Part shown: in pieces, positions 1 through 64,000 of the stretch
How the letters are laid out: the number at the start of each line of letters is the position of its first letter
How positions within the stretch are numbered: position 1 is the first letter of the stretch
Origin: Antedon mediterranea
Lineage: Eukaryota; Echinodermata; Crinoidea; Comatulida; Antedonidae
DNA: 64,000 nt
Reading direction: 5' to 3'
Assembly: GCF_964355755.1 (NCBI RefSeq)
Contig: NC_092675.1
Coordinates: forward strand, 6,854,312-6,918,311
Position numbers and translations under genes: made by a program
Notes under the pieces: model-generated
Database searches by the model: none
Told to the model about the DNA's origin: nothing
What the model saw: the letters and a program-made list of their open reading frames with translations, nothing else

Positions 1-2310
1 GTCCTTCCACTTAAGTATTAAAGTTAATGCCTTCTACCCACTTAAATTTCAACCTCACACCCACATTCTAAAGGAACTTTCTTAAACCAAACAGCACCCA
101 CTCACACTTTGAAGCCTAGGCATTTTCTGCATATTCTAAAACAAATTTATGAATTAAATTATTTCCATTTGTTTCTATAATGCTTACTCAATGATTTAAA
201 CTATTACATAAGCATTCAAAACAGCAGTGCATTGATATGATGCTTTGATCATTTACCAATCGCTATTCATCCCTTAATCTATTCGTGCGTATAATGTCAA
301 TGAAATTATGTATTACGTTCAAACTGAAGAGTATTTGTTTTTATCTCTGCAACTTCTTCTGGTTACCATGTATGTTATGTTTTAATGTTAATTGTTGTTA
401 TATTTACTACTGGTATAAATTTCCGTAATGACCAATGCAGCAATCTGAATTTAATTTACACTCGTTGGTGATAGGGTGATGATATTTGACCGTAGACGGA
501 TGGTTGTGAATAAAAAGAGCACCCAATACAATTAACGTATTGAGATAGAGTAGCAGAGGCAGAGCCATTACATATCCGACCATGGGGGTTGTGTTTATTA
601 TTTACACGTACGGTCATCATCAAATAAGCTAATGTATTCATTAGAATAAAGGCCTATAGATACATTAAGTTATTATAATATGACCTAATTCACACACATT
701 TCTAGTTTATATAAGACATACGCCATTATCTTTCTCCATGCATCGTGCCGCATGAATACATTATTACATAAGCCTACGGTATGCAATACATTTTATTAGT
801 GAATATGTAGTCTATAATTCATGTATTTCTTATTTTACAGAAATGTTTATATATATTATTATTATAATATGACTTATTGTATATTTATATATATTTATAC
901 TGTATAACGGCTCGGTCTCCCTCAATTTGCGTAGGAGGAATGTGTAGGCGTACACGTGGTTAGTTAAACGAATTTCTTGGTATTTATCATTTCTAACACA
1001 AAATGTTTATTAGGCGGTGGCAATAATGAACTAAATACTATAATATCTATGATTCTCAATGTTATGTTGTAACGGGTAAAATAGAACCTTACTTACATAT
1101 TACTAGTGTGAACACTAAGATTATTAGGCCTATATTAGTATTGAGGATTGGAAGATGTTGAAGAATATAGCCTAATTAGTATTATTGGTAATGATTTATG
1201 ATGATGATGCTTATTAAATGTGGTACTAAAACAACGATGATGATTTAATCAAAATTGTCTCTACTTTATTAAGATGATAAAGAATTATGATATTATGATA
1301 CTGTGATGTATACAGTAAATATTTTACCTTATATGGTATCATGACGTACGACATTACTAGTGATGACGATACAGTTATCATTCTGAAGAAAGTGATCATT
1401 TACAATGATGATAATGCTAATGTATTTTCAACAATTATAATAATACTACAAAATTATCTTTGAAACGAGCACTCTTTCTTTGTTCTAAAGCTAACCCTGC
1501 CTCTGATTATCGTTGTAATTACCTGCATGTTGTAATTAGGAAGGATTAAAAAACTATATATGATAATAATACGGTATCAACATTACCATGTTTTACACAG
1601 TGAATCCGCATCTAATGGATAAACCAGGGACGGTGGCTTTACGGATCTGCAAGAAAAAAATACAGTTTCAATAAACATCTAGTACAATACAGATTAAAAA
1701 CTCAAAATCGAAAACCAAGACTCCAGCAAAAGTGTTTCGAGGATTCGAGTGAGGATGCACGTCCCGATGACTCCACATGCATCATACAATGCATTATTCG
1801 TGACGTCACTTGTTTCTGGGTTCTAGATCGTCGCAAATGGAAATCTCCGTAATAACTTCAGTAAGTCATTATGCATGTGTAAAGACTAAATGTCACGCCA
1901 AACAATAACGTTATTAGTACAATAATTACTCTTTAAAACAGTTATCAATAATTTAGATTTTAAAAACTGTAATTATTAGCATTAGTGATAACGCACTCGA
2001 TTCAGCTGTCACTAGATATATTCTAGCTGACTATCGCAAGTCATCTAGTATGGCTGTATATTAAATACGTAATATGACAGTTATAAGTAAATAAGGACAG
2101 ATTATAATGTTAGAACTGCTTCATTGAATGTGTACTTAGACTTCTCCACATTATGGCAATATTTCTCAAGTATTGTACCATGTATCACATCAGTATCATA
2201 AGGTCGGTTAATGGTTAGATAGGGTCTAACGATACAGAGTTTCACATGTGATGCTGTACCAATCAATTTGCCTATTCTGGACAACAAATACATACAGTAC
2301 ACTGGTTTAA

Positions 2311-2639
2311 AGATGTATTGGCCCCAAAAAACATAAACAATGATGAAGATAATTAAATCAGACTTTGAATAGGTTATTTTGTATAGTTTCAATCAAGTTA
2401 ATCGTTATTCGTAGATAAGATGTATAACGTTATTGCTTATAAAATAACATAAGGTTAAATCCAATTTTATTTTTTTTCAATTTTTAAAATCCAATTTTTG
2501 CTTTAAATTACAGTTTTTCAGGTAAATAAATGTTGTTTAGATCCAATTTTTGGTCAAAGTGGATAACTATTATGTTACATTATGGCATATTCAATTTAAA
2601 AAATTGTAAAAAATTATTTTTTAGATAGACAATATATCT
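2311..2639. mobile_element. TTAA-flanked MITE, family 2, copy 1
   Basis: A 329-bp AT-rich element with terminal inverted repeats beginning AGATGTATTG and ending CAATATATCT. It is flanked on both sides by TTAA (2,307-2,310 and 2,640-2,643), the target-site signature of piggyBac-type transposition. It is homologous in reverse orientation to 19,200-19,537, sharing several internal blocks. There is no coding capacity. Confidence 0.8.
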
Positions 2640-3439
2640 TTAATTGAAACTATTGTTATTTTTTTTCACTTTATATAATATATAAATATTACAAAATTAA
2701 ACAAACAGTGGAAAGAATTAGAAAACCTACGCGAAAAGAATATAAATATTATGCTATAATAAACATGCTTTGAATTAACAATCATTCAAACAGAATTATC
2801 TCCTGTATCAAAACATGGTTATCTGTCAAGTCATGGTTGATGGTTCAAAGATTACTAGAATAAGTGCAAGTCTTAGTTTTATACCAGAACGCGTAAGCCA
2901 AATATCCCGGATGGTGATTAAACAATAAAATATGACCGATAACACACCATAAAAATACAGCAATAAATATATATATAACATTAATAATATACAATATACG
3001 GGTAAAACAAACGAATACATAAGAGATATTAAAAAGCCACGTTATTAGTTTTAATCTATATGGATGCGAATCAGAATTGGACTATTACAACGAAAGTCAT
3101 GAGCATGATTTCTTGAAAAGCGTTGAGAAGTAGTCATGTTATAAGAAATGAAGATATTGAAATTTAGATGTAGCTTTCCGAGGAATGTAGTGTTACTTTG
3201 TTGACTCAGAGTTGTTTGAATAAAATACAAAGTAGTATACAACTAGTGTGGGTAATACATCTTTGTTTGTCATGTTGACCTGGTAAATAATAAATGAATA
3301 CAACTGAAAAACAATGAAGAGGAGGTGTTTTTGTATTAACTTTATTTCAGAAATCAATTAAATTTGTTTCTGATAAGTCTTCTAAAAATCATTCTACGGT
3401 TGCATTATGGGAGTATGTTTCCATACGTGTTTGATCCCA

Positions 3440-3535
3440 AAAAATACTGGGGTAATAATGCTTGTAAAGCGCCTTTGAGCATGATTACTCATGAAAAGGG
3501 CGCTATATAAATGTGATATTATATTATTATTTAAA
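3440..3535 (+). repeat. SINE/LINE-type 3' tail
   Basis: The segment carries the paired motif GTAAAGCGCC...GGGCGCTATATAAATG followed by ATT-rich sequence. This tail is seen on many animal SINEs and LINEs, presumably mobilised through it. No 5' head can be recognised. Confidence 0.45.
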
Positions 3536-5106
3536 TATCAATCAAACTAATCCAATACTTTTTTTTCTGCTGAAGATCTTAAAATAAATTACCTAATTTT
3601 AAAACTTTTAAATTTACATCTTTTTAAAGTTATATCAGTAATTTGAGTTTTGAACGACCTCTATAATTACCTTTAATTTACAGTTTTAGTTGCAAAAGTC
3701 AATTAACTAAATGATGGAACTAAAACTTTAAGACCCAAGACATGACCAAACCTAAACAAATACTTCATGAGGAAATGTTCTCGAATGATCGGAATCGAAC
3801 CGGTACTGGGTATGGTACTAGCGTTCCTGCTCCCAAAAGTTATCAATTCATAGAAGCACTGATGAAGAAAGTCTATCCGGTTGTTTTATAATTTTATAAT
3901 TCGAAATAATTTTAGGAGGGATTAGCAAAATAAATATGGTTTTCAAAATGTTTATTTTATCGTGAGGTGAAGAAACGTTTGTTGATTTGGCCTAACTTCA
4001 AGGTTCAATCAAATTTATAAAATTAAGAGTAAATTCTGCATACATTGTTATTAAATATTATATTATGATCTTGCTGTTATCATTACACTATTGAATGAAT
4101 AAATTATACCATTGTTACTAGGACTTACCATGACTAATGTATACAGAGTTAGTATTGGACATCTTTAGTGTTTATTATACAACAAAGCCTTTTTGCACGC
4201 GTCGTCCTAGTTTGCTTACCCGAGTTTCTACGTATTGTCTCGTAAACATAAACATAACGTTCAATTCATCCAAATTAATATAATCAAACTGCATATTGTT
4301 TTCTAAGTTTAGATTGGTGACGGATCAAGGCAATAGACGTATGACATGTAAATACTTTGCAACAAAAACAACAGAAGAAGAACGACTTTTCTTCATACAC
4401 TGTTGGATCTTGAATAAACAAATAATAATTATAATAAATAATAATGGGAATATGATTAATTACGTTTTGTTTTCTATTGATGAAGAATGAAGTCTTAATC
4501 CTGATTATTTGTTATACTTTGTTTTCATTTAAATAAATTATTTAATAAAATATAATTAAATAATTCCTATAATACAAGCACATTATTACTTTCGAAAGAT
4601 GAAGGCAAAACGTCGTCAATACATAACTATTTTGATAAATTGTAACTAAATCTATTAAAATAATCAATAAAGCTGCAAATCGATCATAAGTATTACCACC
4701 TCCAGTTTTCGACTTTAAACTTATAAACATGTTTATTGCATCCGGGATATTTCATTGATTTTCCTTACTATGACCAAGACAGTAATAAATGTTTACTATA
4801 CTATAATTGAAAAAAAGGACAAAGTTGTATCAGTTAAATTAATTCTTAGATAATACAGACATCGGTGTGTGTGGGATTTTCTGAGTAATACATGACTAAA
4901 AGGATATCATAGGATGTCTGTGTGGGTTTTGTAGGTACTAAAGTACAGTTGAAGAAACTGGCATTCAGTGTGATTTACAACGCGCGTGGGGTTTAACGCA
5001 CGCACGCACGTACATACAAATGCGCCTCAAATATTTGTGACAACATTCGTCTTCGAATACAGGCCACGATTATTCTCAATAAAAAATAACTACAAACTAA
5101 ACTTAA

Positions 5107-5349
5107 ACTCTGTTTACACTATCAAACTAGTTTTACTAAAAACAAGATCATATACATGGCTGCAGTCGCGTGCGCAAATTTGAGTTAGTGTTTACCGACC
5201 GACCAACCGACCGACATAGTGAACTGTAGAGTCGCGTTTGCACGCGACTAAAAGGTATGGTGTGCCCAAATATGGTAGTGATATACCATCATCGTGTCCA
5301 TATAGGCACATCACATTATTTTGTCACATAAAGTTTATGTAAACAGAGT
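5107..5349. mobile_element. TTAA-flanked MITE, family 3, with a nested short palindromic element
   Basis: The ends are inverted repeats (ACTCTGTTTACACTATC and its complement), with TTAA on the left and a TTTA-like site on the right. The family recurs at 9,280-9,412 and 23,698-23,860. A second element of about 105 bp (5,151-5,255), with inverted AGTCGCGTGC ends and a run of CGAC repeats between them, is inserted inside. The same nested element is found alone at 44,123-44,220 and 46,530-46,627. Confidence 0.65.
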
Positions 5350-8300
5350 TTTAGATAATGTACACATCTATTTTTGTGTCCAATTGCGGCTCTAAATAAA
5401 ATCAAATAGAATACAGTAATACCACCACACACCTGTAAGTAACTAAAATGTGGGCGTGGTCTAGTCATATTATTATCTTTTGGGTATAGGCATTACATTT
5501 TGGGATTAACTCCATTTCCTTCTAATTTTATGGACATGAGTTTCTTAACAATTCTTCAGACCAGAGTATCATGCGCATTCGTTATCCTAGCAAGAAACAG
5601 AGAACACATCTTATAATCTCTATATTTGATGCTTTCTTCATATGACGGAACATCTTCCACAAAGTTTCACCGATAAGATGATCACCCACGTGAAATTTTA
5701 AAATCCAAGGTCTTCAGATTCTCCCACATTTTGCAAACTGATTGCGAATTTAATTTCAAAATGTACGTGATTGTTGGCGTGCCCTTGGGCAATCATGAAT
5801 ACATCGATCAAGATGAGATCGTAGTTGTGACGTCATCAGCCTTATTCAAACGAATTCATAACTCGAGGAAATTGATCATCTTTAATATGAACTGAATATT
5901 TTGGTTAGATATGTATTTTCATATGTACTAATCATAATATTGTAAAAATAATAAATAATATAAGCTCGTTTGTTTACTTAATTTATGTTGTTGTCTTTAC
6001 AAGCTTTAATATAATATCATAAAGATGTTATTAAGTATATAATAATAATAATATTCATAGATTTTATACTATAGAGGCCTTTAGTATTATCTATACATAC
6101 AATATTAATGCGGTAATGTAAACAACATCGAGTTTATTACTACTATACTACCACGCCTATGTTTGTAATAACAGGTTGTCATATTAACGACAACATGATA
6201 AGGATAATTATTACTAAATAATTCATGTTTTTAATTTATTTTTTATATTCCACACCTGTCAGCCAATTACACAGGGTACTGGTAAAGGATAGTATTACAG
6301 TACAATATACCATCCACCAATGCATTATAATTCATAATAGAGTTAACATTGTAAACATTTAATAGCAAGGAAATGTATTATTATGACAATTAAGTACTAA
6401 TTAATTAACTCCAAAAAGTAGTATAAATAAGTCTGTACGACGAGATCGAGTCTATTGTGAAAAATAAATTAAAACAAATAAATAAATAATTAAATAACTA
6501 CATACTTCTTACATGGCATACTGTAACTATGGTAATATTTATATAGCAATAGAAGCTATGTAAGTAACATAATGCAGGTATCTGGGTCCTATGATGTTCA
6601 ATTTCTTTTATTTTGGAAATAATTATATCTATTATATAAATACAAAACAAATAAATATTATACAAAAAAATGATATCAAAAATACAGTACCCTGAATATG
6701 TATATATGTAGAAATAAACACTGAAGTTTGAATAAGAGAATAACAAGAATGATTAAGAAAGACACATTGACACTCAGGAAGAATGAAATGAAAGATTAGA
6801 CCATTTTGGAAAGAAAGAAACATTGAAAGAATAAAATCAAATCAGGTGGAAGGATACAAATGAACATTCGAATACGTGAAGAGAGTAAAGGAATAAACAA
6901 GTGACATGATAATAAATATGAGACAAATAGATGTGGCAAGGTCATGTAAATTATAGAAGAGATTAGATGGAATGGAAGGAAAGAAATATGGAGAGATAAG
7001 TAGAGAAATTTGCTATGAATCTACAAGAGAGCAACTGAAGAAGAAAGTATTATGTATATAATATATTAATATAATTAAGTTATTACCTACAAACCTATTT
7101 TAACATTTAATTGAGAAACAAAGTCTACACATAGAGGGCCTTCGCGCTCGAGCATAATGTAAAGCGTTTACGGACAGCAGGAAAAAATAATTTCTATTTT
7201 GCGCCAAATACGGTTCTGATTATCCCAAGGACCATTCGTATCTATCAATTTGTATATTCAGTAACTTTTTATGAATATTCATTAATTAATAATCATTGAT
7301 GACGTATTGACGCACTGAAGTTATGAGTCGGGTATGATTTGAATTACACTCTGTAATATTGATTACTTTATTAACGCCATAGATCATTCAAAATACAAAC
7401 TACATTTATAGACTAGTTGCCTTTCATAGATCAGGCGAGCAGTCTCGGAATCGATACGACAAGTCAGCGATAATAGCATTACTGAGAGGAAATTACCAGC
7501 GATGTGTGAACACTGTATCGTCTATATTTAATTCATTCACTCACTTACCTGATTAGGGAATAGAATTCTACGTCAACACTATCCTAGACATCGTATAATT
7601 CAGCGACTAAAATCCATGATATCCTATGATGGGTAAGAGTGAAGCAACTAAGGCACGGCTTCTCGGATAGGCGATTGCACTGGAGAATGAGTAGAAATAT
7701 GCAGATTGCAATTAAATACTGTGCTTTATTAACATTTTCTTCACGGGTGCATTCGAGCGTAACATGTTCTAAACAACACTGCTACTGCTTCTCAAAAAGG
7801 AATCATCGGTACATACGTCATGCTTACGTTTGTAGGTTACCATGGTTGTATAACGACAACCTTCAATCATTATCAGTATTAGGAATCGGTTTTACTCAAT
7901 ATACTATCTTAGAAAAAAACGTAAAGGATGAATTTAAAGCCATTTCAATAAAACCGTTTGGATTGTAATTGGGAAGACAGCCAGGTGGTGCAGAAGAGTA
8001 TTTATTTAAGCCTAATATACAATACTACAATACATATTATGTATGGCTCATGATTTCTAACTTTTTTATTGTTTATTATTATTATCGAATTTGAGGTCTT
8101 AACAAACGAAACTAATACAAACCTTTCATGTTTCATTATGAAATCAATTATATTATAGTACTATTAAATAAAATAAAAATAGTAAACATGAATGATAAGA
8201 AGAAAAGATGTTACGGTTAACATACATTTTTTTTTAAGAAAGCCGACCCGATCTATACTATCATTGTTTCAACACTGTTTTGTATCTTGCTGCGTTGTTC

Positions 8301-9279
8301 TTTTTATTGTATGTGTCCTGTCCTCAGGCATTTGAAATACATTTGAATACAGTATCCTCACACATGACATAATTTATCTATTAGGCCTATAGGTTCATGA
8401 TACAAGATTAAAGAAGTCTTATTTTGAAAAAAAATTGTAATGTTTATGAAATTGAGGAAATATAAACCATATGGACATTTGATTTTTTTAAAAAGGGGGA
8501 AGAAAGCAAATGGAAATATTTTATGGAACTGAATTGATTGCCAAAGAACGCGAACTGAATGTTGAAGAAATGTTCAGAGTTATTGTGGATCGGACTATTG
8601 AAAAGCGAAGAGAAAATTGAAAGGAAAAAAGAATAATAGAAAAGGACTAAATGTAATGTGTTTTACTGATTATTCCTCTTTATGTGTTAAATAACAGGTA
8701 AAATACTTTTGGATGGTCCTTTCACAGTGGATAAACAAAATATGAAGATATCTGTTTTGTAAGAAGCGGTAATCATTAAAAATAAAATAAGTTCTTTTTG
8801 TTATTAATAAAGAAAAATAAAAATTCTATTTCCGTGATGATATATTTGCTACCAGCCAAAACCTTAGAGTAATAATCATCGTAGGCGTATCTCAAAGAAC
8901 ATAAACCCACGCTCTCAGTGGGCAACAGAAAACAATGTAATGCAATAAGACAGATGCTTTTTGTCTGATTAAGGAGAGTTATGAGTTCTTTCTTCTTCTG
9001 ATTTTCATCTCCTGCTCTGCAATTAACCTACTCTGGTGCTTACTATTAATAGCGCTCTAACGGACTTTTCATTCGGAAACTACATTAGAACAACAGTATT
9101 CTTGCACACAACACAACTAATAGGCCTATGTTATTGTATTACTGTAGTATTGAAGAAAAACATCAATGCTTCTAGACTGAACAATCGAATTAGTTTCTAA
9201 TTTAAAGATTTGATTATACGCCAAATTATAAACGTGTTGGTCACGCAAATTGTCATGAATCTGTAGATTTCGCACTCTA

Positions 9280-9412
9280 AAGCTCTGTCTACACTATCAA
9301 ACCTTATGTGACAAAAAATGACATGTGCCCATATATGGACACGATGATGTCATATTACTACCTTATTTGGGCACACTTTGTTGTCAAACTAGTTTGATAG
9401 TGAAGACAGAGC
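9280..9412. mobile_element. MITE, family 3, short copy
   Basis: A 133-bp copy with inverted ends AGCTCTGTCTACACTATC / GATAGTGAAGACAGAGC. It also shares internal blocks with the copy at 23,698-23,860: GTGCCCAT, TATGGACA, ATGATGTCA and CAAACTAGTTTGATAGTG. Confidence 0.7.
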
Positions 9413-10397
9413 GTGGAGGAAGGTTTTCTATGATTGGTCAGAATAATTCATATGTATATGCTTTGGTCGTATTTTGGTCGATTTTCAATAACATTTAGAA
9501 GCGTAGTAGCCACAACTTTAATGAACACAAGTCATTCAAAAGACATTTTAAAATGTTAGGCCTCGGCACCTCTATCTATACTTCAAAATAGGACAGTGTA
9601 GTATTCACAAATGAGGGTGGCACTGAGGTGGATGTAACTCCTCACACAGGAGATATTGTGGTTTAGGCGGTTCGCCTTCAAAGTGATGGCGTTGAATATG
9701 TTATTGATATCACTGAGTGTATGCTTAGTTACGAACGCTACAGACACATCTAGAACATATCGATCATGTATGTGTTAATACTACATATGACGTAATCGCA
9801 GAACATGTAGCATATATTATTGTTTAATGATATAACAAATGATAAAGGTCATTAATAATTATTTTGTTTTCTTTTCATTATTATTAAAATATAAAATTGT
9901 AAACTAATGTGGAATTCACAGTCACAAAAAAAAGTTGCCAAAAACAAGATCAAAACAAGATCACATAAAATGAAAAATCGGTAGTTAATCCGCTTTTCTC
10001 GAAGTAGAAACACTAGTAAGGTACTTTAGAATTGTGTTGTTTCATCAGCTATTTTGGTACACATTACAATTTAAGGCTTTGAATGAATTCGGTGTTGTAT
10101 CACGTAGACCTTTTCGTTGATCTGTTGTCGTATAATCGAATTAAGATTATGTTTCCTATCTATAAACTCTTAATATACTTAACTCTGTATTTTATTATTT
10201 GTATTGTCAATTGTGGCGGCATTATTTTTTGAATACATTTGAATTTTGATAATTGATTGCGAGTAAGTAAATCAGTAGTATTGTTGTGTTTGTTTTCACC
10301 ATAACTGGCGCTTAGACAATTGACGATAGTAAAGATTGTAATATCAGTCTTTGACGAAAGTTAGTAACGTCACAGAGGAATCGGATTATTTCACGAG

Positions 10398-10523
10398 CAA
10401 GCCGAACGAACACGAACAGTACACGAATAGGCTTGAATATTGAGAATTCGATCGTTTGGGAACAAGCCGAACGAACACGAACAGTACACGAATATGCTCG
10501 AATAATGAGAATTCGATCGTTCA
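10398..10523. repeat. 65-bp direct repeat, two copies
   Basis: Two adjacent units of period 65 bp start at 10,398 and 10,463 with the shared string CAAGCCGAACGAACACGAA. They differ at a few bases only. No coding or structural role is visible. Confidence 0.7.
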
Positions 10524-10867
10524 CGTTCTTGATGTATAAATGTTAAATTTTTATGAGTGACACATTTTTTATAACGTTATTTACAATTGGTGACAAAAAT
10601 CTTAAAGGAATCAGTCTAACGCTTAAGATTTAATTGTTTTTAAAGTTCAAATTATTTTGGTTGAACAACTGCTAAATTACAATCGTCGTTGCGTTTAAGA
10701 CCAGTCGATATTGTTTAATCATGGGCAAAATTGTTTTACACAATGATGTGAAAATGGCCAGTGCATGACGTATAAGAACCCGGATGGAATACATAACCTG
10801 ATGAATACAATGTTTTAATGATTGAAAGATCTATTGTGATTTATGCGATGCTATAACGCGTTACCAT

Positions 10868-11100
10868 TTGACGCAACGCAAGGACGTAGTCTCGCCGTAA
10901 CTGATTTGACCAATCATAACATCTTTTTCTCGGCACTGCATCGGATTTCTCAAGAAATGAAAACTATTGTCGTATGTGAACCCACAGCACATAGAACCAC
11001 CTGATAATAACAACTCGACGATTATCTAAACTGTAGTTTGTGGTTGTCAACTCACTTGCGTTGCGCATACGTCGTCTGCGTTGCGTCCAAGTGATAACGC
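10868..11100. mobile_element. Degenerate MITE, family 1 relic
   Basis: The segment contains the family 1 internal blocks ACGCAACGCAAGGACGTA and TTGACCAATCA near 10,870-10,915, and the opposed blocks TCACTTGCGTTGCG and TTGCGTCCAAGTG near 11,050-11,095. The outer terminal repeats are eroded, so the limits are approximate. Confidence 0.4.
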
Positions 11101-13299
11101 TGTTTTATTTGCATCGAGAAAAGCGGTTGTAGTCACTCGCTGCTGTTTTATTTTAAGTAGAATCATCCCGTATAAACCTATATTGCATGTGTAAAGGGAT
11201 ATATATACTGAAAATGCTATTTTCCTTGTGTAAGGCCGGTTTTCCACTAGGTGAACTTATTCATGCGAATCGAAAAGTGTTATGCGCATACGTATTTTTT
11301 ATATTTTCATCTACTTTTTATGACGTGAAAAATGCGCAACAAATCGAAACTCGGCATTTAGGTACATTCCTTTTTACTAATAAATGTGAACTTAAATTGA
11401 ATTTTCAACAACTAACGTTGGTGTGTTTTAATTCCATGGCATGTGTTGTAAAAACAGGTCCATATACCATATATACACATAACACGGACTCCAAAGTTGT
11501 TTTTTTTTTAATCGTTTAAGCCTAATCATGTATTTATACTTATGAATATATTTCCTGACAAATAACAATAATCTGGCAAATTAATGTTCGTCACAAAAAT
11601 ATATATAAAAAAAGCTAATTTTAAAAGGATCTTGGCTAAACTCTGAAAAAATCCGGGCAGTCAAATTGCTAAAAGTGACTCTTGCTACTACTGTATGCAA
11701 CTAAATAAGACCGTACAAACGAAATTTATTGAAAGTTCATTCTTCAATATATTAAGAAATCGACGAGTGACTCATTGTATTGCGTGCCTACAACCGTAGT
11801 TCTCATTAAATGTGTCCTGTTATAATATCGGACTTCATATTTACGTAAGTTGCAATAGTATGTGGTTAATTAGAGTCGTATTCAGACGAATATTATCTTC
11901 TGAAATGTCAATATTTAACGAACAATACAATGTCGCATTGGGTTAAAGTCTCATTTGATGTTTTAGATTGTAATATTCTGTAAGGTCTAGCAATTTAATT
12001 TCAAGATATTGAACTTGCTATTCAGGATCAAAATAAGGAATTTTGTTAAACGGTTTAAAATTAAGTCGATAACTAATAACGTATTTGGAATATGTATGTG
12101 GTATTATTATGGAAACAACCGATGTTAATTATATTTTTAATAATAATAATAACAAAAAAAATTATCCGATACAAGCCTAGCGACAATAAACAGCCTGACC
12201 ATATCGTGTCTGCAAACCTGGTGTTTTATTTTATAATGAGAAATCATTATAGAGGGTTAGCTGTAAGTTTATATTTAGGTATATCATATATAGATATTTT
12301 ATCTAGACATGATACCACATACCGTACGAGAATCTGCTGAACTGGTTTTAAGACAGCTTCGTGTAAAAGTGCGCAATCAATTCCATCATGCGTCTAAGCC
12401 ATTTTACTGTTGTTGCGAACCGTGTATTATAATATCGATTTAAAGATTGGATTACACACCATACTGTGAAGGTGTACGCTAATACCAGAGTGATATCCAA
12501 TAGATCACCATTATTGTTTGAATTACTAGGCATTAGCCTACATGAGTCTTGAAAATTGTTGTTAAAATATTAGTACACAGTACGTAGCCTATTAGGTCAA
12601 CGCAAAAATTGTATCGTGTTAAAACTCAACAATTATTGCCGAAATTCGACAAATCTACGAGCTTTCGTGTATTGTTTGATTTCATTTAAACAAACAAATT
12701 AATCATGCATTTCTCAGGTCATGTTTTTGTCATGAATGATCTTTAACAATAAATGATCAATTCAAATGTTCTTACGTCACGATGGCGCGTATCGACATCA
12801 TTATGCGCTAAGGTAATAACCAATAATAGCGACCTACACCAGGGGAACCTAATATCCATTAGGCATTGAATGATTAATTATTGAATGGCTAGTCAATTAA
12901 CAGGTTCAGGTATGATACATGCTTACAGTGGCTTTTTCTCGAGTATTGAAACATAGGCCTACTATACATTTACATTTATGAGTAATATTTTATGGTTTTT
13001 TAATCTTTATTAATAAACTATTTGCAAGATATATAAATTACATTTCCTGTACGTTGTTCACATACCAGTGACGTCATGTCAATTCATTTTGCACATGCGG
13101 TGATTTCAGGACGTGCTTATTCTCACTCGATTCCTCGGCATGGTTTTGGCGAATTCTAGGTTCAGGTCCACGATTCGTAGGTCGTCGCCGTATTAGGCCA
13201 ATTCGTGTATCGGTTATGTCGTTAGTTCAATTAATTCTTACGTAACTCACACATGTACGTATACATGTTTGCTCGAGCCTATATAATAATCTAGATTTA

Positions 13300-13575
13300 G
13301 GACGCAACGCAAGAGCCGTAAGCGCAACATCAGTGAGTTGACCAATCAATTATTCGAACTGTCGCTTGTCATTGGTCAACTCACTTCGTCTATGAACTTG
13401 ATTTGTGTAATTTGTGTGTAGTGTAAACCACGCTTGGTGCCGGGATCTACCCGACGGAGGGGCAACGTGTCCAACGTGCCGGTGTCAATCTATCTGAGGC
13501 TTCCCTCTCCTTAGATAAGCACCACCTTTGTGAAAGAGCATGCCACATCTCATCACCGGATTATAATAATAAAGG
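13300..13575. repeat. MITE family 1 relic followed by a GC-rich SINE-like block
   Basis: 13,300-13,438 has the family 1 arrangement: GACGCAACGC, GAGTTGACCAATCA, TGGTCAACTCACTTCG, then ACCACGCTTGG. The GC-rich stretch that follows (13,439-13,575) ends in ATTATAATAATAAAG, which resembles a SINE tail. I did not find a second copy in this window, so the SINE reading is tentative. Confidence 0.4.
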
Positions 13576-15117
13576 TGCATGATATGCTAGACGAATGCAT
13601 GTTTATGTATGACACGCTATAGAAGATTACATATGCTTATCTATATGACACTGTGATGATAATGTTATAGACAAATCTATGTTTATTATGAGGCTGTGAG
13701 GAGGCCAGGATAATGCAGATCAGAAGCTGATTCTATGTTTGCAATGTCTCCTCTTTAGAGCGTTTCTACCTAACAGCGAACGATTTTGATCATTTGCATA
13801 TTATCATTTTCCGTCGATTTATATATTATACAATAGACATATTATAGTCCGTGATTATGTCATGATGAGTATCCATTTATGTTACAATATCACCCGCAAT
13901 TCTAGAATCTAAGACCTACATCTAGAAAAAACCGATGACGTCATAACTTAGGTAAGAAAAGATTCAGGTCTTTGTTTGGTTAGGGTGTGATATCTAGAAA
14001 TTGCTTGTTAACCGTGAATGACTGAAAGACTATTCCAGTACACTGATCATGTCAAATATTTGATTTATAGTCATGTTAAAATTAATCAAACTTACCTAGG
14101 CCCTCGCACGTTGCAGTTCGGTGAACGTGGTCGTCCAATGGATGATAACAGCCTTTTAGGCACGCTGCATGAGAAGTGCGCCTAAAAAACTTAGCGTGTA
14201 TTCTTTTAAAAATAATTGAGCATTATGATAAAAGATCTTCTGCTACACGAACACAAATCAGTAACATCATATTCCTATCCGAGTTTCCACCTTCTATACT
14301 GATGAAATGGTTCAGTTATTAAATAATCCCACGCTCTGTTCTAATAATCATAATGCGAGGTTGAATATTATATTGCGTCGTCTTCGTATCATCTGCGCTC
14401 TATGTTGTTGTTATTATTCAAAAGCTCACGCAATAAACATTGGGCATTTTGGTATCATTAGCAATAGCATAAAAACAGCCTATCATATAACAAGGTGTTA
14501 TGGTTCACGTAGTGTATGAATAATGCCCGTCAGATGGTTGGTTATTCATCGATGCTGGTACGTTGTAATAAATGTACTGAAACGTAGACACACAAATTAC
14601 ATAAATTATTCAATCGTTTCGTTTCTGCCAATAGTGTACGCATAATTGATGATTATAACAAAGAAGAAAAAGGTTGGATCTTATTTATTAATGATATAAT
14701 ATAATACTAATATTTCAGTATTGCGTGATTACGATAACACTATTTTAATTGGAATATATTGGTTGTGAATATATCATCTGTTTAATCCACTGCGTTAGTT
14801 AATAAAGCATTTGGAGTGGTTGGTGCTCAGGTTGTCTATCTGTCCGGCCGTCGTTATGATATAGGTAGTAATCTCTGTTGATGATGTCGTTGATCAACTA
14901 ATCAGAGCGGTTATTCCATTCATGTTCGTGTACAATAATACGCATATCCATCAAGGTCATCATGCTTTATTACTAGTAATAATAGATATTGAATATATTT
15001 TATATGCAGTAAGACCTCCTATATGCCCCACCCATTGCTTAACGCCTTGTATTAAAAACTGTATGGTTCGCTATCCGTTTTGTTTGTTTGTTTTATCTGT
15101 ATACTGGGTGCTGTACT

Positions 15118-15350
15118 AATACACCGGGGTAACCCCCTACTCGTCTCGAAAGATGTACTAGGTTCTTTAAAGTGCACACGAGCAAGTTGTGTACACTGGA
15201 CCTACGGTTTATAGTCCTTATCCGAGAAGACTCGTTCTACCACCAGAACCATGGAGTGAGTGAGGCTTGAACCCCTGCCGATGTTATGGCTACGTGATTA
15301 CGGTTCCACTGTCTTAACCGCTCGGCCACTCACTCACTCACTCACTCTAA
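15118..15350 (-). mobile_element. tRNA-derived SINE, minus strand (5' part)
   Basis: On the minus strand the sequence reads GAGTGAGTGGCCGAGCGGTT (an A-box like that of Leu/Ser tRNA), then a B-box GGTTCAAGCCT about 50 bp on, then a conserved body containing GTGCACTTTAAAGAACCTAG. The same body recurs at 22,256-22,560, 55,400-55,715 and 58,215-58,400. The left edge of the window copy lies in a TCAC/GAGT simple repeat. Confidence 0.75.
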
Positions 15351-15448
15351 ACGCAATCAGAATTCTCTAACTTTTCCAAAGAGGAAGGATTGTGGATTGT
15401 TTGAGTTTGAAGAATATAGCGTAAAGTTAGGGCGGGATTTGACATTTG

Positions 15449-15545
15449 ACAAGATTGGACGCAACGAAGTGAGTTGACAAATCACAAGCGACAGTTTGGA
15501 TGATCCGTCAAATTTCTTGCGGTGCCCAGGGAGTTGCGTCAAAGC
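15449..15545. mobile_element. MITE family 1 relic
   Basis: The blocks GACGCAACGAAGTGAGTTGAC, AATCACAAGCGACAGTTTGG and GTCAAATTTCTTGCG match the core of family 1. Terminal repeats are not preserved, and a GC-rich stretch (to about 15,590) follows. Confidence 0.45.
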
Positions 15546-17033
15546 CGGGGCGGGGTGGGGGAGCGGCTGGTGGAGCGGCATCAGGGTGGTGGAACAATAA
15601 CTCTGTAAAAGGGCGTCTATTAAATCATAGAGATATTAACTATAATTATCTCGGATGGTTAAATGAATTTAGCATCATCACGCGAGCATTCGATAGGCAG
15701 TAATCGCTAGCTGACTAAACCCAGGGGGCCCGGAGCTTATGGGTCCTCTAAGCATTGCCCAGAGGAAAAAATGAACATTAAAATATGTCGAAAAGGATAA
15801 AAACACCCGAGGCCTCCAGCGTTGGAGATTCATAATCCAGGGGTTGTAGGTATTTATTGTACCTCATCATCATCATTACACTCATCTGTATTATTTTTTT
15901 TATTTACGCTGTCGAACTCATTTGAAAAGGTCGAGTAACAGCTGCATCCTTTTTTTTTTGCTCATATATTTATAACATTAGTTCCGTTTTAAATATTTGT
16001 ATTCGCTAACCGAGTAGTGCCTCCTATCCTTGCTAAATATTGCAATGGATAACTAACGTGAGCTTCAAATTAAAAGGTTCAAATTTCGACATTTGTAGGC
16101 CATACCCCAAAATATATACAGATGACTGAACTTGTGGGTGTTAATTTAATCTTCTCTTTTTCTTCCTCTGAAATAAACCGGTTAAATAACTAAATTCGGT
16201 TAGTCAGTGACCTGCTGTTGACATTTAGTAAAGTATAATGGATGTCAAAGGTGAGGAGGAGATTTTGGCAGGAACGTAATTTTTCTTTGAACGTTTTATA
16301 TTGTGCTTGGTAAATGAATGTAGGCCTACGCTTTAAAACATAATTGCAACTGGAAGATCCACTGGGTAATGTTGACATAATATATGCATAATGAACAGGT
16401 ACTCATAGATACATTAAGAAGCATTTGATTTGCGATGATCGATGACCTAAGAAAATGTTCATGTCAACGCGCATGCGGGGAAGTTGTGATGTAACTTCTC
16501 ACTCCATTGTCTTGAGAGGCCTTATAGGCCTATACAGTTGTGTTGGGTCCAGGCGACGGTTGTCGCAATCGAATGCTTCCTATTGATAATTGATAAACCT
16601 TCCGTATTATTTTGTTTGTTCTTTTGTCAATTCTTATAGTTCAACTTGATAGGCCTACTATCTACTGCCAATGTTGACAAAATTAAGGCTCCAACCAACT
16701 ATCCTAAATCGTATGACGTCATTGATGTTGAGAAGAACATCTGTGTCCATTATCTCCTAATGTTTCCCCATATTCAGCGACAAGATAAACTAAATTGATT
16801 GTTTTCAATATTAATCCATTTGTTAATTAATACATTAGATTGTATATGCAATAATGTTTTTATCTTTTGTTTTTTTTTATCTACAAACTATCAATTTAGT
16901 GCAGTATTTGCGTGCACGAAATAGATACAAAGATATGAAGAATAATATATGGCGCCTATTATCAAAAATAATTCGAGTATATTTGTGTATTTTGCTATCT
17001 TATCCTGTTATGTTCAAGATAAGCTACGCGTAC

Positions 17034-17040
17034 TATATAT
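17034..17040 (+). promoter_or_regulatory. Candidate TATA box of the MAM/CBM14 gene
   Basis: TATATAT lies about 61-67 bases before the chosen ATG at 17,101, a spacing that allows a short 5' leader. In such AT-rich DNA this match could be chance. Confidence 0.35.
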
Positions 17041-17100
17041 TGATTCCAGTTTTTCTTGGTTAATAATCGTAATTTAGTTTTCGCAAGTAGTTCATTTGAA

Positions 17101-20100
17101 ATGGCTAAAAAAGTGTTATTATTCGTTGTTTTGGTCATCGCCTGCGATAATATAAATTGTAAGGATTACCCTAAAAAGGTAGGATCATGTTTATCGTGTT
17201 TGATGAGAAAAATCACAGTAGTTGGTAGTTTAATAGCTGAAAACCTTCGTAAAAATGTTAGCTATAAACGTATCTTGACTTTTAGTATAACAGTAGTGAA
17301 AAACTGATGTATTTTTATAACACCGACAATCACGTTTGTTTGTGCTTTGCAGAAGAATAAAAATGCAGTGGGTTTGAGTACGTCCAGTCATACAGCATCA
17401 GGTATGACAATTGAGTACAAGTACAAATCAAGTAACAAAATGAAATCAGTGAATATATTGTTTTTTTTTAAAGTAATACGGTTGTTATACAAGTTAATTT
17501 TAGAGATTCTTCGAGCAAATCTTTTATAAGCTCTAAAACAAATTCCTTAAAATTGATTAATATACAGCTCCTAGTGGTCTTCATAAGCCTTTGCGGGCTG
17601 CGATACAAATGTGTGCATAGGATAATTGAAAAACTAACATAATTATAATATTACAGAATCAGAATTAATGAAACAAAATCGAGACGCCGATAAGTGCTTC
17701 TCTATAAGTAAATAACACAATTGCTTAATTTTTGCTTTAATTTGAGAAAAAGTGATATTTCCCTTTGAAAATAGATTTGTACAGTATTGACTGTGGATTT
17801 GAACAAGATGAATGTAGTTTTTCTCACGATATTTCGACGGCAGAAATGGGACCTGTGACTACATATTATTGGCGTAGAATTTGTGAAAACAGTAAGTATA
17901 TTTACACACTTTTGAAATGTATTCTAAACAACTAATAGAAAAAAAAAAGTACCGATTATTTTTGTCTATCAAAACATCCCCGGTTTGGCAAGTGTATACT
18001 ATTATAAAGTCTGTATAAGGCAAATACTTTGAATTGATAAATTGATATCAATAATACAAAATATACGTCACATCGTCACATTACATTATCGAGACAATTT
18101 GAAAAACTAGATTATAAAGTTTAAATTAATTCAAATTGTGTATAAGTACAGACAGAAAAGAACAAATAGACAAACCATTGTTTGCAATATCTCTATATTC
18201 TTGGTTTTTGGTGTTTCTTCTTCTTCGTTTTAATCTTTATTGCAGCTCAAACGAAGCTAGTGGTTAGAGGTAATCAGCAGCCCCTATAATATAATTATAT
18301 TATGAGCCTACACTGAACCTCCTCCAGAAAATTGATAGTTCTCTTCTTTACGTGTCTGTAAGACTAAGAGAATTTATATCGTAGTTGCACGACACGGCTT
18401 AAGGTATGCCGTGAGTCGTTATGCAAATAAGATTATGCAGGTGTAGTGGGACTGGTTGTTTGTCAGTCATTCGCGGTCAACACGCTACACTGCTAAGTTC
18501 TCTACTAAACTCGCATTAACATCCCCTTTAGGCCTATAAGTTTGTGTCTCTTTGATTCAGAACATGGCTTAATTATTAGGCCTAGTAGTTTATTCATGCG
18601 CGTCTACAACCGCATTGGCATAAAAAGGATAGCCGCTGTCCTTAATTACATGGACAAGAGAGTCATGGTCGAGGAAAGGCGGCCTTCATTCTGTCATGCG
18701 TACGATTTTTTGGAACTCTTAACTTTAACACAACCTAACCTTTTCATGTTTGAAATGTGCACGCGTACAGCAAACAAACTCGTAAGAAAGATTAAGTCTA
18801 TGTTATTAAACTTAAATGATGTAAATTGCATTTTCTAATTGTCTAGCTGCTCCAGGTTGTTCCATGCGAATGGATGCAGATGATTCTGAAAAGAGCTCGA
18901 TTCAGTCAATTCTCTTGTCTCCGTGGTTTAGTACAGATTCCGGCGTGGTTAGCATGTGGTACCGAATTCCATCAAAGAACGCAACAACAAAGTCTAAACT
19001 GTCAATGTACACACGCATTGATGGTGGTGAGAGAAAGTTGATATATTTAACGAGCAGTGAAATGGAAAGACCATGGGTGCCAATGAGCGATGAAGATTTT
19101 GAAAGACCATGGGTACCAATGAGCGTAGACGTGGATATGGGTCAATCATTGACGTTCAGGGTAATTTTTACAACAGTTTTCACTCCAATTTGCATTTAAA
19201 GATGTATTGTCCCTCTGAAAAAAATAATTATTTAAACATTTTCTTTTGAATATGCCATTTTATTGTCACGTAATAGTTATCCACTTTTACCAAAAAAATG
19301 ATTTAGGCCTACATGAAAAAACTGTAATTTAAAGCAAAAAATAATCAAATTGGCTGCCAGCCAATGGATTTTTTGTTGAATTTAACCATTTATATTGTAA
19401 TTTTATAAGTGAAAACATTATTTGTTAGGGGTTTTTTTCTACGGAAGTGATTAACTTTATTAAAACTACAAAATACACTATTCAAAGTCTGATTCAATGA
19501 ATCTTCATTTTTCGTGTTTTTGGGGGACAATACATCTTTAATATAACCACCAACACCACCATCATGTCTGTTTGATGGGATATGTTGTTTCTCTTCTTTC
19601 AACATGTTTCAACCGGCGTTGAGTTTTGCCCGTTTGTGATTCCAGCTCATGTATAGTAATGGCACGCTCGTGTATGCCAAAACTAGACTAGTGTTTATAT
19701 ACAGTACTGTACTTAAAACAATTAGTTACATCAATACAGAGGGCGTCAATTCTTTCCGTTACGGTTTGTTACCTAAAGCTTGGTTCCCACTGGAACGTAA
19801 CGCAAGGACGTAAACGCAACTCAAGCGTTTTAACCAATGACAAGCGAAGTTATAGACAGTTAGCAATCAAAAGCGAATAAGCCATCGCTTTTGATTGGTC
19901 AATTCACTTGCGTTGCGTTACGTCCTTGCGTTGCGTCGCTAGTGGGAACCACGCTTAAATTAGTAAATACATTAATATGCCGTCTTTATGATATTAATTT
20001 GTTTGTCATAAAAATGTAAAAGAATCAATTTAAATAGAAGGTTTGCGTGAGATGTTGATATACATTGAACCAGTGCTATGATCATATCATCTTTATTGAT

Positions 20101-23100
20101 ATTAATAATAGTTAATGCCATAGAGCGGTTCTTTTTATCTTTAAGATTGGAATTTGTTATATTAAATTACAGAATATGTCTACTTCCCATGAAACCATTG
20201 CAGTTTTTTTCTGCTGGAGTATCTATATATAAATTATGGTTAATTCTGACATAGGCGAGCACAATGCAAAAACTTCGGTACAAATCTCCGCCTTGGATAC
20301 CTACCTTATCTATCTGAGATGTACCGCGAAACGTAGATTTGATAACATTAGTGTTCACAGCGACACTATTGTTCCATATTTCTATCTTAGGAAGATATTA
20401 TAAAGAGTTTTTTAACACAATTTATGATTTCAACATTAGATTTTCATCTCAATTTCCATTCTTCCCGGTCAAAGTAATTTCCGGGTTTAAGATAAGTTCA
20501 CCTTGCAACAACCTGGTTTCAAATATTTTCTCTCTTTTATACACAAGGGAGCAGTTAGAATAATAAATTTGACCCTAAAGGTGACTGGAAACAGGCACTT
20601 TCCATCAATCAATACAGTGTCCCTTTGGAAGACGAAAAAAAAATCAGATATAGTAGGACTGGAGCTTAAGTTGGCCATTAATCATAGCCATTTCAGTTTT
20701 TTGTTTATCTTAAAACATACCGCGCGTGTGTGAAGGTACAGTAGTTAAATAATAGGAATTATACTGCAAATTAATAAAGATCAAATTAAATATACGCCAT
20801 AAAGAATCAGAATATATTGTGGGGAATAGTATTATAACATTACATAGGGAGATTTGATGATAAGACATTTTTCGAGTGAAATCCCGATAGCTGAGTTTTA
20901 TTGAGTAAGCTTGCAGGAATAACTGTAGGCTATCTTCCTGTGTCCCGTTAGGACCGAGATGTCTGTCCATGTTGCAAGCCGTACCATAATGTCTTCTTTC
21001 TTGGGCCCACTCTGTCACGGCAGTTAGTTTCAAAAGATGATTAAATTAAATAATGTATTAATAATTATTAGGATGGTATTCATTTGAATAAACGCCTCTC
21101 CAATAAAACATACCTTTGAATAATAAACCCCCCCCCCCCCCCCCACCCCAACCCAACCCAACCCAACCCAACTATCTAATAAACGTCCATCCACATATTT
21201 ATAACAACACAATTATACGGTACTATTTGTAGTAGAATTCACCGCACTGTTATCTACAATTTACCAAGCATTTGTTATTCTTTTTTAGCACTTTTCATAT
21301 CTATTAGAGGATTTCATTTGATTATAAATGTTACCATATTATTAAAACTACAAAATTTAACATATATCCCTCGAATAAGCACCTCCCTCAAATGACCTCC
21401 GCCTCCCCAAAGGGCCCTACCAAACAATAAAAACTGTACTTTAAAATGTTATTAATCATCTAAAACACTGTGAAACAAAGTAGTTTAGTTTTACGAATGT
21501 CAAGTATTTTCAATAATGGTAACCGACAGAAAACGTATAAGGAGAACATTATCATTCCGAAAACCATCGTCTACACTTCCTAGAGGGGGAGCGAGCGAAG
21601 CGAGCTCACCCTCTAGTAAAATTAAATTTCTCTTAACATTCTGATTAGGCCTACTGTTGATATTTATATTTAATGCTAATTCTATTCTGTTTTTAAATGA
21701 TTCTGTAAACATTGTGTTCATAAAAAAGAAGATTATTTCGTATTATAACCAACTGGCGAGTGCATATCCATATTCTGAAATTTTCCTTTCTTGAATCATT
21801 TTCCTGAAGTACCGTAGAGTTGTAGCTTGGTGGTTAACATGCTTATCACAAGGTTCATGGTTCAATCCTGGTGCCAGTGTTGTAAATCACGAGCATTTCT
21901 ACTCCAATCCTTAAGCCTCAAATGATACTTTTTGACTTTAGATTAGTAGGTCATAATGATTTGATTAAATAACTTGAAACGTTACTACTGTAACTTAAGT
22001 GCAGATTAAATATAGATATGTTGCAATAGAACCCGTATTAATATTATTTCATTTAATTTCCTCTCCTCTTTATCTTTCTGTTTATCAATTCTATCAGTTC
22101 AGCAAATTAGTTTCATAAAAATATTCGTTCCATATTAATAACTAAAAAAAAAAATCCAAAAATCTTTTTAATATCCAATGCCTAAAACAGAAAATATAAG
22201 TTTTGGCCCAAATGTATTGTTTTTGTTGTTGTAACATACACATGGCAACTTAATTGCGAGTGAGTGAGTGGCAGAGCGGTTAAGTGTAATACCTAGCCAT
22301 AACATCGGCAAGGGTTCGAGGGTCACTCGCTCCATCGTTCTGGTGGTAGGACGAGTCCTCTCTATTGTAAACCCGTAGGTCCAGTTTACACATCTAGCTC
22401 ATGTGCACTTTAAAGAACCTAGTAGGCCCACATCTTTTTCGAGACGAGTAGGAGGTTGCCCCGCCGTACTAGTACACACAGTCAGTCACTGATCATAACT
22501 GAGCCCTATGGGAGAGCAGCCATTGGAGCTACCCAGTACTAAGAAAATAATAATAATAAAAATAATTGTTTTTTGAGTAAGTAATCATTATTATAATATT
22601 TCTTGTTTCAGTTTGAAATCGTTGGATATATGGAAGACAGTACGGAAGATATTTACATTGATGATTTTGAATTCACCCCAACTTGTACGTATTTATTTTA
22701 TTTTAATTTCAACTATATTAGACATGTAAACGACTTCATAACTCGTATCATTACCATTAGTGTATTGACTGAAGAGTTTGGGAAAATAAAGGGATGTGAA
22801 ATTGACGTTACCTATTCAAATAAATAAACAATTAGACGTGATTCCATGGGTCTTGCAAAAACAGAAATCCAAAACTTCAGTGCAAAATCTTTAGCATTTA
22901 TGGCATATACTATAGTTGTATAGTCAGTCGATTCTCTGTATTGTGTCTATTTCCGAAGTATCATAGGAATATTTCGAAATACATCATCACGTGTTTCACG
23001 TGAATCTAGTAGTAGCCAACCCTTAACCTAACTTTATATGATACAGGCACCACATGTGATATAAATGAGATGCTGTATTACCAAATATTCCTATGATAGG

Positions 23101-23432
23101 CCTACTTCGGAAATAGATAGTATGTTGAGATACATTGTGTTGTGTGAACGATGAATAAATACTGTAAGTAAATTGAAAAGTAATTTTGATTACTTTTCAA
23201 AATTTGAAAATATGGATGATAATAATAAATGTATGATATTTATTTTATTTTAGCTGGTGCATTTTCATGTAATGATCAGTCGAATGTGTTCTACGCTGAT
23301 CCGAATGACTGTGGAAAATACTTTCACTGCGACGGCTACAGGACATGGCATCGTTCTTGTGGGCCTGATACAGTCTTTAATCCAGTCATTTCATCATGCG
23401 ATTGGCCATATAATGTTCCAGGTTGTGATTAA
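17101..23432 (+). CDS. Secreted MAM domain and chitin-binding (CBM14) protein, six exons
   Basis: Exons: 17,101-17,178; 17,353-17,401; 17,775-17,891; 18,847-19,160; 22,612-22,684; 23,254-23,432. All introns are GT-AG, and the phases (0,1,1,0,1) join to a 269-residue protein. Residues 1-20 form a signal peptide (MAKK followed by a Leu/Val-rich core). Residues about 47-210 are a MAM domain: it opens with CGFE.DECSF, contains a W-S-DSG core, and closes with the [10 protein letters not shown] motif. The last exon is a type-2 chitin-binding (peritrophin-A) domain with six cysteines and the motifs DCGKYFHC and FNP...CDWP. This suggests an extracellular protein that binds chitin-like or glycan matrix through its C-terminus, with the MAM domain for adhesion or assembly; the function is inferred from domains only. 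The ERPWVPMS segment in exon 4 is duplicated in tandem. The start is the only ATG giving a signal peptide in frame. Confidence 0.85.
19065..19136 (+). repeat. 36-bp in-frame tandem duplication inside the MAM domain
   Basis: Two units begin at 19,065 and 19,101 (GAAAGACCATGGGT), encoding ERPWVPMS twice within exon 4 of the MAM/CBM14 gene. The reading frame is kept. The extra 12 residues lie late in the MAM domain, just before the exon boundary. Confidence 0.8.
19200..19537. mobile_element. TTAA-flanked MITE, family 2, copy 2
   Basis: A 338-bp element with inverted ends AGATGTATTGTCCC / GGGACAATACATCT, flanked by TTAA at 19,196-19,199 and 19,538-19,541. It is the reverse-orientation homologue of 2,311-2,639. 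It lies in intron 4 of the MAM/CBM14 gene, 40 bp after the exon 4 donor. Confidence 0.85.
19777..19956. mobile_element. MITE, family 1 (CTTGGTTCCCACT ends)
   Basis: A nearly palindromic element: AGCTTGGTTCCCACT...ACGTAACGCAAGGACGTA on the left, TACGTCCTTGCGTTGCG...AGTGGGAACCACGCT on the right, with TAAA and TTAA at the two ends. It is in intron 4 of the MAM/CBM14 gene. Clean sister copies are at 28,037-28,184 and 28,264-28,425. Confidence 0.85.
21127..21172. repeat. Poly-C run and (AACCC)n tract
   Basis: About 18 consecutive C is followed by several AACCC units. The minus strand reads (GGGTT)n then poly-G, which could fold into a G-quadruplex. It lies in intron 4 of the MAM/CBM14 gene. Confidence 0.9.
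21580..21616. repeat. Short GC-rich hairpin
   Basis: A 37-bp imperfect palindrome, CTAGAGGG...GAGCGAGCGAAGCGAGCTC...CCCTCTAG. It stands out as GC-rich in AT-rich surroundings. A role as a terminator or part of a mobile element cannot be decided here. Confidence 0.6.
21817..21895 (+). mobile_element. tRNA-like SINE head or tRNA pseudogene
   Basis: An A-box-like TAGCTTGGTGGTTAA is followed, about 30 bases on, by a canonical B-box GGTTCAATCC. No clean cloverleaf closes around them, so a SINE head or tRNA relic is more likely than a functional tRNA. Confidence 0.4.
22256..22560 (+). mobile_element. tRNA-derived SINE, most complete copy
   Basis: The head has GAGTGAGTGGCAGAGCGGTT (A-box) and GGTTCGAGGGTC (B-box). 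The body carries the GTAGGTCCAGTTTACACAT and GTGCACTTTAAAGAACCTAG blocks found in the other copies. The end is an AATAATAATAA tail at 22,540-22,560. It sits in intron 4 of the MAM/CBM14 gene, about 50 bp before exon 5. Confidence 0.85.
22948..23116. mobile_element. MITE-like inverted-repeat element
   Basis: The left end CTATTTCCGAAGTATCATAG is mirrored by CTATGATAGGCCTACTTCGG and AAATAG at the right end; the arms extend about 30 bp. It is in intron 5 of the MAM/CBM14 gene. No target-site duplication is obvious. Confidence 0.65.
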
Positions 23433-23452
23433 TTCATACGTTGGGGTCTTAT

Positions 23453-23610
23453 TAAAACGCAGTTCCTACTTGGACATAACGCAACGACGTAGACGCAACG
23501 CAAATAAGTTGACCAATCACATAGTTCGGATGATCCACCGGGTCGTGATTGGTCAAATTACTTTTGGATTGTTTATATCCTTATGTTGCGTTCGAGTGGG
23601 AAAGCTTAAG
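23453..23610. mobile_element. MITE family 1 copy in the 3' UTR of the MAM/CBM14 gene
   Basis: Left blocks CAGTTCCTACTTGG, ACGCAACGACGTAGACG and GTTGACCAATCACA are mirrored by TGATTGGTCAAATTAC, TTGCGTTCGAGTGGG and AAGCTTAA. It lies between the stop codon (23,432) and the AATAAA at 23,627, so it should be transcribed and could form a stem in the mRNA. Confidence 0.75.
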
Positions 23611-23626
23611 CATGAAGTACAGATTC

Positions 23627-23632
23627 AATAAA
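23627..23632 (+). terminator. Poly(A) signal AATAAA of the MAM/CBM14 gene
   Basis: This is the first canonical AATAAA downstream of the stop codon, 195 bp beyond it, on the same strand. Confidence 0.6.
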
Positions 23633-23697
23633 ATGTTCACATATACCCTGTTACATCGACTAGTTTATTATTATTATTTGTTGGCATCGGTGTTTGT

Positions 23698-23860
23698 AAA
23701 GCTCTGTCTACACTAAACGTTATGTGACAAAACAATGGGAGGTGCCCATTATATGGACATTATGATGTCACATCACTACCATATTTGAACATATTACTAC
23801 CATATCTGGTCACATCACACTTTTTTAGTCAAACTAGTTTGATAGTGTAGACAGAGCTTA
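23698..23860. mobile_element. MITE, family 3
   Basis: Inverted ends AGCTCTGTCTACACT / AGTGTAGACAGAGCT, with TAAA on the left and TTAA at the right junction. Inside it repeats the CATATTTG...CATATCTGG blocks. It begins just downstream of the MAM/CBM14 poly(A) signal. Confidence 0.8.
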
Positions 23861-25900
23861 AGGTTGTTATTATAATGACTGACTTTATTATCAATCTTTA
23901 TTTAAAAATTTAAGAACGAAGGAAGAAAGTATTACTTTCAGGACACTTTTATTGTTAATCATTACGAAGACTATGAATTGTATAACTGTAACGAAGATAG
24001 TCAGTCTGTGTCATTTTATGGTACCACCGAAACACGTATGATGATATTGGGATCAAGAGAACAGGCCTACGGTGGGTGGATGAAAGTAATGACGATATGC
24101 TAATGTGTTAAGAACAGAGTTAGTTCACTTTATAGAGAATGGATGATCTCTGCTTATCCGTGGCGAATTTTATAGGATCTCCTTCAATTTTACTATTAAT
24201 AGTAATCGATCATCAACATTTCCTGTTTAAACCTACAAATGCGAACTTTCTGGATCCACCGCGGTTTGTGAAAAGAATCGTCATTATTTCGTGTAGATAA
24301 CGACGACGAGGATAACTTTTACAATTGATTCTTTTAGCATTATGCAATTTATCACTTGTTAGTCCTAATCAATGGTTTGATATTTATCTTCATAATGTCA
24401 TTACAGATGCAGGTCTATACATAGCAACAAACAACTTTGACATTCAAAGTGTCATGGCGTCGTTGGTTTCCATAGTGATTAACAAAAAAATAATAATCAC
24501 CGTGCTTATGTTGAAGATCGGTGACATTTACTTTCCCAGCTGCCTTATCACATTCATAAATGATTTATAGGGATGAGGGTGACGTTAATATGGTTAAAAA
24601 AAAAAAAACATTTCCGTCATGGCCTAACAGGGTGCTAAGAGCCAATTTATAATGTTAGAAGATATGTACAAGTTTATTAATTTATGTAAATTTAATGCAT
24701 TTTTTAAAAGAATAAGGTATAAACCAAAAGAACAATCAATTATACAAGCGTGAATGAAAAGAAATACTGGGTGGGAGATCGTCTAGAATAGCGGCGGGTG
24801 CTGTATATACCGGAGTGTGATGGTGTAATGGTAATATCGGACTAGCATGTGATAGGCATGGGTTCGAGGTTATCTGTACCATAATAATTGCATCCTTGGG
24901 CAAGATGCTTTACTCCCATTGCCTCGTCCTTTGGATGGGATGTAAAGTCGTTGGTCCCGTGTACTTAACAGTGCACGTTAAAGAAATTGGTACACTATTC
25001 GAAAAGAGTAGAGGATCGTCTCCCGGTGTGCTGATCTGATAGGCGCTGCACTGCTGGCTACCGTGGGTCCATGGAGGGCCTAATTCGAATTTCCTCAGTT
25101 TCCAGTTAAACTTGAGGACCAGAATAATTTAACATTTAACATTTTAACATTTTTTTAGTTCGCAGCACCTGTATTTAAAGTGAGAATTATTTCGCGACGC
25201 TCCTTCTGTTTGATAGCTGACAAAACATATGTCAGATTGTTAACAATTTTGTTGCAAGTAAAGTTCATATTTTAGAAATGACCTTTATACCCGGAGCTAC
25301 TCTTTAAGATCGAGAATTACAATAAAAAAAACATTATAATATTACATGTTGTATAAGTTATGATTTGAGTCTACTGATAACATACAATTGGGGCGTCATT
25401 TTCCTGCCAAACAAGCGCATTTATCAGTGTATAAAACAATTTTGTTCTATGTGATACGTTATATTCAGATTGCACCACATTATTTGTTCTTAAAAAACAT
25501 ATCGGTAAAAGTATTGACATCATCATCATCATCATCATCATCGATGTCATCATCCCGTTGTCATTATTTCGACTTTTACACTCTTCCTAATTCGTTGTCA
25601 TCCCGTCCAGTATTCGTTATACTTCATATAGTTAATATTATTTTAACGGTAAATAACCACATCTCACACAAAACAATTAAATTGCAACACCTATTTAATA
25701 TACATTTTAAAACAGTTTGACAAACTGGAACGTATAATATCAGATTTGAAAGATGACGTACTCTTCAACTGACAATGGTGGTAATGCTGCATTATTCATT
25801 TCAGTTAATAAGCTAAAAAATACAAATAATAATAATAAAGACATTTCGAATAATTATTAATAAAGATAGTTGGTTTAATTACATCCGCCACCAGGTTGCA
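23861..25900. other. Intergenic region between the two MAM genes
   Basis: No exon could be supported here on either strand. It holds a tRNA-type SINE (24,815-25,155) and a (CAT)n microsatellite (about 25,517-25,545). The 3'-terminal exon of the minus-strand MAM gene should lie here or just above, but I could not identify it. Confidence 0.5.
24815..25155 (+). mobile_element. Second tRNA-derived SINE family
   Basis: The head reads TGGTGTAATGGTAATATCGG (A-box-like), then GGTTCGAGGTTATC (B-box) about 40 bp later. The body is unlike the 22,256 SINE. It ends in repeated AACATTT units. Only one copy was recognised in the window. Confidence 0.6.
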
Positions 25901-26224
25901 TTCAGCGGGAGATATAATTATAATGTTTAATAGGTTTCGCTGAATAGTGGTCTACTTAGAGCTTTTGTTAGACGTATATTTAATACTGTAATCATATTTG
26001 ATGGCAGGAAACTATACATTTCCAAGGTGAAAGAACAAAAAAAACCACAAAAAATAACGTTTTAATGTTATAGCTTATGTGCAATAATTCACAAGATTTG
26101 TGACGTAGGAGATACATTAACTTGAAAGGTCAAGCGCTAAATGGTCGGTATAATTATTATAACAACTGAAAATGTAAGTTGTTACTGACGCTAAAATAAT
26201 TATTATAAAGTTAATAAAACTTAC

Positions 26225-29200
26225 GAGTCCAAACCATGTCATCAATGGTGATGTCACTTCCTGATGATCCAATGATGCCCTCAAAAAGGAACTGTAAACA
26301 TAATGTATGCTTATTTAGGGACATTTTACAATCGGTGCCAAATTTATATTGTAGTTTATATAAGTAGCGCTGGCATTTTATTAAAATATACAATATCCTC
26401 ACCATTAGCTAGCTGTCATTGCCTAGTCAACGAAATAATCGTCAACATCAATGTTCATTATCTTTGTTAGCACCGCTATCGTCATCGTCATAACAATCAA
26501 AGAAGACTATTATCGTAGGCCTACACGGACGTTTTGCCGAATGACATTTCGATGATGGACTTATATAAGCCGACTGATTACGCATTTACGCAACAAGACG
26601 GCGGAATGTCCTGTCGGAGAAATGACCGTCGGTGAAATGTCAGGTCGGTATTAAAGATTACCTGAAACGAGTTGTAGTATGAAATGCCAACGTTAACTTC
26701 TACCCAACCGTCTCCACTTGGACCGGTATACGTAAAGAACGTCTGTCTTGGCATACCCGTTGGTAAAAGATCGATCTTCAATTGAGTTGGTTTTTGCCGT
26801 TTTGAGTTATCAGCAGTGTGGATATAAAACCGTAGATTTCCACCGGATGCCGGTATGAGCCCTGTCGTCTTGAACATGGCATTATCCTTAGGGCTTTGAC
26901 CGTTGCCGTTGATAGTAAAAGAGTAGCCATATCCCGTTGTGTGGTCGTAGTCGCGATTTCTTTTCCAGTCGAAAACATCACCAGCAATGTTCTGATCAAA
27001 CCCACAATCATTCAATTCGAAATTGCAACTCGGATTTCCAACTGTGTGAAAATATTAAAATGGATGTTTTTCAAAATGGACCCCAAGATCTTTAAAAAGA
27101 CGATACATTAGGTGCAAGCTTGACATTTTTCTTAAAGAACGTTTTTTAATACTAGCCTATGTATTTAAACCTCATAATTCACATGCTTACCTGCTACGGA
27201 TACTTGGTCCTCCACAGGTGCATTGTCGGAGCCAGGGTCTGATTAAGTGTTAGTAGAAATGAAAATTGTAAAAAATAAATTTAAATAGTTAAACCGTTCA
27301 CAACAAAATGTGTTTATGATGTCTTGTATACAGATGATGATAATATAATTACTATATTTTGTTAGCTAAGTTAAGCATTTTTCTACAATATAAATTGCTG
27401 CAGATGTTGCACTTTAAGACATAATAGCATGGATACTGTAATATCTTTCCTAATAAGGCAATCCGTTCACAGACAAAAAAAACAATATTCAACAAGCTCT
27501 CGTAAAAAACCTTTTTGAAGTTTAATGACCAACATCAACATTATTATTATAAATTGAAGAAAAAAGATGGAACAATCAAGAAAAAAAAAACAATTTGAGT
27601 TCAATGTGTTTTAAAGGAATAAAGTTATCGTAAATATGGATACCAATAATAGAGCAGAGAGCAATGAGGCATTACTGATTGAATTCGTTTACCTTCAAAA
27701 GTCGTGAAAAACACACGTTCCTTATTCTGTGTAACCTAAACAAAATAATTAATAGCCAATTAAGATCAATATTGTCTATAATTAATAGAATTGTATGCTA
27801 ATATATTATTCTGAATTTTATAATGTCAAAAGTAAATTGAATAAAAGTGTTTATTCTTTGCGTATTGCGGTGCTTCATTGGCGACCTTTCGTTCAGGGAC
27901 GATATAGACGAAAGAAGACGTTAAATCGATCCGATAATGAACGGCTGTGGGAGGTGGCTTATACGCATGCGTTGATTCATTTTGTATAATTTACCGTCTG
28001 CCCCCTCGAAAGCTCGCTATATATCAGCTCTCTTAAGCTTGGTTCCCACTAGAACGTAACGCAAAGACGTAAACGCAACGCAAGCGTTTTAACCAATCAC
28101 AAGCGAATAAGCCATCGCTTGTGATTGGTCAATTCACTTGCGTTGCGTTACGTCCTTGTGTTGCGTCGCTAGTGGGAACCACGCTTAAGCCAACTTGTAG
28201 TCGGAAATGTGTTGCCACCACAAACTGTCGACAACAATGGTTTTTTTTTAAAACATGCTCTAATCTTGGTTCCCACTAGAGACGTAACGCAGGACGTAAG
28301 CGAAACGTAATTATTTGATCAAATATTACAAGTGATGGGATTATTCGAACAGCCGCTCGTCCTTGGTCCACTCTCTTGCGTTGCGTCTACGTTCTTGCGT
28401 TGTGTCTTTAGTGGGAACCAGGCTTAGAGAATGTTTTTGTTTTGTTTTTTAAACTTGTTGTCGACAGTTTATGGTGGCATGGGCTAATTACCGACTAATG
28501 TGCGAGAATGTTAAACATGTTGCAACACAGTATATATGACCTAAAACTGTATTCGTTTGCAACGTTGGAACACTTTGAATGATGGGTGTTAGTGACGCAA
28601 TGCTTTATTTCTGCTATGTTAAACTGCACCTGACATAATATGTAAATTTCCCGTTCTTTTGTTTCTATTATTCCCTTTTACTGTGCTGCGCTTGTCGTTG
28701 TCGTTCTTTTCATTTCGTGAGCGGTAATCCTATGCATACCTTTGTATTACACCAGACAGGCCAGTGATGTAAGTTCGTTATTTGCTTCCTTTGATTAATC
28801 TCTTTAGTTTAGTTTAGGCTTAATACCATTTCTACATTTTGCTAATTTAACCTGGATACATTGTAGTTCTTTATTGTATTATTTTGTTACATTTTCAGTT
28901 TGAACCACAATAAATCAATTGTGAAGTGCAAAACCGGGTTGGAAGTTTTTTTGTTGTATACCGATTAACATACGACGCTACGAGCGTTACAGTTCAAAAT
29001 CAAGAATGTCTCATACAGAATCTGAGGTTGCACGTATGAAGTCCAAGCGTGGATACGCTAGGGGAGCTGTTACCCGAATTATGGGTACCGTGCAAAAATT
29101 GATGGCAAGAAAGGAAAACCTTTCCCAAGTCCATGAACGAATGGAGGAGGTGGAAACCTTGACGGAGGCATTTGCAGCTGCACAAACAGACTATGTAATG

Positions 29201-32200
29201 TTGTTAAAGGATGAGGAGGCCAAGCAGGAAGCGGAGGTTTATCGGAGAGAATTTGTCACGAGAATAAACGACTTCTGTGATGATATCGGCACATGGATCG
29301 CCAGTGTTGAGCACTCTGAGCAACATACAGTAAGTCTGTTTCGGAAGTTGGCAGCCCCTTTTCACTAATTTCAACCACATTAAGTGCCTTGGATGAAGCG
29401 AGAGCTAAGGCTAGGGCGGAGAAAGCTGCACTTGAAGCTGAAATACAAGGCTTGGTGGAGCAAAAATCTTTAGAACAAGAGCAATTCGAATTGAGACGAA
29501 TAAAACAGGCGCGCCAGATAGAACTTGAAACCCAGCGTTTTCAGGCCGAGATGAAATTGGCGCTAGAAGATCATCACGCAATGATTGAGATGGAAAGACA
29601 AGAGTTGGAGCTCGATCATCGCCGTCGAGAGATGGAATTAAGTGCTAAAATGGCGAAAGCTGATGCAGTCCAGAAGGTCTACACCGAAGTTATTGAGACT
29701 GAAACTCAACCACGTTATCATTCTACACCGGAGGATTTAGTCCTACCAACTATACACCTACCTTCATTTGATGGCCGACATCTCGATGCGTCAAGGTTTG
29801 AACGCAACCCATCTAAACCCACTGAACCGATACTCCAAACACCTAAAGCAGACGATCCTTCAGTTAGAAAAAAGTCTGATTCACCAGCACTAAATACATT
29901 GCACCAACCGGAAGAATTGTCGAATACCATATGCCAGATGTTAGCCGATTCTCGATTACACCAAAAATCTCTTGTGGAGGCTTTACATCTACCGAAAAAT
30001 GAGCTACCGATGTTTGATGGTAACCCGCTGCATTACTGGTTCTTTATTAGAGCATTTGACAATGCTATAGACAGAAAATCAACAGAAGATGGAGCAAAGC
30101 TTATATCCCTGTTGCAGTTTTGTACCGGAAAGGCCAAACCCTTACTACAGTGCTGTCTAATGAAAGAACCACCTGAAGGTTATCGTCTGGCAAAAAAATT
30201 GTTAAAGGAAAGATTTGGCAATAACGACAACATAGCACAAGCCTGGAACGACAAAATAACAAAAAGAAAGAACGTTAGAGACGAACTTGACCTACAAGAT
30301 TTCGCGGATGACATAAGATGTTGTCAGGAAACGTTAGAATCAATGGGATATTTAAGTGAGCTTGAAAACCGTAGAAGTATTTGTACGATAACTGAGAAGT
30401 TACCAAATTATTTAAAAACACGTTGGCTAAAGAAAAATTATGATATTAAAACTAAAATGAAACAAGCTCCAAATTTAGATGACATGGTAAAATTTATCAC
30501 TGCTGCTGCTGAGGAAGCAAATGATCCGATCTTTGGCAAGTCGGTTCGCAATGATCGACGTGATAAACAGAAGCAGAATACAAGCTACAGTGCGCAGTCC
30601 ATACATATTCCTTCATCAAAAAAGCCTGAGGTACCACCTGTAAACCCACCTAAAGAAGATGAACACTGTGTATACTGTGGACATAATCACTATGTTACGT
30701 TCTGCAAATCATTCAAAGCTCTGCGGGTTTAAGACAGGCTAGCATTTGTTCAGTTGAAGCGGTTATGCGTTAATTGTTTCAAACCTGGGCACATAGAAAA
30801 GGAGTGTTTGCGTCAAATTACTTGCGACATAGATGACTGTGGTAAGAAACACAGCAAATATTTGCATATTCCACGTTACGTAAGGCAGAAGTGTACGGCG
30901 GAGCTTACGACAATTGAACAGAAAAATATTTTGATAAATACGGAGCTGATAAGCCTTAACCTGTCCAATTTAGAAAACACATACACTGCACGTATGCCAC
31001 AAATAATAGTGAGACCCTCTCTCAACCTAGGCCTAGATAATCTAGCATGCCATTAAGACTAGATAAAGTGGCCTCATCTTGCCGATATACAGTTACCACC
31101 AATTCTGGACGTAGCAGAAGTTCAGCTTCTCATTGGCCAAGATATGCCAGAACTATTGTGTCCACAAGAAGTGCGTAAAGGCAAGCCTGGCGAACCGTAT
31201 GGAGTATGGATAGCTCTGGGCTGGGCAATAAATGGCCCAATCAATAAAGATGTTAATCAGCCTCGATCAAGTCACCATGTGCAACTTAAAGCAACCTATG
31301 AACAGTCTGGTAGCTGTTGGAAGCTGAATACAAGTAATCCCAGCGCCGAAACTACCTTATCCATCAATGATCACAGGGTATTGCACATATGGGAAGACTC
31401 CATTAGTCTAAAAGATGGCCACTATTCCATGAATATTCCATTCAAGCACAGACCACCAAACCTACCTGATAATCGTCAGATGGTAGACCGTAGATTGTAC
31501 CTGTTGGGTATACGATTGACACGAGACCCAGTTCTGAAGAAAAAATACGTAACTGAAATTCATAAACTACTTGCTGATCGACACGCAGAACTTGTTCCAG
31601 AAGAGGACCTCTGCAGAGCTGACGGTTGTGAATGGTACCTCCCGCATCACCCGGTGTTTAACCCCAAGAAGCCGGACAAATGCCGAATCGTCTTTGATTG
31701 TGCTGCTAGGGCAAATGGTACCTCGTTAAATGATCAGGTACACCAAGGACCAGATTTGACCAATAAACTAATCGGCGTCCTCCTTCGTTTCCGACAAGAG
31801 GCTGTTGCGTTCACAGCCGATATCCAAGGCATGTTTCACCAAGTTGTTGTAAATCCCGCCGATCGTGACGCACTGCGGTTCCTATGGTTGAAAAATGATG
31901 ACCCATACAACGTGCCTTTAGAGTATAGAATGACTGTTCATTTATTTGGAGGAGTTTGGAGCCCAAGTTGCGCCAATTATGCTGTTCATCGGACTGTCGA
32001 GGATAACGCAAGTGAATACAGAAATGCTGCAAGGCAGACAATTAAGCGTAACTTTTACGTAGACGATTGCTTAAAGTCTGTAGCGTCTGTTGACGAAGCC
32101 ATATATCTCGTACATGAAGTTAAAAAACTATTGCAGTGTGGAGGATTTCACCTCAACAAGTGGATGTCGAATAGCCGGGAGGTTATCTATTCTCTACCTC

Positions 32201-34894
32201 AAGATGAGTGGGCCACAGGATTAAAGAACATTAGTTTCGACAGCTTACCATGTGAACGAGTCCTTGGAATGCTTTGGAATATTGAGCAAGACAAGTTCCA
32301 ATACGATATTCAAGTTGCTGTTAAACCTATGACACGTCGCGGAGTGCTAAGTATACTCAACTATGTGTACGATCCACTTGGTTATGCAGGACCCTATGTA
32401 CTGCGAGAAAAGATGATATTTCAGCAACTATGCCGCTGCAAATACCACTGGGATGATCCCATACCAACTGAGAGTGCGGATCAGTGGAATCAATGGCTCA
32501 TTGACCTTCCTACTATAATGGATCTGAAGATACCACGTTGTTTTAAGCCCATTGGGCTTCGCATCAAATCCAGCCAACTACATCATTTTGTCGACGCATT
32601 CGAAGCTGGATACGGGGCAGTACCGTATCTTAGAATGATAGATTCCTACGATAAAAGCCATTGTAGTATTTTGATGTCCAAATCGAGACTTGCACCTTTG
32701 AAGACCACAACCATCCCAAGGTTAGAGTTGACCGCAGCCGTCGAAGCAATCAAGTTAGACAAGTTGTTGCTGCGTGAGCTAGAAATTCCGCTGTTGGAAT
32801 CCACCTTTTGGTCGGACAGCATGATCGTTTTATGGTATATTCAAAATGATGAGCGTCGCTTCCAGACTTATGTAGCAAACCGTGTTTCGGTAATCAGGGA
32901 ACATAGTTTTCCGCACCAATGGCGATACATTGACACAAAGAGTAACCCTGGAGATGACGCATCCCGAGGTTTGACTGCAAGCAAGCTGGTTAATAACCGC
33001 AGATGGGTTAGCGGACCATCATTCCTGTGGAAAAATGAAGAAAGATGGCCAACTCAACCACCCTTTAAATGCACAGAACTTGAAGCAAGGGCGGAAATTA
33101 AAAAATCGTCAAAAATCTACACAGTTGTGACAAATAATAACGCTACTGTCGACCAACTCTTAAAACGCTACTCTTCCTGGTACCGGCTAAAGCGAGCTGT
33201 GGCATGGATTATGCGCTTCAAAACCTTTATGTTGAAACCTGCATGCCTAATTACTAGGAAACTAACGGTAAACGAGCTTAAGAAAGCAGAAGAATCCATC
33301 ATCCGGTATATTCAAACAAATAGCCTGAAGCCTGAGCAGATTAATTCGCTTAAAAGGTTGAATCCTATCCTGACAGAAGACGGTCTGTGGCGTGTGGGAG
33401 GTAGATTAGAAAAGGCAAATGTATCATACCAAACCAAGCATCAAGTGTTGCTACCAGCAAATCACCATGTTACTAAGTTAATTGTCGAACATCACCACTT
33501 GAGAACGGGTCACGCTGGAGCTGAACGCACGTTGGCTGAAACCAGACTAAAGTATTGGATTGTTCGAGGTCGCCCCAAAGGTATCTTGTCCAAATGTATA
33601 ACATGCAGGAAGTTGAGAGCAAGAACAGAAACACAAATGATGGGAAATCTTCCTGAAGCCCGGGTTAAATCAAATGAAACGCCGTTCAATAGAGTAGGTA
33701 TTGACTACTTTGGACCGTTTATAATAAAAAGAGCCCGTAGCGAATTGAAAAGATACGGATGTATCTTCACTTGCCTCGCCACTCGAGCCATTCACTTAGA
33801 GGTTTCACACACTTTGGACACCGACTCGTTCATTAATGCCTTACAACGCTTTATTGCACGACGGGGCGAGCCAGCCGAAATTCGCTCAGATAACGGCACG
33901 AACTTGGTAGGTGCTCAACTGCAATTAAAGCAAGCACTTAAAGGATGGAACCAACATAAGATAGGTGACTTCTTGCAACAAAAGGAAATCGAGTGGATAT
34001 TTAATACTCCTACTGCGTCACATATGGGTGGAGCCTGGGAGAGGCAAATTCGTACGGTGCGTTCCGTGCTGCGTGGCGTATTGGGTCAGCAGAAACTGGA
34101 TGATGAAGGATTATCAACACTGATGTGCATAGTAGAAAGCATAGTGAACAGTCGTCCCATAACTAAACTTTCTAGTGATCCAGATGATCCCTCGCCCATT
34201 ACACCTAACCACCTATTGCTTATGAGTGCTGGACCATCATTACCTCCTGGCATGTTCGTTAACCAAGACTCGTTGGCGTCAAATTCAGTATATGGCGGAA
34301 TCTTTTGGAAACGATGGTTAAGTGAATATCTTCCTGCCCTACAACAGCGCCAGAAATGGTTAAAACCAAGAAGAAATCTACGGCAAGGGGACATGGTTCT
34401 AATGAAAGCAGAGAACACCTCGTTACCAATGGCCTTTAGGATTGATCACCATCAAGCCATGATCTACTGTAGATATAAATGTGTTATGTATTACTAAATC
34501 AAGAAAACGAGCAGCCGCTCGTCCTTGGTCCACTCTCTTGCGTTGCGTCTACGTTCTTGCGTTGTGTCTTTAGTGGGAACCAGGCTTAGAGAATGTTTTT
34601 GTTTTGTTTTTTAAACTTGTTCTCGACAGTTTATGGTGGCATGGGCTAATTACCGACTAATGTGCGAGAATGTTAACATGTTGCAACACAGTATATATGA
34701 CCTAAAACTGTATTCCTTTTGCAACGTTGGAACACTTTGAATGATGGGCACTTACTCAAATGATTACACCAACAATAATAATGATAATCAACAAAACTTA
34801 CTACTCCGTACGGCCTTCTAATAGCGTCTCCTCCAACATTGGCGTATAAAAGTGCCACAGCAAACAGCAGTATGTATGATACCATTTTGAACAT
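26225..34894 (-). CDS. Secreted MAM-domain protein, minus strand, incomplete model
   Basis: Exons on the minus strand: 34,802-34,894 (signal peptide, MFKMVSYILLFAVALLYA); 27,191-27,238; 26,662-27,041; 26,225-26,291. Exons 3 and 4 join cleanly (phases 1-0-1) into a whole MAM domain: CNFELNDCGFDQ at the start, GDGWVEVNV in the core and ITIDDMVW at the end. The exon 3 span equals exons 3 plus 4 of the plus-strand MAM/CBM14 gene, while the final exon keeps the same phases, so the two genes are paralogues that differ by one intron. The 3'-terminal exon is not identified. Exon 1 ends in phase 0, but exon 2 is open only if entered in phase 1. Either a small exon is missed, or an internal AG at about 27,206 is used, or the gene is damaged. 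Intron 1 holds a BEL element in antisense orientation. The product is presumably extracellular; partners are unknown. Confidence 0.65.
28037..28184. mobile_element. TTAA-flanked MITE, family 1, clean copy
   Basis: A 148-bp near-palindrome flanked by TTAA at 28,033-28,036 and 28,185-28,188. The ends are GCTTGGTTCCCACTAG / CTAGTGGGAACCACGC. It is the best-preserved copy in the window and defines the family. It lies in intron 1 of the minus-strand MAM gene. Confidence 0.9.
28264..28425. mobile_element. MITE, family 1, copy next to the BEL insertion
   Basis: Ends CTTGGTTCCCACTAGAG / TTTAGTGGGAACCAGGC. The right half (from 28,346) belongs to the 241-bp segment that is repeated at 34,508-34,748. 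Confidence 0.85.
28346..28586. repeat. 241-bp flank of the BEL element, first copy
   Basis: This segment, made of half a family 1 MITE plus unique DNA, recurs at 34,508-34,748 with only a few differences. The match stops exactly where the BEL 5' LTR begins, so the second copy shows the empty insertion site. Confidence 0.9.
28587..28970 (+). repeat. BEL 5' LTR
   Basis: A 384-bp segment bounded by TGTTA...TAACA, the usual TG/CA inverted ends. The left edge is fixed by comparison with the empty site at 34,748. It contains AATAAA near 28,908. The right edge is set from the terminal inverted pentamer and is less certain, because no 3' LTR is available for comparison. Confidence 0.75.
29006..31056 (+). 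pseudogene. BEL gag (and remnant of protease region), disrupted
   Basis: The frame opening at the ATG 29,006 runs 120 codons and ends at 29,368. The coding sense continues in another frame from about 29,350, which points to a one-base loss there. The second part (to 30,732) has a long charged coiled coil (RAKARAEKAALEAE region), then a DUF1759-like gag domain (about 29,998-30,260, FDGNPLHYWFF). It ends in two zinc-knuckle-like motifs, CVYC...C and, after an in-frame stop at 30,730, CVNCFKPGHIEKEC. From about 30,900 the retropepsin domain expected in BEL is missing: no DSG/DTG motif is present, and the text jumps to its C-terminal end. Two more stops (31,054 and 31,060) separate it from pol. 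No functional gag can be made. Confidence 0.85.
31144..34497 (+). CDS. pol: BEL pol: reverse transcriptase, RNase H and integrase (open frame, 1,117 codons)
   Basis: The frame is the same as that of gag but opens after the last stop. Order: an N-terminal segment typical of BEL before the RT (LLCPQEVRKGKPGEPYG); the RT, with FNPKKPDKCRIVFD and the catalytic FYVDDC near 32,055; an A17-type region and RNase H with acidic residues in VDAFEAGYGA, LELTAAVEA, FWSDS and GDDAS; then integrase with an HHCC finger (about 33,490-33,610) and the DDE residues in GIDYFGP, RSDNGTN and GGAWERQ. A DUF5641-like tail begins but is cut at 34,458. The last 13 codons come from unrelated filler DNA. Transcription would depend on the 5' LTR. 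The long open frame suggests a fairly recent insertion. Confidence 0.92.
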   Translation: MPELLCPQEVRKGKPGEPYGVWIALGWAINGPINKDVNQPRSSHHVQLKATYEQSGSCWKLNTSNPSAETTLSINDHRVLHIWEDSISLKDGHYSMNIPFKHRPPNLPDNRQMVDRRLYLLGIRLTRDPVLKKKYVTEIHKLLADRHAELVPEEDLCRADGCEWYLPHHPVFNPKKPDKCRIVFDCAARANGTSLNDQVHQGPDLTNKLIGVLLRFRQEAVAFTADIQGMFHQVVVNPADRDALRFLWLKNDDPYNVPLEYRMTVHLFGGVWSPSCANYAVHRTVEDNASEYRNAARQTIKRNFYVDDCLKSVASVDEAIYLVHEVKKLLQCGGFHLNKWMSNSREVIYSLPQDEWATGLKNISFDSLPCERVLGMLWNIEQDKFQYDIQVAVKPMTRRGVLSILNYVYDPLGYAGPYVLREKMIFQQLCRCKYHWDDPIPTESADQWNQWLIDLPTIMDLKIPRCFKPIGLRIKSSQLHHFVDAFEAGYGAVPYLRMIDSYDKSHCSILMSKSRLAPLKTTTIPRLELTAAVEAIKLDKLLLRELEIPLLESTFWSDSMIVLWYIQNDERRFQTYVANRVSVIREHSFPHQWRYIDTKSNPGDDASRGLTASKLVNNRRWVSGPSFLWKNEERWPTQPPFKCTELEARAEIKKSSKIYTVVTNNNATVDQLLKRYSSWYRLKRAVAWIMRFKTFMLKPACLITRKLTVNELKKAEESIIRYIQTNSLKPEQINSLKRLNPILTEDGLWRVGGRLEKANVSYQTKHQVLLPANHHVTKLIVEHHHLRTGHAGAERTLAETRLKYWIVRGRPKGILSKCITCRKLRARTETQMMGNLPEARVKSNETPFNRVGIDYFGPFIIKRARSELKRYGCIFTCLATRAIHLEVSHTLDTDSFINALQRFIARRGEPAEIRSDNGTNLVGAQLQLKQALKGWNQHKIGDFLQQKEIEWIFNTPTASHMGGAWERQIRTVRSVLRGVLGQQKLDDEGLSTLMCIVESIVNSRPITKLSSDPDDPSPITPNHLLLMSAGPSLPPGMFVNQDSLASNSVYGGIFWKRWLSEYLPALQQRQKWLKPRRNLRQGDMVLMKAENTSLPMAFRIDHHQAMIYCRYKCVMYY
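34459..34508. repeat. 50-bp filler segment copied from 35,480-35,529
   Basis: These 50 bases match 35,480-35,529 with one mismatch. They join the truncated pol to the second copy of the 241-bp flank. Short homology (ATGATC) is visible at the left join. Confidence 0.85.
34508..34748. repeat. 241-bp flank of the BEL element, second copy (empty site)
   Basis: This is the counterpart of 28,346-28,586. After 34,748 it continues without the LTR, so it represents the uninterrupted target site. It carries half of a family 1 MITE at its left end. Confidence 0.9.
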
Positions 34895-34931
34895 TGATCT
34901 AATAATTCAATGGTTTTTGCCTTTGTCGAAG

Positions 34932-34949
34932 TTTTATAAAGAATTTATA
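34932..34949 (-). promoter_or_regulatory. Candidate TATA boxes of the minus-strand MAM gene
   Basis: On the minus strand TATAAAT (34,943-34,949) and TATAAAA (34,932-34,938) lie 38-55 bases before the ATG at 34,894. Confidence 0.45.
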
Positions 34950-36239
34950 CTAGCCACCATATGTTCAGTCTGATTGTCTTATCAATGCAAACATTGTGAA
35001 GATAACAAAAACAATTGATTGAATAGACACCATATATAAACATTTGCATAAGTTTCTGTGGACGTGGTCAACCGACGTGTCGAGTACAATCAAGTGAGTG
35101 CCCAATTGTCAATTATGAGTTGCCATCGATTCTATAATTTCCAGATATTTCTCTTGATTGATACGGTACACAATACAAATCGATATCGATTAATTTTGTT
35201 ATGGCCTATCATGGCCGGAATAACATTCAGTGACGAAAGCCTATGTGCGGTAGTTTAATAACAGTACAGTCTTTATGCTGATCCTATAACTTTAGAACAT
35301 GGAAAAGATCAAGATCAAAAGTAGGCTGATCTTAACAAAAATAAGAGTAGGCCTGGGTTGGGAGGGCCAGGCAGGGCTTCTAGAAAAGGCTTTTAAAAAT
35401 AAATATGACATCACTACATCCTGAATCCACACTTGTTTAATTCAATTTTGAAGACCTGTCGTACAATAAAGGTAAACATATGATCTACTGTAGATATAAA
35501 TGTGTAATGTATTACTAAATCAAGAAAACTAGTAATTTGAAATAAGCCCCATCACAGCTAGACTTGATATCTTGTTCTTGTTGACGTCATTGCCACCATT
35601 TGTAGTTGTTAATTGTAATTATATAATCATTCAATGGCTTTCAATATCTAATCTTCATCACGCTAAGTGTTGAAGATTTGCGGAGAAATATCAATTATAT
35701 AAATTAGCAAATGATAAAGGAGACCACTTTGATTTGCAAGGCTTAATTTCCAACAAGATTGTGATTAGGAACCTTTACGCTGGTAAGACTCGACACCAAG
35801 ACTACAGTATAAAACAAAGCAAAGCGTATGACGACTACAAACCATGGCGACAACTAGTACTACCAGTGTATTTTAAAATTAAATGTAATTAGAAATTGAA
35901 AGATTGGTACGGATTTAACGTGTTGTTCTACCGAATCTGTATTCATATATTTTTTTCTTCCAATATTTAACACTAACATATCACACAATCACTTCTTAAT
36001 ATCGCTGTCTCAGAACTTTCAAAATAATAATCTCAACATTGGTGAATTATATTTCTTGATTCCATCATACAATTAAGTAAATATAAACAATCATAATAAT
36101 TACAATTAGTTGATATGAATTTAGATATTTAAAATAGAACATTGTATTGATCAATTACAGTATATCGTCACTAGAAAGCAGATCCTAGGTTATCGAAAGC
36201 TAACTATTCTAGCCCATGCCAGCTGATATGTTTAGGTGT
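34950..36239. other. Intergenic region
   Basis: No exon is supported. It holds the source of the filler segment (35,480-35,529). From about 35,940 to the end it is related to the 3' flanks of the two full lectin genes (38,040-38,510 and 48,060-48,670), sharing blocks such as TTCAATTTAGATATTTAAA-like AT-rich text, CAGTAGATCAT-like text and TCTAGCCCATGCCAGCTGATATG. Confidence 0.6.
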
Positions 36240-37572
36240 TTAGGTTGGCGAAATGACATATGTTTACCAGTCTTATAGCAAGATTTCTCCACTTCCATAA
36301 TAACAGAGGTACCATCTTCGTAATGATACCCTGTACAGGATACTATTCCCAGACAAGCGTTTGCACAGTGAAGCAGGCCGGCTACGACTTCGAAACTCCT
36401 TTAATCCTGATCACCGAAGACAGGCATCGTCACCATTTACCAATTTAAAGGTTTTGGATTTAGGAAAGGCTGAAATAGTATGATAGTTATTTGCATGCGT
36501 ATACATGGTATGAGTGCCATAGTTATTAGATTATAATACACATGTTGTAATCAACTGGTATTTCTTTTGGAAGGAAAACAAACTGTCATAAGACAAAATG
36601 AAAGATCTACAAAACAGAAGAGACCAGCAAACTGTAGATGGTTCCACTGATCGAAAGAGGCAGTTGGAAAAGGATAGATAAAGTAAGGAGGTAAAGAGAC
36701 AGAACAACCTTCGGATAAGAGAGAGGAGAGAGAAACGAAGATACCAGGGAAGTATTATGAGACAATTGCTGTAAGAGTTGACAAGAAGAGAGGAAGATCA
36801 AAACGAAGATACTAGGGAGGTATTATTAGACATTGGTTTACGAGTCGACACGAAGAGAGGAAGATCAAAACGAAGACACCAGTGAGGTATTATGAGAGAC
36901 AATGACTGTAAGAGTTGCCATGAAGAGAGGAAGATCAAGTGGAAAAGGAAGAATGGAGAGAACAGGGAAGTATGTAAGAAGGTAAAAACTGAAAACGGTT
37001 GGAGAGACAGAAAACTTACGAATGCAACGAAAGCCGTCAGAATGAATCTTGTACAGTGGCGGATTACAACCACAGTAATATCCAGTACCGTTACGAATAC
37101 AAAACCACGCTTATCATCACAACGGTTTAATGTCGAGTTAGCACAAATGTCGAAATCTAATGAAGAAAAATTATCTGTTGCAGGGAAATTTATTTACAAA
37201 GGTGATGTGAATTAGGCGAATATGGAAAATAGAATCTTAAAAGGCCAGTTCAACTCAAGTTTTTACCCGTGTAAATGTACCAATTATTGTATAATTTTTG
37301 TCGACAGGTCACCAGCTTATCTGGGTAACTACCTGCAACGCACCCACAACAGATGACAATAAAATAGATGACAAAAAAACCCCCCAACGATGACGATTGC
37401 GGTGATGATCATGTTATGATAAAAAATAATTAAAAGTAACCTAAACATGTGAAACCATCTGAATCCAGTGTATAGCCTTGTACACATGCGCACGTGTAGT
37501 CACCACCATTTGACATACATTGTCCATACGTTTCATCACAGTTATTGAGGGTGGAATTTGAACAAGCATGGA
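36240..37572 (-). pseudogene. F-lectin/EGF/PAN gene copy C: 5'-less pseudogene with exons 7-9 only
   Basis: Minus-strand remnants match the last three exons of the neighbouring full genes. Exon 7 (37,441-37,572, EGF3) is intact at 132 bp. Exon 8 (37,020-37,156, EGF4) is 137 bp instead of 138; the lost base, in the region coding GFC, shifts the frame. Exon 9 (36,240-36,469, PAN) has an in-frame TGA after DDACLR, a 4-bp insertion and a deletion. Signal peptide, lectin and EGF1-2 exons are absent. The splice sites of exons 7 and 8 are still present. The intron between exons 8 and 9 keeps the 70-bp minisatellite of its relatives. It is the dead end member of the tandem family. Confidence 0.9.
36650..36935. 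repeat. 70-bp minisatellite, copy C intron
   Basis: About four diverged units of a 70-bp repeat with core GAGGAAGATCAAAACGAAGA and GGTATTATGA. It is in the same intron position (between exons 8 and 9) as the arrays at 38,990-39,745 and 49,125-49,325. Confidence 0.85.
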
Positions 37573-38514
37573 CTAAAAATAAACATAATGAATTCACTTA
37601 TTTGTTCTAATACAAAAACAAAAAACTTCATACAAGATATGATGATTTGAGACTCGTGTGAGATTTAATGCCGTTTAAATCATTACAGAATGAGCATTGC
37701 TGGCGTACACGTTCAAACTGTATTATATGCAAACATCGCAAACATTTTTGTAATCTTCGTGCAAAGCATGAACAAAAGTGTTCACTACAGAGATAGATAA
37801 TATCATTATAAAATAAATATATATACTTCCAGACATAGAAGAAACTCTACAAACTTGAAACTCTTGAAAAATAACATCAGTCTAATAAATCGAGCATTCA
37901 AGAACATCTAGTAACAATAACATTTGCAACGAAAAGTACAAAATAGGTGGCGCTGTTGTATTTCAAAAGCAATACACGAAAAAAGTACTATTAAACGATC
38001 GTACTATTCCACACCATGTGACCCACAATCGTCCAATCAAATGACAAGAATTTATTTAGGTGTTTATAATATCATGTTATTATGATATTATTATATATCT
38101 GTTTAATTATTAACATTCCCTTGTTAATTCAACGTTCCCAACACTTATACCAAGTATTCAATCTCAACATAACATTTGTGTATTATATTTTGATATTTAA
38201 TGTGCTCTTGCTTCTATCATACAATTACGCAACTGCAATGGTCATAATATTTACAATTAGTTATAATTCATTTAGATATTTAAAGTAGAACATTATACTG
38301 ATTAATGACAGTAGATCATAACTGGATAGCTTTTTGACAACCTGACCTAACATTGAGTTGAAGGTCGTAGTGCACCTAATCTACTAAGGACATCGAGTGA
38401 GGAAACATACCATATCCGGACGTACTATGGCATGTGCACAAATAAATTAACACGACGAAACTAGGTTATCCCATATCGAAAGCTCCTTATTCTAGCCCAT
38501 GCCAGCTGATATGT
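37573..38514. other. Region between pseudogene copy C and lectin gene A
   Basis: No gene. 37,660-37,720 resembles 45,408-45,465, and 37,760-37,900 resembles 52,905-53,000 (GTGCAAAGCATGAACAAAAGTG, AGAAGAAACTCTACAAACTTG). 38,040-38,510 is the 3' flank shared with the other copies. These patches mark the borders of the duplicated units. Confidence 0.6.
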
Positions 38515-41500
38515 TTAGGTTGGCGGAACGACATATGTTTTACCAGTCTTATAGCAATATTCCTCAACTGCGGAACTGTCTTTCATAATAACACAGGTAC
38601 CACCTGCGTAATGATACCCTGTACAGGATGCTATTCCCAGACAAGCGTTTGCACAGTAAAGCAGGCTACGACTTCGAAACTCCTTTAATCCTCCCCTAAG
38701 ACAGGCATCGTCACCATTAACCAATTTAAAGGTTTTGGATTGAGGAACGGCTAAATATAAAAACAGTATGATGGTTGTTTTAACATATGCATGTTGTAAA
38801 TGACATAGTATAATACACATGCTGTAATCAACTGGTATTAGGTTTAGAAGAAAACAAACTGCTATACATTTTCTTTGCGACAAAAAGAAAGATCTACAAA
38901 ACAGAAGAAGTTTAAAAGGGATGTTAATTTGGAAAAAAATGGATAAAGGAAGAAGGTAAAGAGACAACCTTCGGATAAAAGAGAGGGAAAAACGAAGACA
39001 CCAGGAAGGTATTATGAGAGACAATCGCTGTAAGAGTTTCCACGAAGAGAGGAAGATCAAAACGAAGATACCAGGAAGGCATTATGAGAGACAATGGCTG
39101 TACGAGTTGACAAGAAGGGAGGAAGATCAAAACGAAGATACTAGGGAGGTATTATGACGAACAATGGCTGTAAGAGTTGACAAGAAGGGAGGAAGATCAA
39201 AACAAAGATACTAGGGAGGTATTATGACGAACAATGGCTGTAAGAGTTGACAAGAAGGGAGGAAGATCAAAACGAAGAAACCATGGAGGGATTATGAGAG
39301 ACAATGGCTGTACGAGTTGTCAAGAAGAGAGGAAGATCAAAACGAAGATACTAGGGAGGTATTATGACGAACAATGGCTGTAAGAGTTGACAAGAAGGGA
39401 GGAAGATCAAAACTAAGATACCACAGCGGTATTATAACCGTAAGTAAGAGTTGCCATGAAGAGAGGAAAATCAAAACGAGGATACCAGGAAGTATTATGA
39501 GACAATGGCTGTAAGAGTTGTCAAGAAGAGAGGAAGATCAAAACTAAGATACCAGGGAGGTATTATGAGACAATGGTTGTAAGAGTTGCCATGAAGAGCG
39601 GAAGATCAAATCGAAGACACCAGTGAGGTATTATGACGAACAATGGCTGTAAGAGTTGCAAAGAAGAGAGGAAGATCAAAACGAAGATATCAGGGAGGTA
39701 TTATGACGAACAATGGCATGTAAGAGTTGCCAAAAAGAGAGGATCAAGATCAAGTGGAAAAGGAAGAATGGAGAGAACAGGGAAGTATGTAAGAAGGTAA
39801 AAACTGAAAACAGTAAGAGAGACAAAAAAACTTACGAATGCAACGAAAGCCGTCAGAATTAATCTTGTACAGTGGCGGATTACAACCACAGTAATATCCA
39901 GTACCGTTACGGACACAAAATCCTCTCTCATCATCACAGCGGTTTAATGTGGAGTTAGCACAAATGTCGAAATCTAATGAAAAAAAAATTATCTGTAGCA
40001 GGGAAATTTATTTACAAGGGTGATCAAGACATGGCGAATATGGAAGATGGCTAAATGTAAAAAAAAAAATTCAAAATAACAACCTAAACATGTGAAACCA
40101 TCTGAATCCAGTGTATAGCATTGTACACATGCGCATGTGTAGTCACCACCATTTGACATACATTGTCCATACGTTTCATCACAGTTGTTGAGGGTAGAAT
40201 TTGAACAAGCATCGACTAAAAATAAAGATAATGTCGGTTACCATCAATATTTTGAGTAGACCTACGCGTCAAATGTGTTTTCATAATGCTACTTAGAGAA
40301 ATTGAATTACGGATGTAAAAAAATCAAGCAGTTCCAAAATTTGTTCTGAATTGTCATCTTAAATTTAAGAAAAGTTAATAAGCAAATATATTTGTTAACG
40401 GCGTAATCAACTTGACTTTAGTAAAACAAAAATGCATTTGTTCACTCGAGCAACGCAAGTTAGTCCAATCACAAACGACATTTCGGATGATCCATCGCTT
40501 CGTGGTTGGTCAAATTACTTGCGTTGCGCCTACTTGCCTCCGTTGCGTTTTAGTTAGAAGTAAACTTCTATCCTGCTCTAGGCCTTAACTTACTTAAGCA
40601 GGTGTGGTTATCGTTTTGCAAAATGTAGTTGGTATCACATCCGCATTTATAACTGGTGTCCGTGGGAGTGCAGTGTCCATGTTGCTGATCACAGTTATTC
40701 AGAGCCGAATCGAAGCATGGATCAACTTTATAACATCAGAAAAAAAGGTAAGATGAATTAAAAAGAATCACAAACGTTAAGGCAGCAATGATGTAGTAAT
40801 AGAAACGAATATAGTACTGACTCTTTTTATTCAGAATAATACTTGTATATAATTATAGCATACATTTTCTATCTATTTGTTCACTCAAAATTGTAAATTT
40901 AAGCAACCAAAAGTAAAAAAAAAAATGTATCCGGAACCCCAATTAAGGCCAGAAAAAAGAAGAATCAAACGAAATCTACCAAAAATGGTATGATTTGGTG
41001 CCTTCAAACTGATCATGGAATGGTACGGTCCAATTGGTGGTGATGTTAGTAACGTTTTAGTGAGTTATGGTTGTAATGCTAATAGTGGTACGTCAATACA
41101 ATGTTTGGCGGTGGCTTTAGTACTGTATCAATAGTACCGGTACGGATGTCATACCTGTACAAGACTCTCCATCAATTTTTAAAGTGTAACCAGAGTTACA
41201 CCCGCAGTAGTAAATAGTGCCATTGTTGTTGCAGACACCATTTGTGACGTCACATGTATTCCCAAGTGCACAAATATCAGGTTCTGAAAGAAACAATATA
41301 CTGTAATGATAATTAATGTTTAAAAATAGTATTAATTAACAGTTATATACCAAGATTAATTGATATTTATTATTTATTTACACATCAGCTTCTGCTATCT
41401 GCTGCGTATATCTATCTGTAAAGGTCTGATTGTACTAGGACTATAATGAACAACGATAAATAGATATACATTTTTATTACAGAAAACATAAGAAATTAGA

Positions 41501-43071
41501 AAAGATTTCAACCTAAAACTATTAGGATAACCATTGAGACTGTATTCAATGAAAATAATCTTTGGTATACACACCTGAGCCAAAAACTTGGAATTCACAT
41601 AGCTGGACAGGTGAATCAGTATTACTGACCCTCACATATCTACCACTAACGGCCGAGCATGATCTTTCAATTTTTGGACCGTTGTTAATATCATCACTTA
41701 AGGTAAATGGTATACCGCACTGAACGCATAAAGAGTTTGAACCAATGCAGATATTAACGACGGCTGATACTAGCTGTTCTCTTAATATACCATCTATGAC
41801 AAATTGAGAAATCCAAACTATTCTTTAATTTTTATTTTTATTTTATTTTTTTTTTTGTAGGGAACCATAACCATGTGCAAATGAAAGATTTTAAAGAAAT
41901 GAATTTAATCCGCGGCATAAGGGCGAGAGATTCAGTCACATGGACACCGGAAGTTGGCACCACCATCATCGCTACATGTTAAGATAACGAGTAGGTATGT
42001 AGAGGCAGAGCGCAAACTACCAAGAGATTTATAAACAGAAATTTTCTAATGAAACGTAATTGGAATATGAAGACGCATTTTGTATACAAATTAACAGATA
42101 TATTTACCTGACCTATTGTAAACTGTTATAGTTGTGACGGAGTACAATCTCCCCAAATCCACCATCCACCAATTAAAACTATTACTCTCTGTAAACAGAA
42201 ATTACTAATACATGAACACTCCATCCACATTTATTGATACCTATATACATATTTTTATATTTTCACTTCGAGATTTAGTTGCAAGGTGTTCGGTATAAAG
42301 AGAGACATCGCTTTCTCTTACCTGTTAAGGAGCATGAACCGCGTGACAAATCGGGATCAAAATTACCGTCAATTGCTCGACTTGCGACATTACCGTCCAC
42401 TGTTGTGCTCTGTGATGCTACCAGCCCGTCTAATATCTGCTTGTCTAATTAGAAAATTAAGTTTGGCTTAACAAATAAATGGTGTCGGTACCGGTTATCA
42501 ATATGTTTATATAATATGGTTAATATTTCATGCATATAATTCATCACTCACAATATACTTCAACCAAGCCGCTCGGCCACGCACAAACACATAAACATTG
42601 TTTTGGACAGCTTTTTATCAATTTAAATTTAATGTAAGTAAATTTCTACACTTCCATGTATCAAATTAAACCAGCTAGGACAAAATGGTTCGGCTATTTT
42701 ACAATAAGAATTTGTTTAGTATAATAATATCGTCCCCACGATATTCATATAATTAACTAAACAACCTTAATGTACGTTTGTATGGCCAGCTTGAGGTTAA
42801 GACAGTGGAACCATTATTCCGTAGCCATAACATTGGCTAGAGTTTTAGGCTTACTCCCTTTATGGTTCTTTTGGTAGTCCTGGGATATCTTTGTTATATG
42901 GACATGTAGACCTATACCTACATACAATTTAAACGAGTAAAACATGTCTAAACAATCGTGGTGTTTCAACTGAGATAGGGTCTACACAGAGAAATACGAT
43001 GTCTTACCTTGAGCCGCTATCCCACAATTGTAGAATATTATAACAACGAAAATACGGAACATTTTAAACAT
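38515..43071 (-). CDS. Secreted F-type lectin / 4 x EGF / PAN protein, gene A
   Basis: Nine exons (minus strand): 43,008-43,071; 42,322-42,444; 42,108-42,188; 41,575-41,793; 41,155-41,283; 40,594-40,725; 40,084-40,215; 39,836-39,973; 38,515-38,750. All introns are GT-AG and phase 1, giving 417 residues. Exon 1 encodes a signal peptide (MFKMFRIFVVIIFYNCG). Exons 2-4 form an F-type lectin-like (fucolectin/FTP) domain: VASRAIDGNFD, GSC, NWWMVDLGRLYSV, SCSAVSGRYVRV and LCEFQVFG. Exons 5-8 are one EGF-like module each. Exon 9 is a PAN/apple-like domain (CANACLGIASCTGYHY). The lectin domain lacks the canonical fucose-binding residues. EGF3 has Cys in place of a conserved Gly (ACVQCYT). The product is expected to be extracellular and possibly a recognition or adhesion protein, by inference. 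Gene B at 48,673-52,469 is its close paralogue. Confidence 0.88.
38990..39745. repeat. 70-bp minisatellite, gene A intron 8, about 11 units
   Basis: Successive 70-bp units share AAGAAGGGAGGAAGATCAAA, TAGGGAGGTATTATGA and CAATGGCTGTAAGAGTTG. The array fills most of the intron between the PAN and EGF4 exons and is the longest of three related arrays. Confidence 0.92.
40441..40565. mobile_element. MITE family 1 relic in intron 6 of gene A
   Basis: Blocks GCAACGCAAGTTAGTCCAATC and GGTTGGTCAAATTACTTGCG are opposed, as in family 1. The matching relic is in the same intron of gene B (50,080-50,215), so the insertion is older than the A/B duplication. Confidence 0.7.
42784..42885 (+). mobile_element. 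SINE fragment in intron 1 of gene A
   Basis: GGTTAAGACAGTGGAACC, GTAGCCATAACATTGGC and TGGTAGTCC match the head of the tRNA-derived SINE seen on the minus strand at 15,118-15,350. Confidence 0.6.
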
Positions 43072-43630
43072 TATTATGAACAGATAGTATATATACGTCT
43101 TAACTCACTGAAGATTAATTAGAAGATGCATCAACTTTAGGTAGCAGATGACACCCTAGAAGAATATAAATAAATATACAAGCCCCCCACAAAGTTTACA
43201 AATTGATTTTGATGTGATTTCCATATTACATAATTTGTATACAATTGGCAGACCAACACTGTTTACATTTGACTTGCAAATGCAGTATATTTTCATTTAT
43301 GTAAATTGTTGACGTGTGGGGGAAAAAACAAATATCAATATGGAAAACAAATACCACTTTACTTGGCACTTTAAGAATAATACAGAAGTTTTAGACTCTT
43401 AATTTAAATCTAAATTCAAATAAACATTTATTTCTATTGTTTTATTTAGATAAACAATTTAAAGAACAGGAAATTTAGATTGAATATGTTCATAGACGAA
43501 AATAAATTATTGGAGTTTGTTGATATCGTGCATAGTTAAGAGTTATAAGGTTAGAAAAAAGGATAAGAATGGGTAGTAAGAAGTACCTGAAATCATCCGA
43601 ACAGCTTTCTTTTGAAGGACGTAATTTTAT
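43072..43630. other. Upstream region of gene A
   Basis: No gene. 43,072-43,320 is homologous to 52,470-52,690 upstream of gene B, including the string TTGACTTGCAAATGCAGTAT in both, so it probably contains the shared promoter. The rest is AT-rich and unremarkable. Confidence 0.6.
43086..43096 (-). promoter_or_regulatory. TATA-like element upstream of gene A
   Basis: TATATATA lies 17-24 bases upstream of the ATG at 43,071. The flank to about 43,320 is conserved with that of gene B (52,470-52,690). This is close for a TATA box serving the first ATG, so transcription might start after it and use the Met at codon 4, or the match may be chance. Confidence 0.35.
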
Positions 43631-45320
43631 TTAGATTTGAAGAATACTAATGTTTACCCATACAAGATTAGCTGATAAATGTGAGAAAAGGGAACAGTAG
43701 ATATTGCGTATAATATGAGCGGGTAAAAAGGAAGAAAGACGATCATAAAATATGCCAATATGCGTTGATATTTTTAATTCAATTTTTGTTATATGATTTT
43801 TGAAATTTAGCTCTTGGTCTTTTAAAACACTTAGGAATTTGGTTTGCTTAACATTAGGAATTATTTGAACACCTATCAGAATTTGATGAGAATCTTCGGT
43901 CAGTTTTTTGTGACTAAATCCAAACATCATAAAGTTGAATTTTTTTTAGGCTTATTGAAAGTTTATTCACATTAATGTAATCATTGATATTAATTAATTC
44001 TTACATAAAAGTTTGAAATGGACTCAACGTTAACATATTTGTATAAAATAAAGTCGTATAATCTGATAAAGATAACAAGTAAGGATATGCGTTTGGTTAA
44101 TCATTGATATTTACCAAGGCCATATACATGACTGCAGTCGCTCAAGTAGTGTTTACCGACCAAACCGACCGACTGGCCGACATAGTGAGATGTAGATTCG
44201 CGTTGCACGCGACTAAAATAAAGAGGGTTAGGACCATAGGGGGGACACCACATGCGATAGGCTTGACACCACATGCGATAGGCTTAAGATCATAGGAATG
44301 ATTGTTACATAAGTACACTGAAATCTATTTGGTTAGTAACTGTTTAAAACTTTAAGAGCAACACCACGGATACCATCATTTGAAAGTTTTGAAATTTAAA
44401 AATACGACCATCAATCGATCAAACACTGTTTGTTGCTTAGCTTGGGCAAACAGATTACGTTTTAGGGTAAGATCCTCTTGAATAGTATCGCAGAGCCTTT
44501 TAATTTCATTCGTACTGTTATAAAGTGTCTTCGACTTCTATATGAAGTAAATAATTATTGGAGAGCTAATACTGCCGGTCGTCGTCTTAGCGCAAAGGTA
44601 CGTAACTAATAAACGGCTATGTCCGTCTTCCTTCCCTAACCGTCCTGTTTCGTAAAGTCCTTAATGGCCTAGGTCGACGTGCTTTCGTCCTGTTCGGTGA
44701 GAACGGTCAATGTCGTGTACGTTGATGTCTACTAGAAGCTTGTTGCTTGCTAATTTGCTAATTCATCAGCAGTGTTTTCTTTGTCAGATTCTGGTATTTC
44801 AAAAAGTCTGATGTTGCTACTGCGTGAATATGGCTCTAGATCATCAACTGAGTGAGTTGTTTATATTATGCATTTCATTTTTGATCATCTACAATGGAGC
44901 TGATGAACACAAATTAATTTGTTAAATCCGCTATTTTGATTTCACAAATAAACGTGTACGGTGTTAAAAGTACAGCATTTATGCAGACAGCAACGTGGAT
45001 AACTTTCTATAGTTATACAGATATCACCTAGGGACAGTAGCAGAATCGGTTGCTCTATAATTGACTCAAGATTTTTTTTAACGGTTTTGTTAAGTTAATA
45101 CATTTTTCATTTGAAAATGTATCCAAAATTTGTTTACCAGTAAGTTCAGCAATTGATGGTCCATTAAAAGCTTTTTTGATGTTATGAGTGAAAGCATATC
45201 TTGGCTGTTCATGAATTCCGACAAAGTCGAGCGAGCTTGTTGGGACTGCCGTGTAAACGGGCCAGTTGAGGCGGGAGTTTCCTTCGAGTTAGATGCCATG
45301 AGGCTAGCATTTACACACAA
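43631..45320 (-). mobile_element. Degenerate LINE: ORF1 (RRM) and reverse transcriptase fragment, unit 1
   Basis: On the minus strand 45,320-45,090 could be an ORF1 N-terminus. 44,870-44,440 contains, across several frames, LINE ORF1 RRM text: VDDLEPYSR, IRLFEIPESDKENT, HDIDRSHRTGRKH and EDLTLKRNLFAQAKQQ. After a gap with a nested palindromic element (44,123-44,220), 44,075-43,631 encodes the C-terminal part of a reverse transcriptase (TTLFYTN, FLSVLKDQELNFKNHI, FLPAHIIRNIYCSLF). Frameshifts and a large internal deletion make it inactive. Confidence 0.75.
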
Positions 45321-45571
45321 ACTATAATTGTTTTGTAGGCTAAATCACAGTTTAGTTTTGGTACTCAGTCTTTACACAAGATAGGATTATTTAAGACTAA
45401 TTTAAGATTTAATGCATTTTAAATCATTACAGAATGAGCATTTTTGGCGTACACGTTCAAATGGGGGACCAAATGATTTTTTTTAGTCCATCAGCTCCGT
45501 TGTAGATGATCAAAAATGAAATACATAATATAAATAACTCACTCAGTTGATTATCTAGAACCATATTCGTA
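44824..45571. repeat. Inverted repeat pair of about 82 bp, 580 bp apart
   Basis: The left arm 44,824-44,905 and right arm 45,489-45,571 are inverted copies (ATCATCAACTGAGTGAGTTG / AACTCACTCAGTTGATTATC, and the text up to GAGCTGATG). The structure is repeated in unit 2 at +2,407. Confidence 0.8.
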
Positions 45572-45659
45572 CACGAAGAAAGTACTTATTAAATAATCGT
45601 AATATTGCACGCCATGTGACCCACAATGACAGGAATGATATTTAGGTGTTATATAATAT

Positions 45660-45821
45660 ACAAATAATGAATGTTTATGAGTGCAATGGTACAAATAATG
45701 GCACGAGGTGAATGATGAAAGGTTATATCAACGAGGCAAAGCCGAGTTGATATAACCTTTCTTCATTCACCAAGTGCCATTATTTGTACCATTACACGAA
45801 TACAAAACATTCATTATTTGT
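45660..45821. mobile_element. Hairpin MITE (unit 1)
   Basis: A 162-bp nearly complete palindrome with ends ACAAATAATGAATGTTT / AAACATTCATTATTTGT and inner arms AAAGGTTATATCAAC / GTTGATATAACCTTT around a small loop. The copy in the second unit is 48,067-48,228. Confidence 0.85.
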
Positions 45822-46164
45822 TTATTTATTTATTATTTGTTCACTTATGTATCTGTTTAATTAACAATCACTTCTTAATTTTACGTCACAGTAATTTCCC
45901 AACACTTAGACAAATAGTTATTCAATCTCAACATAATATTGGTGTATTATATTTTTATATTAAATCTTGAATCTATCATACAATTTTATAATTACAATTA
46001 GTTTTAATTCATTTAGATATTTAAAGTAGAACATTATATTGATGACAGTAGATCATCATTGGATAGCTTTCTAATTGTTGACACCCTGAACTAACATTTT
46101 GGGTTGTAGGTCGTAGTGGACCTAATCTACTAAGGAAATCGATGGAGGAAACATACCATATCCG

Positions 46165-47727
46165 ATATGCGTTGATATTTTTAATTCAATTTTTGTTATA
46201 TGATTTTTGAAATTTAGCTCTTGGTCTTTTAAAACACTTAGGAATTTGGTTTGCTTAACATTAGGAATTATTTGAACACCTATCAGAATTTGATGAGAAT
46301 CTTCGGTCAGTTTTTTGTGACTAAATCCAAACATCATAAAGTTGAATTTTTTTTAGGCTTATTGAAAGTTTATTCACATTAATGTAATCATTGATATTAA
46401 TTAATTCTTACATAAAAGTTTGAAATGGACTCAACGTTAACATATTTGTATAAAATAAAGTAGTATAATCTGATAAAGATAACAAGTAAGGATATGCGTT
46501 TGGTTAATCATTGATATTTACCAAGGCCATATACATGACTGCAGTCGCTCAAGTAGTGTTTACCGACCAAACCGACCGACTGGCCGACATAGTGAGATGT
46601 AGATTCGCGTTGCACGCGACTAAAATAAAGAGGGTTAGGACCATAGGGGGGACACCACATGCGATAGGCTTGACACCACATGCGATAGGCTTAAGATCAT
46701 AGGAATGATTGTTACATAAGTACACTGAAATCTATTTGGTTAGTAACTGTTTAAAACTTTAAGAGCAACACCACGGATACCATCATTTGAAAGTTTTGAA
46801 ATTTAAAAATACGACCATCAATCGATCAAACACTGTTTGTTGCTTAGCTTGGGCAAACAGATTACGTTTTAGGGTAAGATCCTCTTGAATAGTATCGCAG
46901 AGCCTTTTAATTTCATTCGTACTGTTATAAAGTGTCTTCGACTTCTATATGAAGTAAATAATTATTGGAGAGCTAATACTGCCGGTCGTCGTCTTAGCGC
47001 AAAGGTACGTAACTAATAAACGGCTATGTCCGTCTTCCTTCCCTAACCGTCCTGTTTCGTAAAGTCCTTAATGGCCTAGGTCGACGTGCTTTCGTCCTGT
47101 TCGGTGAGAACGGTCAATGTCGTGTACGTTGATGTCTACTAGAAGCTTGTTGCTTGCTAATTTGCTAATTCATCAGCAGTGTTTTCTTTGTCAGATTCTG
47201 GTATTTCAAAAAGTCTGATGTTGCTACTGCGTGAATATGGCTCTAGATCATCAACTGAGTGAGTTGTTTATATTATGCATTTCATTTTTGATCATCTACA
47301 ATGGAGCTGATGAACACAAATTAATTTGTTAAATCCGCTATTTTGATTTCACAAATAAACGTGTACGGTGTTAAAAGTACAGCATTTATGCAGACAGCAA
47401 CGTGGATAACTTTCTATAGTTATACAGATATCACCTAGGGACAGTAGCAGAATCGGTTGCTCTATAATTGACTCAAGATTTTTTTTAACGGTTTTGTTAA
47501 GTTAATACATTTTTCATTTGAAAATGTATCCAAAATTTGTTTACCAGTAAGTTCAGCAATTGATGGTCCATTAAAAGCTTTTTTGATGTTATGAGTGAAA
47601 GCATATCTTGGCTGTTCATGAATTCCGACAAAGTCGAGCGAGCTTGTTGGGACTGCCGTGTAAACGGGCCAGTTGAGGCGGGAGTTTCCTTCGAGTTAGA
47701 TGCCATGAGGCTAGCATTTACACACAA
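46165..47727 (-). mobile_element. Degenerate LINE, second copy in duplication unit 2
   Basis: This repeats the unit 1 LINE, but the reverse transcriptase fragment is cut at the duplication junction (46,165), where its frame runs on into flanking DNA. ORF1 remnants lie at about 46,850-47,727. Confidence 0.75.
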
Positions 47728-48066
47728 ACTATAATTGTTTTGTAGGCTAAATCACAGTTTAGTTTTGGTACTCAGTCTTTACACAAGATAGGATTATTTA
47801 AGACTAATTTAAGATTTAATGCATTTTAAATCATTACAGAATGAGCATTTTTGGCGTACACGTTCAAATGGGGGACCAAATGATTTTTTTTAGTCCATCA
47901 GCTCCGTTGTAGATGATCAAAAATGAAATACATAATATAAATAACTCACTCAGTTGATGATCTAGAACCATATTCGTACACGAAGAAAGTACTTATTAAA
48001 TAATCGTAATATTGCACGCCATGTGACCCACAATGACAGGAATGATATTTAGGTGTTATATAATAT

Positions 48067-48228
48067 ACAAATAATGAATGTTTATGAGTGCAATGGTACA
48101 AATAATGGCACGAGGTGAATGATGAAAGGTTATATCAACGAGGCAAAGCCGAGTTGATATAACCTTTCTTCATTCACCAAGTGCCATTATTTGTACCATT
48201 ACACGAATACAAAACATTCATTATTTGT
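48067..48228. mobile_element. Hairpin MITE (unit 2)
   Basis: This is the duplicate of 45,660-45,821, with the same arms and loop. Confidence 0.85.
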
Positions 48229-48672
48229 TTATTTATTTATTATTTGTTCACTTATGTATCTGTTTAATTAACAATCACTTCTTAATTTTACGTCACAGTA
48301 ATTTCCCAACACTTAGACAAATAGTTATTCAATCTCAACATAATATTGGTGTATTATATTTTTATATTAAATCTTGAATCTATCATACAATTTTATAATT
48401 ACAATTAGTTTTAATTCATTTAGATATTTAAAGTAGAACATTATATTGATGACAGTAGATCATCATTGGATAGCTTTCTAATTGTTGACACCCTGAACTA
48501 ACATTTTGGGTTGTAGGTCGTAGTGGACCTAATCTACTAAGGAAATCGATGGAGGAAACATACCATATCCGAACGTCCTGGCATGCGCACAAATAACTAC
48601 ACCACTAATTCCCAGATCCTAGATTACTCCATATCAAAAGCTTCCTTTTCTAGCCCATGCTAACTGATATGT

Positions 48673-51600
48673 TTAAGTTGGCGGAACAATATATGTTTTA
48701 CCAGTCTTATAGCAATATTCCTCAACTTCGGAACTGTCTTCCATAATAACACAGGAACCACCTGCGTAATGATACCCTGTACAGGATGCTATTCCCAGAC
48801 AAGCGTTTGCACAGTAAAGCAGACTACGACTTCGAAACTCCTTTACTCCTCCCCTAAGACAGGCATCGTCACCATTGACCAACTTGAAGGTTTTGGATTG
48901 AGGAACGGCTGACGTAAATAAAAACAATATGATGGTTATGGCATAGTATAATACAAATGCTGTAGTCAACTGGTATTTGGTTTCGAAGAAAACAAACTGT
49001 TATAATTTTTCTTTGCGACAAAAGGAAAGATCTACAAAACCGAAGAAGTTTAAAAAGATATTGGGTTGGAAAAGGATGGATGAAGTAAGGAGGTAAAGGG
49101 ACAACCTTCGGATAAAAGAGAAGAAAAAAAACGAAGATACATGGAAGATATTATGAGAGACAATGGCTGTAAGAGTTGCCATGAAGGGAGGAAGATCAAA
49201 ACGAAGATACTAGGGAGGTATTATGACGAACAATGACTGTAAGAGTTGCCATGAAGAGAGGAAAATCAAAACGAAGATACTAGGGAGGCATTATGACGAA
49301 CAATGGTTGTAAGAGTTGAGATGTAGATCAAGGTCAAAACTATAGTAAGTGAAAAAGAAAGAATGGAGAGAACAGAGAAGTATGTAAGAAGTAAACAATT
49401 GAATTCAGTAGAAGAGACAGATAACTTACGAATGCAACGAAAGCCGTCAGAATGAATAGTGTACAGTGGAGGATTACAACCACAGTAGTATCCAGTACCG
49501 TTACGGACACAAAATCCTCGCTCATCATCACAACGGTTTAATGTCGAGTTAGCACAAATGTCAAAATCTGTTGAAGAAAATAATATGCAGCAGGTTAACT
49601 TATTTACAAGGTTGATCTGGACATGGCGAATATGGAAGATAGAATCCTAGAGTCCGTTCGTGTAATGTTTTTTTTAAGTTGGCTAAATGATAAAAAAATA
49701 ATTCAGATTAACAACCTAAACATGTGAAACCATCTGAATCCAGCGTATAGCCTTGTAAACATGCGCACGTGTAGTCACCACCATTTGACATACATTGTCC
49801 ATACGTGTCATCACAGTTATTGAGGGTGGAATTTGAACAAGCATTGACTAAAAATAAACATAATAAATTCACTCTTATTAGTTCTACTACAAAAACATAC
49901 GTGGAAGTTTAACGTACTAGAGTCATGCTAAAAATCATATTCGTCAGTTTTTGAGTACGCGTCAAATGTGTTTTCATGATGCTACTAAGAGAAATTGAAT
50001 TAAAATTTAGGCAGTTCCAAAATTGGTTATGAATTGTCATCTTAAATTTAAGAAAAGTTAATAAGCATCATGATAAATGCGTTCGTTCGTTTGCGCGCGC
50101 AACGCACGTTAGTTGACCAATCACAAGTGATAGTTCGGATGATCACTCACTTCGTGGTTGGTCAAATTACTTGCGTTGCGCCTACTTGCCTCCGTTGCGT
50201 TTTAGTTGGAAGTAAACTTCTATCCTGCTCTAGACCTTAACTTACTTAAGCAGGTGTGGTTATCGTTTTGCAAAATGTAGTTGGTATCACATCCGCATTT
50301 ATAACTGATGTCCGTGTCTGTAGGAGTGCAGTATCCATGTTGCTGATCACAGTTATTCAGAGCCGAATCGAAGCATAGATCAACTTTAAAATATCAGAAA
50401 AAAGGTAAGAATAATCACAAACGTCAAGGTTACCTCAGAAGCAATGATGTAGTAATAGAAACGAATGCTTATTCACATCATACGGTACATTTACTTATTT
50501 ATTGGTTCAATCAAAATATCAATTTAAGCAACCAAAAGTAAAAAAAACAATCTGGAACCGTCATTTTAGTCCAAAAAAGGAAAAATCAAACGGAATAATC
50601 CTACTGTATATAGGACTCTAAATGGAATTGGTGGTGATATTAGTAACGTTTTAGTGAGTTATGGTTGTAATGCTAATAGTGGTACATCAATACAATGTTT
50701 GGCGGTAGCTTTAGTACTGTATTGGTAGTACCGGTACGGATGTCATACCTGTACAAGACTCTCCATCAGTTTTAAGAGTGTAACCAGAGTTACACCCGCA
50801 GTAGTAATTAGTACCATTATTGTTGCATACACCATTTGTGACGTCACAAGTATTTCCAAGAGCACAAATATCAGGTTCTAAAAGAAAAAATATCCTGTAA
50901 TGATAACTAATTTTGTAATAAGGTATTACAGTCATATACCAAGGTTAACGTACAGTAATATAAATTATTATTTATACATCAGCTTCTGCTACGGATATCT
51001 AGCTGCAAATGCCTGCTTATACTAGGACTATAATGAACGACGATAAATAGATATACGTTTTCCTTACAGAAATCAAAATAAATTAAAAAGGTTTTCATAT
51101 TAGAACTAAAGGATATCCATTGATACTGTATTCAATCAAAATGATTTTTGGTATACACACCTGAGCCAAACACTTGTACTTCACATAGCTGGACAGGTGA
51201 ATCCGTATTAGTGACCCTCAAATACCTGCCACTGACTGCCGAGCATGACCTTTCAATCTTTGGATTTGCGTAAATATCATCATTTAAGCTAAAAGGTGTA
51301 CCGCATTGAATGCATGAAGAGTTGTTTGAACCAGTACAAATATTTACGACGGCTGATGCTAGCTGTTCTCTTGAACCATCTACGACAAATTGAGAAATTC
51401 GAAACTATTCTTTGTACTGAACAACTTTACAATACAGCATGATTATCGTCTGGAAACAAAAAGCCACAGCCATGTTAAATAATGGATAAACAAAAATAAA
51501 TGAATGGAAATTAAAACAAAGAGAAAAAATTGTATTTGAGCCGCGGCATAAAGATGAGATGGACATCAAAAGTTGGCTCCAGTTGAAAACACAATGTACC

Positions 51601-52469
51601 AAGAAAAGACTTGAAATGAAAACGAAGTTTGTATACAAATTAACATATATTTTTACCTGCCCTATTGTAAACTCTTATAGTTGTGACGGAGTACAATCTC
51701 CCCAAATCCACCATCCACCAATTAAAACTGTTACCCTCTGTGAACAGAAATTACTAATACATGAACACTCCATCCACATTTATTGATACTTATACACATA
51801 TTTTTATATTTTCCCTTTGATGTTTAGTTGCAAGGTGTTCAGTATAAAGAAAGACATCGCTTTCTCTTACCTGTTAACGAGCATGAACCGCGTGTCAAAT
51901 CGGTATCAAAATTACCGTCAATTGCTCGACTTGCGACATTACCGTCCACTGTTGTGCTCTGTGATGCTACCAGTCCGTCTAATATCTCCTCGTCTAATAA
52001 CAAAATAAAACAAATTTGGTTGAAAAGATTATTACTAAATGGTATCGGTACCAGATCCAATAGATATCTGTCTCCAATAGATATCTGTCTTATTACTATT
52101 TCATCTAAGCACCACTCACAATATATTTCAACTAAGCATTGAGCTACTAGGCATACATATACAAACGTTTAAGATTGTTGAGTTCGTCCTATGAAATGCA
52201 GGCTTTTTACCATGAGGAAGATAACACTAAAAGAAGGTTTATTAAAAAAATGTCCAAACAATATTGTCTGAGCTGGTTTGCTACATGGAAATGTCCTACC
52301 TACATAACATTTAAATAGATAAACAGCTGTTTCTGTCCAAACAATGTATGTGTGTTTCAACATGAAAAGGTCTACACGAACAAATATGAATTTGTAATGT
52401 CTTACCTTGAGACGCTACCCCACCACTGTAGAATAGTATAACAACGAAAATACTGAACATTTTAAACAT
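48673..52469 (-). CDS. Secreted F-type lectin / 4 x EGF / PAN protein, gene B
   Basis: Nine exons (minus strand): 52,406-52,469; 51,871-51,993; 51,657-51,737; 51,161-51,379; 50,749-50,877; 50,246-50,383; 49,716-49,847; 49,430-49,567; 48,673-48,908. All splice sites are GT-AG and all introns phase 1; the product has 419 residues. Signal peptide MFKMFSIFVVILFYSGG; F-type lectin-like domain (VASRAIDGNFD, GSC, NWWMVDLGRLYSV, RSCSAVSGRYLRV, LCEVQVFG); four EGF-like modules, one per exon (opening at CALGNTC, CFDSALNNC, CSNSTLNNC and CANSTLNRC); a PAN/apple-like C-terminus (CANACLGIASC...CVIMEDSS). EGF2 is two residues longer than in gene A. All EGF modules keep their cysteines. No transmembrane segment follows, so secretion is expected. 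The role is unknown; recognition or adhesion is inference from the domains. Confidence 0.9.
49125..49325. repeat. 70-bp minisatellite, gene B intron 8, about 3 units
   Basis: The same 70-bp unit as in gene A, with about three copies, between the PAN and EGF4 exons. Confidence 0.88.
50080..50215. mobile_element. MITE family 1 relic in intron 6 of gene B
   Basis: Blocks GCGCAACGCACGTTAGTTGAC, AATCACAAGTGATAGTTCGG and GGTCAAATTACTTGCGTTGCG. It occupies the same position as the relic in gene A. Confidence 0.75.
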
Positions 52470-53878
52470 TATTATTAACAGATAATATATACGTCTTAAG
52501 TCACTGAAGATTAATTAGAAGATGCATCAACTTTAGGTAAAAGGAGATGACACCCTAACCCACATGAAGTTTACAAATTGATTTCGAGGTGTTTTCCATA
52601 TTCCATATACAATTGGCAGACCAACGCTGTTTACATTTGACTTGCAAATGCAGTATATTTTCATTTATGTAAATTGTTGACGTGTGGGGGCTAACAATTA
52701 TATTGTATCGACATGAAAAACAACACAACAACTTACTTGGTACTTTAAGAATAATACACAAGTTTTAGACTCTTAATTTAAAAATATTAAGTTGTATAGT
52801 TGTATTGGTATTAACATTAACATGGTATCTTTATTCTCTACTTACTATTTGGTGTTGAACGGTTATTAAATGAAACTGTAAAACACCTTATAGTAATATG
52901 CGTGCAAAGCATGAACAAAAGTGCTTGATACAGAGATAAATAATATTATTATTATACATTAAATATACACACATAGAAGAAACTCTACAAACTTGTATTG
53001 ACTTTTTAAAATATATAAAAATCAGTTTAATTAATCAAACATTGAAGAACACACTTTAAACGGGAAAAGTGTTCTGTTAAACTATTTCAAGCATAAAAGA
53101 CCACATGTACATCATGATGTACATCATTGTAAATTGTCAACACACACTGTGCTACAGACAGTGTACCGTGTGTTAAAAGTACAGCATTTATAGCAGACAG
53201 CAACGTGTATAACTTTCTATAGTTTTACAGATAGCACCTGTGGACAGTAGCAGAATCGGGTGAAAAGACACTAAACTTTACTCTCAAACGAAGAAAATTA
53301 TGAAAAAAAAGAAGATCATTTTTACAAACATTTGTGTTAAGTTATATTTTAAGCAAAGAGAATGTAAAACCTACTCTCAAACGGAGGAAAGTGTTGAAAA
53401 AGGATTATTTTTACAAACATCCGTGTTAAGCTTTATCAAGCATAGAGAAACTAAACCTATAGGCCTACTCTCAAACGGAGAAAATTCTAAAAAACGGGAT
53501 AATTTTTACAAACATTTGTGTTAAGTTATTTTAAGCATGGAGAAACTAAATCTATTCTGTCAAACGGATAAAATTCTAAAAAAAGGATCATTTTTACAAA
53601 CATTTGTGTAGAGAGAAACTTAACCCTATACTTTCAATGGCGGTGATTTTACCAATAAGAATTGTCAGATAATAGAATATCTACTATATGAATAGTTTTT
53701 CTAGTGTTGTCGTTGCCAGGAACAACAGTCAAGGTTGAACAAAAATGCATTATATAATTATCATAACAATGTACAATAACTGACATTTATTCACCGGAGT
53801 AAACAGTCGAATGACACATTATAATTAATTTTTAACAAGTATATAACCGTGTTGGTATTTCTCTCCGGAAAAGTGTTA
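52470..53878. other. Region between lectin gene B and the plus-strand gene
   Basis: 52,470-52,690 is the upstream flank conserved with gene A. 53,170-53,260 is a detached fragment of the LINE-unit sequence at 44,970-45,050. 53,270-53,640 is a minisatellite. The rest, up to the start codon at 53,879, is AT-rich and holds the presumed promoter of the plus-strand gene, where no clear element stands out. Confidence 0.6.
53270..53640. repeat. Minisatellite of about 90 bp, four units
   Basis: Four diverged units each contain CTCTCAAACGGAG (or a variant), TTTTTACAAACATTTGTGT and GCATAGAGAAACTAAAC-like text. The last unit is shortened. Confidence 0.85.
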
Positions 53879-55285
53879 ATGGCGTTGGATTCCGAATTTA
53901 TAAATCGTTTAAAATACGACAGTATTTCGAAAGAGCAGCGCTTTAAAGCTACAAAGAGAGGTATTGACAGTTACAGACAACTGGAACGTTTAGCTGAACG
54001 ACAGTGGCGCTCATGTTTAGGAGTTTCTGGTGCAGACGGTAAGACAAAACCTGGGACATTGAAAACTCAGGACGATAAAACGAATCAGATAGACTTAAAC
54101 TTAGGGGAAAGAAAGGAAATAGATCCACTTAAATGTACTGTCAATCAATCAGACGTGGAGGAGGAGTTTCAGAACAATTGTTTGCCACAAATGGTGACTA
54201 AAATTATTGATCAAAACGAAGAAAGAGACAATGGCAATGATACCTGTATTTCCAGAAATTTGGCTCAGAATACTAGCATGGAAACAGCATTAAATGCTCC
54301 GTCCAAGGAATTAGGAATAAGACATTACAGGCTCAAACCACTTAAAATCAGCAGAACGCGCCAACTCAGCACTTTTGGTAGAAATACTTGCAATGGACAT
54401 GACTCTGATACACAATCAAGTGGTGTCACCACTTTCAGGAGGACAAGGCGACTTGCAACTTCAAATTTCAGCAATAATAATGGTACTGTAGAGTATTCAC
54501 AACAATTGAAACTTCGACAACTGCAGAAGCAGCAGAATGAATACAAGAGAATGATGCATTCTGCTGAGGTTGATGATGATATTACAACTTCTTCAACGAC
54601 TTTCCTTCGACAGAAGACAGCGCTGTTACTTCGAAAGGTAGACACATTGCTCAAAGACCCGCATTCTAAAATAAAAACGCCAATATTTGAATATCAGGGG
54701 ACTAGTGTGAAAGAAGTGCGGACATCATCGCTGAGTGAAGATGATATATCCACTACCAGAGGCGGAGGCCTAATTGTAAAGGCAAAACCAAGAAGCCAAA
54801 ACTGTACTACAAAGAGTACACACACTGACGGTAAATTCATACATTCCATGACTATAAAACACTATAATAATTTATACAATTTAACCATAGACCTACACAA
54901 AACATTCTTTGTAAGAGGTAATTTCTTTTTTCTTGATTTGATTAATAAATGTTTTGTGTTTGGTAGGCCTAATCTATTTTAAAGATCAACAAACAAATAC
55001 AAGATTTACTTGTCTTTAAATTTAAATTACAGAAACGTATAACATATCTACTGTTTTATGCTGCATATAGTATTGTTAAGATCATTTTTTTCTATACATT
55101 TCCTTTTAAAGTAAAAGGTGCCAGTATGTGTCAGTTTCAATAAGTGGATGTTGATTTCAATGTCTATATTTTCTGCAGGACACAACGATCAAGATATTCG
55201 TTTGGTGCTTAAAAGTCTTTCTGTTCAACGTATCGACATACACGATAAATGCAGGACTTGGTTGGAAGTAAATCCTGTCAATTAA
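53879..55285 (+). CDS. Two-exon gene for an unrecognised, charged protein
   Basis: Exon 1 is 53,879-54,830 and exon 2 is 55,179-55,285, both joined in phase 1 (donor GTAAAT, acceptor CTGCAG), for 352 residues. The ATG at 53,879 is the first in the frame; upstream codons lack an ATG. There is no signal peptide or membrane segment. The N-terminus is helical and charged (FINRLKYDSISKEQRF, then SYRQLERLAERQW), followed by an acidic and Asn/Ser-rich middle. Around residues 205-230 there is a Gln-rich coiled-coil-like stretch (QQLKLRQLQKQQNEYKRM), and around 245-260 a second helix (TALLLRKVDTLLKD). I do not recognise the family; a cytoplasmic or nuclear scaffold-type protein is only a guess. A read-through form ending at 54,979 is possible if the intron is not spliced. 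Confidence 0.7.
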
Positions 55286-55399
55286 ACCCTAGATAAAATA
55301 CACCTGGATTCATGCTGATCATGCACGGACTGATGTTCATCTAAATATTTTCTTTAAACCATTCCATTTTTTAGTTAAGTTGTTTTTTCTTCTTATTTT

Positions 55400-55715
55400 G
55401 TATTTTCGGAAATCGCCCACTTGCTCGACGCATTTAGCCATAACCTCGACAATGGTTCGTGTCTCACTAGCTCCATGGTAGAACAAGTCTTCTCGTATAA
55501 GGACTATAAACCGTAGGTCCAGTGTACACATCTGGCTCGTGTGCACTTTAAAGAACCTAGTTAGTACATCTTTCGAGCAAGTATGGGTTATCCCGCTGTA
55601 CTAGTTCACTGTCACAAAATATGTCGCATATATATATACACTGGCCCCTCTGAAAAAACAGTTATAGACTGAAGAGGCTACCCAGTGTAAAGAATAAATA
55701 AATAAAATAAATTAA
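55400..55715 (+). mobile_element. tRNA-derived SINE downstream of the unrecognised gene
   Basis: It carries GTAGGTCCAGTGTACACATC and GTGCACTTTAAAGAACCTAG and ends in (AATA)n. It matches the SINE at 22,256-22,560. Its AATAAA-rich tail (55,690-55,710) could supply the poly(A) signal of the upstream gene. Confidence 0.8.
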
Positions 55716-57440
55716 ATACCTTTTTCAATATCTCATTGTCAAGTTTTATTCAAGGTAGGCCTTTGGGACCCACTATTCAGGGGAAAAGAACAAGAGGATT
55801 ATAAGTTGTAATACTACGGTCAACCACGATCCGATTCGATGGGTGTCCACTTAACAGGGGTGTACAGTACTGTATATTTATGTAATTTATTCTCATATCA
55901 TATTTTATTGTACAGTATGTACATTTTATTTTATTTGGATTATGAATATTTCTTTAATAATACGTTTCCTTCAAAGCACCAGACCAGAGTGCTCTTCCGT
56001 AATATTTCCTATCCAGGAATCCACATCCACCAGTAACTTAGTTATTAGTTAAATTTCTTTTTCGAATTAAACATGGTGATACAACACTTGATATTCCAAT
56101 GTAATAATTATTTATTGCAACACATTGACAAATTATTTACATTAATTAAAAATGAATACAACAAAAACTGTACTTTGTAGCTTGTTGTAATGAAACTAAA
56201 TATAACCTGTAAAAATAACATAAAAGTTTGTTACTATTTATTCAAAATATGAAAGTACACGGTTTTATTTGTTTATCACACTAGGTCTATAATAAGGTAT
56301 GTTTGAATACATCTTGTGGTTTGAACGCCTTTAGGGCACAAAAGTCGTTTGAGAATTTAGTAGTACGTTCATTATGAATGCTATTAGTAATCAAACAAAG
56401 GAAATAATAAACTATATAAAGATATTATATTAGAGTTTTTGAAGTTTCTTTACTACAGCTGGGATTCAACTTGCTTATACCACTCACTGTATTATATAAA
56501 TCATATTCAATCTCAATGTTGTATTAGAGTGAATATGAATATATATGTTGTAAATTAGTTTACACTAAAATGAAACCTGTAACACCAGCTTTTTACGAAG
56601 ATATGCTATTTTAATATTTTGCCCGCCATCGTGTAAAGGCCCATAAAAGAGCCCCCCCCCCACCCCCCATGGGGTTACAGATTGGGCAACAACGTTTTTC
56701 TGGTTTATTTTGACCCACTAAAGATATTTAGACAAGTTGCCAACTTTCATCACAAATTGCACACAGGACTTTTTTATGACGTCTTTAAACCTGACTAGAA
56801 GTCAAGATACTTAAGAAGTGCATAAAGCCTGGTTTCCATTAAAATCGCTACAGCGTTTCCATTAAAATCGCTACACGCGCAGATGTCGCCGACGCAATCG
56901 GGAAGGCTCCCCGATTCATCGCAGTCAAATCGGCAAAGTTCAACCATGTTCAACTTTGCCGATTTTGTCAGCGATGAATCGTATACGCGTACCAAAGAAT
57001 ATTTAGCGCTCGATCGCGTACTAGATCCCCGATAAATTCTAGCGTTTCCATAGAATCGCTACGCTCTGTCGTGTAGCAATTTTATGGAAACCAGGCTTTA
57101 GTGAAAAACCCGAGTTCTTTTTATCTATTTATCAACCTAAGATTTTGCACAACAAAACATGTAAAAATATTTGCTTTAGGTTATTTTGAAAACTGCCTGA
57201 AGCTAAATCATTGACTTAATTTGTTGCCAAGTTTTATAAATCTGACCCATGTGACACCAACCAACTGATAAAGACCACGCCAAAAAATTGTCTTTAAATT
57301 GAGGTACCTGCATTGATCAGTTTCAGCTCAATATTGTGTTTACTAATAAGTGATAAAAAATAAAAATTAAGCACCACCATCATACAAAAGGAAGAATTAT
57401 AGTATTTAACATCAATCTGAATATATTTCAATGGCAAGTC
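55716..57440. other. Intergenic region between convergent genes
   Basis: No exon is supported between the plus-strand gene and CCDC24. It contains an interrupted poly-C tract (56,651-56,668) and the MITE at 56,825-57,098. Confidence 0.6.
56825..57098. mobile_element. TA-flanked palindromic MITE
   Basis: Ends AAGCCTGGTTTCCAT / ATGGAAACCAGGCTT, each bordered by TA (56,823-56,824 and 57,099-57,100). There is a second inner palindrome, ATCGGCAAAGTTCAAC...GTTCAACTTTGCCGAT. It is GC-rich relative to its surroundings and non-coding. Confidence 0.8.
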
Positions 57441-60400
57441 TCATGTTTCTGTACTAGTCTTTACTTGATGTCTTAGTCGTTGTGATGAAAGAGTCCGTCG
57501 TACAAGAGGTTTGGCTGACGAGGGTGGGGATGGCCTAGCCGAAGATGGCGGGGAAGGCCTAGCTGATGATGGCGGGGAAGGCCTAGTCAATGATGGTGGT
57601 TGTGAAGGCCTAGCAGAAGATGGTATGGACGGTGTATTACAGTGGTTTGTCAAATGTCTTTTATTGGCTGAACCTGGAGGACTAGGCCCAGTGATGCGTG
57701 ACTCTGCACTTGCTTGCTTAGTGACATCTTGTTTTGCTGGGTTTCTTAACAAGCTGCTGGAAGATATTCTGTCAGAATTACACGCTAAAGATGGTGGTGA
57801 TGGTCGCCCTGCTGGCTTCAATGGCTTCAACTTTTTCCTATAATTAAGACAAAGTTTAATAATAAAATGTGAATATTAAAATTAACTTATCGCCACTACA
57901 TTGGGAACAGACGATTTAAGCAGAATGCCGTAGATGAAATGCAACCATATCAAATACTGAACAGCACAGATTGGTCAGGAGGGATCAAGGCCCAGCCACT
58001 TAATAATAAACCTAATCTACTTAATATGAAGTATAATTTATAAATACCAATTTACACAATAATTGATATGGATGTTGAATGGAAGGAAACAAGAAAAGTT
58101 AAAACAATTTAATAATAGATAATTATAACAAATGTTGAATAATTCATTGTGAACTACCGGATGTCATTGGAAACCAGGTAAAAATTCTGAGAAAATGCAC
58201 ACAAGGTGTGTATTATATTAAAAGTCTTCTCGGATAAGGACTATAAATCGTAGGTCCACATCCAGTATATGCATATTGCCCGTTTGCACTTTAAAGAGTA
58301 CTTTTGAGAAGAGTAGGGGGTTACCCCAGTTTACTAGTTAACATACACTGTCGTGGACAGATGTAATGACACCGTAGTTGGCTGCCGATGACACGATGTG
58401 ATCCTTAGGGAAGAAGAATGTTGTTGAAAAGGTGTACACAACTATATAGTTTTCGTAGGTACAGATAGGTGGAAACACTATTGTTGGAAGGGAATTTTCT
58501 TACATTGCCTCTGTTTTGTTATATTTTAGCACCATTATGGTTGGGCAATGTATGCAACTTCAAATACAGCTTCTGATCATCCAGTGGTTCAAATTTTAAA
58601 TTTATATTTCTTTCTCGTTTCTATTGAAGAACGCACTCTTATTCTGTTGAATTGCTAATATAGACCATCAAATTAAAGCTTAGGATAAGAGACAATAAGT
58701 AAAGAAAGGTTGCATACTTTGGTGAGCTTGGGAGATTCTTTGGATCTGTCTTTAACATAGCAGTGTTACTCCTACTGATCTCTACATTTTGCTGAAGTCT
58801 GTTTTTTTCCTCTTGCAGTTCTAAAAAAAAAATTACAGTTATTACAAAATGCAAACAAGTTATTTGTCATTGAGGTTAAATTTATAAAGTTATTAATATA
58901 CAATTTACTTTAGTGATCGGTTGAAAGAGTTTGTATTTGTTACTTGAACGTTGAAAAATGGGTTACTATTTGAATGTAAAATGACATTTAAAAAATTGTA
59001 AAAACTATTTGTTAAATATGTATTATATGAATACGAATACGAATAGAACTTTATTGCAATCGAAAGATTGAAGTTTAACAAAAGCGTTTCACTCAGAAAA
59101 ATAAAATGCAATATCAAAATATAAAAAACATTTAGAAAGGTAGTACTGTACAAACAATCAAAATATTAAAACAAAATTTCAAATAAATATTAGTTATCAT
59201 AAAAACTATATATATACATTCATAAAGTTAAAAACAAGTTTAACTGAAAACATCCAAAAATTGATATAGGCCTGCAGTATAAAAATTTAAAAATTTATAA
59301 AAATTTAAAAAAATCTTAAAAATTATTATGACTAAACTGTAAACAATTTGAGATTGTGACGGGTAAATAGTGCATGATTAAGAACTAACACGTATGGTGC
59401 ACCATCTAAATACTACTACTCTATATTTCGCTGCCAAAATCTGAGCACTGCCTTTTTACATGGTCTAACTTTTGACATTCAAATTAAATATAAGTTTACT
59501 TTAGAAAAATATGTGTGTTATAAAACAAACATATCAATTACTTAACAATTTGCAAAGTCAAAAGGTTAGAAACTATTTTTATTTTCCTTCTGTTTGTTTA
59601 AATTTAATATACAGTAATTCTGTGTATAACATCAATTTTCTGGCTAAACTACGGGCCTCACTGTGTCCAAATAGTACTATTAAAACTTTCACCTGATAAT
59701 GTAGGCTCTCTTGTAAAGGGAATTGAAGATTGACATCTAAAATCTTTTTCTTCTTCTAAACAACTTTGTAAAAATCGTATGTCATTTAGCAGTCTGGCTG
59801 TCTCGTCTGCTAATGAAGATCTAAAAGAACACAAATGTTGTACTTCGTACTTAATTTAAACTTCATAAAACAACGTCTTCATTTATTTTTAAAATGTTAT
59901 AAAATAAAGCCTTTTTTCAGAAGGGTTGGGTGTAAGAAATAAGAAAAAAAAGTTACTGTACCTTAATTCCTGGACAACCTGATCAATTTTGAAAACATTA
60001 AGATGGTCTTTGACAGCATCAACCTGATCACTGACATTAGAAGAAGCTGAAAGACTAAAGAGAAACAAGGATTTAAAATTTAAATTTAAATACTATGGTT
60101 AGTTTTAAAAGGTAAAAAATAGTGTCACAAAGACTGGAAATGAATAGCAGCTAGAGGCAGAAAACTAAACAAGAACAATATTCAATTTTTAAGTGTTTAA
60201 GATTCATTTCAAATAGTTACCTTTTTGTAAATATGTGTGTACTAATGTTAATTACTTAGTTGTCTTTGAATTATTTTTATTATATTGTTTTAGTAATTTC
60301 ACTATTATTGATAAATTAAACGTATTCGTTTTTTTAAAAATTACTAAAACAAATTGTTGTTCACGATCACTAAAATCACATTATAGTTCACGTAAAGGCC

Positions 60401-62538
60401 TTCAATAGGGAGGTTTCGCAACCTTACGAATACGATAACGAAAACGGATACGTCACGCACACGTATTCGTTTTTCGTAAGCCAGTAAAAATCTGTTTCAC
60501 ATGGCATATTGAGGGCGCCGTCCAAAATATGACTGCGGTGAATTTGAGCGAAGCGCAGGTGGTACGTGTTGCTTAGTGCTTGGCTGCCTAGGCCTAGCGT
60601 AACATCAAAGCGAGTGAGGACTTTAAAAACTGCTATTTATCAAAATTGACTTGGAATTTTAGTAAATTACTTTAGTAAATTACTTTCAATAAATCTATAA
60701 TTATATTATAATCATGAATCATTCCTGATTCAAATGCAAAATGTGCAAATAGATCAAAACTATACTCGTTTTGTAGTTACGAATATGACTGGTGATATTC
60801 GTCAACACGAATACGCTTTACGAATATGAAATGGGGATCAGCTCAAAAGTTTCACAAATGTTTGACGTATACGTTTTCGTTATCGTATTCGTAAGGTTGC
60901 GAAACCTCCCTAGTGTTTCTCTACTGAACCACTTTTGAAATCAATGCTTTAGCACTGAAAGTGTCATATATTTATATATTCCGTCATATATAAGGACAGA
61001 ATAAATAAAATAAATTTCACCATTTTAGGCCCGAGCCGCTATTTCAAAATACTGGATCCGCCACTGTTAAGAGGATGTATACAATGACATCAGGAATACA
61101 AGTTAGAAGACAATTACCTTCTTGTTAGATTACCTAATTTAAACTGATAAAACTGAACTGAATTTAAGTTTACTAGTCAGTTACAATGTATGCTCTAGAA
61201 TGATTAGTGGCAGATGAAGGAAATAATGGCACAACACATACGCATGTCATAATGATAAAGTGCCTTACTAATCACCATCACTAGAGGGCGTCATGCGCAT
61301 TGGGGTTTCTCTTCCATCACGACTACTACAAGCTGTCTGTGGACGTCTAAGCTCAATATCAGGGGTTTCTAGAAAACAAACATTTAAAATAAAAATAATA
61401 AACTGAATTTATAAATAATCTCTAAAAAGCTACAGTGCTACCACTGATTGGTTAACTTGGATCTAAAATGAAACTCAAACATTATCTTTTAAATGCAAAT
61501 TGAAAATTAAAAACTATTATATAATCTTGAAGCTTTCGATTTGAGATGACCTATGACCTAATTATCATGCACATTGTGTCATTGGTTGTCGTCAGATGTA
61601 TACCGACAAAGTATTATTCACACAATGTACACATACCTCTGTTATCATCTTCCAATACATACTGTAGCACATCACTATTTAATACTGACAAATTGCAATT
61701 TGAATCCCTGTTAGATAAGAAAAAATACTCAAGTTAAGTGTTTGTCAGAATGTGACCATCATGAAATAAGCAAAATAGACAGTTACAGTTAAAAAAGTTA
61801 AAATACTCAATTATAAGAATCCTACCGGCAGCCGTCCTTTGACCGTTCTCGGATGCTTTCAACCAGCAAAAGAATATGATTCTTAAGTCCTTCTCGTATC
61901 ATTGGAGGCTCTGGTAAGGAACTCCGTATTGGCTCGTTAACAGCTTCACTTTCTGATCTATATTCTTGCCATATTTGTAGAAGTGCCTCAATCTGGATTG
62001 AGAAAAAAATGATCAAGGTTTTTATTTAAATTGCATTTTTTTTTATCAAAACAAATCATAAAAGGACTATAAGAGTGAAATATCAGAACCAGTTGTTGAG
62101 GAGGGCATTAACATTGTTGGAACTTCTGTTTAATATTAATGTTGTCATATTTATATAGTGCTTAAAACAATCAACAGATTGTTCCAAAGCACTTATACAA
62201 AAAAAGGGATTAAAAGAGGTAACATATTGGTTTACAAAGAACTAAAAAGATGTGTTTTTAAATGAGTTCAGATAGAATTGAGAAGATTGTTCCACAGTTT
62301 AGGAGCTGCAACTAAAAATGCTCGATCACCATACATCTTCAGGTGCGACCAAGTGAAAAAAAAGTACAATTGTCAAACCAAAACTTACCTCTGCATGTAA
62401 TTCTAATGTCTGATCTACCTCAGATTCTCCTAAAATATTTTTTATTTCATTTTGCTGTTCTGTGGAAACATTTTCTTCCACAAGTCTCCAAAGTGAGAGT
62501 GGTATTTCAAAGGCCTCAAGATTGGCACCGTCTAACAT
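57441..62538 (-). CDS. CCDC24: CCDC24 orthologue (coiled-coil domain-containing protein 24), eight exons
   Basis: Minus-strand exons: 62,389-62,538; 61,826-61,992; 61,637-61,707; 61,269-61,368; 59,962-60,054; 59,693-59,820; 58,718-58,820; 57,441-57,837. All are GT-AG and in phase, for 402 residues. Recognition rests on blocks I know from vertebrate CCDC24: SLWRLVEE, then ILGESEVDQTLELHAE near the N-terminus; VKDHLNVFKIDQVVQELR in the middle; and LLNDIRFLQSCLEEEKDF as the coiled coil. There is no signal or membrane segment, so it is expected to be intracellular; the molecular function of the family is not established to my knowledge. The C-terminal exon is Pro/Ser-rich with four ARPS(P/Q)PP-like repeats, unlike the coiled-coil body. 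The start is the first ATG in the frame and matches the position expected just before the SLWRLVEE block. Introns hold a TA-flanked MITE (intron 4), a SINE (intron 7) and a repeat (intron 1). Confidence 0.85.
57505..57625 (-). repeat. Coding repeat in the last exon of CCDC24
   Basis: About four 24-bp units encode SSARPSPP or variants. Each unit contains AGGCC(T/A), the motif that is over-used in non-coding parts of the window. Confidence 0.8.
58215..58400 (+). mobile_element. 5'-truncated SINE in CCDC24 intron 7
   Basis: TCTTCTCGGATAAGGACTAT, CGTAGGTCCACAT and GCACTTTAAAGAGTAC match the body of the 22,256-22,560 SINE. The tRNA head is missing. Confidence 0.75.
59030..59330 (-). repeat. Possible LINE 3' end in CCDC24 intron 6
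   Basis: The string GAATACGAATACGAATAGAACTTTATTGCAATCG looks like the reverse of a LINE tail (TTTATT-type end followed by short tandem units). No coding remnant confirms it. Confidence 0.35.
60408..60910. mobile_element. TA-flanked MITE of 503 bp in CCDC24 intron 4
   Basis: Terminal inverted repeats of about 40 bp (GGGAGGTTTCGCAACCTTAC... and the exact complement at the right) with TA on both sides (60,406-60,407 and 60,911-60,912). Sub-terminal CGAATACG motifs occur in both orientations. No coding capacity. Confidence 0.9.
62130..62360. repeat. Interspersed repeat in CCDC24 intron 1
   Basis: TTTATATAGTGCTTAAAAC, CCAAAGCACTTATACAA, then AAGATTGTTCCACAGTTTAG and AATGCTCGATCACC resemble a widespread animal repeat that carries a TATATAG(T/C)GCTT inverted motif. 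It ends within 30 bp of exon 1. Confidence 0.45.
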
Positions 62539-62539
62539 A

Positions 62540-63480
62540 GCTGCTGCAGGTTGTTGTTATGGTAATTGATTGGTCTTTAATACGGTCTTCTTTATAAAAC
62601 ACTACATTATCATCCAAAAATGATAACATTTATTCTGGAAATTGAAGGTTTATTATTAACAGTACATAGAGTATTGGCCTTATTAAAAACATTTTCATCT
62701 AAAAACACCCACAAATAAAAAATAAACCTGCCTCCCTCCTCGAGTCGCCCAGCTGGTATCAGTATAGCCTACAGCAAGAGACCCAGTCAGAGACAATGAA
62801 TATGTTACATTTCAAATGTAATGTGTAGGCCTTATATCCCCAGTCAACAAGCTGCCTAATTTAATTAGCCTAACTCAGCCTGTCAGGGCAGGCCTAGGAC
62901 CTTGGCCTAGCTAGTAGAGGAAAGTTATACTGCTTCCTACTAGCCTAGAGGGCCGGCCGCCTACACTAGCTAGCTAGGCTAGCCTACTACTAGGTACTAC
63001 TAGTAGGGCCGGCTAGGCCTAGTTAGTAGGGCCTAGTTACTAACTAGTTAGCCCAGGATATAGGGCTACATACACGTTATCGAGCCTTGCGTAGTGACCT
63101 TAACCTAGGCTAGGCCCTAGTTTAGCCTACCTCTCTGGTCCTAGAAAGACAGGGACAAACAGGGGAGGAGGGTGGTGGGGCCTATAGTAAGCCTAGCTAT
63201 CCTACTACTGTCACTTTACTACCATGATACTGGACAAAAACAATTAATGTAGTTAATATTACTGTAGTATAACTTACTGTTCCGTTTAAAGCTATATATA
63301 TGAGGCCTTTCTTGTCTAGTTAGGCTATAATTTTAATAGTTCAGTTTACATTGGCAACCATCACACAAAAAACGCCACCAACCATCAAAACAACATGACA
63401 GCATATTGGCGGCGTGCTTCATATAAAGTAGACATCTAAGAGCCATAAACTGTATTATCGCTCTGAAAGTAGATCTTCTT
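62540..63480. other. Upstream region of CCDC24, with a CTAG/GGCC-rich block
   Basis: No exon is supported. 62,860-63,200 is unusually dense in CTAG, TAGGCCTA and GGCCGGCC words and less AT-rich than its surroundings. It lies about 320-660 bp upstream of the CCDC24 start codon and could contain the promoter or 5' UTR; no TATA box is evident. Confidence 0.55.
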
Positions 63481-63484
63481 TGTA

Positions 63485-63875
63485 ATAATAATAATAATAA
63501 TAACAATAATATTTATTCGGCAAAAGTTCATAAAGTACATTTTACAATTCATCTTGCCAGGAGCAAGTAATAGGCATGAGCCCAAACAGAAAACTGTTCA
63601 TTACTCCATCATTACTTATAAAATACAAAAATAACAAAACTAAGTAGCACAAATTAAGTCAAAATAAAACAAAACAAAACAAAGTTATAATGAGATACAC
63701 CAATTAAAAATAAGCTGCATTGAATAAAAAATATAAACAATTACAGTACAACTTAATATTTTGAGATCAAATGTTTGATGAGTTGGGCTTTAAAGTCTGA
63801 AATTGTAGCACATTGTTTAATTTCATTGGGAAGTTGCTCCCATAATCTAGGGAAAATAACAAACGATGAATTTAA
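63485..63875 (-). mobile_element. 3' end of a LINE (reverse transcriptase C-terminus and tail)
   Basis: On the minus strand 63,875-63,752 encodes FPRLWEQLPNEIKQCATI...FKAQLIKHLI ending in TAA. This is the RLWN-LP-(E/D)I signature that closes many non-LTR retrotransposon ORF2 proteins. A 3' UTR follows and ends in an ATT-repeat tail at about 63,485-63,510. The element is 5'-truncated near 63,880. Confidence 0.8.
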
Positions 63876-63884
63876 AAATGGGTG

Positions 63885-63962
63885 TCACGAAACCTAAGAC
63901 CACGAAATCTAAGACCCCTAAGACCTAAGATCACGAAAGCTAAGACCCAAGACCTAAGATTA
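63885..63962. repeat. Short minisatellite (CCTAAGAC / CACGAAA)
   Basis: Irregular tandem units built from CTAAGACC, CCTAAGAT and CACGAAA. It starts right at the 5' truncation point of the LINE fragment. Confidence 0.8.
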
Positions 63963-64000
63963 CAAATATTTATCTTTCGCACCTGCCTTGTATTTTAACT

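Follow-up and report, generated by a model that had tools for sequence, protein, structure and literature searches.

A crinoid tandem gene pair predicted to encode secreted proteins with an F-type-lectin-like domain, four EGF modules and a PAN-like end

Secreted bridging proteins such as MFG-E8/lactadherin and EDIL3 are built from EGF modules and discoidin-fold domains similar to those of the two genes considered here (A and B), but place the EGFs first, carry an F5/8-C instead of an F-type lectin domain and lack a PAN domain. F-type lectin domains themselves occur in mosaic proteins. In Nematostella they are combined with EGF and CCP (PMC5712786), and the sea urchin protein SpCRL is an echinoderm mosaic carrying such a domain, in which CCP, S/T/P and factor I-MAC domains take the place of the EGF and PAN parts of A and B (PMC5712786). 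The Nematostella mosaic shares with A and B the association of a lectin domain with EGF, and differs from them in its CCP and other domains, PAN being unmentioned in PMC5712786. The order displayed by A and B (lectin, four EGF, PAN) was not found described in the literature searched, which consisted of papers as distinct from protein databases. The preliminary description of this DNA, to which the order was unfamiliar from described proteins, is neither contradicted nor proven within that scope and has to be read beside the published F-type lectin, EGF and CCP combination. The modules are all of known kinds; it is their combination that seems to be new, although its absence from the literature is weakly supported.

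Both genes lie on the minus strand of the window, i.e. the whole 64-kb stretch of Antedon mediterranea DNA analyzed, and are composed of nine homologous exons each (Table 1): one for the signal peptide, three for the lectin domain, one for each of the four EGF modules and one for the PAN-like domain. All introns of gene A are in phase 1 and each of its exons 2-8 is a multiple of three; both properties extend to gene B, provided that exon 4 starts at 51379. The exons of the two genes are 84-95% identical and their introns 77-93% identical over aligned bases. The predicted proteins of 417 and 419 amino acids are both open with the downstream exon 4 acceptor, and their C-terminal ends are devoid of a hydrophobic tail. 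A domain search on both proteins recovered the F5/8-C-type/F-lectin fold and four EGF_CA stretches. The domain order, the lectin domain spread over three exons, the one-exon EGF modules and the uniform phase proposed previously were confirmed in both copies, and secretion is supported by a signal peptide recognized by eye (hydrophobic core and AAQ site). The claim of two complete genes stands with one correction, gene B being open only through the downstream exon 4 acceptor. Elsewhere in the window, a BEL/Pao-type retroelement with long open frames occupies 29320-34494 on the plus strand and a MAM domain exon (E 1.2e-10) is located at 26581-27054 on the minus strand. A tektin encoded by the same genome scores 290 bits against a sea urchin sperm tektin structure (8snb) and 156 bits against mammalian tektin-4, which makes an echinoderm most likely; a set of eleven chromosomes would be in keeping with a crinoid. 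Mitochondrial COX1 was not found.

Table 1. Coordinates of the two genes, the remnant copy and associated features (window positions, except for the last row)
Feature	Coordinates	Strand	Description
Gene A	43071-38515	-	9 exons
Gene A exon 1	43008..43071	-	start codon and signal peptide MFKMFRIFVVIIFYNCGIAAQ; judged by eye
Gene A exon 2	42322..42444	-	lectin part 1, with cation motif AIDGN and with GSCSLT at the position of the H of canonical lectins
Gene A exon 3	42108..42188	-	lectin part 2; WWMVDLG...YNRS
Gene A exon 4	41575..41793	-	lectin part 3, GRYVRV...LCEFQVFG; preferred downstream acceptor
Gene A exon 4, alternative start	41817	-	also open in A
Gene A exon 5	41155..41283	-	EGF1
Gene A exon 6	40594..40725	-	EGF2
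Gene A exon 7	40084..40215	-	EGF3; one extra Cys, CVQCYTL
Gene A exon 8	39836..39973	-	EGF4
Gene A exon 9	38515..38750	-	PAN-like domain and stop codon
Gene B	52469-48673	-	9 exons
Gene B exon 1	52406..52469	-	start codon and signal peptide
Gene B exon 2	51871..51993	-	lectin part 1
Gene B exon 3	51657..51737	-	lectin part 2
Gene B exon 4	51161..51379	-	lectin part 3; downstream acceptor GTAG|ATGG
Gene B exon 5	50749..50877	-	EGF1
Gene B exon 6	50246..50383	-	EGF2; exceeds exon 6 of A by 6 bases
Gene B exon 7	49716..49847	-	EGF3
Gene B exon 8	49430..49567	-	EGF4
Gene B exon 9	48673..48908	-	PAN-like domain and stop codon
Remnant copy	37572-36240	-	exons 7-9 only (EGF3, EGF4, PAN)
Remnant EGF3 exon	37441..37572	-	open; 96% identity to A
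Remnant EGF4 exon	37020..37156	-	1-base deletion (frameshift)
Remnant PAN-like exon	36240..36469	-	several indels, with frameshift, and a stop
Remnant 5' stretch	37721..37906		78% identical to gene B 5' flank (52864-53051); adjoins EGF3
Intron 8 minisatellites	36733-36938, 38989-39743, 49116-49318
Probable mosaic gene of F-lectin-like, C-type lectin and PAN domains, C3:7.95 Mb	L063 1000-4900		putative gene model

Comparison of A with B, from which the disputed start of exon 4 was excluded, gave a dS of 0.183 and a dN of 0.050, i.e. a dN/dS of 0.27, with values of 0.39, 0.13 and 0.23 for the lectin, EGF and PAN parts, respectively. Such low ratios at a dS of about 0.18, particularly in the EGFs, indicate that both copies evolved mostly as coding genes. 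On these substitution values, the pair is judged to be under purifying selection, not diversification, and to descend from one moderately old duplication. No trace of exons 1-6 was found in the remnant copy; as sequence resembling the 5' flank of gene B stands beside its EGF3 exon, these exons were apparently deleted. A search of the genome (354 Mb in eleven large sequences) brought to light no additional close copy of the EGF/PAN part. The copy number is a pair and a decayed fragment, not an expanding family: the tandem family of the preliminary description holds for the two genes and the pseudogene but has no other close member in the genome, and the expanding recognition system that it proposed is not supported, in view of a single moderately old duplication, a decayed copy and purifying selection. 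Intron 8 of all three copies contains a minisatellite made of 3 to 11 units of 67-70 bases. Between A and B, a 2.4 kb direct repeat (43744-46165 and 46152-48572) with 99.75% identity either arose very recently by tandem duplication or is an artefact of the assembly.

The EGF modules are clear, each phase-1 exon encoding a single six-cysteine module, but the full calcium-binding consensus is missing. By eye, the start motif D/N-x-D/N-E/Q-C is complete in none of them and the second motif C-x-D/N-x4-Y/F-x-C appears in EGF1 only, as CNNNGTIYYC. The seventh cysteine of EGF3 in gene A, replaced by glycine in B and in the remnant, is possibly unpaired.

The integrity of gene B depends on the choice of the exon 4 acceptor. 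With the upstream acceptor (41817 in A, 51404 in B), gene A is open, whereas exon 4 of gene B gains one base and the frame is lost after exon 3; gene B would then be a recent pseudogene and gene A the sole working copy. We consider this unlikely in view of the poor pyrimidine tracts of the upstream acceptors (4/20 and 8/20), compared to 13/20 in both genes for the downstream acceptors (41793 in A, 51379 in B) situated 24 and 25 bases further on, respectively. In addition, the lectin-family score of gene A drops from 45.1 bits in the short form to 41.7 bits in the long form, and the remaining exons of gene B are all intact and constrained. The exon 3/4 junction of gene B obtained with the downstream acceptor aligns without gaps to eel fucolectin (NRADGSREQL vs NRGDCCGERI). 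The pyrimidine-rich acceptor, the open frames, the lectin score and this junction lead us to prefer the downstream acceptor and to take both genes as intact. The nature of the last exon calls for similar weighing. Submitted alone, it scores 19.7 bits (E 7.7e-4) against PAN_1, below the cut-off of 21.4 bits, and PAN is not detected when the whole protein is scanned; the PAN part of the architecture claimed previously is thus sub-threshold. This score fits with the absence of the A and B last exons among the matches of a genome-wide PAN_1 search. The AlphaFold model of the exon is also poor (pLDDT 52) and a profile comparison with the PAN domains of the same genome performed no better than shuffled controls, as might be expected from an unrelated cysteine-containing tail. 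Such a tail is nevertheless given a low probability, since three of the four models matched by the exon are PAN models (PAN_1 and, more weakly, PAN_2 and PAN_4), its cysteines follow the CxxxC...C spacing around a predicted helix succeeded by strands, as in PAN, and its best PDB match, although not significant, is an apple-domain microneme antigen. The last exon is probably a PAN domain.

The same weighing applies to the lectin domain, whose fold is firm (E 1.6e-11 in A and 1e-12 in B) and whose best solved relatives are F-type lectins. MsaFBP32 (3cqo, E 6.1e-24), eel fucolectin (1k12, E 4.7e-14) and Sm-hPAF carry the same domain, with E values ranging from 6e-24 to 5e-14. The cation motif h2DGx, present as AIDGN in both copies, and the RxD element are shared with these lectins and F-type lectins function in immune recognition (PMC5712786), so that A and B could be envisaged as working fucose lectins acting as soluble, opsonin-like pathogen-recognition molecules. 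We regard this as improbable. In the published fucose motif, H X24 R X D X4 (R/K) (PMC5712786), A and B keep the R and D, but the H is replaced by L and the last R by Q. Unlike MsaFBP32, eel fucolectin and Sm-hPAF, A and B have thereby lost two of the three fucose contacts (H52 equivalent to L, R86 equivalent to Q) as well as the vicinal disulfide (CC to GS), and are joined to EGF and PAN modules. Nor does the lectin part, with its dN/dS of 0.39, show a surplus of amino-acid replacements. Several other lectin exons of the same genome retain RxDCC, and the loss consequently looks derived in A and B. Because the fucose motif is incomplete, the domain is best classed as F-type-lectin-like and not as a fucose lectin; the replaced contacts and the missing cysteine pair suggest that sugar binding may be absent. 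The term lectin used previously is therefore valid for the fold, not for the substituted fucose contacts.

Relatives of the lectin domain elsewhere in the genome are clustered without EGFs near them: in stretches of 8-9.5 kb around the F-lectin clusters of C2, C3, C5, C6 and C7, EGF was not found. EGF matches on C3 (9.68 Mb) and C4 were rejected, being ordinary multi-EGF genes. A single strand at C3:7.95 Mb bears, in succession, F-lectin-like exons, a domain of the C-type lectin family (E 1.4e-17) and PAN. This locus resembles A and B in having F-lectin-like exons upstream of PAN and differs from them in the C-type lectin domain standing in place of the EGFs; no solved relative was found for its F-lectin-like part. 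On C11, an F5/8-C exon lies upstream of PAN and no middle is seen. Although the C3 and C11 gene models are putative, they suggest that lectin-fold and PAN ends have repeatedly been joined with different middles. A second lectin-PAN pair is located upstream of the C3:7.95 Mb mosaic (L062), and a lectin-fold match at C7:25884650 falls inside an open frame of 4597 residues without stop.

Taken together, A and B are probably two functional tandem genes, accompanied by a decayed remnant, that encode a soluble secreted mosaic of about 418 amino acids (lectin fold, four EGF, PAN-like) with a putative bridging or adhesion role. This role is inferred from the signal peptide, the lack of a membrane anchor, the disulfide-rich modules and the lectin-fold and PAN ends; the mosaic reading is also supported by the adjoining lectin-fold and PAN domains of other loci. 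The lectin-fold domain would bind one partner by other means than the canonical fucose mechanism, the PAN end would bind a second one and the four EGFs would serve as a rod or spacer between the two ends. Much more tentatively, the genome might hold a series of secreted adaptors built on one plan, with an F-lectin/discoidin N-terminus, a PAN C-terminus and swappable middles (the four EGFs of A and B and the C-type lectin of C3, with no middle visible on C11), in which the lectin domain of A and B would have been retargeted from fucose. The module order of A and B, apparently not described before, widens the range of mosaic F-type lectins; the genes are otherwise the product of ordinary exon shuffling of phase-1 modules. 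As the pair has lost the canonical sugar motif and yet is under apparent purifying selection, it would offer a direct route to ask what lectin-fold domains bind without fucose.
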